From: Zingiber officinale | Lineage: Eukaryota; Streptophyta; Magnoliopsida; Zingiberales; Zingiberaceae | Assembly (NCBI RefSeq): GCF_018446385.1 | Contig: NC_055991.1 | Location: 97,695,712 to 97,759,711, forward strand | Reading direction: 5' to 3' | DNA length: 64,000 nt | Part shown: positions 1 through 64,000 of the stretch, piece after piece | Numbering within the stretch: the first letter of the stretch is position 1 | How the letters are laid out: the number at the start of each line of letters is the position of its first letter | Notes under the pieces: model-generated | The model's database searches: none | What the model saw: only the letters and a program-made list of their open reading frames with translations | Told to the model about the DNA's origin: nothing | Position numbers and translations under genes: made by a program

Positions 1-741
1 ACAAGTTTCTGAATGCAGATGCCTGCTACAGCAGCATACATTCTGCGTGCCTTCTTCGGATTGCAAGTCCTTGTAGGCGTTCTCAAAATAAAGAAACTGG
101 ACCAACAAGAGAGATTGATAACCGGCACGGCTTGACCTATGAGTTTCTTCCTTGTGGCAAGTTGTTGTCACACTCTCATCGATTCTCTTTTCAAATCTAA
201 TTTCCTCATCCATTTTGTATCATAGAAACTGCATCTTAGTAACAAGCAAATTTGTAAATGGTGCATTATAATTGTAAATATAACATTGTAGCTCTTATTC
301 TTATAGAGTTGAAAGATTTGCTCGAGTCCTGTAGAATTGCCTAGGTTAGTTACTGTCACTCTTTTTTATCAATTGACTCGACCAAACAGATCATGAAGAT
401 TGATCATTGCTCAACTTCGACGCACAAAATAGTGCCATTCTCAGAGTCTTCAACATCCATTTTACCAGACGATCATCGGGGACCAATCCATCACAGTTCG
501 TTCAGATGGCCCCATCAAACCATGTGAATGAGAGGACTTACCTTCTTGATTTGTGCTCACTTTTTCTTCCATTGATTGATCATAACTGACAAGAAGATCT
601 TAACTTGTTGCAAAATAAACGATAATTACAAGCTAAGTTAATATCTAGTTGGCAAATAGAACAAAAAAAAAAAATCCTCAGCTGCTGCTTTCTGGAGTCA
701 TTGCGACCCTAAGGAAAGGAAGTTTGAATGACAGGGAACAT
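1..741. other. Left edge; no confident gene, 3' flank of RPC6
   Basis: A plus-strand reading frame is open from base 3 to a TAA at 198-200 (65 residues, entering from outside the window). Its codon composition looks gene-like and it contains the string YEFLPCGKLL, so it may be the last coding exon of a gene to the left; I do not recognise the family. On the minus strand a short ATG segment at about 575-545 ends in a good splice donor (AG/GTAAGT), but I could not connect it to further exons. The rest, including the A-run near 662, holds the RPC6 3' UTR and nothing else I can name. Confidence 0.3.
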
Positions 742-1440
742 CTAGAAGTCCAGATTGAGCCATTTATTGTAGTACACACATGTCTTGGGCGATATAACCC
801 CATCAGGTGTGCATTCGCTTATTCTCGGGCACACTCCGCAAGGAACTGAAGCCAAGTAACCAGCTTCAGTTCCCACTTTTCCCCTTGAGATCCTATAGCA
901 AGTCTTACCTGATGGCACACGCGCAAATTCTCCTGCTCCCTTGCTCCTAAATTCCTCAATCTCTTTGTCGAGAACCAATGTACGAACGATCTCAAGCAAC
1001 TGCTGCATGCTACATGGCACGTTCAGCACTCTTGAGGCCTCTATGGACCTTGATATTTCTTCCATTGTTGTGACTTTGTGCTCCGCAATGTACCTCAAGC
1101 AAACTCTCTTCAAAGCATTGATGAGCTCCGTATCGAGTTTTCCATCGGTGTACCATGAACCACCAGATATTTCCCTTGATGGTTCAAACTCCACAGCCAT
1201 GAACATCTTTTTAGCTCTGTTGTGAACATTGACGACATCTTTTATAAGGTTTTTGTTCTGCAGTGACTTGAGGGCCTTGGTGACAACAGTGTTAGGAAGA
1301 CCTGTTTCTCTTTTGATGTCCGCTGTCCAAATCCCCATGCTTTGTTTGCTCTTGATCGATGTGTAGATTTTTTGTTCAGCTTCCGGGAGTGGTGGAGGTT
1401 TAGATTTGGAGTCAGGATGTGGCCTCTTCTGTGGTAACAT
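742..1440 (-). CDS. RPC6: DNA-directed RNA polymerase III subunit RPC6 (RPC34/RPC39 family)
   Basis: This subunit belongs to the RPC3-RPC6-RPC7 initiation subcomplex of nuclear RNA polymerase III, which opens tRNA and 5S promoters with TFIIIB. The 232-residue product starts at MLPQKRPHP; a winged-helix domain covers about residues 20-90 (GIWTADIKRETGLP, then the KSLQNKNLIK recognition-helix region) and is followed by the family motif ISGGSWYTDG. Four C-terminal cysteines, C201, C204, C210 and C221, keep the +3/+6/+11 spacing of the iron-sulfur cluster known in human RPC39. The protein lacks the first N-terminal winged helix of animal and yeast homologues, which is, as far as I recall, normal for plant proteins. 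I chose the ATG at 1440 over an in-frame upstream ATG at 1509, because the upstream residues are a T-rich, intron-like tract and a plausible splice acceptor lies between them. The gene is divergent from the IPUT1-like gene. Confidence 0.88.
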   Translation of the reverse strand: MLPQKRPHPDSKSKPPPLPEAEQKIYTSIKSKQSMGIWTADIKRETGLPNTVVTKALKSLQNKNLIKDVVNVHNRAKKMFMAVEFEPSREISGGSWYTDGKLDTELINALKRVCLRYIAEHKVTTMEEISRSIEASRVLNVPCSMQQLLEIVRTLVLDKEIEEFRSKGAGEFARVPSGKTCYRISRGKVGTEAGYLASVPCGVCPRISECTPDGVISPKTCVYYNKWLNLDF

Positions 1441-2469
1441 TGGAAGCTGACTCTTCGAAACTAATCTACATTTACATTCACAAAAAAAAAAATCAGAGAA
1501 TGCAAACAAGTAATAATTCTAGCAGAACAAAATGTAATTGTTTTTGTTATCTATTTGCCTACTGCATTCCATAATTAGTAACATTCAGTCGACTCAACGT
1601 TTCTCATTAGAGCCAAAACAAAATTCTTTAAAGTGAAAATATCGAACAGAATAAAATTGATGAGACCAAAAGTAAATAACCCTAGTGTTTTTCAAACTAT
1701 ATACCATAGAAAACTCTTTCTAATGATATTGAGAAAATCTTTGAAGCTATTCATAGAATAGATGGAGCACAAGTTGTACATGACGACAAAGTGGTTTTTT
1801 AGTCGGTCTTCAGGAAAAGAAATCCAGGGCAGAATTCGGTCTTACACAGTTAAGTAGAAGACACTGCAGTAAAGGTATATAACAAAGAGGAAGTCATCGG
1901 TACAATACAAGATGTGATTGAATGTTGAAATAAGCAATACAGTTAAGCCGTTTGTGTGAAGGATTAGGAGTTGTCTCAAAGGTACAATTTCTAGCAGGTA
2001 TAGTCATGATTAAAAACATAGCCTAATTGTTTTATTACAATAAGAAAGTTATGTAACAATTTAAATGTGATTGTTGAATTAGGATACCAAATGATTCACT
2101 AAGTTGTAAGCTATAGTTTCATCTCCGTTAGAAAGGGAGAAAACAGAAAAATGCAATGAATGGTGCCTTGAAGAAGAGACAACCAGTTACGGACCTTGTC
2201 GTCCTCAATTTTCCAACAATTTCCAACAGAAAAAATTTAAGATCTTTTCATTTCTTAGTTGCACAAAAATTTCTCAGTTGCACAAAAAAGATTAAAGGGA
2301 CATCTAACACCATCAGGAGGAATCAGAAACCGGGAGATCAAATGAAAAAAGGAATCGAAATTGTAGCAATAAATGAGAAAATTTTCAACCACGATTACCT
2401 AATTACACTGGTGAAATGGCAGAAGCAACAACCTAAAAGGTTCTCGCTTTCTTCCACACGGTGCCAGGG
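1441..2469. other. RPC6 upstream region, no gene seen
   Basis: This AT-rich sequence must contain the RPC6 5' UTR, probably with a 5' UTR intron: a pyrimidine-rich tract and an AG acceptor read on the minus strand lie about 35 bases before the RPC6 start codon. No other coding or RNA gene is visible. Confidence 0.4.
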
Positions 2470-2870
2470 AGGGAGGCCGCTGGAGGTTGCTAGAGGTCGC
2501 GAGAGGGAGGTCGCGGGAGGGGGCTGCTGGAGATGTCGGGAGGAGGGAGGCCGCGGAGGGCGCGAGAGGGAGGTCGCGGGAGGGGGCCGCTGGAGATCGC
2601 GGGAGGAGGGAGGCCGCGGAGGTCGCTGGAGGGCGCTGGAGGGAGGTCGCAGGAGGGGGCCGCTGGAGGTCGTGGGAGGTCGCTGGAGGCCGCGGGAGGG
2701 AGGTCGCGGGAGGGGGCCGCTGGAGGTCGTGGGAAGGAGGTCGGGGGCGGACGCTGGAGGCCACGGGAGGGAGGCGATGCCGGCGGGAGGTCGCTGGAGG
2801 GAGATGACGTTGGAGGGAGGCCGCAGGCGACGCTGGAGGTTGGGGGAGAGGAGGTGACGCTAGGGCTTCT
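2470..2870. repeat. G-rich GGGAGGTCGC/CCGCTGGAGG minisatellite
   Basis: About 400 bases of degenerate tandem units built from GGGAGGTCGC, GGGAGGGGGCCGC and TGGAGGTCG. The plus strand is strongly G over C skewed in otherwise AT-rich DNA. It opens long overlapping frames on both strands, but their products are low-complexity Arg/Gly/Glu or Pro/Ser/Leu repeats, so I do not call them genes. G-runs of three to six give potential for G-quadruplex formation. It lies between the divergent RPC6 and IPUT1-like genes. Confidence 0.8.
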
Positions 2871-2890
2871 GTGCGTGGGCGCGTGCAAGC

Positions 2891-2960
2891 GTTTTGCACG
2901 TGAGAGGGATCGTATACTACATATGAACGTGAGAGGGATCGTATATAACATATGTGGTCC
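2891..2960 (+). promoter_or_regulatory. G-box and 31-bp direct repeat upstream of IPUT1-like gene
   Basis: A palindromic G-box CACGTG lies at 2897-2902, at the start of two tandem copies of about 31 bases (core GTGAGAGGGATCGTATA, then CATATG). It is about 490 bases before the start codon of the IPUT1-like gene. Regulatory function is inferred only from motif and place; no TATA box was recognised near the likely transcription start. Confidence 0.3.
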
Positions 2961-3389
2961 AGGGAGAGACCAGGATAAGTGGTCCAGAAGATCTGATCCC
3001 GGATGATTCGGTGGCGTGCATCAAGCAAGAACGACTAAAAACAGGAAAAAAAAGCCGTCCAGGTTCAGATCTGTCTTCCCATCGATGAACGAACGGATGT
3101 GAGTCTCGGGCAGCATCCGTTCCATCGCGTCCTCCTCCTGGGCCTCCGGCTTCTGCCTTCCGACAGCCCGTCCGTTCCCCAAGCTTCCACCGTCTGTGAT
3201 TTCCTTCCGCTGCTTGCCGCTAAGGAACTCCCCGCTGCTGCCGCCATCGATTTTGTGTTCCTTAGTCAACCTCTCCCTTGCTGTTCGGGTGAACAAAATT
3301 TCCCTCTTTCTTCTCACTACTGATTTGCCAGAGTCGATTTTAGTACTTGATCTGATTTGATCTTTTCCCTTTGCTTGCTACTTACTAGG

Positions 3390-6300
3390 ATGAAGTCGTT
3401 GGTGTCGAGGTTAGGTTTCTGGGTCGTAGTTTTGGCGATTCTCAGTGCTGTGAATTGCGGGCAATCCAAGACTGACGACGCTTATGTCACCCTCCTCTAC
3501 GGGGACGAATTTCTCCTCGGAGTTCGTGTTCTTGGAAAGTCGATCAGGGATACAGGATCCACAAAAGACATGGTTGCTCTTGTCTCAGACGGCGTCTCCG
3601 ACTATGCTGAGAAGCTACTCCGTGTAAGTTTTCCCTAATTTTCTTCCTTGCTGAGATGATTTAGGTTCAAATTTTGTAGCTACCGTCTCAAAGAGATTTG
3701 CGTTCTTCTCTGCTGCAAGTGATTTATCGGGAAGGCTTTGCAAGATGTACTTTTGACTATTGGAATGTGATAATTTTCGAAGATTCTGAGTGTATATATT
3801 ATTATCATAATTAACATTAGGCAATTCTATATTAGTGTGTTTCATTCATGAACTAGATTAGTATGTCTCATTTGTCTAGTGGCAAAAGGTGAAGCCATCA
3901 CCTTAGCGTCCCCGCAGCTCCTCCACGACGACCCCACACACCGGAAGGGGTAAATCATGGGGGCTTATTCAGCCTTAGACCTTCCTTTACTCATTATTTC
4001 CAAAACTCCTCTTCAAACTGGAGTGTTGATGTCTATCATGCTTAACTTGCCATATAATAACATAACTTACCAAGTGACTTTGTAAAATATCAAATTGGAG
4101 GGTAGGTGTCTATCATGCCTAACTTGTGATTTAATAACATAATTCAGGTCCTACTAAGTGACTTTGTAAAATATAATTAATCTATTCTTCAAAGAAGTGT
4201 ATGACATGTTGATATACTTGGACATAGTAACCTTTCAAATGAAATGGCAATTAACAGCACCATATACTGGAGTGCTTGGAATGTGATTAATAGCTTGATT
4301 GTTGCTACACATATTTGTTTTTTAAGTATGTGAAAACTCAAGATGTGCTAATAAGGACGTGATCCACATCATCTCACAAGTTCTCATAGCTTTATAATTT
4401 TTTTTAGCATCAGAGTGGGCTACAATTCTTTGTTATTGCTCTTTTACATAAGTAAGTTATTTTCATCAGAATGTAAAACTATAAAGTGGACTCCTATAGT
4501 CCTATTAATTGTTGATCTGACATATCAAAATCATAGAATGTTTCAATATTGAAATGCAAGATGTCCATTTATCTTAGTGAGGAAATCTTGTTGAGGATCC
4601 TCAATATTATGAAGCTTCTCTATGCAAGAAAAAAATTGCTCCTTTATCCTGGGAAAATAATGAGCATAAAGTGCAAAGAGAAAAAGCGATCACAGTGAGA
4701 GAGAGGCATAAGAAGAAGAGTGCCTATGCCCATGACCACAACAAGTAGAATTGTATTGCTCAAAACATACACCAATTAGGCATGCACAATATGGTAGCAC
4801 CCTCTCCTATTATAGACCAAGGAGTTAGTGATAGTTAGTGATGCTGTCAATCGAATCTGCAATTATTGTATCTGGTAGAAGTAACTTTAATCTACATCTT
4901 CCAAAAGTTGAAATCTCTATTGTCAAATTTATTTATTTTTAACCTTCTTTTACTGCCATTAGACCCACTGGGAGATACTTAGGCCATTAAAAGGAACTCC
5001 TAAATTGGATGATACTTGGTTCATAGAAGATGAACTTTGTTAGATAGTAACATAATATTCTTTGAAATCCAACAAAAATAAAAAAGCCAAAGTTAGCTTC
5101 CTTAAGTGTGCCTCTTGACCATCCACTCGTACACCTATACACGACATTGGAAGCTTGATCAAGATTTGAAGTCTTCTTAGTTGATGGAGTTAAGTTGAGA
5201 TCTTTTTGGTGAGGGAGAATAATGCAATACTTAGTATTTTTTTTTTGTAATTAGATTTGAAGTGGTAAAATATTAATTTTGATTACTTTGGTTTTAAGAG
5301 AAAATTGTTGTAACAGTATAGGTTGTTTATTACTAAGTTCATCCAAGTTATTTTAGGAGAAGAATATTTAGTGTCCAGTTTTAGGTGAAGGGGCCATGGC
5401 TGGCATTTATAAAAGAAGACTTAATCTCTCTTACCCATTCATCTTTTGGTTTAATAAATTCTTTTTGTGACTTTTGATTGTCCCTTTTGCTGCATGACAA
5501 CAATACTATATTTTCTGTTCCACCTAGCAAGTGAAATCATGGTTGATCAGTTCCTGCTGATTTCTGACGGTTTCACCGAATATGTACTGATAGGATGCTA
5601 TTCTTTATCATTGTTAATGTGTTAACTTATGGAATATGAAAAAATGCATACATTGAGATATATACTAAATAGTATTGGTTAGAATTTAGTTAATTACAAC
5701 ACAGATGTCAGTTAAATCTTGGCAATGAGAAGATGGGTCCATGTTAAGTCTTAATTTACCTGTGCCATATTGCATACGCTACAAATCTAATTGGTGAAAA
5801 CCAAAGATTTTTAATTAAAGTTTTTTGTCAAAGTTGCCAAGGGAACATAATGATTTTGCATGTGATCATGCTGAGAGCTTGAAAAAAATTTGTCACTATA
5901 CATAGCTGGTCAAAATTCTCCTTCTGTGGTTGATATTGGTAATTTGTCAATGGTTAATTTTTTGTTGTTGAATTTGTATATCTTGTGGCCGGGATTCTTT
6001 ATTATGATTCAATAATTACTATCATATATCTGCATCTTTTCTCCCTTTTAATTTGTTGGATTTGTGTTGGGTGCTCACTTATCATTTTTAGATTAAATGT
6101 AGGCTGATGGTTGGATTGTTCAGCATATAAGTTTATTGGCTAATCCAAATAGTGTGAGGCCGAAGAGGTTTTGGGGAGTGTACACAAAACTTAAGATATT
6201 CAATATGACAAACTATAGAAAAGGTAATTTTTTTAACTATCTTATAAACTGTTCGTTGCTTTTCATCCATTTCCCTTAAAGTGGATTTATTAAGCTAATC

Positions 6301-9300
6301 TTATTCTTTTCCAGTTGTTTATCTTGATGCTGATACAATTGTGATAAAGAGTATTGACGATCTATTCAAGTGTAGAAAGTTTTGTGCAAACTTGAAACAT
6401 TCTGAAAGATTAAACTCTGGTGTGATGGTTGTGGAGCCTTCTGAATCCATTTTCACAGATATGATGAGCAAAGTAACTACTTTATATTCATATACTGGAG
6501 GTTAATTTCTACACTAATTTCTTTTACAACTTTTAAATTTTAGAGCGATGTTAACAATAAATGAATATTTAGCTTCTATAGAAGGTTTTTAACCATGTAA
6601 TATTGCACGTTTTTGATTGAGCTTGAAAATATAAATTCAAGAATGACTAGAAATCTCAAGCATCTAGTTATATTTTTTTGGGCAAAAATCAAAAGGGCGC
6701 CCCTAATTATCAGAATCGTTAAAAGGGGCGCCACTTTTTTTTTTTTTAAATAATAATAAAGAAAATAAATAGAAAGGGTGCCCTACCATATTTCTCATAT
6801 TGAAGTTACCCTTATTCACAACCACTATGTAGCTGCCACAACTTGTAAAATAAATTAATTCAACTTATTCAAAAAAATCTATACATAGATTTTATATATA
6901 AAAAAATACTAACTTGGTCAAAATTGCTCAAACTTGATCAAAATTGCTTCAACATGGTCAAATTCACCATAAATCTGTTGGAACAACGATTAATCAGCTA
7001 GTATTGTTGTAGTAGCCAAGTTGGTACAACATTTTTATAGTGAATTTGATCATATTCAAATGATTTTGATCAAGTTTGAGTATTTTTAACAAAGTTGGTA
7101 ATAATTCTTGTTATCTAAAAGTGCTCTATGTATATATTTTTGATCAAGTAGCTATGTCATGGCTGCTACACATTGTAGCATCTACACCAAAGTTGCTACA
7201 ACAATATGAATAAGGATAACTTTGGTATGTGAAATATGGTGGCATGCCCTTTTGTCTTTTTTTTTTTGAAAATGGGGCGCCCTTTTGACGATTTTGATAA
7301 TAGGGGCATCCTTTTGATTTTTGCCCTATTTTTTTCTTCCGAATCTTGTCATCTCAATAATTTTTCTTAAATTTCTGCAGGAGATCAAGGTTTTCTGAAT
7401 ACATATTATTCTGACTTCCCCAATGCACATCTTTTTGAGCCAGATTTGTCAAATGATGCCATGAAAACTAGACCTGTACCTGAAATGGAAAGGTTATCAA
7501 CCCTCTATAATGCAGATGTTGGTCTTTACATGCTGGCAAATAAGGTGAGTTACTAGTACAAATGAAACTAATTGTACAAATTTACATTCTTGCATGCTTT
7601 TATCACGGGTTCGAATCCTAGAAACAACCTCTTGCAAAAAACAGCGTAAGGCTACGTACAATGGATCCTTCCCCGGGACCCTGCATGGCGGGAGCTTCGT
7701 GCACCAGACTACCCCTTTTTTACATTCTTGCATGCTTTTATCACCACTACATTCCATAAAGTTGTCTTCTACTATTATTATCTTGAGAGAATGAAGAAAG
7801 GTTACTTGTTTTTCTTAGGTTACACACACTTGTAGTGATGTTTTTTCACTTCCTAATTAGTCTCCCCTTATCCTTATTGATTTAGGTATCTTTTGCTACC
7901 TTTATTACCTAGCATCAAGTAACTAATATCTCAACTGATGTGATAGCGATAAATATATTCCTACATGGTGTCTTTAGTTGGAAGGTTATAATATTAATGC
8001 CTTTTATATCTGGACATGCCCTTCTTTGACCATTGTCTTGAAGGTATTGAAGATTTCCTTGATGTTTCTTATTGATATGGTGAGCTTCGGTCACTCCTAG
8101 GTTACTTCCATGGTCCAAAATGATTTGGGGTCATTGCCAATCTTGTTGGTAATGCAACAATTGATGGTTTTGAATTCTCTGTGTTGGGTTCAACAATATA
8201 TAGGATTGTGCAGAAATAAACTACATTCTCTTCTTAATTCATAGTCTTAAAGGTATTGAAGCTTTCCAAGATGCTTTCTAACAGATATGTTGTGCACCGA
8301 GCACACTTAGGTTACTTTCGTAGTCTAGGAGCCATTGCCAATCTTGTTGGTAATGAAGCAATTGATGGTTATGGATTTCCCATGTTGGGTCATGGTTGTG
8401 TCTAACATATCCAACTATTCCAAGTGTCAAACAAAATCTATTTTTGGACTTTTGAGTGGTTTTTAGCATGATTTTGCGTGGGGATAATTAAGTTTGCAAA
8501 TTATCACCCTAATGGAGCATTTTGAAGAATAGGAGATACCTACGGTGTGTTTGGAGTTTGTGAGACCTTATTGTTTTAGAGAAGAGGGGGTTCTTCTCGT
8601 AGAGCCTTTTCATGCTTGGGGAAATCTAGGAGTGAGGTTTTCCACTTTACTATATTTCAATAGTTAAGGGAGGGTACGAAAGTTATTTTCATTTTTTAAT
8701 TGCATTTTTTACTTATATATTATAGGCTTTGAATCTATTTGATAACTATGGGTTAACTTTGTTAAATGGCTCAACATCTTATTCCTTGCATTGGAAAAAC
8801 TTTGTTAAATGGCTCTTGATTTTTTTTTGGTGCTTTTCTACTTCTAAAGACAAAGATTCCATTGGGCTTGTGTTTCATCATGTTATTTTGTATTCTAACA
8901 TACAATGCTAGAGTGGTCCCCAACTGTATCTAGTGCTATTAAAGACAATTGTGATTCTAACAAGTGATATTAGAACTCAAATTATTAGATCTTGCACCGA
9001 TGTTTCATAATGTATGGATTGACACTGGCGACAAGTTATTTGTAGATGATAATGAATTTAGTCAGCAAGGAAGATTTCTCTATCATAGTTTAGATGAAAA
9101 ATCTACTTTCTCATGAAAGCAATTAAGGATATTAGGTTTATTGATTAAGCAGTGTCTATGGTATAGTGTGGTGTACTTTAATTGAGAAGGATGAGATATA
9201 TTTATTAGAGAGAGGATTAGGAAATTATGGAAGGTGAGCTTACAATTAATGAGTTATACAAAAATTAAAGACATGTTATATTGTAATTAATATCAACAAA

Positions 9301-12300
9301 CATGACAAGAGACGAACATTTGATGCAGCACATTCTAAGGCCTCGTGGATGAGATATCCATGGTAAGCAAGAATCAAAGTTGTACAGTTAATTATCTTTT
9401 TCTCTGGTCAAGATATCAAAGTAGTCTTTAAAGTCAAATTGGTAGGAACTTCTAGGTCTAAGTCAATAGAGGATTTTTCTATAATCAAATTATCATAGTG
9501 GTCTTCTAAGGTTGTATTTTATGATTCAATTGTAAGGCTCGTCAAGTTTATAAAAAGTAAATAGTTTGGATGATTTTTTAAAATTTAGTTTTATAATTGG
9601 ATATTAGGGTTGAAGTTTGTGGTTTAATTATAAGTTTCTTTGAGTTAAGGAAAAGTAAATGTTTTCTTTAAATTTAGATTTATCATTGGATATTTTCCTC
9701 TTAAAGCTGGGTTCTTAATCTTTAAATTATGGAATTTTTTTTTAATGGATTTACTTTCTACAATTTTTCTGTGCGCAAGGAAGGAGGGATTTGACCATTA
9801 GCGTATTATAACTATTGTCTTACCTATAAATCAATTATTCTGTTGGCCTAAATTACCTAATAAATTAATGTCGAGTTCACTAAGGCTTTAGCTAAATCCA
9901 ACGTGTTGTGAGATATTTTCATGCATCAGACACCTTCCCGTTTGTTAGGGGATGATTCATCCAGATGCACAACTGGACTTGGTTAATTTCAAGAGATGAC
10001 GTTCTGCTATATCTTTCCTTAGTAGATATAATTTCATCATATAAGATGTACACAATGTCACAATTGACGTCAATCCAAAATCTTCTATTCTTCACAATAG
10101 CACAACCCACAGTAGTCAACTACAACAAAGAATTTACCATGCGATCCTAAAACACAAAACACGCAATACATGAATCTAACATTTGTGTCACAATATCAAA
10201 TTACCATGCATTATAAAGTAGTAAATCAAGTACCAAGTCATACAACAAATCCATAATAACACAACTAAAATATTGAACATAAAGTTGTGAAATCCAATTT
10301 AAAGTAAGTCCAACAGCAAAAGCATCAAGTCCTATGGAGTTTGGTTCCTGGTCTTTATTGGCACCATGAGACCACCTCTGAGCAGAACTATGGACTTGCT
10401 ACTCCTTGTCTGAGAATCTGAGGGCACAAAAATGGGTGTGACAACATAAATATACCACATTAGTCCCGTGGCCAAAATAAATACAATGCAAATACAGTAA
10501 GTATAGAATGAGGCAGCCATGCAGAGTATCAAATGACATGCAATTCAGATTTTCATATGTAACTAAATATAAGTATCACTCTAAAGAGAGCATAGATTAA
10601 CAAATGTCAGCCAATAGGATGATATATGCCTTCCATATACTGCACCACATACTTGTGCTCCATCCAATACAACATGCACACAGTCAGCATCTACACCATG
10701 GTAGAATAAATATAACCTCCAATTACATGACCGAAGGTCTAAAAATGCATAAAGTTAAATTGTCGGAGCACACCATGCAGCATGAATCACACAAAGTTCC
10801 CTCTATCACAGGGACCACCTCAGAAAAATGGTTGGAGCTCACCAAGTAATGTAAGAGTTGCACAAAGTGCCCTTCATTGTAGGGACCATTTACTAAGAAT
10901 GATGGCTGACATCTACCAGATAACGCGTGAGTCTTATATAGTGTCCTCCATCACAGGGACACTATCTCAGTAAAAACAATGATGCGAACATGCATCACAC
11001 AACAAATGTTTGAGCCTTCCAATGAGCTTGGAACATCATAATTCTAACTATAGGTGGTCCAGTGACCTGTACAGTATCCCCCACCTTAGAAGTCTATTAG
11101 TTTTCCTTACACAAAAATTCCTTTATTTCACCTCCAAACATGTTTAGAGCAGCATTAGCAAGTTGGGAAAACACCCAATTAGAGACCCTGCGGATATGTT
11201 ACAAGTCTGACATTCCAAAATGTAGTTACAAAGACTAATGCCCATCTTTTAAGTGTCTTAAAAAACTTGCTTAGACCTTGGCTCGGCCCAAAGTTTGCCC
11301 AAATTACCAAGTTGCAATTCTATCTCAGCAACATAACATAATCTCTTTAGTTGACTCTATGTTGAATTGAAACTTACTAGCGACAAGTATATTCCCTCTA
11401 GAAGCACCAAATTCCTCCTTTTGTAGTTGCCCTCGAATCAAAAGACCTTTTTAACCCCAATAAAACATATAGATCAGCCCCAAAAGTCCTTATTTACATG
11501 TTAGGATGCAAGGTCACCCTTGAAACTATCAACACAAAGAAAATAAGGACTAACAATGTCTTACGTATCCTTGAAGAGATGGGTCCTTCCTTTTAGTCAT
11601 ATCACTAGAAAGTGGCTGCTGAATCTTGAAGAGGGCAACTATCACAGAGTGGGTTAGGGATACAGCTAGATTTTGTAAAGAGAAGAATAATAAGTGGAAC
11701 TCTAGTTTGAGGTTCATAATGGGAAAAAATGAATGAAGGAGGGAAGAAGAAGGTGTTTGTGTGTGGACGAGGAGGGGAAATCACATGGTATAGAAGGGGA
11801 TCTGCTAACTCCAAGTACCTCAAACCAAGGTTTAACCTAATTCTTCCCTTGAATTGAACTGAAATTAACTTGGTTTAGCTTTGGTTCAACCATAACTTAT
11901 TCAATCAAACTCTAAATCCAAGTAAAATTTGAGTAAAGCTATCTCAAAACTCTCATTCTGAATTTGACACAAGTTCAAAGTTCCATCTCTGAAGGCTCAT
12001 TTTTAAATTTTAAAGTTCAAAACATATTTAATATTTATTAATAAATTCAAATAAATTATAGTAATTAAATATATGAAAAATGGGCATATCCTAGTTTCTT
12101 ATTGTAATGTATTCCTTAGAGCCTTGGCAGAAGGGGAGCCTTGGCGCAACGGTAAAGTTGCTGCTTTGTAACCAAAAGGTCACGTGTTCAAATCCTAGAA
12201 ACAGCCTCTTGCAAAAAGCAGGTAAGGTTGCGTACAATGGATCCTTCCCCGGGACCACGCATGGCGGAAGCTTGGTGCACCGGGCTGCCCTTTTATTTGA

Positions 12301-15300
12301 ACTTAGTTAAATTTACTTCCAATTTGGGATATGTATACATTGGGCCTTCAGTTTTATATGTAATGAAACGAAAGGAAAAAGATAGTGTACTGGGTTCGGG
12401 GGTGTCGTGAGCAGCGACGGTGGCAGTGTGGTGTGCACAGTTCGTGAGACTTAGCTAGGGACTGCTATAGTGGGATTTCCTGCTTTGGTGCATGGGTTTG
12501 TGGATGGAAGCTTGGTGCAAAGCGCTGGGTCATGGAAAGGGCTGATCAATAAGTTGCTCTGTCACTAGTGGACGCTGATGCATCCACATAAGGCTCAATT
12601 GGCAATGAGGTTGCAAAAATGTGTTGCACGTATGATGTCAGTGAAGTCGAGAGGTTGGGAGAAGCAGTGGGGTGGCTTAACTTGTGGGGCACTACAAATA
12701 AGGGTGCAAGTGATGTGAATGTGAGGAGGGAGGTTGACCTTGAGCTTGAGGCCAATTAGTAGTGGGCATGCAGACGATTGGCAGAGGACTTTATTTGGCC
12801 AGGATGATGGTGCGAAGGGCTTTGAGAGGTAGGGAAGATAAATCTTTTCTCTACTCGACTTCTGTGGCTCAGGAACTTCTAATGAGGATGTGAGATCGAT
12901 TGAGGGGTAGTATCCACACGAACTCAGCTTAGATGAAGAAATTGCAAGGAAATAAAACAAGTGCTAGAGGGAATTGGGAAACTCATATGGATACCAAATT
13001 AGGAATTCAATTTCGATACCAATTGATGCAACATAAAAGGTCACTTTGCAAAACTCATCAAAAAGGAAAAGATCATTAATCGAATAATAAATACATACAT
13101 GAGATGCTAAACCTTTTTTTGAACTGAAAAATGACTTTAATTCTTTGTGGAAAGAAATATAATAAACTATAAATTTTTACTCAATTTAGACAACTTTGAA
13201 ATTTTAAATGATTTTAAATATGAATTTCAACTGTGTAACATGTAATACGAATTTATCTATATACATACATATGCATATTATAAAAACCTTAGTGGTTTGA
13301 TTTAGTTTTAGTGTTTTTATAGGCTTAAATAATTTTTTTTACCTACTTTACAAATTGAAACCAAATTGATAAACTAACAAATTGAATTTCAATGATCTTG
13401 GATTATTAGTTTTGGATTACTGCTAGAGTTAAGGGGTATCTTATACATAGTTGATTTGGAAGTCATTTTACCTCACCCATATGTGAGCTACATTTGCAAC
13501 CCTCTACCCTTCCAACAAGTCCCCTTTTGCCCTTTGTCACTTGTGAGCCCTGTTGATCTTGTTCATGTGGCCTCCATCATCCATCCTTGTATGTGGGCAT
13601 AGTTTTGCATTTTGCCCTTGTTGATGATCCCTCCTCCCTCCATATTGATTGGTGAACCCCTCCCTCTGTATTCAATGGTTTTTTTAAAATTTTTTTGCAA
13701 ACAAAGAATGTATATTTGTATACATAAAATTTCTACTCAAATTCAACTATGTTGCAATCTTTGGAAAGATGAGAAAGCATTTATTGTAGGGAAGAGATGC
13801 AAATGTCTGATATTTGAATTGTTTTAAAGTACATACTTGGTAATGAGTTAAGGATTTTTGGTGCCGATTAATCCATTTTTGATGGAGCCCCTTTCTTGTT
13901 TAGGCATCTGAATTTGTCTGATCACGGTCACGATTCATCTTCTTTCCCGCAAATGAGGAATAGTACCTGACTAGTGAAACTAATATCCATAATTATTGCA
14001 GATGTTTTAGAAGTGAGTGTTTTATTGGAGTGGGCTTGGAAAGTGGGAGAGTGCGAAAACTTGGCAAAGGAATTAAGTTTCACCTAATAAAATTCTGATC
14101 ATCAGTAGTGCAGTAAGTTTTATAAAGGTTCAGTATGGCAATATATGCTGCCTTGCTCTCCTAATTAACAGTCTTCTAGACGTTATCTACAAACAGATCT
14201 TGGAATTCCGAGTGCTCCATATTTGCTTGACTTTTGCTTTGTAATTCACACGTCACCAGATCAGACCCATATTTTACTTTAATGTACATAAGAACTGGTA
14301 CGTTCTTCAAAACCTTGTGTTTAGCAAGCTTTTGATTGATAATTGGTGACCTTTAAAATTGCAATATATTGTCAACTTGCATTTCATGTTAGCTTCTAAT
14401 TGGCATTTTTAAATGCACCCTGTTTTAGCATGAGATGACTTGTGCTTTCTGTGCAGTGGATGGTTGATGAAAAGGAACTCAAAGTAATTCATTACACCCT
14501 GGGGCCCCTGAAGCCCTGGGACTGGTGGACAGCTTGGCTTCTGAAACCAGTTGATGTGTGGCAGGTGATTGCCCTTATAGCTTTTTTTATTTTCTGTGAA
14601 TTTCTTTGTAACTTTTCCCTTAGGATCAGAGTGCTTTCTATTGGACTTCATTTTCTGACATAATTGTGCGACTGGTTCATGCTAATTAGAAACCTAACTT
14701 ACATTGTGTCACGCCCCGAGGAAGTCCCTGTTCGAAGAAATTTCGGCAGCACCTCCCCTGTACGGGTGACAATCTGAAGCATTCCTACAGACATAATATA
14801 CATCAGCCACATGCGGCTGGAATATATACACAACCACGCAGTTAATAATCTCAGCCTACACGGCTGGACAAGTATAACAACAACCACGCAGTTATATATA
14901 TTTTAAACAGCCCACTCGGCTGAAATCAAAACCAATACAGCTGAAAAACATAAAATACTAGCCCATACAAAACCAAATAAATCACTGCTAGCCGGCTAGG
15001 CTTACACCACACAACAATATAACAATTCCAGAAATAAAATCGGAACACAAAGCTAAATACACCAATTATAAATACCGAAGTAAAAGTACATAAACGCGTA
15101 GACATATCTTCTGATGTGATGTAGGGACCGGCAGCCAGGATGCTCCAAGCGACACCATAAATAACCTGGTACCTGAAAAAGATAGTGTCAACGGGGGTGA
15201 GTTCAACAACTCAGCGAATACCAATGGACATGAGTAGTAAGATATATCTAACAGCAACAAACATGGAATACAGCTTCCTAATCATATATAGGGAATATGT

Positions 15301-18300
15301 AAAACTGAAAAATAATTGAGGAAGCTGTACTCACCGGGAACTCCTATCCAGACAAAAGGGTCGTCAAACCGAAAGTGCCCTAAATCCTGTATGCATGTCA
15401 AACATATGCATCCAACCAAATGCAGCAAATAAATGCGACAAGCACAATCACAAGAAATAAATGCATCAATGCATATGATGCCAATGATGTGTCCTGGTCA
15501 CCCCTGACGCCAGTCAACCATAGGGCTGTGACAACCGTGCACTCTGTCGTCGCTGCTCCTGATGAGTGACCGAGTGGACGGGATGCTGTCGGAGTACACC
15601 TATCCTCCTACCCCAAATCATAAATGGGGGAGCGCAATGCTCTCAACTCCCGGTACACGATGACGGGGAGGAATCCCTGCCGGCTAACACGTTTTGTCAC
15701 ACTACCCATGAGCGGACCAACGTAGCCAAACAAAGTCCCTGCTGCAACACACACTACCTGAATCGACCACTAACCCATGAGTGGTGGTGTGTGCAGATCC
15801 ATGTAACTGGCGATGTGCTCAACAATAATGGAGTCGACTATCGCACAGCATGCAATCATGATGCATGACACTAAGCATGACAATATCCTTATCAGCATAG
15901 AAAAATCCATATATATATAATATGGATACCACAGTATCAGTAAGTCAAATCCACGGATCTAGGGTATACTGGTCCTCTATGGTATAACAACCTAGATCCT
16001 ATACATATCCCCCTCCATAACATATGTACCAACAATATGCACAGATCAAAGAAAAATGTTCTAGGTACACAAATCAGATATGATATACAAATAGAGGTAC
16101 ACAAGCCAGGTATGGTATAAAAACCTAGGTATCAGATAATCTAGATACACATGCCAGAAAATAAAATCTAGAACCTAATCCTAACCTCAGTAAGGTATGG
16201 TATGTCACTTACTCTAGGAACTAAGGTACCCATGGCAATAATCATGAAACGTAAACATGGATACATAACAAACGGCCAACAGATCATGCTATGAGTATCA
16301 AACTGTGACATACCAAAGCAAACATGATCATTGCTTGCAGCTATAAAATACTATGCATATCCAATAGACAATATCATAAAGATAAGTCAAGAGGTACCCG
16401 CCTTCCGATGTAGATCGAGCTAATCAACCTCTATGTCGAAGTGCTCGTCCTGAATCCGAATCCTGTAATAAATCATATGGTTTAGCTAAGTTTTATTGTA
16501 AACCAAAATAGCTAAACCCAATTCTTCATTTACCCGGAACCCTAATTATTCCATCATTCGATATGATCTATATTAGTATCCGATTCAAGTCCAAATTCCC
16601 AGTAGCAAGACTTAGATCATAACATAATTTAGGTAATCAATGCTTACCCTATCCTCAAGTTTATCCAAAAATCTCCCACCATACTGCAACCACCCTATCA
16701 ATAAGCACTTCTTGATCAATTTGGCAAGAATTCAAAATGCTAAAATACTATGAATCAGATCTAGGCCCCATATAGAGATCAAATGAATACCATCGTCAGA
16801 AATCAAATGGAAAACAGAACAGAGGCACAAATGCTCACCATGTTCTACTTATACTCGCATCCAAATCCTTGTCGATCTCCCTGCACGAACAATGTCGGGA
16901 GAAGAGGCACAAGCAAAACAGTGATCGGGTGATGTAGCAGAGTCCGGTAATAGGAGTTGCGACGTACATAAACGTTGTGACAGAAGATCAAGTCTAGGCT
17001 CGGGAAAAAGGAAACCTACAACCAGCCAGCACCTCTGTCAGCCTCCGATCATGTCCACCGTCAGAGGAGGAAGGGAGTCTTCGGCGTCGGTGATTGTGAA
17101 CCCAATCTAGGGCACGGAAGTCGGCTGTGATGGTCGGCTCTGGCAGCACAGAGGGAAGAAGGGAGAGCGTCGGCGGTGGTGCTGTGCAGAGATGCAGTAA
17201 AGAGGAAAAAAAAAACCGGCATCGGCAACTAGGGCTTGGCGTGGAGAAGGCCGACGTCGCGAGAGATGAGGGAGGAAGGAGGGTTCGGCCGGTGGTGGCT
17301 CTCACGCGGAATGAAGAAAAGAAATGGACAAGGAACCGTCGCGTGAGAGGAGAAGAAGGAGACGGTGATTTTTCGGCGCAGAGGAGGTTAGGGCACGGGG
17401 TACTGTTCGGCGGGGGAGAAAAGGGAAGCACGCGGAAGAAAGACAAGGGAAAAGAAAAATAAAAGGAAAAGAAAAATAAAACTTTTCCTCTCTTAAATGG
17501 GTAGCCTAAACAGGCTTTCCCGGGCCCCGTTTTTTTATCCCCGTAAACTCATTCATACTGTCTATGAAAAATTCCGGAAAAATTCCCAGAAATTTCAGAA
17601 AATTCCCTTATCATTATTCGTCATTTTATTCTCCCCCACTAATAAAAATTTGGCCCCCAAATTTCGTCATCTACCATCAGCAAGTACTAATAACAGGTAA
17701 AGAGTATAAATGCTGAACGGTAAATTAAATCACATACCTCAAGTGAAAAGATGGGGGTATCGAGCTTGGATCGTATCCTCGAGCTCCCAAGTAGCCTTCT
17801 TATCGGAAATGATGATATCATCGAACTTTAACCAGTCAGATTGTCTTGTTCCGCAACTGACGCTCTTTCCGTTTCCAGAATCCGTACCGGAATCTCCTCA
17901 TAAGTGACGTCAGGCTGAACGGAAACTGCGATATCTGTCAGCACATGTGTTGGGTCGGGTATGTATCTCCTCAGTATAGACACATGGAATACGTCATGAA
18001 CTCCTGCCAGGAACGGTGGTGGTGCCAATCGGTAAGCTACCGCTCCAATTCTTTCCGAGATCTGGAAAGGTCCAATGTATCGCGTAGCTAGCTTACCTCT
18101 GAAGCCAAAATCTCTTCACTCCTTTCGTGGGTGAAACTCACAGAAATACATGTCGCTAATAGAGAACTCCAAGGGTCTGAGTCTCCGATCAACATAACAC
18201 TTCTGGCGATCCTGCGCCTCTAACATTCTCCATCTGATAATACGGACCAACTCTTCGTTCTGCTGAGCTCTATGAGGTCCCAACAACTGGGCCTCCCCAA

Positions 18301-21300
18301 CCTCAACTCAGAGGGTGGGTGTCCGACAATGCCTACCATACAACTATTCAACCGGTGCCCTTCGCATAATCGAATGAAAGCTGTTGTTGTAGGCCAACTC
18401 TACCACTGGCAAGTGGTCCTCCCAACTGCCTCCAAAATCCATAACACAAGATCTTCGCAAATCCTCTAGAGTCTGAATGGTCCGCTCCGACTGCCCATTT
18501 GTCTACAGATGGAAAACTGTATCGAATTGGAGCTGAGTGTCCAAGGCCTGCTACAGACTCTGCCAGAAACGAGACGTGAACCGGGGGTCTCTATTTGAAA
18601 TAATACTCAAAGGAACACCATGTAATCCGATGATCTCTCGGCAATACAGATCTGTCAATCGATCTAGAGAATCAGTCTTCCGGATCGCTAAGAAGTGCGC
18701 AGATTTGGTTAATCGATCGACCATTATCCAAATCGCGTCATAGCCTCGTCGTGTCCCAAGCAAAACCACCACAAAGTCCATGGTGATATGTTCTCATTTC
18801 CACTCGGGAATAGGAATCCTCTGTAGAAATCCGACAGGTCTCTGATGCTCAGCCCTCGCCTGCTGACAGAAAAGACATCTAGCTACAAAATCCGCAATGT
18901 CTTCCTTCATATCGTTCCACCAATAGGAACACCTCAAATCTTGGTACATACGGGTACCGCCTGGGTGGATAGCAAATCATGAGCGATGAGCCTCCTGAAG
19001 TAACTCCTCCCTGACCGGGTGAAATGGAGGTACGCATAAGCGACCTCGGAAATATATATCCACCGCTTCATCTCGGGTAAACTCGTCTGCTGCCCGGAAA
19101 CTATCCGACTGCAAATAAATTGCAAATACTGATCAGCAGCCTAGGGCTCTCGGATCCTCGTCCTGATCGACGACTAAGCAACCATGGTAACCAGAGTACC
19201 CTGCTCTGTCTGTCCTTACCCCTCAAGACCCAACTCGGAGAAACCTTGAATCAAGTCTGTGACCACAACTCGATGGCAAGCTAAAGTCCCTCTGGACTTC
19301 CTGCTAAGTGCATCGGCAACCACATTAGCTCCCCCTGGGTGATAGCTAATGGTACAATCATAATCCTTCAGGAACTCCATCCATCTCCTCTGTTGGAGAT
19401 TAAGTTCCTTCCAAGTAAACAAATATTTGAGACTCTTATGGTCAGTGAGAATCTTAAATCTAACGCCATATAAATAATGTCGTCAAATCTTCATGGCAAA
19501 AATAATGGCGACTAGCTCCAAATCATGTACAGGGTAGTTCTTCTCATGCTCCTTCAACCGACGAAAAGCATAGGAGACTACTCTATCGTGCTGCATCAGA
19601 ACAGCGTTCAAACCCTGAATAGATGCGTCGGTGTAGAGGACATATTCGTCCTCTCCTGAAGGTAAAACCAAAACTGAAGCGGATGCTCCTGGAAGCTGGT
19701 CTCGCAATTCTCAGTCCAAGTGAACTTCACGCCTTTCCCGGTCAAGCGTGTAAGTGGCATAGCAACGCGTGGAAAACCCCCAACGAGCCTCCGGTAATAA
19801 CTAGCTCGACAAAAGTGAGTTGCGAGTTTCATTTATTGCCTATGACAACTCCCAATTGATAACAACCTCTATCTCCTGTGGAACCACGGTATACCCCTAT
19901 TGGTGACCGCGTGTCTCAAACATCTCACAGGACACTACCAAAATACGCACTACTGATCTTCACATATAGATGTTTCCGTCAAAACATCTCTAGAACTATG
20001 CGAAGATGGTGTACGTGACTCACTTCAGATCCGGAATAGATCACAACATCGTCAACAAGACAATGGAAATCGATCCAAACATCCTAGGGATACCCAAATC
20101 ATCGAGTCCATGCTAACATCTAGGGCACCGCAAGCCATAATGGTAAAACCAAGACACATAATGTCCGTATCACAGACATTCCTAACCATAAGATCCTCAA
20201 CAATAAATAGATCTGGTCACCAACAACATAAATCACCAAAGAATAGATCCTCCAGTGTGAGAGCAATGCTCCATCACACGAAATACCACATATGTGGGAG
20301 CAACGCTCTATCACAAATAATCCAAAATATGTATCTACAATAAACATGGGAGCAATGCTCCGCTACAAGCAATCCGCAATATGTGGGAATTCAGAATATG
20401 TGGAAGCTACGCTCTACTACAAACGATCCATAACATGTGGGAGCTACGCTCTACCACAACAATACATAAGTGCCCAAAGTACCTAACTATCTAGCTAGGG
20501 ACTGCACGAGATCTCTCTACCACAGATCACTGTGGGTAGCCTAGGGTATAATCCATCTAGTAAGCAAATCAAATCCATAGTCAACTCTATCATCCTCCTA
20601 GTGGGTCGGTCACCCACTAATGGGAGAATTAGTTGACAGGTTAAAACAATCAATATCATAATGTAGACATTTAACATTCTACATTTAACGTAGGTAGAAT
20701 CATCATGATGCTACCAACCATACATCTGACACACGTGCACACATAACATATGTATGATCGACATAATCCTCCAATTAGTACACACCAAAAATACTCACAC
20801 CATAGGTATAAATCACCGTGATACCTCCAACAATGTATACCGAACCCGTGTGCATATATCATCGTAGGTAAAATCAACAATACCTCTCAAACAACACTCA
20901 TATGACAAATATACACATATGCCAAGAGTATAATCAACATATACTTCCAATAAGGCATACTAAACCCAGGTGCATTCACAAATCACACATAATCAACAAG
21001 ATACCTCAGATACCACACCAACCACATATGTACATATCACAACACCGATGTAGTCGACAAGATACTTCCAACATGACATTCACACCCATGTGCACATACC
21101 ACGACACAGATTTAAATCGATAAGATACCTCCAATATGTCAATCAGGCACGTACAGCTAACTAAATAGCTATAATCCTCAAGGAACCTACAATAACCATA
21201 TCTAGATGGGAATACCCACACTATCTACAAATGAACTATCCATCATAGCACTCCTTCAACTCATAACAATCATATGTACACGAAACAAAGATAGGAATAA

Positions 21301-24300
21301 TCAACATATTTGACCCAATCAACCTGACATTTCGAAACGGCAGGGTCACCTTCTAAGTTATCCAACTAGATCCATACCGTCTAAAATTAAAGTATCCATA
21401 GAATATGATACATCGATCCTCTATAGACTGACCAAAATCGACAATGATATACGATCAACTCAATCTTTTCCACGTCAGTACAAAACATATATTCAAATGT
21501 GCTCTAGATACCTTTCTAACCACAAACAACCCAAAGATTCAGATCGGACCAATAAAGCTAAATCGGTCATCTATTAACTAATCAAGAATACCTTAATCCT
21601 CCCTAAGCTACTAAGGTATATCAATCTACGACTACCCAAGTCGACAAGCGTAAGTCAGTATTCCACTGACCAATCTAACAAGAGTAAATCAGTTATCTAC
21701 TGATGTAATTAATTAAAATAAAATGGTATACTACTGGCTAGGTCAACATGAAGTTATATATACTATCCACTACCCAGCTAATACTAACAGAGGCTGGTAT
21801 ATGCCTCAATATGCTAATCAACTAGTAGTAATAGAAGCTAATACTACTAATGGTATGATATGAAAAATCAGCAGAGACTATATTCCTTAATCTCTATTAA
21901 GGTTGATCAAGATCAGTGGCTAACCCATCACATATAATATGTACTACAACAACCAGACAGGTACTAAATAAAAAAAATGCTAATACATGTCATAACTATC
22001 ATGGTCAACTTTGCATACACTAACTAAATAGTAGGATAACAGTATACCAACATACCTCCTATAGCTTGGAGATGTCCTGCTGCTGTCAGGTCCCAAAACC
22101 CGAAAAGTCACATCGAGAAGACCAAAATACAAAATCCGAAACACCGGGAAAAATAAGACTCGTAAGCCGATCTCTGATACCAAATAAATTGGTATCAGAT
22201 AAATCTCGAAAATCCAGAACACATAGCAAGTATCGTAACCTTGCTCTGATACCACTAAATTTGTCACGCCCCGAGGAAGTCCCTGTCCGAAGAAATTTCG
22301 GCAGCACCTCCCCTGTACGGGTGACAATCTGAAGCATTCTTACCGACATAATATACATCAGCCACATGCGGCTGGAATATATACACAACCACGCAGTTAA
22401 TAATCTCAGCCTACACGGCTGGACAAGTATAACAACAACCACGCAGTTATATATATTTTAAACAGCCCACTCGGCTGAAATCAAAACCAATACAGCTGAA
22501 AAACATAAAATACTAGCCCATACAAAACCAAATAAATCACTGCTAGCCGGCTAGGCTTACACCACACAACAATATAACAATTCCAGAAATAAAATCGGAA
22601 CACAAAGCTAAATACACCAATTATAAATACCGAAGTAAAAGTACATAAACGCGTAGACATATCTTCTGATGTGATGTAGGGACCGGCAGCCAGGATGCTC
22701 CAAGCGACACCATAAATAACCTGGTACCTGAAAAAGATAGTGTCAACGGGGGTGAGTTCAACAACTCAGCGAATACCAATGGACATGAGTAGTAAGATAT
22801 ATCTAACAGCAACAAACATGGAATACAGCTTCCTAATCATATATAGGGAATATGTAAAACTGAAAAATAATTGAGGAAGCTGTACTCACCGGGAACTCCT
22901 ATCCAGACAAAAGGGTCGTCAAACCGAAAGTGCCCTAAATCCTGTATGCATGTCAAACATATGCATCCAACCAAATGCAGCAAATAAATGCGACAAGCAC
23001 AATCACAAGAAATAAATGCATCAATGCATATGATGCCAATGATGTGTCCTGGTCACCCCTGACGCCAGTCAGTCATCTCACACACAAATGGCGAGACCGA
23101 GTGGGTAGGGCTGTGACAACCGTGCACTCTGTCGTCGCTGCTCCTGATGAGTGACCGAGTGGACGGGATGCTGTCGGAGTACACCTATCCTCCTACCCCA
23201 AATCATAAATGGGGGAGCGCAATGCTCTCAACTCCCGGTACACGATGACGGGGAGGAATCCCTGCCGGCTAACACGTTTTGTCACACTACCCATGAGCGG
23301 ACCAACGTAGCCAAACAAAGTCCCTGCTGCAACACACACTACCTGAATCGACCACTAACCCATGAGTGGTGGTGTGTGCAGATCCATGTAACTGGCGATG
23401 TGCTCAACAATAATGGAGTCGACTATCGCACAGCATGCAATCATGATGCATGACACTAAGCATGGCAATATCCTTATCAGCATAGAAAAATCCATATATA
23501 TATAATATGGATACCACAGTATCAGTAAGTCAAATCCACGGATCTAGGGTATACTGGTCCTCTATGGTATAACAACCTAGATCCTATACATATCCCCCTC
23601 CATAACATATGTACCAACAATATGCACAGATCAAAGAAAAATGTTCTAGGTACACAAATCAGATATGATATACAAATAGAGGTACACAAGCCAGGTATGG
23701 TATAAAAACCTAGGTATCAGATAATCTAGATACACATGCCAGAAAATAAAATCTAGAACCTAATCCTAACCTCAGTAAGGTATGGTATGTCACTTACTCT
23801 AGGAACTAAGGTACCCATGGCAATAATCATGAAACGTAAACATGGATACATAACAAACGGCCAACAGATCATGCTATGAGTATCAAACTGTGACATACCA
23901 AAGCAAACATGATCATTGCTTGCAGCTATAAAATACTATGCATATCCAATAGACAATATCATAAAGATAAGTCAAGAGGTACCCGCCTTCCGATGTAGAT
24001 CGAGCTAATCAACCTCTATGTCGAAGTGCTCGTCCTGAATCCGAATCCTGTAATAAATCATATGGTTTAGCTAAGTTTTATTGTAAACCAAAATAGCTAA
24101 ACCCAATTCTTCATTTACCCGGAACCCTAATTATTCCATCATTCGATATGATCTATATTAGTATCCGATTCAAGTCCAAATTCCCAGTAGCAAGACTTAG
24201 ATCATAACATAATTTAGGTAATCAATGCTTACCCTATCCTCAAGTTTATCCAAAAATCTCCCACCATACTGCAGCCACCCTATCAATAAGCACTTCTTGA

Positions 24301-27300
24301 TCAATTTGGCAAGAATTCAAAATGCTAAAATACTATGAATCAGATCTAGGCCCCATATAGAGATCAAATGAATACCATCGTCAGAAATCAAATGGGAAAC
24401 AGAACAGAGGCACAAATGCTCACCATGTTCTACTTATACTCGCATCCAAATCCTTGTCGATCTCCCTGCACGAACAATGTCGGGAGAAGAGGCACAAGCA
24501 AAACAGTGATCGGGTGATGTAGCAGAGTCCGGTAATAGGAGTTGCGACGTACATAAACGTTGTGACAGAAGATCAAGTCTAGGCTCGGGAAAAAGGAAAC
24601 CTACAACCAGCCAGCACCTCTGTCAGCCTCCGATCAGGTCCACCGTCAGAGGAGGAAGGGAGTCTTCGGCGTCGGTGATTGTGAACCCAATCTAGGGCAC
24701 GGAAGTCGGCTGTGATGGTCGGCTCTGGCAGCACAGAGGGAAGAAGGGAGAGCGTCGGCGGTGGTGCTGTGCAGAGATGCAGTAAAGAGGAAAAAAAAAA
24801 CCGGCATCGGCAACTAGGGCTTGGCGTGGAGAAGGCCGACGTCGCGAGAGATGAGGGAGGAAGGAGGGTTCGGCCGGTGGTGGCTCTCACGCGGAATGAA
24901 GAAAAGAAATGGACAAGGAACCGTCGCGTGAGAGGAGAAGAAGGAGACGGTGATTTTTCGGCGCAGAGGAGGTTAGGGCACGGGGTACTGTTCGGCGGGG
25001 GAGAAAAGGGAAGCACGCGGAAGAAAGACAAGGGAAAAGAAAAATAAAAGGAAAAGAAAAATAAAACTTTTCCTCTCTTAAATGGGTAGCCTAAACAGGC
25101 TTTCCCGGGCCTCGTTTTTTTATCCCCGTAAACTCATCCATACGGTCTATGAAACATTCTGGAAAAATTCCTAGAAATTTCAGAAAATTCCCTTATCATT
25201 ATTCGTTATTTTTCGGTATTTTACACATTGCTTATGTAGTTGACAATTAGAATATTTTTTTGGCATTGCTTGTACTGTATTACAGAATGTGCGAGTGAAA
25301 CTTGAAGAATCGCTTCCTGGAACTGGTGGCGGAAGAAATCCACATGATCAGCTGTTGGTGCAAATTCTATTTGCATTTCCAGTTTGCTTGTTGTTTATAT
25401 GTTATTATAGATCACTTCTTCTGGTTAGTAATTTTATTTCTTCTGCTACTTTGAATGACATTTTCTAAAATACCCTTTTTTAGTAGTTTGTTTCTGTTTC
25501 ACAGGCGAGCAGAGATTTCACCACTAAATTTTCTCGAAGTTCTGTAATTGATTATGTAAGGCGTATATGCTTGCATTACAGATCAGGCACACTTCCTACA
25601 TATTCTGGTGCTGGTGTTGCTTCATCTTCTTTTGTGAATACAAATCAACAGGTCAGTCTTCTAATATAAAAGTGATTAGGAAGTTGGTTTTTTATTTTGT
25701 TGATCAAGAAATAATGCATCATTGAACTTGGAAAACTAGAGGGTTTGATTGGACCGATTTTTTTTTTTTTTTTTGCATAGTCTATTTAATTGGCGCTGTC
25801 TAACCTTTTCTTGGTGTCTCCTGGTTTCGACCCATAGACGATATAATTCAGCAAGCAATCGGAGATAGAAAAGATTATTGGAAAACATTAACTTCTAGGT
25901 ATTTTTATAATTCTACATTTGGTTGTTTATAAAACTTAATTATGATGCATTTAGTTCAAGAAATGAAATAGAGAAGGAACATAATGACAATTCTTAACGA
26001 TGGTGGAAGGAAGAGATTCAAGGTGACAAAAATCTAGGATGGAAAGGAAAGAGAAAGGGGGGGGGGGTTGGGGCGGCAAAACGCGGTCGGCGTCTGCAGC
26101 TCACTGTTAGTCCAGAGTTCATGAGGCCGCAATGATTTGCAACCAGGTCGCAAACTTGCAACCGCAACTCATGGAAAGGCCAACGAGCTTGTGGCTTGAT
26201 AAGAACGATTGGCAGCCCAATTGCTAGCTCGCAGTTGCTGCAATTGCAATTCGGAGCTCGTTGCTGTGACTCAGGTCTATGCTACGACCATGACTCATGG
26301 CCAAAATGCTAGAAGCCTAGAGCAACTCGTTATCTCGACTTGCGGGCAAAATGAAACTTGCTTCGTGATTTGTTTGTGATTGTTGGCTCATTAAGTCCCT
26401 CGCCAAATGGAGTTTTCTGTGACTTGGAGAGGGGGGATGGAAACTTCGTCTACTCAATTTAGTTGGATGACAAATTGTTCACTCGATTTTGGCTGTCCAA
26501 AAAATATCCAAAAATTGGTCCACAAACAAATTCTAAATCCATCAGATCATTTGTTTTGATTAAATAAATGGTGGATATTGTCACTCTCGCGCAATTCATC
26601 GTTTTTATTGTCCATGTTTTAGAGTAAATAGGCAAAAGAGGAGAATAGGAATATTTATCCCTTTGTTTTAAGGAATAAAAAATATTTTAGTTGATTTCTT
26701 ATGTTTAATATGTAGGAATGTAATAAGTCATGTACGATGAATAATTTTGGCTTGTCTGACATGCACAATCCTTTTGGCTTGATCCAACCAATTTACCTGG
26801 CTTGAGATTTACCCAAGCTGTCCAATCTAGTTGGCTCAATTAATCTACCTAATTTAATTGCAGTAATTAGCTTGACCAACATGATTGACTTATCTAGCTT
26901 GTTTGATCCACTTCAATCCACTGATGTAGCCCATTTTATCCAATGGATTCTCTATTCTTGTTCATAACATATTTGCTTTGAAGGGCTCAATAGAGGAAAG
27001 ACAAGTATTGTTTGGAGAATGGAATAGCGGAAGAATAACTGTTCCTTATTCCATAAATAGCTGAGGTATTCCTCATGATTAGGCAATCATAATTCCATGG
27101 AATTGATATTTTGAGTTCATTTTTGGAATCCTCACTTTTTGAGAATGATTTGGATGAAATCAATATATTCCTCATACTTTTGAGATCCAAATGTAAAGAA
27201 AACCTACCTTTGAGAGGAAGAAACTTGAGAAGTGGCTTGGGCCTCTACGAGGAGTGGTGTTAAGGCTTTGTTGCATGGGGAGACATAGAGGGTTGAGGTG

Positions 27301-30300
27301 CTTGGGCATAAGGGAGGACTGAGGAGGAAGTTGAAGCTTTCATATTTGTAGGTTAGTCAGTGTTGTTGAGGAGATGAGGACTCTTTAAACAAAGTGAAAG
27401 CTTGCGTTGAGAATCCTCTCGATGAAGTTTTTGGAGTTAGACTTATTAATTTAAACTAATTATTATATGCTTAATTTTTAATAATAAAATTAAATAAATA
27501 AATCATTATTATTAGTTTTGGATTGTTATTAGTTAACCATTAATTAGCTTAATTTAAATTAATTAAATTAATAATTTAACTAATTAAATTGAATTAAAAT
27601 TAACTACATTAATTATAATTATTATATAATTCAAATTAATTTATTAGTTTAGGATTGTTATTAGTTAACCATTAATTAGCTTAATTTAAATTAATTAAAT
27701 TAATAATTTAACTAATTAAATTGAATTAAAATTAACTACATTAATTATAATTATTATATAATTCAAATTAATTTATTTAATGGAATATAATCCTTTGCCA
27801 ATAAATTTAATAATTTTAATAAATTAAATCATAGATTAAATTATTTAATTCAACATAAGTTTATTTAAATTGGAAAAATCATAGATTATGAATTAAAATT
27901 AAAATTAAAATCAAATTTAATAATCTAATTGCAATTAAGTAAATTTAAATTAAATTTTAAATTAATAAAATTAAATAAAATAGTGTAGCAGAAAGGGAAA
28001 TAATTGTGACCTTTTTGAAGTTGCTAGAATCCACTAGTTCCAAAATATTTTAAAGTGAAGCCACTCTAACAACCACCTATCTCATAGATAGAATTTCTTT
28101 AGTCCTTCAGATTAATTTCTCAGTATCACTACTTTTACTAGCATATCCAAATCTTGAATCTCTCTCATATTCCTACGTCCTCCACTTAGGTTGTTTGGAT
28201 GCACTTTTTTTTTTGCATATCCATCCTTGGAACCTCAAAAAACCTTATCCAAAATTAACCAAATGTGTCCATTGGGTATTCACCTACTCAACATGGGTAC
28301 AAGTGCTATTCTCCATCACTTAGTTGTATACTTATGTTCATTGATTGATGCATGTTACCTTTCTTGAATACTGATTTTATTTTTTTCAAAAGACTTCTCG
28401 TCAAGGGGAGGCTTTGTGCGAGAGAAGACTTAGGAGAATCCAAAACCTGAACTATCACCTACCACTTCTTGGCTCTTAGTTTTTTCCCTTCACCACTTCT
28501 ACCCATCCGCGCTACGCCTTGGGGGCTACTTTGATGCAAGGTTGGTTCTTTAGTGGACAAAAGGTCAACTTTAGGCAATTGTAGCTTTCTAGGATAATCT
28601 TATGATAGAGAAGTATGAAACAACTTGGGTTCCAACAGCCAATACGCAACTTGAATTTTGGGCATTGGCTCACCATATATGTGACGGAATATGGTTAAGG
28701 ATGCTTAAATGCAACATCCTTTACAACAACCAAGGCTTTATTCTACTAAGTGGGGTCTAGATTCTCTTATGTCATTGGGCTCGATCCCCTACTATATTAG
28801 CATCTATATTTAAATAAATTTTATCTTGTTTAATCATCGCTAATCAAGTTTTCTTTGATCTCTTCCTCGATTAATATGCGTATTTATTATGGTCTCATGT
28901 TAGCTGAAGCATTTATTAGTTGCGTAATACATGTTCATACTATTCAAACATGTCCTCGGTTGCCCCCGAAGCAATAGTGTAGTGGTAGCGCGCCTTCTCA
29001 ATTTCCCAAGCATCTAAGGATTGAGTCCCAACTTTGACGAATTAACACATGAATTTCCCTTAATGGGTGGTTGACCTAAGAACGCTGGGCTGATCGGTCG
29101 TCTACTGCAAGTGCTTCCCGATTTATCCTGGTGGCCAGTGAAAAACTTTTGTGGGGTTGGGCAGGTCACCCCATGATTAGTTGGTGTAAGCTGGATACCC
29201 GGTGTCAACTAAGAAAAAAAAGGTCTCTTAGAGTTTTTCCTCAATAAGCATAATCCTCATTTTCTCTTTAACGTTCACATTTCTTATTTGTCCATCTTTA
29301 TATGTCCACACATCTACCTTAATATTCTCATCTTTACGACTCTCATCTTTTGCACGTGTACTCGATTCATAGCATAACATTCGACTTTATATAATATAAC
29401 TGGTCTAATTGTCGTTTTGTAAAACTTATGAGGTTCCTTATGATCACAAAGAACACCTAATGCTTTTTTCTATTTCAACTATGTTGCTCGTATCCTATGT
29501 AAAATATTTCTATCAACCCTTCCATGCTTTTGCAAAAATGATCCGAATTACCCCTCTATCTTTTGCAAATTGATTCGAGATACTTAAAGCTCTCAGTTAT
29601 AAGTCATCTCATGTTTTAACAATTGTCTGTTTCTCGACAACATTCAAGCTTAGCATTTACTCTTTTATATGCCTTATCAACCAAAATAATGTCAGCAAAC
29701 AACATATAGATGTTGATTGCCATTTCATCAAGGGGAAAATCAATAATGGAATGCATTTACGACATGTTTTTCTGGTGGGGAGCAAACAATTAGCATTTTG
29801 ACATATGCAGTCTTCATAAACCAAGTTTCAAAGATTTAGTGAGCAAGCTAGGAATGATAACATATGTAATCCAGCTTGAGGGGGTGAGTATATTAGAAAT
29901 CCTTGCTTTTTATGAATGATGGGATAATGAGATAGTCTCAGTTGTTCTTTTAGAAGATATTTCAACATTCTATTTAGGAGACACTTGATTAGTAGGAGAG
30001 AATTGCTGGTTTCATTTCTATTTTTTAAAAATATTCTAATTTATTTTGTTTGTTTTCTGAGATGGATGATATTTTCTTTTTTAAGATATATGGTCTACAT
30101 ATTTTAGTTCCTTTTCTGTAATGACTGAAAAAAATGGTTCTTTAAAAACTAATTTCACTTGTGACCAAATGCAACATAGGGATGGAGAGGTAGAGTGCAG
30201 AATTACTTTATTCAAGCATAGCATCCTGATTCCAGGAGCATATAGAAGCTTAATCGACTTATTTAGACAGTCTGCTTGAAGTAGATCAATTTACCTTGTG

Positions 30301-31692
30301 GTGTTATGGGTGTTACAAAGAGCTTGCACATCCTTATGATTTTACCTCCAACTGTCTGTTCTTGTTGACAAAAATTATTATTTTCTTCTATGTGAAATCA
30401 TTGTAATATTACATCTGGATACTATGTAATTGAATAGATATGTTCCCCTGTTTTTCCCTAAGTTTGGTTTTTTGACAGTTCTTCAGCGGCACACATTCCA
30501 AGCTACCTTGTTACTTAGGTCCAATATCTGTTGTTGTCTGTTTTATGGCCACTGCATTTTCCCTTGGGTTTGCATTTATATTAATTCCCCATCAAGTGAC
30601 TCCATGGACTGGCCTACTTTTGATGTATGAGTGGACTTGTATGACCTTTTTAGTAACATTCGGAGGCTATCTAAATTTTATGTACCAATGGGGAAAGCGG
30701 ACTTCAGATCATTCTAATTATGGTCGCAATGATTCTTCAGATCACGACTCAGACAAAGGTTTGGCGAGCAAAATGAATAATGTCAATGACCATTTCCTTG
30801 TTCTCCATTCTAACTACAAAATACATGCAGGCTTTCAGCGAAATGTATCTAGGTGTGACATAGTGACATGGTTTTATTGGTTAGGGATGACATCTCTAGC
30901 TATCGTTGTACCTTCATTACCATACCTGTTCGGAATCACTGCTCTCTTCGCAAGGTAAACTGCTGTGTTTTTTCTTACTAGTATTAGCACGGCGAAAATT
31001 TCTTCTTGTGCAGTCTTGTTGATATTATTCAAGCATCTATAGTTGTGTTTTCTTTCTTGTTTTTGGATTTACCTGCAGGTTCCTTTGCAATTTCAACTTC
31101 ACAGTTAATAGAAAAACGTTTGAAATCTGTCCTGTAGTATAGTTTTGGCAATTTGCAATCTTAAGCGAGTATTCATATCTGACTAGAGAAATAATAAATA
31201 ATAACTACACACTGTTTGCAAGATGATAACTGAGTAGTTTTGGTTTCCTGGAAATAAGAGCTTGATAAATGTCCATTTCGTAGGATTTCCTTATGAAATC
31301 TGACACATTACTTGTTAGTATAACATAATAGTTTTCTAGAGATGGATTTGATAATAATTATTGTTTGGTTGACTACTCAATACAACTGGGATTCCTAGCA
31401 ATGTGCTGTTTTGTAGTTTATACATCTAAGTTGTTATAAGTTTGCTGCAGTGACTTGTCTGCTAAATCCGTCACAATGATGAAAATAAAGAATAGAGGTA
31501 GAGTTTCCCGTTTTTCTTAATTATCATTGCTTATCTGTCGTACCCATCCACAGGTTGGGTCTGATGGTTGGAGGTGGCCTTGTATTTTCTGCATTTTTGG
31601 CATTTGCCTCTGAACATCTCGCTATTAGAGCCTTCATCAAGGGATGTGAAGATTTTAATCAACGACTGAGCAGAAACATATGCTTGTGCTGA
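3390..31692 (+). CDS. IPUT1: Inositol phosphorylceramide glucuronosyltransferase-like GT8 protein (PGSIP6/IPUT1), 9 exons
   Basis: Arabidopsis PGSIP6/IPUT1 transfers glucuronic acid from UDP-GlcA to inositol phosphorylceramide in the Golgi, the first glycosylation step of plant GIPC sphingolipids; it is also known as MOCA1 in salt sensing. Exons: 3390-3623, 6103-6223, 6315-6500, 7381-7544, 14457-14564, 25286-25423, 25505-25651, 30479-30954, 31554-31692. All introns are GT-AG and phases join without a break, giving 570 residues (Arabidopsis protein about 537). A signal peptide or anchor covers residues 1-25, the GT8 DxD is DAD at 123-125 in [18 protein letters not shown] follows at the exon 3/4 join, and [10 protein letters not shown], the GT8 HxxGxxKPW motif, is at 247-256. 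Membrane segments lie near 295-312, 378-402, 408-434, 491-513 and 525-545, as in IPUT1 and unlike GUX1-type xylan enzymes. Start ATG 3390 precedes the signal peptide directly. Introns 1, 4, 5 and 7 are 2.5-10.7 kb because of transposons. Confidence 0.9.
3624..6102 (+). other. Intron 1 of IPUT1-like gene
   Basis: AT-rich intron with no gene. A GC-rich island at about 3885-3960 stands out in base composition and may be a decayed SINE, but I see no clear A or B box. A diverged tandem duplication is annotated separately. Confidence 0.6.
4024..4175. repeat. Diverged tandem duplication in intron 1
   Basis: Two copies of about 75-80 bases share TGTCTATCATGC(T/C)TAACTTG at the left and AAGTGACTTTGTAAAATAT at the right; the second copy has a short insertion before the right block. 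Confidence 0.6.
6680..7326. mobile_element. Mutator-like MITE in intron 3
   Basis: A 647-bp non-coding element with terminal inverted repeats of about 50 bases starting GGGCAAAAATCAAAAGG. It is flanked by a perfect 9-bp target duplication TATTTTTTT (6671-6679 and 7327-7335). A 9-bp duplication with long inverted repeats is the signature of the Mutator superfamily. The interior also folds back (Lys/Leu-free AT-rich arms around AAATTGCTCAAACTTGATCA), so most of the element could form one hairpin. It lies between exons 3 and 4 of the IPUT1-like gene and leaves both splice sites intact. Confidence 0.85.
7607..7718 (+). mobile_element. 5'-truncated Au SINE with 26-bp target duplication
   Basis: The sequence begins inside the B box (GGGTTCGAATCC) and continues through the Au-family body (CTACGTACAATGGATCC, then GGGAGCTTCGTGCACC) to a T-rich end. 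It is bracketed by a perfect 26-bp direct repeat (7581-7606 and 7719-7744). The 5' half with the A box is absent, so the copy was probably truncated at integration. Confidence 0.88.
8035..8405. repeat. Direct repeat pair, about 165 bp each
   Basis: Copies at about 8035-8205 and 8245-8405 share AAGGTATTGAAG at the left and CATTGCCAATCTTGTTGGTA near the right, with many substitutions between. It is an old local duplication of unknown origin. Confidence 0.6.
12133..12297 (+). mobile_element. Full-length Au SINE
   Basis: tRNA-derived SINE of the Au family: start GGGGAGCCTTGGCGCAAC, A box TTGGCGCAACGGTAAAG, B box GTGTTCAAATCC, body TTGCGTACAATGGATCC, end GTGCACCGGGCTGCCC and a short T run. No clean target duplication was found. 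It lies in the sense orientation in intron 4. Confidence 0.9.
14707..17640 (-). repeat. 3' LTR of the gypsy element
   Basis: Pairs with 22262-25225. On the plus strand it opens TGTCACGCCCCGAGGAAGTC. It lacks a 30-bp segment present in the other LTR near 23070-23105. Its internal edge near 17630-17640 does not match the last 15 or so bases of the partner. A frame of 150 codons at 16994-17446 is a Pro/Ser/Arg-rich low-complexity stretch and is not called as a gene. Confidence 0.9.
17640..17652 (-). other. Polypurine tract of the gypsy element
   Basis: On the minus strand the sequence reads TTAGTGGGGGAGAA directly before the 3' LTR, as expected for the plus-strand DNA primer. Confidence 0.6.
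17828..20085 (-). pseudogene. Decayed gypsy pol: RT end, RNase H, integrase, chromodomain-side C-terminus
   Basis: Read on the minus strand with several stops and shifts. Near 20060 the RT catalytic box appears as [12 protein letters not shown]. At 19700-19830 the RT thumb/connection reads [19 protein letters not shown]. At 19500-19700 is RNase H ([18 protein letters not shown]-like), and at 19300-19420 is its end ([16 protein letters not shown]). At 18550-18780 is the integrase core ([32 protein letters not shown]), and at 17830-18030 the [20 protein letters not shown] segment that precedes the chromodomain in Tekay/Del elements. No intact protein can be made. Confidence 0.85.
20245..20475. 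repeat. Tandem GGGAGC-AACGCTC units inside the gypsy interior
   Basis: Five diverged units of about 50-60 bases, each with GAGCAATGCTC or GAGCTACGCTC followed by TA(C/T)CACAA and CATATGTGG. Each core is itself a small inverted repeat. It occupies the place where protease and early RT should be. Confidence 0.65.
20690..21160. repeat. Diverged ~60-80-bp tandem repeat in gypsy interior
   Basis: Repeated modules containing, on the minus strand, a GTGCACATGGGT-like block, TATTGGAGGTATC and TTGATTATACCTATG. Period and match are irregular. Related modules recur in the opposite orientation at 53080-53455. Confidence 0.6.
22172..22208. repeat. Perfect inverted repeat CTGATACCA-N7-TGGTATCAG beside the PBS
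   Basis: Nine-base arms that repeat the tRNA-complementary core of the primer binding site in both orientations, about 35-80 bases inside the true PBS of the gypsy element. Confidence 0.8.
22239..22254 (-). other. Primer binding site (initiator tRNA-Met) of the gypsy element
   Basis: Minus-strand TGGTATCAGAGCAAGG, complementary to the 3' end of initiator methionine tRNA, seven bases inside the 5' LTR boundary. Confidence 0.9.
22262..25225 (-). repeat. 5' LTR of the gypsy element
   Basis: 2964 bases, with TG...CA termini on the plus strand (TGTCACGCCC to GGTATTTTACA), followed by the target duplication. It is the promoter-bearing LTR for minus-strand transcription, which would run antisense through exons 5 to 1 of the IPUT1-like gene. 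No TATA box was assigned. Confidence 0.9.
27509..27774. repeat. 132-bp AT-rich tandem duplication
   Basis: Two adjacent copies (27509-27640 and 27641-27772) differ at only about one or two positions (TTTTGG versus TTTAGG near the start). They begin TTATTAGTTT and contain TAGTTAACCATTAATTAGC. Near identity suggests recent duplication. Confidence 0.85.
28710..29735 (-). mobile_element. RTE-type LINE fragment (3' part), interrupted by a SINE
   Basis: On the minus strand the segment near 29735-29600 reads as a decayed RTE-clade reverse transcriptase ([10 protein letters not shown], then [11 protein letters not shown], where plant RTEs have MLFADDIVLVD). Downstream 3'-end sequence reaches 28713, where the plus strand has the common plant RTE tail motif ACTAAGTGGGGTC preceded by ACAACAACC. 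The frame is broken. The 28968-29222 SINE splits it. Confidence 0.65.
28968..29222 (+). mobile_element. tRNA-derived SINE with A-rich tail
   Basis: A box AGTGTAGTGGTAGCGCG, B-box-like GGATTGAGTCCC about 45 bases later, a GC-rich body (GTTGGGCAGGTCACCCC) and a final AAGAAAAAAAA. It is inserted in the RTE LINE fragment. The 5' end is approximate and no target duplication was certain. Confidence 0.65.
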
Positions 31693-33595
31693 TAGTCAGC
31701 ATGTTGATCATTCTGCTTACAATTGATACTTCTCGTGTCCATGTATATTAGACTTGGTACTATATAGTTTGGAAGGTCCTGTGATTAATTCATTCAGAAT
31801 TTTGAAACGATAAGCTTGTTAACCACTGATATGGTATTTTGACTTGGTGGAACCAATAACTCAGAAGTCTGGTCTTTGTTAGTTCTTCAATTGGCAGTTG
31901 ACAAACTGTATGTACTATATTTTTTCCCCGTTCAAGCATAGTTCACAACGGCAGCCATAAATGTTCATCACAATTAGGATTGTGCAATCTGCAGCCATTT
32001 TTATCGTTGGTGTACAATAGGGTTCTAATAGCCCGTATGGAATTATAATGAAAACAGGGTTGCACAAGTGATGTTGGATGTATTGGTGCAGATGGTTTTG
32101 CAGGAGGTGAAATCTATCACCCTGGTGGTTTCTTTATATTTATTCCATATTATTGAGAGGGAGTAAATTAGAAAATTAAAGTATCTCATAATATGAGAGG
32201 ATATTTCTATAAATTTTATTGGAAATCAATCCTCGTTCAATTATATAATTTTATTATGTGGTGATTAGCTATGTCCTATGGACGTGTTGACGCTATGGTG
32301 ATAGTTGGAGTGGGGGCAAATAATATGCTTTAAAATAAACTTTACTTTTTAGTTTTTTTTCTAGGATATTAGCAATATCACTCAAATATGTTACCATTAG
32401 AAATAAAATTGCATGTATCACACCGAGACAAGCGATGTAGTGGTTAGGTAACTTCTAAACTCCTAGTCCAAGTTTTGACTCTTTATATGGATTACTTTTA
32501 GCATCTTTTATTTTTTGTTGTTGATAAATTATTAGAGGTGAAAAAAAATCTCTTATAGAATTGTCAAGTGAAGTTTAGGAGGCATACAAAGAGTTCTAAG
32601 GTTTTCTAAATAAGTTCAACAAAAATAATGAGAAAATAATATGGTAATCTCTTTGTTGTTTTTCTCTTCGTGGTCTTTAAATCCACTTTTAAAGTTTTCT
32701 TAACGCAATGAAATCTTAAAATAGTCTAATTGACGTGACCTTTATGTAGAAGTGTTTAACAGGGAGAATAGAGTTTTTAAAACTTTTAGTATAATTTTAT
32801 TTTTCTAAAAAATATTTTAAAATCAGATACATACAACAATAACAATCAAATCTTATCCCATTAGATAAGATAGGGTCGGTTATATAGATCATTTAAAATT
32901 ATTGAACTCTATCTCTTATTATATCATCATTTATACTTAAATAAATTTTATTTTATTATTGATAAGTCTTTTTTAGTCATTCTCTTTCTCATTTGATATT
33001 CGTGTTTGTCATAATTTCATATTACTTAACTAGAATATTTATTAGTTGTTTAAATATATATCTATACATCTTAAACTAAAATAAGATACATAACAAATAG
33101 AAATTTAATTTTCTAGTGTTAATTTGAATAAATATCTTTAATGTAAAATGAAATAAGAGTAATGAAAAGAGTAGCCAAACCCATGGATTTTAAATGGTTT
33201 AGAAATTCTCAAAGTCCCTAATCCATAACTTGGGATTTGTTAGCTGAATCATCTCTTTAAAAATTATTACTATACTTTAAAGCCAAGAAAATAATATAAC
33301 AAGTAACTAATAATAATATGACAACCGTTGGAATATTAAAATAGAAATATCGAGCTATTTGAGAGATATGAATGTTGTGCTACTTATAGAGTGCTTCTAG
33401 ACTTAAGGATTGAGAATTTCCGTATGCTTTGATGATATTGATATTGATTTTGAACCTATTTATATGATCTAGTCGATCAACTTGTCCTTTCTACTCGACC
33501 AACCCATGGGATTCGATTGTTATCCGCAAAAAAAAAAAAAAAATCTAGATTTTAATCAGCTAACTTAATTTTTCTAGCGGACCACTTTCTATGTC
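31693..33595. other. 3' flank of IPUT1-like gene; intergenic, with transposon scraps
   Basis: Begins with the 3' UTR. At 32420-32550 a weak tRNA-like motif pair (GATGTAGTGGTTAG and CCAAGTTTTGACTC) may be an old SINE. At about 32829-33060 the sequence ACAATCAAATCTTATCCC and GATAGGGTCGGTTATATAGA is the reverse complement of a plant RTE LINE 3' end. No gene is seen. Confidence 0.45.
32829..33070 (-). mobile_element. RTE LINE 3'-end fragment
   Basis: Contains the characteristic plant RTE tail, read on the minus strand as ACCGACCCTATCTTATCTA followed by ATGGGATAAGATTTGATTG. Only the non-coding 3' region remains. Confidence 0.5.
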
Positions 33596-34250
33596 TTACC
33601 TTCTGTTTGGATGGGATGAGCGAATGTTTATTAACAGAAGGAGAAGGGAAGGGAAGGAAGGGAAAGGAAGGAGAAGTAAAGTATTTATATTATCCTTATT
33701 TAGAAGGGAGAGAAGGTTTATTAATGTAACATATGTTACCGTGTTTGTGAGGAAAGAGAGGGTAATGAAGCTTAAATATATAAAATTATCAAATTATCCT
33801 CACTTTTTAAAATATCATTTAAACTATAGAGGTCATTTTATAATTTTTAAAATCATCCAGCATTATTAAACCCTTGGCAGTTTAAGATCTGTTGTATTGA
33901 TGCACTAATTTCTGTTGCTTCTAACTAATAGTAACTTTGTTGGACTGTAAAAGTGGTATATTTGGGCAATCAAATTTAAATTTGAGGAACAAATCGACAT
34001 TTATTTATTTTCCTATGTTTGAATTGCTTACATCTGTACCATCTCTAAGCACAAAGTACATAACATCCATAAAAACACAAAAGGCACAAAGTATAGATAA
34101 ATCATCCAAAATCAAATAACAAGTCTTACATTACATAATAATGATTCAACAAACATTCAAAATCTTCCAAGTACATAGCATCCAAATGCATAATACATAA
34201 CATCCAAATATAATCATCCAAATTTATATCTCACATAACAAGCAAAAAAA

Positions 34251-34765
34251 CTAATCATGTCGTAGATTTTCTCTATCCAACATTTGAAGTAACAAGTCTT
34301 TGCAATGTTCAAAAGGACATCCAAATAAAACTCTTAACATTTTCGGGCGTTGAATAAGAAACAAATAGCATGTAGAAGTTATATGTTGCTCGACGCCTAA
34401 TTGATTCAACAAACTCCACACTTCACGCTCAGGAATAGGAAGTTCATTTGACTTAACTATTTCATGTGTCGAGCTCATAATGGCTTGAGCTACATGGTCA
34501 ATTGCATTGCTTATATTTTCATCATCAACTTTACCTTTATTTGCACGTTTGTTCTTTGATGATAATCCAACAAAAGAGTCAGCTTGAGATTAGATGATTG
34601 AGTTGGAATTTGGGCATCCTTATTAACTACATATGAATTGTCCAAATGGATTTCCTATTGAGAAATCATAAATTCAACTTCATCAGTGGTTTCAAAATTA
34701 TGTCCACCAACATTATTTTCTACTTCTATGCTAGCTCTTCTTTTTCGCATTTCTGATGCAGTTTC
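34251..34765 (-). pseudogene. Harbinger Myb/SANT-like accessory protein, C-terminal part
   Basis: Minus-strand sequence resuming after the LTR retrotransposon insertion: an acidic linker (residues of the EFMISQ type, then a stop) and a C-terminal segment ending MLDRENLRHD with the WSLLNQLGV motif typical of plant L10-interacting Myb proteins of Harbinger elements. It belongs with 44358-44985. Confidence 0.6.
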
Positions 34766-35010
34766 TGTTGGTGCAACCTTAGGTCAAAGTTGACCTGGTT
34801 GACCCGACTCGAGGTGACTTGACTCGAGTTGTATTTTGATGTTTGACTTGGGAAGATTGTCGGTGCAACCTTAGGTCAAGGTTGACCTAGTTGAGTTGCA
34901 TGTTGATGTTTGACACTCGTGAGAGAGTTCTATTCTTGATGTGAGACAAGAATAGATGGTTGGGAGATTATTGGTGCAACCCTAAGTCAAGATTGACCTG
35001 GTTGACCTGA

Positions 35011-35550
35011 AAAGTCCAAGTATGGAGACTTGGCACTGGAAAAGTCCAAGCAGGGAGCTTGGCACGCAAAAAGTCCAAGTGTGGAGACTTGGCACTGGAG
35101 AAGTCCAAGCAGGGAGCTTGGCACGGGAAAAGTCCAAGCAGGGAGCTTGGCACGAGGGAAAGTCCTAACTGGGATGTTAGGCAGTTGGAAAGTCCTGGTG
35201 AGTGAAGCCAGGCAGTGGGAAAGTCCTAACTGGGATGTTAGGCAGTGTGGAAAGTTCTGGTGAGTGAAGCCAGGCAGTGGCAGTGAGAAAGTCCTAACTG
35301 GGATGTTAGGCAGTGTGGAAATCCTGGTGAGTGAAGCCAGGTGAAAGTCCGGGTGAGTGAAGCCAGGCAAGGGAAAATCCAGATGGATCAGGGATGATCG
35401 AACATCTGGTGTTGAGGAAAGTCCAAGTAGGTCAAAGGGATTGACCGGACACTTGGCGGGGAATTCTAGCAGGTCAAGGGAGTGACCAGATGCTAGGAAT
35501 GAAGTACCAATAGGTCAAGGTTGACCGGATATTGGTTTGGAAGGTTTGGG
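35011..35550. repeat. Array of about 16 tandem short hairpins with covarying stems
   Basis: Units of about 28-45 bases follow the pattern AAAGTCC-stem-loop-stem'-GGCA. Stem pairs include CCAAGT/ACTTGG, CCAAGC/GCTTGG, CCTAAC/GTTAGG, CCTGG/CCAGG, CCAGATG/CATCTGG, CTAGCA/TGCTAG and ACCAATA/TATTGGT. The last three units nest a second stem (GGTCAA/TTGACC or GGTCA/TGACC). The stem sequence changes between units while complementarity is kept. The same array is in the other LTR at 40195-40718, with unit-level differences. Confidence 0.9.
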
Positions 35551-35576
35551 ACTTGATTTGGGCAAAAACCAAGGTC

Positions 35577-35890
35577 TGGATTGGTCTGCAGACCGATCCA
35601 GTGATACGTTTGTGTATCTGATCGGTCCGGTGACCGATCAGATAACAAACAGAAGGCGTTCTGTGGGCTTACTGATTGGTCTGGGGACCGATCAGCATGA
35701 AGCTTGATCGGTCCCCGGGACCGATCAGGGACGCTACCACCTGAGGTGGGATCGATCCGGGGACCGATCAGATTCCACACAGAGAGTTGGGCAATTCTCT
35801 GTGAAGTCTTCTGATCGGTCTGGGGACCGATCAGCACAGGGCCTGATCGGTCCCCACGACCGATCAGGAAAGCCCCAGACCGATCAGGGT
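35577..35890. repeat. GATCGGTC...GACCGATC palindrome cluster
   Basis: At least six near-perfect palindromes of 22-26 bases, for example CTGATCGGTC-CGGT-GACCGATCAG at 35618-35641 and CTGGATTGGTC/GACCGATCCAG at 35577-35602. Flanking bases covary (CTGGATC with GATCCAG, CTGATC with GATCAG). It is repeated at 43418-43740 and, in the interior, at 39214-39310. Confidence 0.9.
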
Positions 35891-35940
35891 TCTAGCCGTT
35901 GCGTTGCAACGGCTAGTTTCTTCGCTGTCTTCTTCGCAGG

Positions 35941-35948
35941 TATAAAGG
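35941..35948 (+). promoter_or_regulatory. LTR TATA box
   Basis: TATAAAGG, the only clear TATA box in the LTR, downstream of all the hairpins; the twin copy is at 43787-43794. It implies that the hairpins lie in U3 and are transcribed at the 3' end of the element RNA. Confidence 0.6.
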
Positions 35949-36514
35949 GGTCGAGGACTGCTGCTGCATAAACAAATCTTCTTCTTCTTTCCTTCTAGAA
36001 CTTCTGTTCTTCTGCTGCTGAAGCTTCTGCTTCAACAGAGCTTTGATTGAGCTCGCCTCCGAAGCTTCGCGTGAGCTTCCAGTTGTCGACCAGCTGCTGC
36101 GTTTGGGTTGTGAAGTTGCTGCTTCACCTCCAGTCGACAAGAAAGCAAGCAATTGGTAGAGTGCTATTGTATTCATATTGTATTGCTTTTCTTACTGTTC
36201 TTGTACTCTTTGTTTGCTGTTGCAAACGTTTGTGGCGAGGTTTCTCCACCCACAAGGAGTATATTGTATTAGCCGGTTCTCCGGGGACTCATCCACCGAC
36301 GGATTGACTGGACTCGTCCACCTTACGGACACGCCGAGGAGTAGGAGCCCTAATATCCGAACCTCGTTACATCCTTGTGTTAAGGTTTGATTTTCTTCTC
36401 TTTCGTTTCTTTGTATTTTCCGCTGCGCTAACACGTTTTGTAGAAAGAAACGACGATTTGGGGTCGGCTATTCACACCCCCCCTCTCTAGCCGAGTACGA
36501 ACGATCCTAACAAG

Positions 36515-36530
36515 TGGTATCAGAGCAAGG
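36515..36530 (+). other. Primer binding site (initiator tRNA-Met) of TR-GAG element
   Basis: TGGTATCAGAGCAAGG, two bases after the 5' LTR end. Confidence 0.93.
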
Positions 36531-36573
36531 CCGCTCTTCGACGGATCAACACCCGGGGGAGCACGGGCTAGAG

Positions 36574-38016
36574 ATGGATCTCTATGGAGAAGATGTCACG
36601 ATTCAACCCTTCTACGAGTCTCACGACAACTTCACATATTGGAAGGTAAGGATGATGTATTTTCTTAGGACTAATATGTTAAATTGGTTTTGTGTACAAG
36701 AAGGGTTTTCCCCTCCGATGGATGAGGAAGGAAAACCTATCAAGAAGAAGGAGTGGACGAAAGAGCAAATCCGACAATCCGAAATCAATGACGAGGTAAC
36801 AAAAATTATTGAATTTGTCTTACCTAATAATGTTTTGTGCAAGATAGATAGGTACAACAACGCCAAGGAATTGTGGAACAATTTGACAAAATTCCATGAA
36901 GAGGAGCCTAGTGAGCCAAGTAGCTCACATCATGGAGGAAACGAATTGGGAGTTGAGGGCTACTCAACATCCAAGGAAGAAGAGGAGGAGAGCTCTTGTT
37001 CAAGATCGGAGCAAGAAGAGGCATCTACCTCCGGAAGGGATGAAGAAGAAAGCTCATCTACATCCACAACCCTAGGTAACTCAAACACTGTGATTTCAAG
37101 CAAATTACACATAATGTGTTTTGAGTGTAGGAAGTTTGGGCACTACAAGAGTAAGTGTCCAAAGAGGGTTAGAAAGACTCCACCGGCACCAAAGGTCAAG
37201 GAAGCCGGAGTCCCGACATGCAAGAGCAAGAAGCACGTGGTGTGCTTCCAATGCAAGCAACGGGGACACTATAGGAGTCAATGTCCAAGGGGGAGGCAAC
37301 CTCACAAGGACAAGAGGCCAAACACATGTAAAGGGGGAGCTAAGGCAAACCCTAAGGTAACATTTAAAGCTCATTCTTGCAATTCTAGTAGGAAGCATGC
37401 TAGTAGTCTTATTGCCATTGTCAATAATGATAAGCATGTTAACACTAGAAATCGATACATGTGCTTAGGAGCCAAGCATGCTAGCCTAGATAAGAACAAT
37501 TCTAGAAATGCTAACCCTAGAATTAACTCATCTAAGGCTAAGGAAAATCTAGATAGAAATCCCAAATCATCTAGACACATGCCTAGGAATACCTCAAAGA
37601 AAAATGATAAATCAAAACTTGAGGTATTAGAGAAAGAAAATCAAGTCTTGAGGTCAAGACTTGACTCTCTAGAAAAGGCTCTTAAGGATTTGACTCTAGG
37701 GTCTAGGGGTCAAAAACCCAAGTCCAAGGATAAGAAAGGTTTGGGTCACAAACCTAAGTCCCAAATGGTCAAGCCCACCTATCATAATGTTCCATTCGAC
37801 TATGGAACAAAACCTAGGGCTAGGAAGACCAACACCAAGGTCACAAGGGGAGTCACCCATAGAGTTGATCTTGATGAGTCCCAAATGGCCAAGGCTTTAA
37901 AGCCTAAGAGGGTCATTAGGAGGGTTGCTAGGGAAGTTATCCCTAGTGAATATTTAGTGAACCCAATGAGCTCAAATAGGTATTGGGTTCCTAGGAGCAT
38001 CTTCTCTACCCCATAG
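36574..38016 (+). CDS. gag: Copia-type Gag polyprotein with two zinc knuckles
   Basis: Intact 480-residue capsid/nucleocapsid-like protein that would package element RNA in cytoplasmic particles. The N-terminal region has the plant copia Gag signature FYESHDNFTYWKVRMMYFL (residues 13-32 or so), then an acidic Ser/Glu-rich linker at 110-165. Two CCHC zinc knuckles follow, C182-C185-H190-C195 (CFECRKFGHYKSKC) and C224-C227-H232-C237 (CFQCKQRGHYRSQC), then a Lys-rich region with a short coiled coil near 347-372 (LEVLEKENQVLRSRL). I start at ATG 36574; the frame is open upstream into the primer site but has no earlier ATG. The gene ends in a plain stop with no pol frame after it. Confidence 0.9.
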   Translation: MDLYGEDVTIQPFYESHDNFTYWKVRMMYFLRTNMLNWFCVQEGFSPPMDEEGKPIKKKEWTKEQIRQSEINDEVTKIIEFVLPNNVLCKIDRYNNAKELWNNLTKFHEEEPSEPSSSHHGGNELGVEGYSTSKEEEEESSCSRSEQEEASTSGRDEEESSSTSTTLGNSNTVISSKLHIMCFECRKFGHYKSKCPKRVRKTPPAPKVKEAGVPTCKSKKHVVCFQCKQRGHYRSQCPRGRQPHKDKRPNTCKGGAKANPKVTFKAHSCNSSRKHASSLIAIVNNDKHVNTRNRYMCLGAKHASLDKNNSRNANPRINSSKAKENLDRNPKSSRHMPRNTSKKNDKSKLEVLEKENQVLRSRLDSLEKALKDLTLGSRGQKPKSKDKKGLGHKPKSQMVKPTYHNVPFDYGTKPRARKTNTKVTRGVTHRVDLDESQMAKALKPKRVIRRVAREVIPSEYLVNPMSSNRYWVPRSIFSTP

Positions 38017-39936
38017 ATGGGTTAGAGAGTGTCAACTCCAATTGGAAGGGTAGTTAACCCAACTTTGAGGAAATTGACACTCAAGGAGCATTTTCAAGGT
38101 TTTGTGAACCTTTGAAAATGAAATGGAATAATCATTAATATTTACTCCTTGGAAGAGTAAAATGTGCCATCATGGAAAATGTTGATGATAATTTCAATTG
38201 GCACAAGTTGGGAAAATCTAGAGGACTCTTGAGGAAAAATGAAACATGCCAAGATTTGAGGATAAATTTGATCTTTAGGTGGCATGAATGAATCTAGAGT
38301 TCAAGAAGTGTCAAAATTAGGATTTTGGCATTTTAGGGCGATCAAGGGTTAAAGCTTAAGTATTAGCTAAGACTAAGAATACTTAGATAGGCAATCTAGG
38401 TATGTCTTATGTATGCTAAATCTTGCCATGATTGTTTGCCCTCACATGTCATGACATCATGTTTAGTTTTATTATCATTTGAAATGTCATGATAATGCTT
38501 AGGCTAGTTTTTATGTCATGTTTATTTAAGTTTCAAACTTTATGCCATGACATCATGACATTGACACATGTTTTCATTTATGATACCATTTTATGCCATG
38601 TCATCATCTCTTGCATTAATAATCAATTGAATTGATTTAAGGATGAAAAACACATTTTGATATTGAGATCAAATTTGTGTTTAGAAAATGCATGAGACCT
38701 TAGTCTAAGATACCTAAACCCATATCTCACATCAAAATTGCCATGGATGTGTTTGATACACTTTAGATGTGTGTGAGATATTAGGATCATGAATTAGGAT
38801 CAAGGTGCATAGTTCTTGTACCTAGATGAGCCTAATTCAAGAAATGGAGGATCATAGGGAAAGCTTGTGTACAAGTCATGTACATTTAGCCCTAAGATTA
38901 TGGTCCTAAATTAAAAGGTTTAAAATCATTTTGAAATTGATTTGAAAAACCTTGGTGAAGCCATTTTAGTGATAGCATTCATCATTGAACATTGTAATAC
39001 AAAGTTGACTTAACTTTGAACTATTTCAAAGTTTTTGAACTTTGTATCAAGATTTGAAAATGGAAGTTATTTTCATCGAAAATTATTTTTCCATAATAGT
39101 GTATGGTATGAGGAATGTATCCTCAAAATTTTACAATTTTTGAAATTTTCTGTGATTTTCTAGAGGTTTCTGAATTTCGGGAGAAGAAATCAGAAATCTG
39201 ATATCAGACTTGTGGACCGATCAGGAGGTTGCCTGATCGGTCCAGGGGATGCTGGATCGGTCACTGTGACCGATCCAGGGAATCCCTGATCGGTCTGGTG
39301 ACCGATCAGGGGGTGCCAAATGCTGATTTCAGTCTGTTGTCTGAAAGTTCAGCTAGAAGTTGGGTTTTGTGGATTTCTAAAGGTTTGGAACTCACAAAGA
39401 CATTGTTGGTGCAATGGTCAAGGGGGAGTTGACTTTTAGGGGGAGTTTTATCTAATTGTCAAGGGGGAGTTGACTTTTAGGGGGAGTTTTTACTCCTTAA
39501 GACTTTTGAGGATTAGTGATATGGGACTATCACTAAGTTGATTGTTGAGTTTAGTGTCAAGGGGGAGATTAAGAGTTTCAATGAAAGGTATGAGACTTTC
39601 ATTAGGAAGAAACTCTTGACCTTGATACCCTCCTTTTTCTTTTTGATGTGTGTCAAAAAAGGGAGAGTGTTCATTGGAGAATTAATTGGAGAACCCAAGT
39701 TAGGTTATCGGGTTAACCTAAGCTAGGGGAAGAATGTCAAGGAATGTTCGAGGAAGAACATTGGAATTCTTTTTGATGTGTGTCAAAAAGGGGGAGAATT
39801 ATTGGAGAACCCAAGTTAGGTTATCGGGTTAACCGAGAATGTTCAAGGAAAGAACATTGGACATTGGAAGATGGTTGGAAAACCTAAGTTAGGTTATCGG
39901 GTTAACTTAACTTGATTATGGGTTTTGTCAAACATC
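38017..39936 (+). other. Non-coding interior of TR-GAG element
   Basis: No pol domain in any frame. It contains repeated TGTCATGACATCATG-like palindromic strings at about 38446-38610 and a GATCGGTC palindrome cluster at 39214-39310 (best CTGGATCGGTCAC/TGACCGATCCAG). From 39418 to the LTR there is a ladder of purine tracts (GTCAAGGGGGAG, TTTTAGGGGGAG, CAAAAAGGGGGAG), with three copies of GTTAGGTTATCGGGTTAAC near 39697, 39815 and 39885. Confidence 0.75.
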
Positions 39937-39949
39937 AAAAAGGGGGAGA
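39937..39949 (+). other. Polypurine tract of TR-GAG element
   Basis: AAAAAGGGGGAGA immediately before the 3' LTR start TGTTGG. Confidence 0.85.
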
Positions 39950-39950
39950 T

Positions 39951-42900
39951 TGTTGGTGCAACCTTAGGTCAAGGTTGACCTGGTTGACCCGACTCGAGTA
40001 GACTTGACTCGAGTTGTATTTTGATGTTTGACTTGGGAAGATTGTCGGTGCAACCTTAGGTCAAGGTTGACCTAGTTGAGTTGCATGTTGATGTTTGACA
40101 CTCGTGAGAGAGTTCTATTCTTGATGTGAGACAAGAATAGATGGTTGGGAGATTATTGGTGCAACCCTAGGTCAAGGTTGACCTGGTTGACCTGAAAAGT
40201 CCAAGTATGGAGACTTGGCACTGGAAAAGTCCAAGCAGGGAGCTTGGCACGTAAAAAGTCCAAGTATGGAGACTTGGCACTGGAGAAGTCCAAGCAGGGA
40301 GCTTGGCACGGGAAAAGTCCAAGCAGGGAGCTTGGCACGAGGGAAAGTCCTAACTGGGATGTTAGGCAGTTGGAAAGTCCTGGTGAGTGAAGCCAGGCAG
40401 TGGGAAAGTCCTAACTGGGATGTTAGGCAGTGTGAAAAGTCCTGGTGAGTGAAGCCAGGCAGTTGGAAAGTCCTGGTGAGTGAAGTCAGGCAGTGAGAAA
40501 GTCCTAACTGGGATGTTAGGCAGTGTGGAAATCCTGGTGAGTGAAGCCAGGTGAAAGTCCGGGTGAGTGAAGCCAGACAAGGGAAAATCCAGATGGATCA
40601 GGGATGATCGAACATCTGGTGTTGAGGAAAGTCCAAGTAGGTCAAAGGGATTGACCGGACACTTGGCGGGGAATTCTAGCAGGTCAAGGGAGTGACCAGA
40701 TGCTAGGGATGAAGTACCTGTTAGAGTGTATACTAAAAGCCTAGCTTTTGGTATAAACATTAATCTAGAAATAAGAATCGCATTGGTCAAATGTCTACAT
40801 TTATGATAAATGTAGTTGCTCAATTAATTTATATTGTAGATAACATGGTGTGTGGTGTCACATACAGAAGATCATGTTATCGGTTCCTTATAAATTATAA
40901 ACAGTAGCTCACGACCAAGATGGAAAGGAACAAACCATTGGAAGGTCGTAGTGTAATTAGGTATTAGTTTATCTTAATTATATGATTACACTAGTACACT
41001 TAGAGTGTATTGAGTAGGACCATTTGAGGTCGTTCCTTTTATACTGACTTTATAAAAGAATAAAGACCTCAGTTATTATGGAAGTGTGTGCTCTTAATCC
41101 TAATATAATAACAAGCACATATATTTGATATTTATTTCTTTAATTTATCAATGGGTGAGATTTAGTTCGATAAATCAATAAACCCGATAAGTTGGGAAAT
41201 AGTATCACTTATAGTGTGTGTTGTTGATTATAGAAGGCCGTGTCCTAGAGATACTAGGTTGATAATGTCCTCAAGAGGAGCTCATAAGGATTGTCATGTT
41301 AAACCCTGCAGTGGACTTAGTCCGACATGATAATAAGGTTGAGTGGTACTACTCTTGGACTTAGATATTAATTAAATGAGTTGTCGTTAACTCACTTAAT
41401 TAGTGGACATTCGATATCTTAAACACAGGGAGACTAACACGCTCATAATAAGAAGGAGCCCAAAATGTAATTTGGGATTGGTGCGGTAGTTCAATAATAG
41501 TTCTTTAGTGGAATGAATTATTATTGATGAAATTAAATTGTGTGTTCAGGGCGAACACGGGATGCTTAATTTCATCGGAGACCAAAACCAATTCCTCCTC
41601 TCGGTCCCTATCGTAGCCTCTAGTATATAGAGATTTATACCCACCGATACCCACCTTCTTACCCATCAATGGGGCCGGCCAAGCTAGCTTGGAACCCAAG
41701 CTAGGGCCGCCAAGATCAAGTGGATGAGTCATGTAGGTGGTGGCCAAAGCTTGGGTCCCAAGCTTTGGTGGCCACCACTAGAATATTTAAAAGGATTTTA
41801 TTAAAATTATTTCTTATGCGGATATCATGATTTTAAAGAGAGTTTAAAATTAAAAATTTTCTTTTATAGCTTTCTACAAAGATTAAGAGAAGAGATTAAT
41901 CTCTTTCCTTATTTGTAGTTTAAAAGGATGGTTTTAATTTTGGTAAAATTTTACTTATTTGTAAATCATCTACATGTTTAAAGAGAGTTTAAAATTTGAA
42001 ATCTTTCCTTATTTGTTGATTAAAGGAGGATTTTAAATTTTAAGAAAACTTTCCTTTTAACCATGTTCATGATTTAAAGAAAGTTTAAAATTAATAATTC
42101 TCTTTTATTAGTTTCTACAAAAGATTGAGAAAAGATTTGATATCTTTCCTTATTTGTAGATTAAAAGAGATTTTAATTTTAGAGATAACTTTCTTTTATC
42201 CACATGTTTAAAAGAAAGATTTTAATTTATTAAATTTCCTTTTTAAACCAATCATGAAGGATTAAATTATTGGAGAAATTTTATAAATTTCGAGACAAAT
42301 TAGGAAGTTTTAATTAATTAAAACTCTCCTTGTTTGTAACTTTGTGGCCGACCAAATAGAATTGAGAAAGAAAATTGTTTTAATTAAATAATTTTTCCTT
42401 TTCAATGGAAAAGAATTAAGGAAATTTTATTAAATTTTCCTTATTCGCCAAGACCAAGGATTATAAAGAGGGGTAGAGAAGGCTTCATGGTGAACAACCT
42501 CTATTATTTCTCTCCTCTTTTCCTTGGTGTTGTGGCCGCCAACCTCTCTTCCTCTTGGTGGTGGCCGAACCTTCTATTTGCTTGGAGCTCTTGTGGTGGC
42601 GGATACTACTTGGAGAAGAAGAAGAAGAAGGAGAGAAAGCTTGTATCCCTTGGAGCTTGGTTGGTGGAAAAGATCTTCATCTTTTGGAAGATTTGTGCTT
42701 GGCCGAAACTTGAAGAAAGGAGAAGGTGCTTTGGTGGATTCTCATCTCGGAAGATCGTTGCCCACACAACGTCCGAGGTTAGAAGAGGAATACTGTAGAA
42801 GATCAAGAGGTCTTTCTAAAAGGTATAACTAGTATTTTTCTTTCCGCATCATACTAGTTATTTTTGGAAATAATACCAAATACAAGAGGCTTACGATTCT

Positions 42901-44357
42901 AGTATTTCGAATATGTTTTTCGAAGTTGTGTTATTTTGTTTTATTTTTCCTTGTGATTTGATTGTTCTTTTCGGTTAACCTAAAGTTATTTTAGGAAATT
43001 AAATATTAGATTTCTATAAAAGGTTTTGTCTAGTCGGTGGTGGTTGCTCCCATATCCAAGAAGGCCATGTGCCTCGCCACGTCAGTACTGGGAACCAATT
43101 ATGGAAATTAATATTTAATGGAATTAATAACTTAAGGTGATTTGGGTCGAACGTGTTAAGTTCCGCAGGAGATCCAAGTCAAAACCTAAAAGAACAAATA
43201 GATTAAGTTTTGGATCAAACGTGTTAAGTTCCGCAGGCGATCCAAAATTTAATTTAAAAGAACACATGGTAGCTAGGAAAAGGTTCAGACCTTTGTACAA
43301 AATTTTTGTACAATGGAACCTCTAGGCTTTCCGAGTAGCAACCAACAGTACCAATAGGTCAAGGTTGACCGGATATTGGTTTGGAAGGTTTGGGACTTGG
43401 TTTGGGCAAAAACCAAGCTCTGGATCGGTCTGCAGACCGATCCAGTGATACGTTTGTGTATCTGATCGGTCCGGTGACCGATCAGATAACAAACAGAAGG
43501 CGTTCTGTGGGCTTACTGATCGGTCTGGGGACCGATCAGCATGAAGCCTGATCGGTCCCCGGGACCGATCAGGGAGGTGGGATCGGTCCGGGGACCGATC
43601 AGATTCCACACAGAGAGTTGGGCAACTCTCTGTGAAGTCTTCTGATCGGTCTGGGGACCGATCAGCACAGGGCCTGATCGGTCCCCACGACCGATCAGGA
43701 AAGCCCCAGACCGATCAGGCTGAAGCCTGATCGGTCCAGGTCCTAGCCGTTGCAACGGCTAGTTTCTTCGCTGTCTTCTTCGCAGGTATAAAGGGGTCGA
43801 GGACTGCTGCTGCATAAACAGATCTTCTTCTTCTTTCCTTCTAGAACTTCTGTTCTTCTGCTGCTGAAGCTTCTGCTTCAACAGAGATTTGATTGAGCTC
43901 GCCTCCGAAGCTTCGCGTGAGCTTCCAGTTGTCGATCAGCTGCTGCGTTTGGGTTGTGAAGTTGCTGCTTCACCTCCAGTCGACAAGAAAGCAAGCAATT
44001 GGTAGAGTGCTATTGTATTCATATTGTATTGCTTTTCTTACTGTTCTTGTACTCTTTGTTTGCTGTTGCAAACGTTTGTGGCGAGGTTTCTCCATCCACA
44101 AGGAGTATATTGTATTAGCCGGTTCTCTGGGGACTCATCCACCGACGGATTGACTGGACTCGTCCACCTTACGGACACGCCGAGGAGTAGGAGCCCTAAT
44201 CTCCGAACCTCGTTACATCCTTGTGTTAAGGTTTGGTTTTCTTCTCTTTCGTTTCTTTGTATTTTCCGCTGCGCTAACACGTTTTGTAGAAAGAAACGAC
44301 GATTTGGGGTCAGCTATTCACACCCCCCTCTCTAGCCGAGTACGAACGATCCTAACA
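39951..44357 (+). repeat. 3' LTR of TR-GAG element, split by a solo LTR
   Basis: LTR sequence is at 39951-40718 and 43348-44357, about 1.77 kb when the insertion and its duplicated GTACC are discounted. It differs from the 5' LTR at scattered bases and in hairpin units: one extra CCTGG unit near 40460, loss of a short GC segment near 43575, and CTAGCCGTTGC shortened to a 20-base perfect palindrome at 43743-43762. Confidence 0.9.
40719..43347 (+). mobile_element. Solo LTR, probably copia, inside the TR-GAG 3' LTR
   Basis: 2629 bases with ends TGTTAGAGTGTATACT and GAGTAGCAACCAACA and target duplication GTACC (40714-40718, 43348-43352). The intact 5' LTR of the host element proves the empty site. 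There is no PBS, purine tract or protein domain, so it is a single LTR left by recombination. A TATA box TATAAAG at 42462 precedes a short leader. The frames at 42487-42832 are LTR leader sequence and not a gene. Confidence 0.88.
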
Positions 44358-44985
44358 GTTTCGACATATTGTCCTGTAGCTCTATCTATTTCATATAATT
44401 GAACTAACTTCTCATAAATTCGAAGGCTTGGTCTTCCATTCAGCAGCTACTGGTTTTATCTACAAGTTACAATATAATTGCATTAAACATTCAGATATAG
44501 ATAGTATCACAGAAGAAAATCAAATATAATTTTTAAATGCATATTATGAAACACACCTCAATTAGTTGTTGCCAAACTTCAGGTTTAACAATGGAGAATT
44601 CTGTGATGGGATCCCATCCAAAGCCACTTATACCATTCTTGAATATATCATAACATGAAAACCAGTATCTTTTAATATGTTTCATGTGATTTTGAATCCT
44701 GTCCTTATCGATAAGTTTGTCAAAAAGTTTTGCTTTCAATTCATTCACAATATTTTCAATACATGTGTAGTAAAGGTTCCACCAATCCTATTACTTATAT
44801 TATGCTGATTCAAATACAATAAGAGCATCATCCATTACTTTATTTCAGACACACTGATTATTGACCTTGCTTGCACTAGCATTTTGTAAGTCCTTTTTTC
44901 GCATCGTTAAAAACAAAAATATATTAATAATCGAACACACAATCATACAAGTAGCTATTTGATATAAAATTCAAGTAACATAGTA
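44358..44985 (-). pseudogene. Harbinger Myb/SANT-like accessory protein, N-terminal part
   Basis: Minus-strand frame at 44748-44533 contains the Myb/SANT-like helices, with KHIKRYWFSCYDIFKNGISGF and the trihelix-like tryptophans, followed by a donor-like site and a further segment next to the LTR insertion. Upstream sequence (44985-44750) retains diverged codons interrupted by stops. The insertion separates it from its C-terminal part at 34251-34765. Confidence 0.65.
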
Positions 44986-45189
44986 AATTAAAATGTCAAC
45001 ATTCATAGTCATCCAATTACAAGAGAATTTAACCAAAACCACTAGATAAACAAATAAACATAAATATCACATATTATAATTTAACCACATAGTCATAGCT
45101 ATGGAATCCCTAAGCAATTCTCCCCTTCTTGCATCGTCACTGTCATCTCTATTACTATGATTTTTCTTTTGATGTTCACTATTATTATT

Positions 45190-46410
45190 AAGTTCAATAT
45201 CAACCTCAGCAAGCAAACCCTCATCTAGATCAACATTAATCGAGTAATTGTGTAAAATACAATAACAGAGAATAATTTATTTTTGTGTTTTAATTCCATA
45301 ATATGGTTCCATTGAACTTCTTATGATAGCAAATCTTTTCTTAATGACTCCAAAAGCTCTTTCAATTGCATTGCACAAAGAAGAATGTCGAAGATTAAAT
45401 AACTCCCGAGCATTTCATGGTGGATTATGACTATATTCTTTCAAATGATAATGTTCTCCTCGATGGTGTAATAAGACTGTTTTTTAACATGAATCCAGCA
45501 TCAACAAGATAGTATTTCCTAACAAAAAAATTATGTGTTATTAAATTATAAAAGTATGAAAAGTATAATCACAATATATGTCATTTAATTTACTTTATGA
45601 AATTTTAAGACAATCTTGTCTGGTTAATGTATTTTTTATTATTCTCGAGTCGGATGTTGTTCCTTCCCACCCGACTAAGACATTAGTGAATTTCAAATCA
45701 AATGTGCATATTGCTAAAACATTTTGAGTTGGAAAATCCTTTCCACCACGAAACTTTGGGGCATCAATGGGAGAAATTTTAACACGAATATGTGTTCCAT
45801 CTATTGCTCCAACACAATCCTGATATACCATATCTAAATTATTAATGATTTTGAATATATAGATATGCAGCTGTACTAGTCAAAAAATAAGAAAAATATT
45901 TTTACCTTAAAAAATGGGTAGAATCTATTGTTATTAAAGATTCCCGAAGGAATTTATGACCCATCCAGTTGATTGAGAAATTTATCTTCTAATTCCATTA
46001 TAGCTTTTAAAACATTATGGAAATGATGACTCACTATTTCTCCTAATCGATAGAAAAAGAAGCCAATTGCACAATTTGTAACATTGTGACCTAGCAAATA
46101 GAGTGATTTTGCTACTTGTTCTTCCAAGTGATTCTTGTTGTAGATCATAAACCACCTTCTTTGACTGAAAGATTACACAATTCCACAAATGTATATTACG
46201 ATATTGATCATTAGTTAGTACTTTTGTCATTAATTCATTTCATACACGTTCTCCTTCTAACTGTACAACATGAGGAATTTGACTATTTTGTTTGTGCCTA
46301 TTTTGTGCATACCAAGTTGTAACTAAACAAACAACCTATGCCGATGTGAGTTGATGCATACGATGCAACTTAATGAAATCATTACGTTTACTATTTTCAT
46401 CACCCATCTA
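45190..46410 (-). pseudogene. PIF/Harbinger DDE transposase, degenerate
   Basis: Read right to left. An N-terminal segment with HNVTNCAIGFFFYRLGEIVS lies at about 46110-45960. A probable intron at about 45910-45840 is followed by the catalytic-core segment CVGAIDGTHIRVKI (first catalytic Asp) and FPTQNVLAICTFDLKFTNV, with VGWEGTTSDSRI, at 45830-45595. The last part at about 45540-45190 holds NLRHSSLCNAIERAFGVIKK, the end of the DDE domain. Stops and frameshifts in the first and last parts abolish function. It resembles plant HARBI1-like transposases. Confidence 0.8.
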
Positions 46411-47821
46411 CAATCAAATAAATGAAAAAAATAAATAAATTATAAATAGGTAATATCTATGATTTAAACCATGACAACTTTAGTCTTACCTCAAAAACAC
46501 ATCAATATAAGCACACATACAAAATAGATAGAATAAGCACACATATTACCTTTGCTTGATTGTTGGATCAATAGTTTCATAACTCAGTTTAACATATGAA
46601 ATTTAAAGATAAAGAATTTATGTTTACTGATGTCGTATTAAGTTTAGTGCGCAAAGATTCAATAACCACTCATGCCTAAGCTAAGATAAAAAATTTGAAG
46701 ATCTATTTTGAAGGGAAGATGACATCTTGAGGTTTGTGGAAGAACAAATCCAACAAGTTTGAAGTTATGTCTTAGCCTTTACTTCAATTTCCTTGAGAGT
46801 CCACATGATGACCTCATTCTTGATTGTGTTGCTAGAATCAGGCTTTAGATAAACTAGATATTTTTTAGAACATACTATGTTCTATTAATGTGGGACTCTC
46901 ACTGTTCCTTATTTTAGATTCTGTTGCTTGTTTTGATGTTTATTACTACCTCCTGTCACCCCCTCTTCTACTACTTTGTTACATTTGTATGTTAAGATCC
47001 CTTGTTAAACTGTATTGTATACCAAATCTATGTATCTTCTTCTTATTTGATTAAGATTTTAGAGGTAGGTCCACTTCCTCAAAAACATTCAAATTACTTT
47101 GAAATTTATAATGTGTTTCTGACGTTCCTCTTTGCTAAAGTTAAGCATGACTATTATACCTTCATAAATGTGAATCTTTCAAAATTTGACTTTTTGGATT
47201 AGGTTTGATACATCAACATCAAAATTGATAAAAATTTTCATGTTAAAGTTTTTGTATGTATAATTTGTAAGCAAATTTCATGACTATATGACATGATAAC
47301 AATGTGAACTTATATCATCGAGCATTGACCACCAGTGAAAATAAGAAGAAGCAAAAAAGCAAAAAGTGCTACACAGTAGATAATAGAAGTAGAAGTAGAA
47401 GAAGAAGAAGAAGAAGAAAAGATTAGGGTTACCTGCCTTTGGAGAGATATGCCGCAAGGGCCGGCGCCGACATCAATGTCGTGGAGTGCAAGAAGTTGTG
47501 TAGTTGCCTAGTTGGGCGGTGGAACGAGGAAGATGAAGCAATGGTGCAACAAGAGGAATAAAAGAAACCTAAAATAACACTTGAAAATTAATATTAAAAA
47601 TAAGGATAAAATTGGAATAAAAGTCTTCTTAATTCTCCTTACCCTTCCTTACACCCCAATATGGGGTGTAAGCAAATCTTCTATTTTATAGGTAAGAAAG
47701 GTTAAAGCTTACCCTTCCTTACTTTTTCTTTCTTTAGCTTACCCCCCCACCCCCCCCAAACAAGGTTAAAAAATTTTATCCCCTTTATTTCCCCTTCCCT
47801 CACCTGCTCTCAAACATAGGG
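46411..47821 (-). other. Harbinger 5' non-coding region and terminus
   Basis: Includes a GAA-rich microsatellite at about 47380-47420. A minus-strand ATG near 47470 (MSAPALAAYLSK) ends at a donor AG/GTAACC and could be the start of the transposase transcript. C-runs lie at 47744-47759 near the right terminus. Confidence 0.45.
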
Positions 47822-47824
47822 TTA

Positions 47825-48868
47825 GTTGATTAAGCCAGCTACCACATCTGTTGCTTCATTTGGTTTGGCCGCCAATTGCATCATCTAATTGACCACTTTG
47901 CACGTTCGGATTGATTAAACCGGATAAGCTATGCAGTTCAAACTTTATCTCCTTGTTACATTGCTGGTTGACCAACTTGATTGGAGCTACAAGATCAATA
48001 AAATCTACATTGTGTAGAATTTTATTATTCACCAATCTTTTTAGTTTTTTTATATGTAACCCAAACACTTACGCCACAAGTAAGTTGTATTTTTATTAAG
48101 CACATTATGCTTAATTCTAATATTTTGGTACACAATAAGAAATCAACAAATTAATCATTAAGTTTCCACATACTCCATAACCAATAAGTCTAGAATATAT
48201 AAACTGAAATAACCATTTCCAAAATCAAAATCAAAATCAAAACCATAAATATTAGGTTTTGAAAGGGAAATAAGGTTCAAGGTACATAAAAAGTCTCTAA
48301 TAGATTTAAATGTCAACTATTAAGACCAAACGACAAGTTTCGATGCCTTTAAATGGAGCCTTCAAACAATTTTCCATAAATTTTTAGTTTGGTTTGTGAC
48401 TTGAGTTGTAAAGATCCTCACATTGTATTGGATATATGAGTAGCGACACTAAAATGAAGGTACCAAGTATTGTGAGGAGTAACAATTAAGTTTCGTTCAA
48501 AACAAATATAAGTATTGAATATACCCTTTTTTTTTTTTTAACTAAATCTTGAGTTTAGGTCAATTCTTTTAATAGTGTCATTCTTTCTTATGTAAATGAC
48601 ATTTGTTATCATTGTGTTCTTTTTTTTATTAGCTCGAGAAGCATTAACAAGCCTTTTTTTTCTTAAAGTTTTTGACGTTTGCTTTCATTATTTACTAACT
48701 CCTTCAATAACGAGGTTGATGGAATCACTTCTCAAATTTTCAAGTCTATTCTCTCTTGAATAAGCTTATTGTCAATTCATTAACATTCCATTTTCCTTAA
48801 TAATGTTATAGTTAATTTGAAAAATATCATATTCAAGAGGAAATTAGTTTAGTAGAAACCAAACTATT
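47825..48868. other. Intergenic DNA, no gene seen
   Basis: AT-rich, with short poly-T and AAAATC microsatellite tracts. Nothing recognised on either strand. Confidence 0.5.
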
Positions 48869-49375
48869 GTAGGATCAAAAGAAGTACTAGATTTTTTTTT
48901 TTTTTGAGGGGGGGAATACTATTGCCTTTTTTCGCTTTTCAGAAAACTAAAGAGATAACACAACGAAAATAAGATAGAACATAAACAATGCTAAGATAAT
49001 TTCTTTTTTACTTTGTTCATATCCCGACGACTGGCTGTCCAACGCCTGCACTCGCTGAGTGTTTTCATTGGACAATTAACTAATAGCACAAAAGTTTACA
49101 AAAGATACTAAATTTAAAATACAATTAAATAAACTAAGTATACCAACAACTTAAAGTAGAAGCTTAAGCGTGCTCATCAGGGCAACATATCGGCATTGTA
49201 GTGGAATTTCAAAGTAGCATGAAAGTTGTTTGTGCGTAGAAAGTGATGTTTGAAGGTTGCTGGTCAACGCTGCCTATATAGCTTGATCTAGGCACCTCAA
49301 TCCCCTTTGAGGTGCCTCTATTCAGAGTCAATATAATCTGATCCAATCTCGATGCAACTTATCCACATTGATGTG
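48869..49375 (-). repeat. Copia LTR fragment (family 2), minus orientation
   Basis: Begins TGTAGGATCAAAAGAAG and matches 61204 onward over about 260 bases and, more loosely, 52116 onward. It has a perfect hairpin AGGCACCTCAA/TTGAGGTGCCT at 49290-49317 and TATATAG near 49274. The right end is uncertain; it seems to abut gypsy-like DNA. Confidence 0.6.
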
Positions 49376-52115
49376 GTGATGTGTGTAGATTATACCTATT
49401 TTTAAGTATTGTTTAGCATATATCTTTTTTTTACATTTCATGAGCATGATTTGCATTCGCACACCCTATTTCTATGTGATTTCATTACTTTTACTCTTTT
49501 AATTTGAAGAACTACTCTTTGCTTATTTTTTGTTGGAACCTTGATCACTGGCTAGGAGGGGGGGGGGAGGGGGTAGGGGGGGGGGTGAATAGATAGTTAC
49601 TAACTTTATTCACTTTCCTATACTTGTTAGCGTAGTGGAAATACAACCAATAAAATATGAAAGCTAACGCTAGAGATAAGAAGAAAGAAAACAAATCCTA
49701 ACATGTTTCTTTACATAGTTCGGAAATGATGCTCCTACTCTACGGCTATTCGTAAGATGAATGATCCCTCAATTCGTCGGTGGATTAGTCTCCGGAACTT
49801 TAGCTAACTCAATCCTCCTTGTCGGAGGAGGAACTTCACCACAAACTTGATCAAGAACTCTTGGATTGCTCTGAGCTTTGGAGACTCTATTAGGGGTTAA
49901 TCACCTCTAATTTTGTCACCAAAGCTAACCAATCCGAGTTCCATTATATAGAGCTTGAGAGAAAACACTCAAGTTGTATTTTCGCCACTAGTCGACTGCC
50001 ATGCTTACTAGTCTACTGGTCTCTGTGGAATTTGACCGTTACAACCTAACGACTTGATTCTAGATGACTGCTCACCATAGATCACTCGACTGGTCTTCAT
50101 GAGCTGAGCAAACAAAAATATTCTGTTCGCTCTCAGTCGACTATCCAGTTGACTGGACTAGACTAGTTGACTGGTAACTTTGCCAGTCGATTGGTAACCC
50201 TAGAACCAAAAACCCTGGAATTTCATTCTAGGTTTGCTGGTTCTTAACTACCAGTCGATTAATGAACCTTAACTTAGGGTTTTACCCTCGAGTACAATCA
50301 CTCATGCACTCATCCTTGCTTGCACAACCTTGACCTTGCCTTCTAACCTCCTTCATCAGCCTTGCGTCCCTTGGATGCTTCCTCATTCTTCATGCCTTGC
50401 CTTCAAGAACTTCCTTCAGCCTTGTTCTTGTTATCTTGTCTTCTTGTCTTCCTTTGCCAAGTCACACTTGGACTTACATGACCAAGACTCAAGCTTGGAC
50501 TTACACAAGACTTCCATGCTTGGACTTTACCTTTGCCAAGATCACACTTGGACTTTCCTTTGCACCTGTCACCTCCACACTCAATAGCGCATATCAAATA
50601 CAGATGCAAACCCTAACTTAACCCTTTGCCTAAATATCAAAATCTAAGGATACACCAATTGTTCCAATAGTTTTCATTGATATAACGTATTTTTAGAGTA
50701 AAATAGAACAAAAAGCCTTAGAACATGAATTTAGAGGAAGGAGCATTCTCTTGCCTTTCAAAAGACTATCAAATTGGAGTTTTAATCAAGGAAGACGCTC
50801 TAGCCGTGTTCCTTGACATGTGCATGTTCTTATGGATGAAATTTTGCAAAAAATAGAGCTAAAATAGAATTTAGAGCCTTTAGAATATATCGACCATGCT
50901 TTTAGGCATGTCCTTATCAAAACTATAGCTTTTCACGAGTGAATCATGGCCTGGCTGTGCCTTTTAGTAATGGCCTTGTCAGCCTTCATCCAAACTATAA
51001 ACCAAACTTCAAATTATCATAACTTTCGGTTCAATTGATTCATGGGGCATTCAACCTATCCAAACACAGATAATTTTAAGACCTATAAGTTTGGTTCAGA
51101 GTGTAAACTGAGAAAACTAGGTCCAAGGGACAAAAAAATTCATTTTAGCGGAGTCCTATAAATCTGGTATATATGGAAAACTGTAGACCAAACTTTGAAC
51201 GACTATAACTTTTGGCTTTATTTGAGACACGGACCATGTGGCCTATTAAAATGTAGATAATTTCAAGATCTATACGTTCGGTTCAAATTCTAATCCAAGA
51301 AAATCGGGTATGGTGAAAAACCTATTTTAGTTGAGCCCTATAATTCTGGTAGATCATGACAGTTTGGGGAAGGAATAAAAGGGTCAAGGAAACCCTTGTT
51401 TGGACCATCTTGAACTAGGGGGCTCTGGCCCTTCCTTGGAGAGGGTTTTCCTCCTAGGGGAAATCCTAGAGCAGCCATCTTATTCCATCAAGATGACCCA
51501 TCGACTATCGAAGCGAGGAATCCATTTAAAGACGTTGACATCACATTTATAAGTACTCTTTTCTATCTATTTCATGTATTGAGTTGTGGATTGCTATTTT
51601 CTTTGTCGCTGGGGTGTATTTCATTTGTTATGGATGTAGGAAGTAACTATGATGTGATGTTGATGTGTGAACTATGTATTTGGTCATTTCCTTATTCTAT
51701 GATATGTTTATGCCTTGTTCTTATTTAAATAAATGTATGTGTAAATGTGATGGATGATGATGGATTGGTCACCTTGTAGAGGAGAAACTCTACATTGTAT
51801 GATAGTGGATCCCTATGATAGAGGTATCCTTTAAGCAGACTTTCTAAAGTGATCCTCTTGAAAGGAGGCCAATTCACTACAAGGGGATTACTAGTTAGAA
51901 GTTAATGAGATTTTACCAATTTAATATTAGGAAGTAACTTGTGTAATCTAAACTGCATGATCGGAGGTCCCTCATGTGATAGGAGATATCCCTTTAATCG
52001 AACTTTCTAGTGTTAATTTTTTTTATTTAATACCATTGAAATTGGGGTCAGCACTCCGGTATCACCTTCACAAGTTCATATTGATAATTTGAATATATTC
52101 CCTACAAGTACATAA
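49376..52115. mobile_element. Probable Ty3/gypsy LTR-like sequence, split by a solo LTR
   Basis: Style and phrases (ATTTTTAGAGTAAAATAGA, AAACTTTGAACGACTATAAC, AAACCCTTGTTTGGACC) resemble plant Tat-like gypsy LTRs, and sequence on either side of 49531-50669 reads as one unit. No protein domain is present and the ends are not defined. This is a family impression only. Confidence 0.35.
49531..50669 (-). mobile_element. Copia-type solo LTR with hairpin units
   Basis: Ends TGTTGGAACC and TTGTTCCAATA form a short inverted repeat; flanks TTTTT and GTTTT may be a mutated target duplication. Read on the minus strand it contains the same GTCCAAG-loop-CTTGGC hairpin units as the TR-GAG LTR (for example CCAAGTGTGACTTGG near 50458-50473), plus GTCGACTGG-type inverted motifs at 49985-50200. 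The 3' end has unusually long C-runs on the minus strand (G-runs at 49557-49592). Confidence 0.65.
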
Positions 52116-52935
52116 TGTAGGATCGTTGCGCTTGAGGGAGAAGAGAGTGAATAGCGCTTGTAGATTTTTCACACATTTTTGAAAATGTTTGCGTAAGAGT
52201 TCATGCAATAGAAATATAGAAAGAAGGAAAAAGAAACCAAGCTAACACAATCAAATTTTACTTAGTTCAGAGGCTGTGATGACTCCTACTCCAAGGCCCG
52301 CGATCGTTGATCACTTTTGTTGGACAATCACTATATGTTTGAAAAATCTTTACAAATGGAGTACAAAAGTAACAAGAACAAGTATTGTAATAAAAACAAA
52401 GTTTATTGACAATAAGAGAATTTGTAGTTGGTGATCGATTGTCATAGCAATGTTTGGGCATTGTTGAATCATTCTAGAGTGGTGCGGAGCGAAAGTTGTT
52501 CTGGAAAATGATGTATCTGAGGCAGCTGGTCGAACCCTCTTTTTATAGCCGAGTTGAACATGATCCAGATCCACTAATCTCGGGATCACTGTTTGACTCA
52601 ACGTTGATCGGTTGACCGATCCTCCCTGATTGGTCGACTAATCCTTCTGAATCTTCCTAGCTTTCGGTCCAGATGCTGCTGCTTCAGATAAAAGTCTTTG
52701 TTCAGTTGACTGATCCAGCCGTTCGATCTACCGAACCTTCGACAGTCCTCTGCTTATCTGGTCTGATCAACCCTATTCGATCAGCCTGTAGTCTATCCAC
52801 TATTCTATCGATTGAACCTGAGGTTCAATCGACCGATCCCTTGGTCAAACCTTCACCGTGAGTCGATCTGATCTCTAGGGTTTGGTCGACTAATTTCGAT
52901 GTTCGATCGATCGAACAAGGTAAAAATCTCAACCT
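52116..52935 (-). repeat. Copia LTR (family 2), minus orientation
   Basis: Begins TGTAGGATCGTTGCGC, has a minus-strand TATA box TATAAAAAGAGGG (52539-52551), and carries inverted motifs such as GATCGGTTGACCGATC near 52605-52620 and TTGAACCTGAGGTTCAA near 52812-52828. The right end is approximate. No PBS or interior adjoins it, so it is a solo or truncated LTR. Confidence 0.6.
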
Positions 52936-53079
52936 GCATGATTTTTAATTGATGGATTATGTTGCTTTACCTTAAATCTACTCGTATTTATCCATGTTTA
53001 ATACTTGCATGCATGATCTTAGAGATGATCTATTTATTTCTTATACAGTCTTGACTTTGGATATCTATACTCTATATAA

Positions 53080-53455
53080 TATACATATGTAGAGCATGTA
53101 CCATAAGAGATACTATGTTGATTGAGTTAACATGATGATTATGCATATGATGTTGAGTATACACATGTTTGGTATGTACTATTAAAGATACCATGTTAAT
53201 TGAGTTAAGATGCAGATTATACATATGATATTGAGTGTACACATGTTTGGTATGTACTATAGGAGTTATCATGTTAACTGTCCATTTAAATGTTATGTGT
53301 GTACACGGGTCTGGTGTGTACTATTAGAGGAATAATGTTGATTATACCTATTATGTGTACACATGTGTCTGATATGTATTATTGGAGATAACATGATGAT
53401 TATACCTATGATGTAGGGTGTATACATGTCTGATGTGTACTATAGGTGTTGCTAC
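53080..53455. repeat. ~55-85-bp tandem repeat, about five units
   Basis: Units begin GTGTACACATGT, continue TGGTATGTACTATTGGAG and end TTGATTATACCTATGATGT. The same modules occur reversed in the interior of the gypsy element at 20690-21160, so this block probably belongs to a relative of that element in plus orientation. Sequence to about 54060 (no gene) probably belongs to it too. Confidence 0.65.
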
Positions 53456-54059
53456 TTATTGTATTTTATTAGTTAGTAGTCACCTGTTGGATTTATTCAT
53501 ACCTATAGACTTAGGTGATAGATTGATCATGTACTGAATGTACCTATGATGATGTAGTTATTACATTGCTGATGACCGTATCTGTATCATGATTACTTAT
53601 ATCATATTCATTATTGCACTTCATGCTGACGACCATTGCTCCCTTATGGTATGAGCTAGTCGTCAGTCATTTTGCTGTCCATTATGCTACTCATGGGGAG
53701 TGGTAGCTTGGAATTGGGTTCAACTTGTCTTGTTGTGCTCACTCGACCACTCAGTCATATACACTATCCGCCTCGGCCACTTGAGTGTAGTGGTATTGAC
53801 CGGTAGTATAGTTATTAGTGGTATCTAGAGATGCGAATAGGCAAAGACCCCATTGCTATGTAGTGAGAGGTAGCTACTTAGCGAATTGTGCACCTCGACT
53901 ACTTAAGAGTAGTGATATTTAGAGGATAGTACAATTGTCGTTGTCCTACTTCTTGGCCATACAGGAGTCGTGATGTTTTGAGGGGTGGGCAGGAGTGACC
54001 ATACGACATGCACGTGTATATACATATGATGCACGGTGCATCTTTCAGAGATGTTATTT

Positions 54060-55275
54060 GCATTTAATTAGTTAATTAGTATAAATTAAATAAATTGATT
54101 AATTAGGTTAAGTTAATTCTACAGATTAATTAGGTTAAGTTAATTAAATTTATTGAGTTAGATTAATTAAGTTATTTTGATTAATAAAGTTTTAATTTAA
54201 TTAATTAATTGAGTTGTATTTAATTAAGTTAATTTGATTAATTAAATTTTAATTAAATTAATTTATTGAATTAGCGATTTAGATTAATTTAAATTAATTG
54301 ATTAAAATTTAATTCAATTTCAGTTTTAATATAAGTTAATTAATTATTTTGTTTAGTATTAATTAATTAAATTTGATTAATTAAATGAATTCTGATTAAT
54401 TAATTAAAGTAGCATTATTAAGTTTAGTTTAAATTAATTAAGTTAGTTTAATTTATTTTTAATTAATTAAGTTAGATTTAAATTAAGTTTGGATTAACTA
54501 AGTTAATTAAATAGTTTACGATTAATTAATTAAATTCTATTAGTTAAATTGTTTGATTAATTAATTATTAAGTTTAGTTTGAACTAATTAAATTAGATTA
54601 ATTTATTTTTAATTAATTAAGTTAGGTTTTAAATCAAATTTGGATTACTTAAGTTAATTAATTAGTTTAGGGTTAACTAATTTGATTAATTAAGTAAATT
54701 TTATATTAATTAATTAAATAGTTATTAACTAATTTTTAATTAAATTAACTAGGTTGAATAAATTAGATTAATTAAGTAAGTTGATTTAATTAGATTAATT
54801 AGTTTGACTGGTTAATTAAATTTATTAATTTTGATTAAAAATTTCAATTAAATTAATTAAGTTTATTAAAAGTTTCAATTAAATTAATTTAGTTTGATTA
54901 AAAGTTTTAATTAGATTCAATTAATTAATTAAGTCGGATTAATTAATTTATTGAGTTTGATTAATTAGTAATTGATTTAAAATAATTAAGTTAAATTAAT
55001 TGAATTTGATTAATTAAGTAGATTAATTAAATAGGTTAGATTAATTAAATGAATCTTGTTAATTAATTTTTAATTGAATTAATTAATTAAATTGGATTAA
55101 TTAATTGTGTTTAATTAATTATTTAATGGATTAATTGAATTTGATTAATTAAGTAGATTAATTAAATAGGTTAGATTAATTAAATGAATCTTGTTAATTA
55201 ATTTTTAATTGAATTAATTAATTAAATTGGATTAATTAATTGTGTTTAATTAATTATTTAATGGATTAATTATTT
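54060..55275. repeat. TTAATTAA-rich low-complexity island
   Basis: About 1.2 kb composed almost wholly of TTAATTAA, GATTAATT and AAGTTAATT strings, nearly without C. It ends with a perfect or near-perfect 135-bp tandem duplication (54996-55130 and 55131-55265). Confidence 0.85.
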
Positions 55276-56084
55276 AAGTTGGTTCAATCAAACTGAATTT
55301 ATTGAACTTAATATCTCACCTATTTATAGATTATCAATCAGTGCGTCTTATAGATTTTTGTAAGATATTTGTGAATTTTATCGAAGTAAATTTAGTTTGA
55401 TTTCTAAAAATTATTTGACATTTGAGTTATATTCAAGTTTAATGGATTAATTTATATTCAAGTTTAACCATTGATTAGTTAAGTACTTATTTCAAGATTT
55501 AACTTCCAGGCCATGGCAAGGCTTAGGGGATTTCTTAATCGGATTAACGAACACTTTCTAAGATGAAGATGATTCAAGAGATTGAATCACTATAAAAAAA
55601 TTCTTATTCAACAACACTTAAACAACGATATGTAAAATCGTTATTTTTTTTACCTTTTTAAAATGATTTTAATAAAAATCATTGTCTTTAAGCATTATTT
55701 TTAGTCAAAAACAACGATTTGTGAACTCTTTGAGTGGTTTTTTGAATTCCCTGCCCCCCTTCGCATTTTTCTTTCCCTCTCGTCGAAATTTTTAAGCCAA
55801 AACCCTAAACACCTTCCCTTCCCAAACCCAGCCCTCTCGACCTACAATCTCTTCACTCTTCACTCTGCCGAATCCCTAAGCATCTTCGTCCAAGCCCTTT
55901 CTAGCGAACCCCTCTCTGCATACCTGTCCTCCGAACTCCTCTCCACCTAACTCCTCTATGCCAAATTTTGGAGGACTGACAAGTCTTTGGGGAAGTGAAT
56001 CTTGGAGGACTGGCAAGTCTCCGTAAACCTCTCTGCTTAACTCCTCTCCACAGCTCTCTGCTTGTTTTGAGTTTAGTGAATAGT

Positions 56085-56320
56085 GGTTTGATCTTTGTTG
56101 CTATATTAGTTTGTGGTGATCGAACAATATATAAGTTTTCAGCTTCAATATCCAATCTTGCAGAACTAGCAGGTCTTCATGTTACTTGCTTTCTGACTTG
56201 TTAGATTAGATGTAGAAGAATTCAAATTTTTATTTGTTTATTAAATTGTGATTAGCTATGTTAACTTGTGGTGACCGGACAATATATGACGTTTTAACTT
56301 CAATGTCCAACCTTATATAT
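56085..56320. repeat. Direct repeat inside the CACTA element
   Basis: Copies at about 56098-56165 and 56257-56320 share TTGTGGTGA(T/C)C, ACAATATAT and CTTCAAT(A/G)TCCAA. It is of unknown origin, possibly a duplicated intron of the captured gene. Confidence 0.6.
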
Positions 56321-56873
56321 TTTTTTTTACAAGGTAAAATGGGTTTGCTTTTTAGACATAAGCAGACCTTGATCCTTTTGAGGTTAGAAAAGTTTTATCA
56401 TGTTGCTTTGTTTGTCGTACATTTTTATTCTTGTACATTCACTTAAGGAAATATTCTTTTATTTGACTTTTAGAAATGTGATAGGGCCACAAGCTGATAT
56501 CCTGAAACATGTATAAGAATCACGACACTCATATTTAATTACATAATCAAAGTGTAAACTCACATTTTGTCCATCGCATTTCTCATGTGTTCATGTTTTG
56601 ATTTTAGTGAACAAAGGGTGTTGTTCGGCATTATAGATCTGTATATCACTAGAAGCAACCTCTAATTCTGATTGTTTTAGAATACATACAATGGTGTTGA
56701 AACAACCAAGGGCCACATATATCACTGGTTCAGTAAAATCCCATAGGATTGTTGAAAAAAAATTACATGCCTATTAAATTATGCTCTTTGCAATTGAATT
56801 CGTTAACTGTTTGCTGCCACCATATGGTAATGATTGTGGTACTATAATGAAGTCTAGTTGCATCATAATGCAG

Positions 56874-58020
56874 TAAGGGAGACTTTGAAGACCACAAAGA
56901 AGGAATTCAGTAAAACCGAAGATGATCTGAAGTCTCTCCAAAATGTTGGGCAAATAATTGGAGAGGTTCTTAGGCCACTTGATAACGAGCCTTGTGAGTA
57001 TAAACCAATTACACTTTTTGTATCATATATTATATTGTTACAAACAATTTTCTTTTTCATTTATTTTCTGAAATACAAACCAGAGTGGACATCCTATTTA
57101 TTGTTTGCATATCCTTAAATCTATTGTTTATGCATCTGTAGTTATAGCATGTATTACATGTGATTTAAATTGTAGAGATCTGGAAGATCAGTCAAGTCAA
57201 TACCTTCTGTTTCTTAGTTCTCACCCCAAATGAGTGATAGCTAAGTATGAGGACACTAATTAAGTTTCTTATTCTTTCTTTTGCACCAATTGCGATTGCC
57301 TACGATTGATTGTAAATCCTTGTTAGTCTTTGTTTTATATTAATGAATGTTTAGTTGTTAGGATTTTTTTATGAAGGGTAAAAAAAAGTTGTTATTTAAA
57401 GTGCTTTGTTTGATCAGACAATCAAGCATTTAATCATTTAAGCCTACAATGAGTTATGTAATGGCTTGAAGAGAGGTTTGAGAAACTTAAGCTCTAGATC
57501 ATTGATGTTCTTTTTATGTTGTAGTCATTGTTAAGGCAAGCAGTGGGCCTCGGTATGTTGCTGGCTGAAGGAGCAAAGTTGACAAGGAGAAGCTGACAGC
57601 TGAAATTAAGGTTAGTTTGGTAGTATAAAATTTAACTAAGTTTCTTCTTGTGTTATAACCGAATCTTGTGATTTCTCTCTCCATTTAATTGACCTTGTAA
57701 AGGGATAGAACTGTGTATATTTTACTATTATGTTATCTTATGGCCTCTTTTTAAGCTTATATTAGTAATGCAGGGAGTCCTACTATATGGTCCTCCGAGA
57801 ACTGGGAAGACATTGCTGGCTAGAGCAATTGCTAGTAATATAGATGCAAACTTTTTGAAGGTTTGCTGCTGTTTATAACTTAAAATAATTTGGTAACTAC
57901 TCTTTCCAAAATAGTAACCTTTTTCTATTCATAGGTTGTATCAAGTGCTATAATTGACAAATATATAGGTGAAAGTGCAACATTGATAAGGGAAATGTTT
58001 AGCTATGCACGTGAACAAAT
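56874..58020 (+). pseudogene. RPT4: Captured fragment of 26S proteasome ATPase RPT4, four exons
   Basis: RPT4 is one of the six AAA ATPases in the base of the proteasome regulatory particle. Recognisable exons: 56874-56993 ([25 protein letters not shown]), 57525-57610 (VKASSGPRY, SKVDKEKLTA), 57774-57860 ([20 protein letters not shown]) and 57935 to about 58019 ([20 protein letters not shown]). Introns keep GT-AG sites at most joins. The exons between KLTA and GVLLYG, and everything after the Walker A region, are missing. Damage includes TGC to TGA at the conserved Cys after GPRYV-AG and Gly to Arg in the Walker A motif. It cannot make a working ATPase. Confidence 0.9.
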
Positions 58021-58332
58021 ATACATCTTTCTCAGCCCCTTGTACATTCTATTCTTAGTTTAATATGTTTTGGCTAACTCGGTGAAATATTAATAAACCT
58101 CTTTCTTCCACATATGAAAGAATATTATCCTGCATTAGGACATTAGCAAGTCTTCTCATTGTAATATGATTCCATGGCTAACTTCTATGAAATGCAACAA
58201 TTGTACTTGAGAATCATATATGTCACTAGTTATAATCTTCTTTGACTTGCTCTTGTAATCTTTCAACATGCTTCATGAAAACAATTTGTGTTTTCTGATC
58301 TTCACTTGGTCACACATGTCCTGATAACTTAG

Positions 58333-58467
58333 ATACGGAGGCTCGCCGAGCAATTCCAAAAACAAACACCTCATGTTGCTCCTACTGCTAAAGGTGGAGA
58401 AGAAGATGATGATGTCCCAGAGCTTGTTCTTAGAGAGACATTTGAACAGACTGCAAAGGAGAAGTAA
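58333..58467 (+). pseudogene. BTF3: Captured last exon of BTF3 (NAC beta subunit)
   Basis: BTF3 is the beta subunit of the nascent polypeptide-associated complex on ribosomes. This piece keeps the C-terminus, LAEQFQKQ, an acidic EEDDD stretch, VPELV and ETFE, ending in TAA at 58465-58467, and it starts right after an acceptor AG at 58331-58332. The front of the gene is absent. It follows the RPT4 pieces in the same orientation, so a spliced transcript could join the two. Confidence 0.85.
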
Positions 58468-59008
58468 ACTTCATAGATGGATATTCCAATAAGTTTGCAC
58501 TCTGCTTTGTATGTCATAATTGCTATGTCTATTGAAATTTGTGATAGCAATCAGAACCAGTTACTTGGTTAGTGATGTGTACAAATAATTTTGTAAAGCT
58601 TAAGATTGCTCAAGGAGTATTGGGGTAAATTTCTTCCTACAGTTAATTTTGTAAATCTTAGTTGATATAATTTTATAAATCTTCTTCTTTTGTACAGTTA
58701 ATTATGTTTAATAAAGAGACATCATTTTTTCTTATAAAGACAATAATTTTTAACTATTAAAAAAAATAATTAAAGACAACGATTTTGAAATATTATGAAA
58801 AAAACAACTAAAGACAACGATTTTTAAACGCTGCGAAATTATTGTCTTTGATATTAAAAAACAACAGTTTAAAATCGTTGCAAAACTGTTGTCTATCACG
58901 CTAAAAACTTTAGCGTACTTTTAACAATAGTGTCAATTGCAACATTTTTTAAAGGGCAAAGACAACAAATTTTATCTGTTGTCGCTTATCATTTCTGTTG
59001 TAGTGAAT

Positions 59009-61203
59009 ACTTAGTTAATCAATTGAGAAACTTTAGTCTAATTAGTTTAGGTTATGGCGAGATAGCTTCAGTTAGTTCCACTTAACTTAGCAAATCAAGT
59101 AAGATACTTCTTACCTTACCTTACCTGATTACTTAGACTAGGCTTCCCTAACATACTATTATTTCACCTTACCCTATTACTATGTTGGGCAAGTGTCAAG
59201 CAAACCTAAGTCCTTAACTAACCATTCTAACCTAAGCAAGAATGAAATTAAGCATGTAATAATAATAAAAGCAGTAAATCAATCAAGCAGCAAGTTTATC
59301 TAACAACAAAAATTATTTTTATATTGTTTACCCCTGAATCATACCTTGATAAGGTCTATCTAGATAGTGAATCTGATTCTTGGGGATCCAATATTGATTT
59401 GGTTCAGCTTGATTACTCAAGATTATTTTAGGAACTCATGCTTGGACTTGATTTCTAGTGTTTCGATTCACTAAAGATATATATGATTTGAATCGAGTCT
59501 TAACCTTGTATCCAAGTTTGTATTGATTGTATACAACCCTTTGAGTTCCAAGTACCATATCAAGGTAATTGGAGCCCGAAGTGAACAGTTCCAATGATCT
59601 TTTAAGGCCTTCAACTTGATTTTTCAAGGTAAATTTTTTTTCCTCAAGTTGTTAAACTTGAGTTGAAGTTCCACTTTGAACTTGTTCAGTTGAAGAACTT
59701 GGACTAGTAATTTCCTTAAGGATTGTTACCTCCTTTTGGAGTGACTTGATCCAGACATTTGACTTGGCTAATTTTGAGTTAAATACGATATCATATTATA
59801 CAATGTCAACTAATTTAGGACTTACAGTGGGGTTTGAATATTATGATCCGAATACGGATCCGTGGCTTGATTCGAACTCGACTTCAAATTCGGTCTCGGA
59901 CTCGAGTTCGAATTCAGTTTCGGCAATGTGAGCTTGTACTAATAGTGCCAATAAACTCGTTTGAGTTTGTTCTTCTTCGTCTAACTTTTCCGATGACTCA
60001 GGCCACGTTGCTTTTAGGGCCTTGCTTCTTCTTTGATTTTTGGTTTCCTTTATGTTCGGGCATTCCGGCTTGTAGTGTCATTTCTTATTACACCCATAGC
60101 AAGTCATTATCGTGGTTCAATTCGGACCCGATAGCTTGCTCTTTGATTGGATCAACTTCTTCTTTTTAAGCATTTTTAAACTAGATTGACTAGTTTGGAG
60201 GTTATTTCCTCACTGTCTTCTAAATCCGACACGTCTTCGGATTCAAGTTCGATTCTAGACTTGGGCTTTGAATTTTTCTGCAATCAAACCAATACCTTTT
60301 TTGGCCGGAGTAGCATTGGATTGTTCATGTAATTCAAATTTAGAAAATAACTCGTCTAATTTAATAATTGAAAGGTTATTGGAAACCTTATAAGCATCTA
60401 CCATAGATGTTCACAGTGTATTCCTAGGAAAGACTTTTAAAACATACCCTTATAATGTCACGGTTTTCGATTTGTTGTCCAATTGTGTGGAGTCCATTTA
60501 GGAGGTCCTGGATCCGAGCATGTAATTGGCTTGCCGACTCTTTTTCCTATATTTTTATATTATACAATTTATTTAACAATAAATCACGATTACATACATT
60601 TGTATCGAAAGTGCCTTCGGATGACTCGATCAGCTTCTCCCATAGGTTCTTTGTGTTGATGAAGGGTTCGGCTCAGTTCAACTCCTCTTTGGTCAAGTAG
60701 CACTAGAGAGTTTGAGTCGTTTTTGCATCTACCTTAATATTCTTTCTTGTTGGCACGTCCCATTTCTCATAGGCGAGTGGTACTTTGTCTTGGGTGGGGA
60801 GAGTGAATCCAGTTTGGATTATAATTCACATTTCCACTTGAGTTTTCAAGTGAAACTCCATCCGACTCTTCCAATAGCTGAAATCTTCGTTGGAAAAGAG
60901 AGATAGTCAAATGGTATTGTAGCCATCTTAATGGGTCATTTAAAGTAACTCTTGTAAAAAAAAATGATATAGAATGTACCAAGACTTGATCTTGGATTAA
61001 TAGTGAGGGAGAAGTATAACGAAAAAGAGAGAAAATTACTCGAGTGGTGTTGCACCAACTTCGAGAAACAAAAGAAACACATAAAAAAAAATTATTAGGA
61101 GTGATTACATCGATTCTAATTAACAATAAGAAAATTGAAAACGATAAAAATTGCTCGAATGGTGGTTGCACTAATTCAGAGCACTCCCTGCTTTGATATC
61201 AAT
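59009..61203 (-). pseudogene. gag: Decayed copia-type gag and leader
   Basis: Minus strand from the primer region at about 61185-61203 (ATTGATATCAAAGCAGGG, a mutated relative of the initiator-Met site) through a start ATGGCTACAATACC near 60935. Gag-like codons with several stops follow: a capsid region, a zinc knuckle YGCNKK-HYKPECP near 60090, an acidic Ser/Glu tract near 59880-59950, and LELFTSGSNYLDMVLGTQRV-like coiled-coil sequence at 59520-59630. A segment IPKNQIHYLDRPYQ near 59345 may be the end of gag. Pol is absent; to the left lies the CACTA insertion. Confidence 0.7.
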
Positions 61204-61468
61204 TGTAGGATCGAAAGAAGCACTAGAGGAAGGGAGGGGGTGAATAGTGTTGGTCACTTTTTTACCTTTTTAGAAAACTAAAGAGATAATGTAGTGGAAA
61301 TAAGATAGAACATAAACAATGCTAAGATAATTTCTTTTTACTTGGTTCGTAGCCCGACGACTACTAGTCCAAGGCTCGCACTCACTAAGTGTTTTCATTG
61401 GGCAATTCACTAATAACACGAAGATTTACAAAATATACTGAATTGAAAATACAATTAAATAAACCAAG
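61204..61468 (-). repeat. Copia LTR (family 2), minus orientation, interrupted by SINEs
   Basis: TGTAGGATCGAAAGAAGCAC onward, matching the 48869 copy closely to about 61468 (GACGACT, CTCGCACTC, AGTGTTTTCATTGG), after which SINE insertions break it. It is the 5' LTR for the gag remnant to its left, because the primer site adjoins its left edge. Confidence 0.7.
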
Positions 61469-61501
61469 GACGTAGCACAGACGGTGGGTGCATGACATCT
61501 C
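61469..61501 (+). mobile_element. SINE fragment (family S), plus orientation
   Basis: GACGTAGCACAGACGGTG and CATGACATCTC match the start of the full SINE at 61670; bracketed by AAATAAACCAAG on both sides. Confidence 0.55.
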
Positions 61502-61519
61502 AAATAAACCAAGTGTACC

Positions 61520-61620
61520 GAGATGCCATGCGCCTAGGTCGTCAGTTTCTGAAAATCTATCCTTGGCCATTACGCCAGAGATGTCATGCGCTCACCATCA
61601 GCTCTACGCCCTGGGGGCGC
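61520..61620 (-). mobile_element. SINE (family S), minus orientation, partial
   Basis: Reverse complement of the first 100 or so bases of the 61670 SINE: minus-strand GCCCCCAGGGCGTAG at the start, then CATGACATCTCTGGCGTAAT and GACGACCT. Flanked by AAATAAACCAAGTGTACC (61502-61519) and AAATAAACTAAGTATACT (61624-61641). Confidence 0.7.
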
Positions 61621-61669
61621 AATTAAATAAACTAAGTATACTGATGACTTGAGTGTAGTCGTCATCGAT

Positions 61670-61854
61670 GCCCCCAGGGTGTAGCACAGACAGTAGACGC
61701 ATGCATCTCTAGCGTAATGGCCAGGGGTCGATTCTCAGGAACTGACAACCTGAGGTTTACCCCACCATGCGCTTGACGCTTGTGTACCTGCATGTACTTC
61801 TCTCCATATCCGTGGGGCCGACACTAGGGGTTCGTTAATGTAGCGAATCTACAT
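61670..61854 (+). mobile_element. SINE (family S), full copy
   Basis: Starts GCCCCCAGGGTGTAGC, A box GTGTAGCACAGACAGTAG, B box GGGGTCGATTCTC, then ATATCCGTGGGGCCGACAC. Target duplication TTGAG(T/C)GTAGTCGTC at 61649-61663 and 61855-61869, one mismatch. Confidence 0.75.
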
Positions 61855-61879
61855 TTGAGCGTAGTCGTCGGTTGTCTCC

Positions 61880-62072
61880 TTGTACAGTCTAGTGGCTAAC
61901 GCATGAGGTACTACCAACTTGAGGTCTGGGGTTCGAATCTCGGCATAGCCTCTTTTCCTTCCAGGCCCCTCAGTCCCAGGCGCTTGGATCCCTTCCAGGT
62001 GTCTAGATCACCTTGGTCTAAAAACTTAAATCTGTATCACAGAGTTAGTACAAAAAACATAATAATAATAAT
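61880..62072 (+). mobile_element. tRNA-derived SINE, second family
   Basis: A box TCTAGTGGCTAACGC and B box GGGTTCGAATCTC 35 bases apart, followed by a GC-rich body and an AATAATAATAATT tail. TTAGTACAAAA occurs before and after the tail. It is a tRNA relic, not a folding tRNA gene. Confidence 0.6.
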
Positions 62073-62216
62073 TAGTACAAAAGGGTTAGTTCAATTTGGA
62101 CTATGTAATCTTGACTTTTGGATTTCCAGTGAAACTTTGGGTTAGACGGACGCCAACTATTCCCTCTTGGGTTAGACGAATTTTTTGAACATGTGTCCAA
62201 AAAATTTAATTCGTGT

Positions 62217-62487
62217 TAAAAAAATCACAGTTCTCGATATATTAGGTCAAATTATATTTGAGAGTATGAATATAATTAGGAGAACTAGACGAATACACAA
62301 GACTTGATTCCATATCATTCCGAGTTCTATAGGTCCATTAGCCAGTTTCGACCAAAACCGACTAATAGACCTAAAAAGCTCGGAACGACATGAAACCAAC
62401 TCTTATGTGTTTGTCTAATTCTCCTAATTATATCTATCCTTTCAAACATTAATTTGATAAATTATATTGAGAGTAGTGATTTTTTGA
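62217..62487. repeat. Foldback MITE-like element, arms about 130 bp
   Basis: A long imperfect inverted repeat centred near 62350: TATAATTAGGAGAACTAGAC on the left pairs with GTCTAATTCTCCTAATTATA on the right, and AGGTCCATTAG with CTAATAGACCT. Outer arms (AAAATCACAG, AGTAGTGATTTTTT) extend the pairing. Target duplication not resolved. Confidence 0.75.
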
Positions 62488-62517
62488 ATATAAATTGATC
62501 ATTTAAAAAACCTTATC

Positions 62518-62602
62518 GATTGCTACACTGTAGCAATTAATTCGGGACCTTACTGTGCTAATGAATAGTATCTCGAATTGATTGCTACACTATAGCAATC
62601 AA
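62518..62602. repeat. Paired palindromes ATTGCTACA-C-TGTAGCAAT
   Basis: A perfect 9-bp-arm palindrome at 62519-62537 and a near-perfect one at 62580-62600 are themselves arranged as an inverted pair (TAGCAATTAATTCG against CGAATTGATTGCTA). Looks like a small foldback element. Confidence 0.7.
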
Positions 62603-64000
62603 TTTGGTATAGTAAAGAGGGGTAAAATTGGTATGGGATACATGATTTGATAATTTTGAAACTTGGATATATGATTTGGGTATTTCAAAACTTTAGATAG
62701 GCGGTTCGATAATTTATTGATAATTCTATATTTAAAATCATTCCATTCAAAATTTTTTGCTCTACCAAAGTGCCGGACTTCTAAATTTTCAGAGTTCGTT
62801 AGGAATTCCTTCTAGGGCTTGTTGAATTATTTTAATGGATTGCCTAAATTCACTCATTCGTAGTAAATAATAGGCTAATGAATGCTCCTTTTTGCGGACT
62901 TCCCAATTGAATTCATCGTATCACTCATAAGTAGCACAACACACCTCTAGGGCTTGGATTAGTGTCTATCTCATGTCCAAGTGTTTGTTCAATATAACCA
63001 TGTTCCACTGAATGAGAGGCAAACTTGAGAACACTTCTTAACTGATTTCCCTTTTATTATGAGTGATCATTGTTATGTAAATTATTCATTCAACTCCATA
63101 AAACTAGCAAAATGTTCCTACTCATTCAATAAGTGTATATTTAACCCTTTCAAGGGTTCAATCAAGAAGTGTCAAAGCATGTTGATACTCATAAGATGAC
63201 ATTAGTAATATTAAGTAAAAGGATCAGGTGCAGCAAGCAACATGAGACACTCAGACATTTGGAACCAAATCAAATAAGTCCTCAGTCATGCCTAGTGTGA
63301 TGTTTCTCCAACGACCCGTCTATGAATTTGTTAAAACATCACTATGTTTACGTGCGTAAGATTACCGATTACTATCACATTACATAGATATAAGATGTAT
63401 TGGTCATTCATCGAAGTCAATATTTTCTCTCAGGATCACTATGAATAGGGAAACTTCAATAGCATCACTTCATGCTTTATGACCGTCTTACATCTTTACT
63501 CAATCTAGCATTAAAGCAAAAAAACCTTTTACTACAATCGTTGTTGTGCACAAGATCATGAATAAAAAAGTGATTTCATTGACTTATTATAATTATATTT
63601 TTCAATGACACTCTTTAAAATCTGCTTATCTCTAGAAGATTGAACTACTGGCCTTACGTACTGATAGAAGATTGAACTCTATAAGTCAAATTAAGGAAAC
63701 AATTTGAACGCCTTATGAAAAGGATACAAATTATGGCTTCAAATCCCTCAAATTCAATTCTAGTAAAAAAGTACTCATAATAAACAAGAGGAAGGGGCGC
63801 CTTGCAACTAGGATTCATGTGCAGTGGCTCGCATGTTGAAAATGACAATGATGATTTGAACAAATCATCATTGTCATTGAAAAATAACTGAAAGTGGCTC
63901 GCATTTGTAGTGATTTGAACACTACAATGTGTAGCGTCGAACACAACTGAAAGGGGCGTGGCACTTGTAGCTAAGGGTGACAGCACCACTCCGTCACTGA
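62603..64000. other. Right edge, no gene recognised
   Basis: AT-rich DNA. A minus-strand frame of 111 codons at 63654-63989 has no domain I recognise and overlaps a foldback repeat, so it is not called. Parts of 62850-63500 may be old retrotransposon sequence, but no motif supports a family. Confidence 0.45.
63841..63878. repeat. Perfect 18-bp-arm hairpin
   Basis: AATGACAATGATGATTTG and its exact reverse complement are separated by two bases; about 45 bases on, TTGTAGTG/CACTACAA forms another stem (loop ATTTGAA). Both lie between copies of GTGGCTCGCAT. Confidence 0.85.

Follow-up and report, generated by a model that had tools for sequence, protein, structure and literature searches.

What keeps a row of hairpins self-complementary when the sequence of the stems changes from one hairpin to the next? 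The question is raised by an array in the long terminal repeat (LTR) of a retrotransposon of ginger (Zingiber officinale), found in a window of 64,000 nucleotides, by which we mean the whole stretch of DNA analysed. An earlier note, made from the sequence alone, had drawn attention to it, and several of that note's claims are taken up below.

The element and the position of the array

The array lies in an element that spans positions 34766–44357 and is flanked by the target-site duplication GTTTC (34761–34765 and 44358–44362). Judged by its sequence, the element is very probably a Sirevirus-type Copia retrotransposon that keeps gag and has no long pol frame; besides gag, no open reading frame of at least 150 amino acids was found in its interior, and none of more than 76 amino acids starts inside the linker. 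A query with the gag protein gave no match at E ≤ 0.001, and exact array patterns gave none in viral and genome contig collections, neither of which consists of plant sequences. A known noncoding RNA was also considered and set aside, with no Rfam match at the gathering score in 34000–45000.

Several marks described for Sireviruses in the available text of Bousios et al. (2010; PMC2829016) are present (Table 1). The LTR/internal junction of the form CA/A(T or G)TGG/TATCAGAGC occurs as CAAGTGGTATCAGAGC at 36511–36526, and a polyC signal, judged by eye and not by a profile, lies 22 bp before the LTR end. Polypurine octamers AGGGGGAG are found seven times in the linker (39421, 39438, 39462, 39479, 39560, 39789 and 39941) and twice more in gag (37288 and 37332). 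The terminal tract (39941–39948) lies 10 bp before the 3′ LTR, which starts at 39951, and is followed by an AT/TG attachment site (AGGGGGAGATTG at 39941). It is bordered by an inverted repeat with 14-bp arms (39927–39940 and 40019–40032), the right arm of which lies 68 bp into the 3′ LTR, compared with a published mean of 28 (PMC2829016).

Within this LTR the array comes after the LTR start and lies upstream of both the RM boxes and a TATA-like box, in agreement with the position given in the earlier note. The LTR start carries 10 TTGACY motifs, counted on both strands in 242 bp; TTGACY is the motif known as the W-box. The 5′ LTR contains 12 exact RM octamers (GATCGGTC/GACCGATC), and RM copies recur in the linker at 39213–39311.

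Table 1. Features of the element that carries the hairpin array (positions in the window)
Feature	Position	Strand	Basis
5′ LTR, 1747 bp, TG...CA	34766–36512	+	LTR pair by BLAST; ends and duplication read from sequence
LTR start, repeated GGTCAA...TTGACC inverted repeats	34766–35007	+	
Array units U1–U12, short hairpins, classes A, A′, B and C, duplicated dimers	35010–35370	+	
Stems of U1–U6	35016–35033, 35046–35062, 35075–35092, 35105–35121, 35134–35150, 35164–35181	+	
Stems of U7–U12	35194–35212, 35225–35242, 35256–35274, 35293–35310, 35323–35341, 35349–35367	+	
Array units U13–U16, long hairpins: outer stem, inner stem, 3-nt 3′ bulge	35376–35538	+	
Hairpins of U13–U16	35379–35409, 35423–35456, 35465–35497, 35506–35536	+	
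Classical Sirevirus-like RM boxes, palindromes GATCGGTC...GACCGATC	35579–35887	+	Motif type as in PMC2829016, Table 3
TATA-like box TATAAAG	35941–35947	+	Read by eye from sequence
polyC-rich stretch at 3′ end of LTR, resembling the Sirevirus integrase signal	36471–36490	+	PMC2829016
5′ LTR/internal junction CA/AGTGG/TATCAGAGC, primer-binding site	36511–36526	+	PMC2829016
gag frame with zinc knuckles, first Met at 36574	36574–38013	+	
Linker, many short inverted repeats	38014–39950	+	
Inverted-repeat left arm (39927–39940) bordering the terminal polypurine tract (39941–39948), then AT/TG	39927–39952	+	
3′ LTR, first part, with second array copy	39951–40718	+	BLAST
Nested insertion in 3′ LTR, 2629 bp, TG...CA, duplication GTACC	40719–43347	.	
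3′ LTR, second part, beginning with the insertion's GTACC duplication	43348–44357	+	BLAST

Units, duplication and pairing in the array

The array consists of 16 tandem hairpin units at 35010–35538, most of them with the common frame AAAGTCC...GGCA, and every stem named in the earlier note is present. From 5′ to 3′ the units run A A′ A A′ A′ B C B C B C C D A-long E F, and the stems fall into seven classes (CCAAGT, CCAAGC, CCTAAC, CCTGGT, CCAGATG, TCTAGCA and ACCAATA). The outer stem (6–7 bp) is perfect in 12 of the 16 units; G.U pairs occur in U7, U9 and U11, and U12 combines a single G.U pair with a mismatch. A nested second stem, reported before for the last units, is found in the last four (U13–U16), where the motif GGTCAA...TTGACC, known from the LTR start, recurs in the inner stems. 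Aligned by MAFFT without structure, these four units fall into a single register with a common architecture, in which the outer helix takes up 7 columns, the inner helix 5, and 3 nt are added on the 3′ side; U14 has a larger internal loop in place of the 3-nt bulge, and its innermost outer pair is A.C. The array is CpG-poor, with an observed/expected ratio of 0.26 vs 0.79 in the RM part.

The units have been multiplied by tandem duplication, mostly as dimers, and 12 of them derive from repeated A/A′ and B/C dimers (repeat periods 59 and 62–68). Thus the earlier count of about 16 units stands, but their treatment as so many different stems does not, since the units are not independent and form seven classes. 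The same note had held that structural selection would fail as an explanation if the units arose by simple duplication of a few fixed sequences, and this is half the case, as the 12 are duplicates of two dimers.

Comparison of the two LTRs shows one extra C-type unit in the 3′ array (five vs four in the 5′ LTR) and six array substitutions (35067, 35081, 35250, 35256, 35367 and 35498), with U16 of the 3′ LTR displaced to 43348 onward by the nested insertion. Two of the six substitutions are in stems and neither is compensated, and the stem changes identified after duplication or insertion are one-sided in all four cases (U9, U12, the extra 3′ LTR unit and U12 of the 3′ LTR), so any correction of one arm by the other is not fast. 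The LTR differences were listed as 13 and 24, of which two of the 13 (35509 and 35510) mark where the nested insertion begins, and one complex replacement in the RM part accounts for eight of the 24 (35889–35901). We also note a 13-bp gap between the LTR copies at 35741–35753, adjoining a CCACCT/AGGTGG palindrome, and that the copies differ in the hairpin that they carry in the RM part, through one complex replacement at 35889–35905.

Perfect inverted repeats of at least 6 bp with loops of 3–25 number 15 in the array, against a mean of 1.93 and a maximum of 7 in 300 dinucleotide shuffles; they comprise 12 outer stems, one inner stem (U14) and two repeats between neighbouring units. When loops may reach 40 and the null is a second-order Markov model, the count is 16 vs 3.86 (maximum 9, n = 100), and at arms of at least 7 bp the array alone is not special (2 vs 0.72, maximum 3 in shuffles). 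When right arms are assigned to left arms across the seven classes, the real assignment is the best of all 5040 permutations. It is still the best when the two outer pairs are dropped and the four variable pairs counted, with 27 of 28 pairs formed and a permutation mean of 13.4.

Covariation was measured in alignments of the units, in which shuffles overstate significance because all rows come from a single element, as paralogous units, and represent few independent events. Pairing in U13–U16 holds in 97.9% of 48 cells vs 82.4% after shuffling (none of 500 as high), and both sides have changed in 7 of 12 pairs (1 of 500 shuffles as high), with the number of further pair types unremarkable (67 of 500). 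In U1–U12, where 4 of 72 cells were lost to gaps, pairing holds in 98.5% of 68 cells vs 83.0% (0 of 500) and the covariation score is 0.556 vs 0.284 (0 of 500); two-sided changes, seen in 3 of 6 pairs, were at least as frequent in 271 of 500 shuffles, and the shuffles have more of the further pair types. Single-pair covariation within otherwise conserved helices is seen between A and A′ and in the inner helix of U13. The permutation test and the covariation among units thus uphold the claim that the units stay paired although their stems differ in sequence.

Inverted repeats beyond the array and strand preference

Hairpins are not confined to the U3 array. The gag and linker region (36600–39950) holds dozens of unrelated perfect inverted repeats with arms of 7–13 bp. 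Compared with dinucleotide shuffles, arms of at least 7 bp number 25 vs 5.4 and 10 vs 1.7 in the linker and 5 vs 1.35 (maximum 5) and 8 vs 1.67 in the halves of gag, and second-order Markov nulls agree. In gag the excess survives when protein and codon set are held fixed (13 vs 4.71, with 0 of 300 shuffles as high). When spacer length was varied over gag and linker, with RM and repeated-tract parts excluded, the counts were 13 vs 0.82 for loops of 0–14 and 12 vs 9.65 for loops of 200–400, where the excess is nearly gone. The nested insertion (tested as 40717–43342), in which the longest open reading frame contained is 136 amino acids, has 41 arms of at least 7 bp vs 11 expected, and at spacers of 200–400 still has 34 vs 13.9.

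When the window was divided into 128 bins of 500 bp, the nine bins with the strongest excess all fell within the element span. In a stretch-by-stretch test, outside which lay 2001–4000, 22256–25212, 53901–55299 and the 3′ LTR, four of eight other stretches of the window have no clear excess (1–2000, 4001–10000, 10001–14700 and 44363–53900), and the short-spacer excess is absent from 4001–14700 (3 vs 4.6). The other four do have an excess: 14700–17627 (12 vs 4.6), 17628–22255 (16 vs 7.5), 25213–34760 (96 vs 34) and 55300–64000 (52 vs 29). The inverted-repeat excess is therefore not special to the element, and it would be a guess to read the differences between stretches as those between retroelement and host.

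Some of these regions have features of their own. The blocks at 14700–17627 and 22256–25212 are more than 99% identical and in the same orientation, and may be the LTRs of another recent element, some 10.5 kb long. The stretch 54062–55298 is occupied by long tandem repeats that are rich in TTAA and have periods nested in one another; a 135-bp unit among them is present in about two identical copies, and a 132-bp repeat unit of similar make-up lies at 27509–27777. On the minus strand, a frame at 742–1518 matches RNA polymerase III subunit Rpc34 (Pfam PF05158, E 8e-50) and is presumed to be a host gene.

Hairpins that owed their existence to selection on the element RNA would be expected to fold better on the plus strand than on the minus strand. 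Compared with shuffles, the array instead folds better on the minus strand (z −8.06) than on the plus strand (−4.69), and in the plus-strand minimum-energy fold the units cross-pair and a simple row of hairpins does not appear. Mean z in 120-nt windows is −1.97 (plus) and −3.57 (minus) in the array and −6.25 and −6.94 in the RM part, which is the stronger; the values are 0.0 and −0.02 over 1–14700 and −1.03 and −0.59, somewhat better than shuffles, over 44400–54000. This folding signal is that of strand-neutral palindromes, and the strand result is compatible with RNA selection, since the purine-rich frame and the loops do not act alike on the two strands. Departures from pairing, as G.T vs A.C, are ambiguous, at 6 vs 2 in the 5′ LTR (much of this signal being in RM boxes at CpG sites), 1 vs 2 in gag, 3 vs 0 in the linker, 6 vs 1 in the nested insertion (either strand of which may be the sense strand), and 7 vs 3 and 3 vs 5 in two other stretches.

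Origin of the hairpins and comparison with known systems

We tentatively favour a reading in which a palindrome-rich U3 array grew by duplication, its stems were written and re-perfected by fold-back template switching, and they were then possibly kept. The array belongs to a U3 region rich in palindromes, a placement that the sequence shows, and by analogy with published Sireviruses this region may have a regulatory role. While the DNA of the element is being made, a single strand would fold and one arm would be copied into the other, by which hairpins would be both created and re-perfected; factor binding or structure may afterwards keep some of them, and the unrelated perfect hairpins in gag and the linker would come from the same process. 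We infer that template switching writes and re-perfects the arms from the pairing kept over seven classes, the hairpin excess in gag and linker, the fall of that excess with spacer length and the lack of a plus-strand preference. Against template switching, the four stem changes identified are one-sided, the conserved bulge in the long units and the U.G states fit stepwise selection and an inverted-repeat excess is seen in half of the other stretches tested; against a local fold-back, the excess at long spacers in the nested insertion is left unexplained. The published study of such mutations in RNA genes calls its own evidence for stem maintenance circumstantial (PMC8794818, in its available text).

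Stepwise compensation under selection for a folded form, either in the element RNA (as the 3′ U3 of genomic RNA) or in single-stranded cDNA, would account for the covariation among units, for the single bulge architecture that the long units have in common and for the presence of U.G, C-G and U-A at one pair, and the gag excess does use synonymous freedom. We nevertheless find it doubtful, since the plus strand folds no better than the minus strand, its units cross-pair in the minimum-energy fold, recent stem changes are uncompensated, and the rows compared are paralogues with few independent events behind them. The suggestion in the earlier note that selection or a copying mechanism preserves structure over sequence thus holds as far as pairing is kept, but selection on the transcript stays doubtful, given the better minus-strand fold and the excess in gag and linker as well. 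Symmetry could instead be selected in DNA, with the palindromes serving as dyad sites for host transcription factors, as has been proposed for RM boxes. The position upstream of the TATA box, like that of published RM clusters, fits such sites, as do inner stems that repeat the GGTCAA...TTGACC of the TTGACY-rich LTR start and palindromes that are neutral as to strand; but seven different outer half-sites are unlike the site of one factor and the gag and linker hairpins go unexplained, which makes this unlikely.

A role for the array in which its hairpins give rise to small RNAs that influence silencing has a parallel in maize, where Sirevirus palindrome regions are described as small-RNA hot spots (PMC10760457, PMC5311732, in their available text). 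It is nonetheless quite improbable here, with array stems of 6–12 bp that are short for small-RNA precursors, folds weaker than those of the neighbouring RM region (by the 120-nt window values above) and no Rfam match; to judge from the sequence, the RM part would be the better precursor candidate. Chance and simple duplication, with a few palindromes copied and nothing maintaining their pairing, would suit the 12 units copied from two dimers, but is scarcely credible when seven distinct classes pair better in their real assignment than in any other permutation and single pairs covary within otherwise conserved helices (A vs A′ and the U13 inner helix).

With modest confidence, then, a copying process that writes hairpins is favoured over a device of the U3 only. 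It is possible, if open to doubt, that Copia elements of this sort write their own hairpins through template switching in reverse transcription, the coding region included, and that the U3 array consists of hairpins captured and amplified. If element copying writes hairpins, compensatory stem changes would mark the copying process and not selection; covariation between arms is usually taken as a sign of selected RNA structure, and that reading would fail for retroelements. Such copying would also explain how the palindromes long known from Sireviruses, which in maize attract small RNAs, arose.

The statement in the earlier note that no described system resembles the array has to be given up. 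Clusters of palindromic repeats located upstream of the TATA box have been described in the LTRs of Sireviruses (Bousios et al. 2010; PMC2829016), and hairpin and small-RNA roles are reported for maize Sireviruses (PMC10760457). Because the element has published Sirevirus marks, its palindrome-rich region upstream of the TATA box is of a known kind. In the available text of PMC2829016, 13 of the 21 elements examined have RM boxes, as near-identical repeats that in all but one of the 13 have a CGG-CCG core. The array is likewise a palindromic, high-copy LTR cluster upstream of the TATA box, and it begins 244 bp from the LTR start, within the 200–400 bp at which RM clusters begin. It differs in its CpG-poor make-up and its seven stem classes without the CGG-CCG core; one near-identical motif with that core is found in the neighbouring cluster at 35579–35887, and the array is a second palindromic cluster in the LTR, just upstream of these RM boxes.

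As far as the available texts of PMC10760457 and PMC5311732 go, the palindromic LTR region of Sireviruses has high sequence variability in addition to its small RNAs, and a 2016 Sirevirus study shares with our case a hairpin-forming, variable and rapidly evolving LTR region. The consensus palindrome of that study, CACCGGACNNNGTCCGGTG, is not a tandem array of different compensated stems, although this is a comparison by description, and the study may describe more; the heterogeneous stems may already be described in it. Structure is concentrated in Copia LTRs here and in the miRNA-like structures of maize transposable elements (PMC10760457), the available text of which is concerned with long folds that are low in energy or resemble pre-miRNAs, and not with short perfect inverted repeats in gag or linker. 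Template-switch mutations are reported to create and maintain RNA hairpins in RNA genes (PMC8794818); the likeness is a copying mechanism for paired multi-base changes, and the difference is that RNA genes are concerned, retroelements being unmentioned in the available text. Among the titles returned by a literature search, none concerned compensated heterogeneous stems in an LTR or fold-back template switching in LTR retrotransposons. The array is thus of a kind already known, the palindromic LTR region of Sireviruses, and with its less expected heterogeneous stems and the hairpin excess in gag and linker it looks like an unusual version of it.
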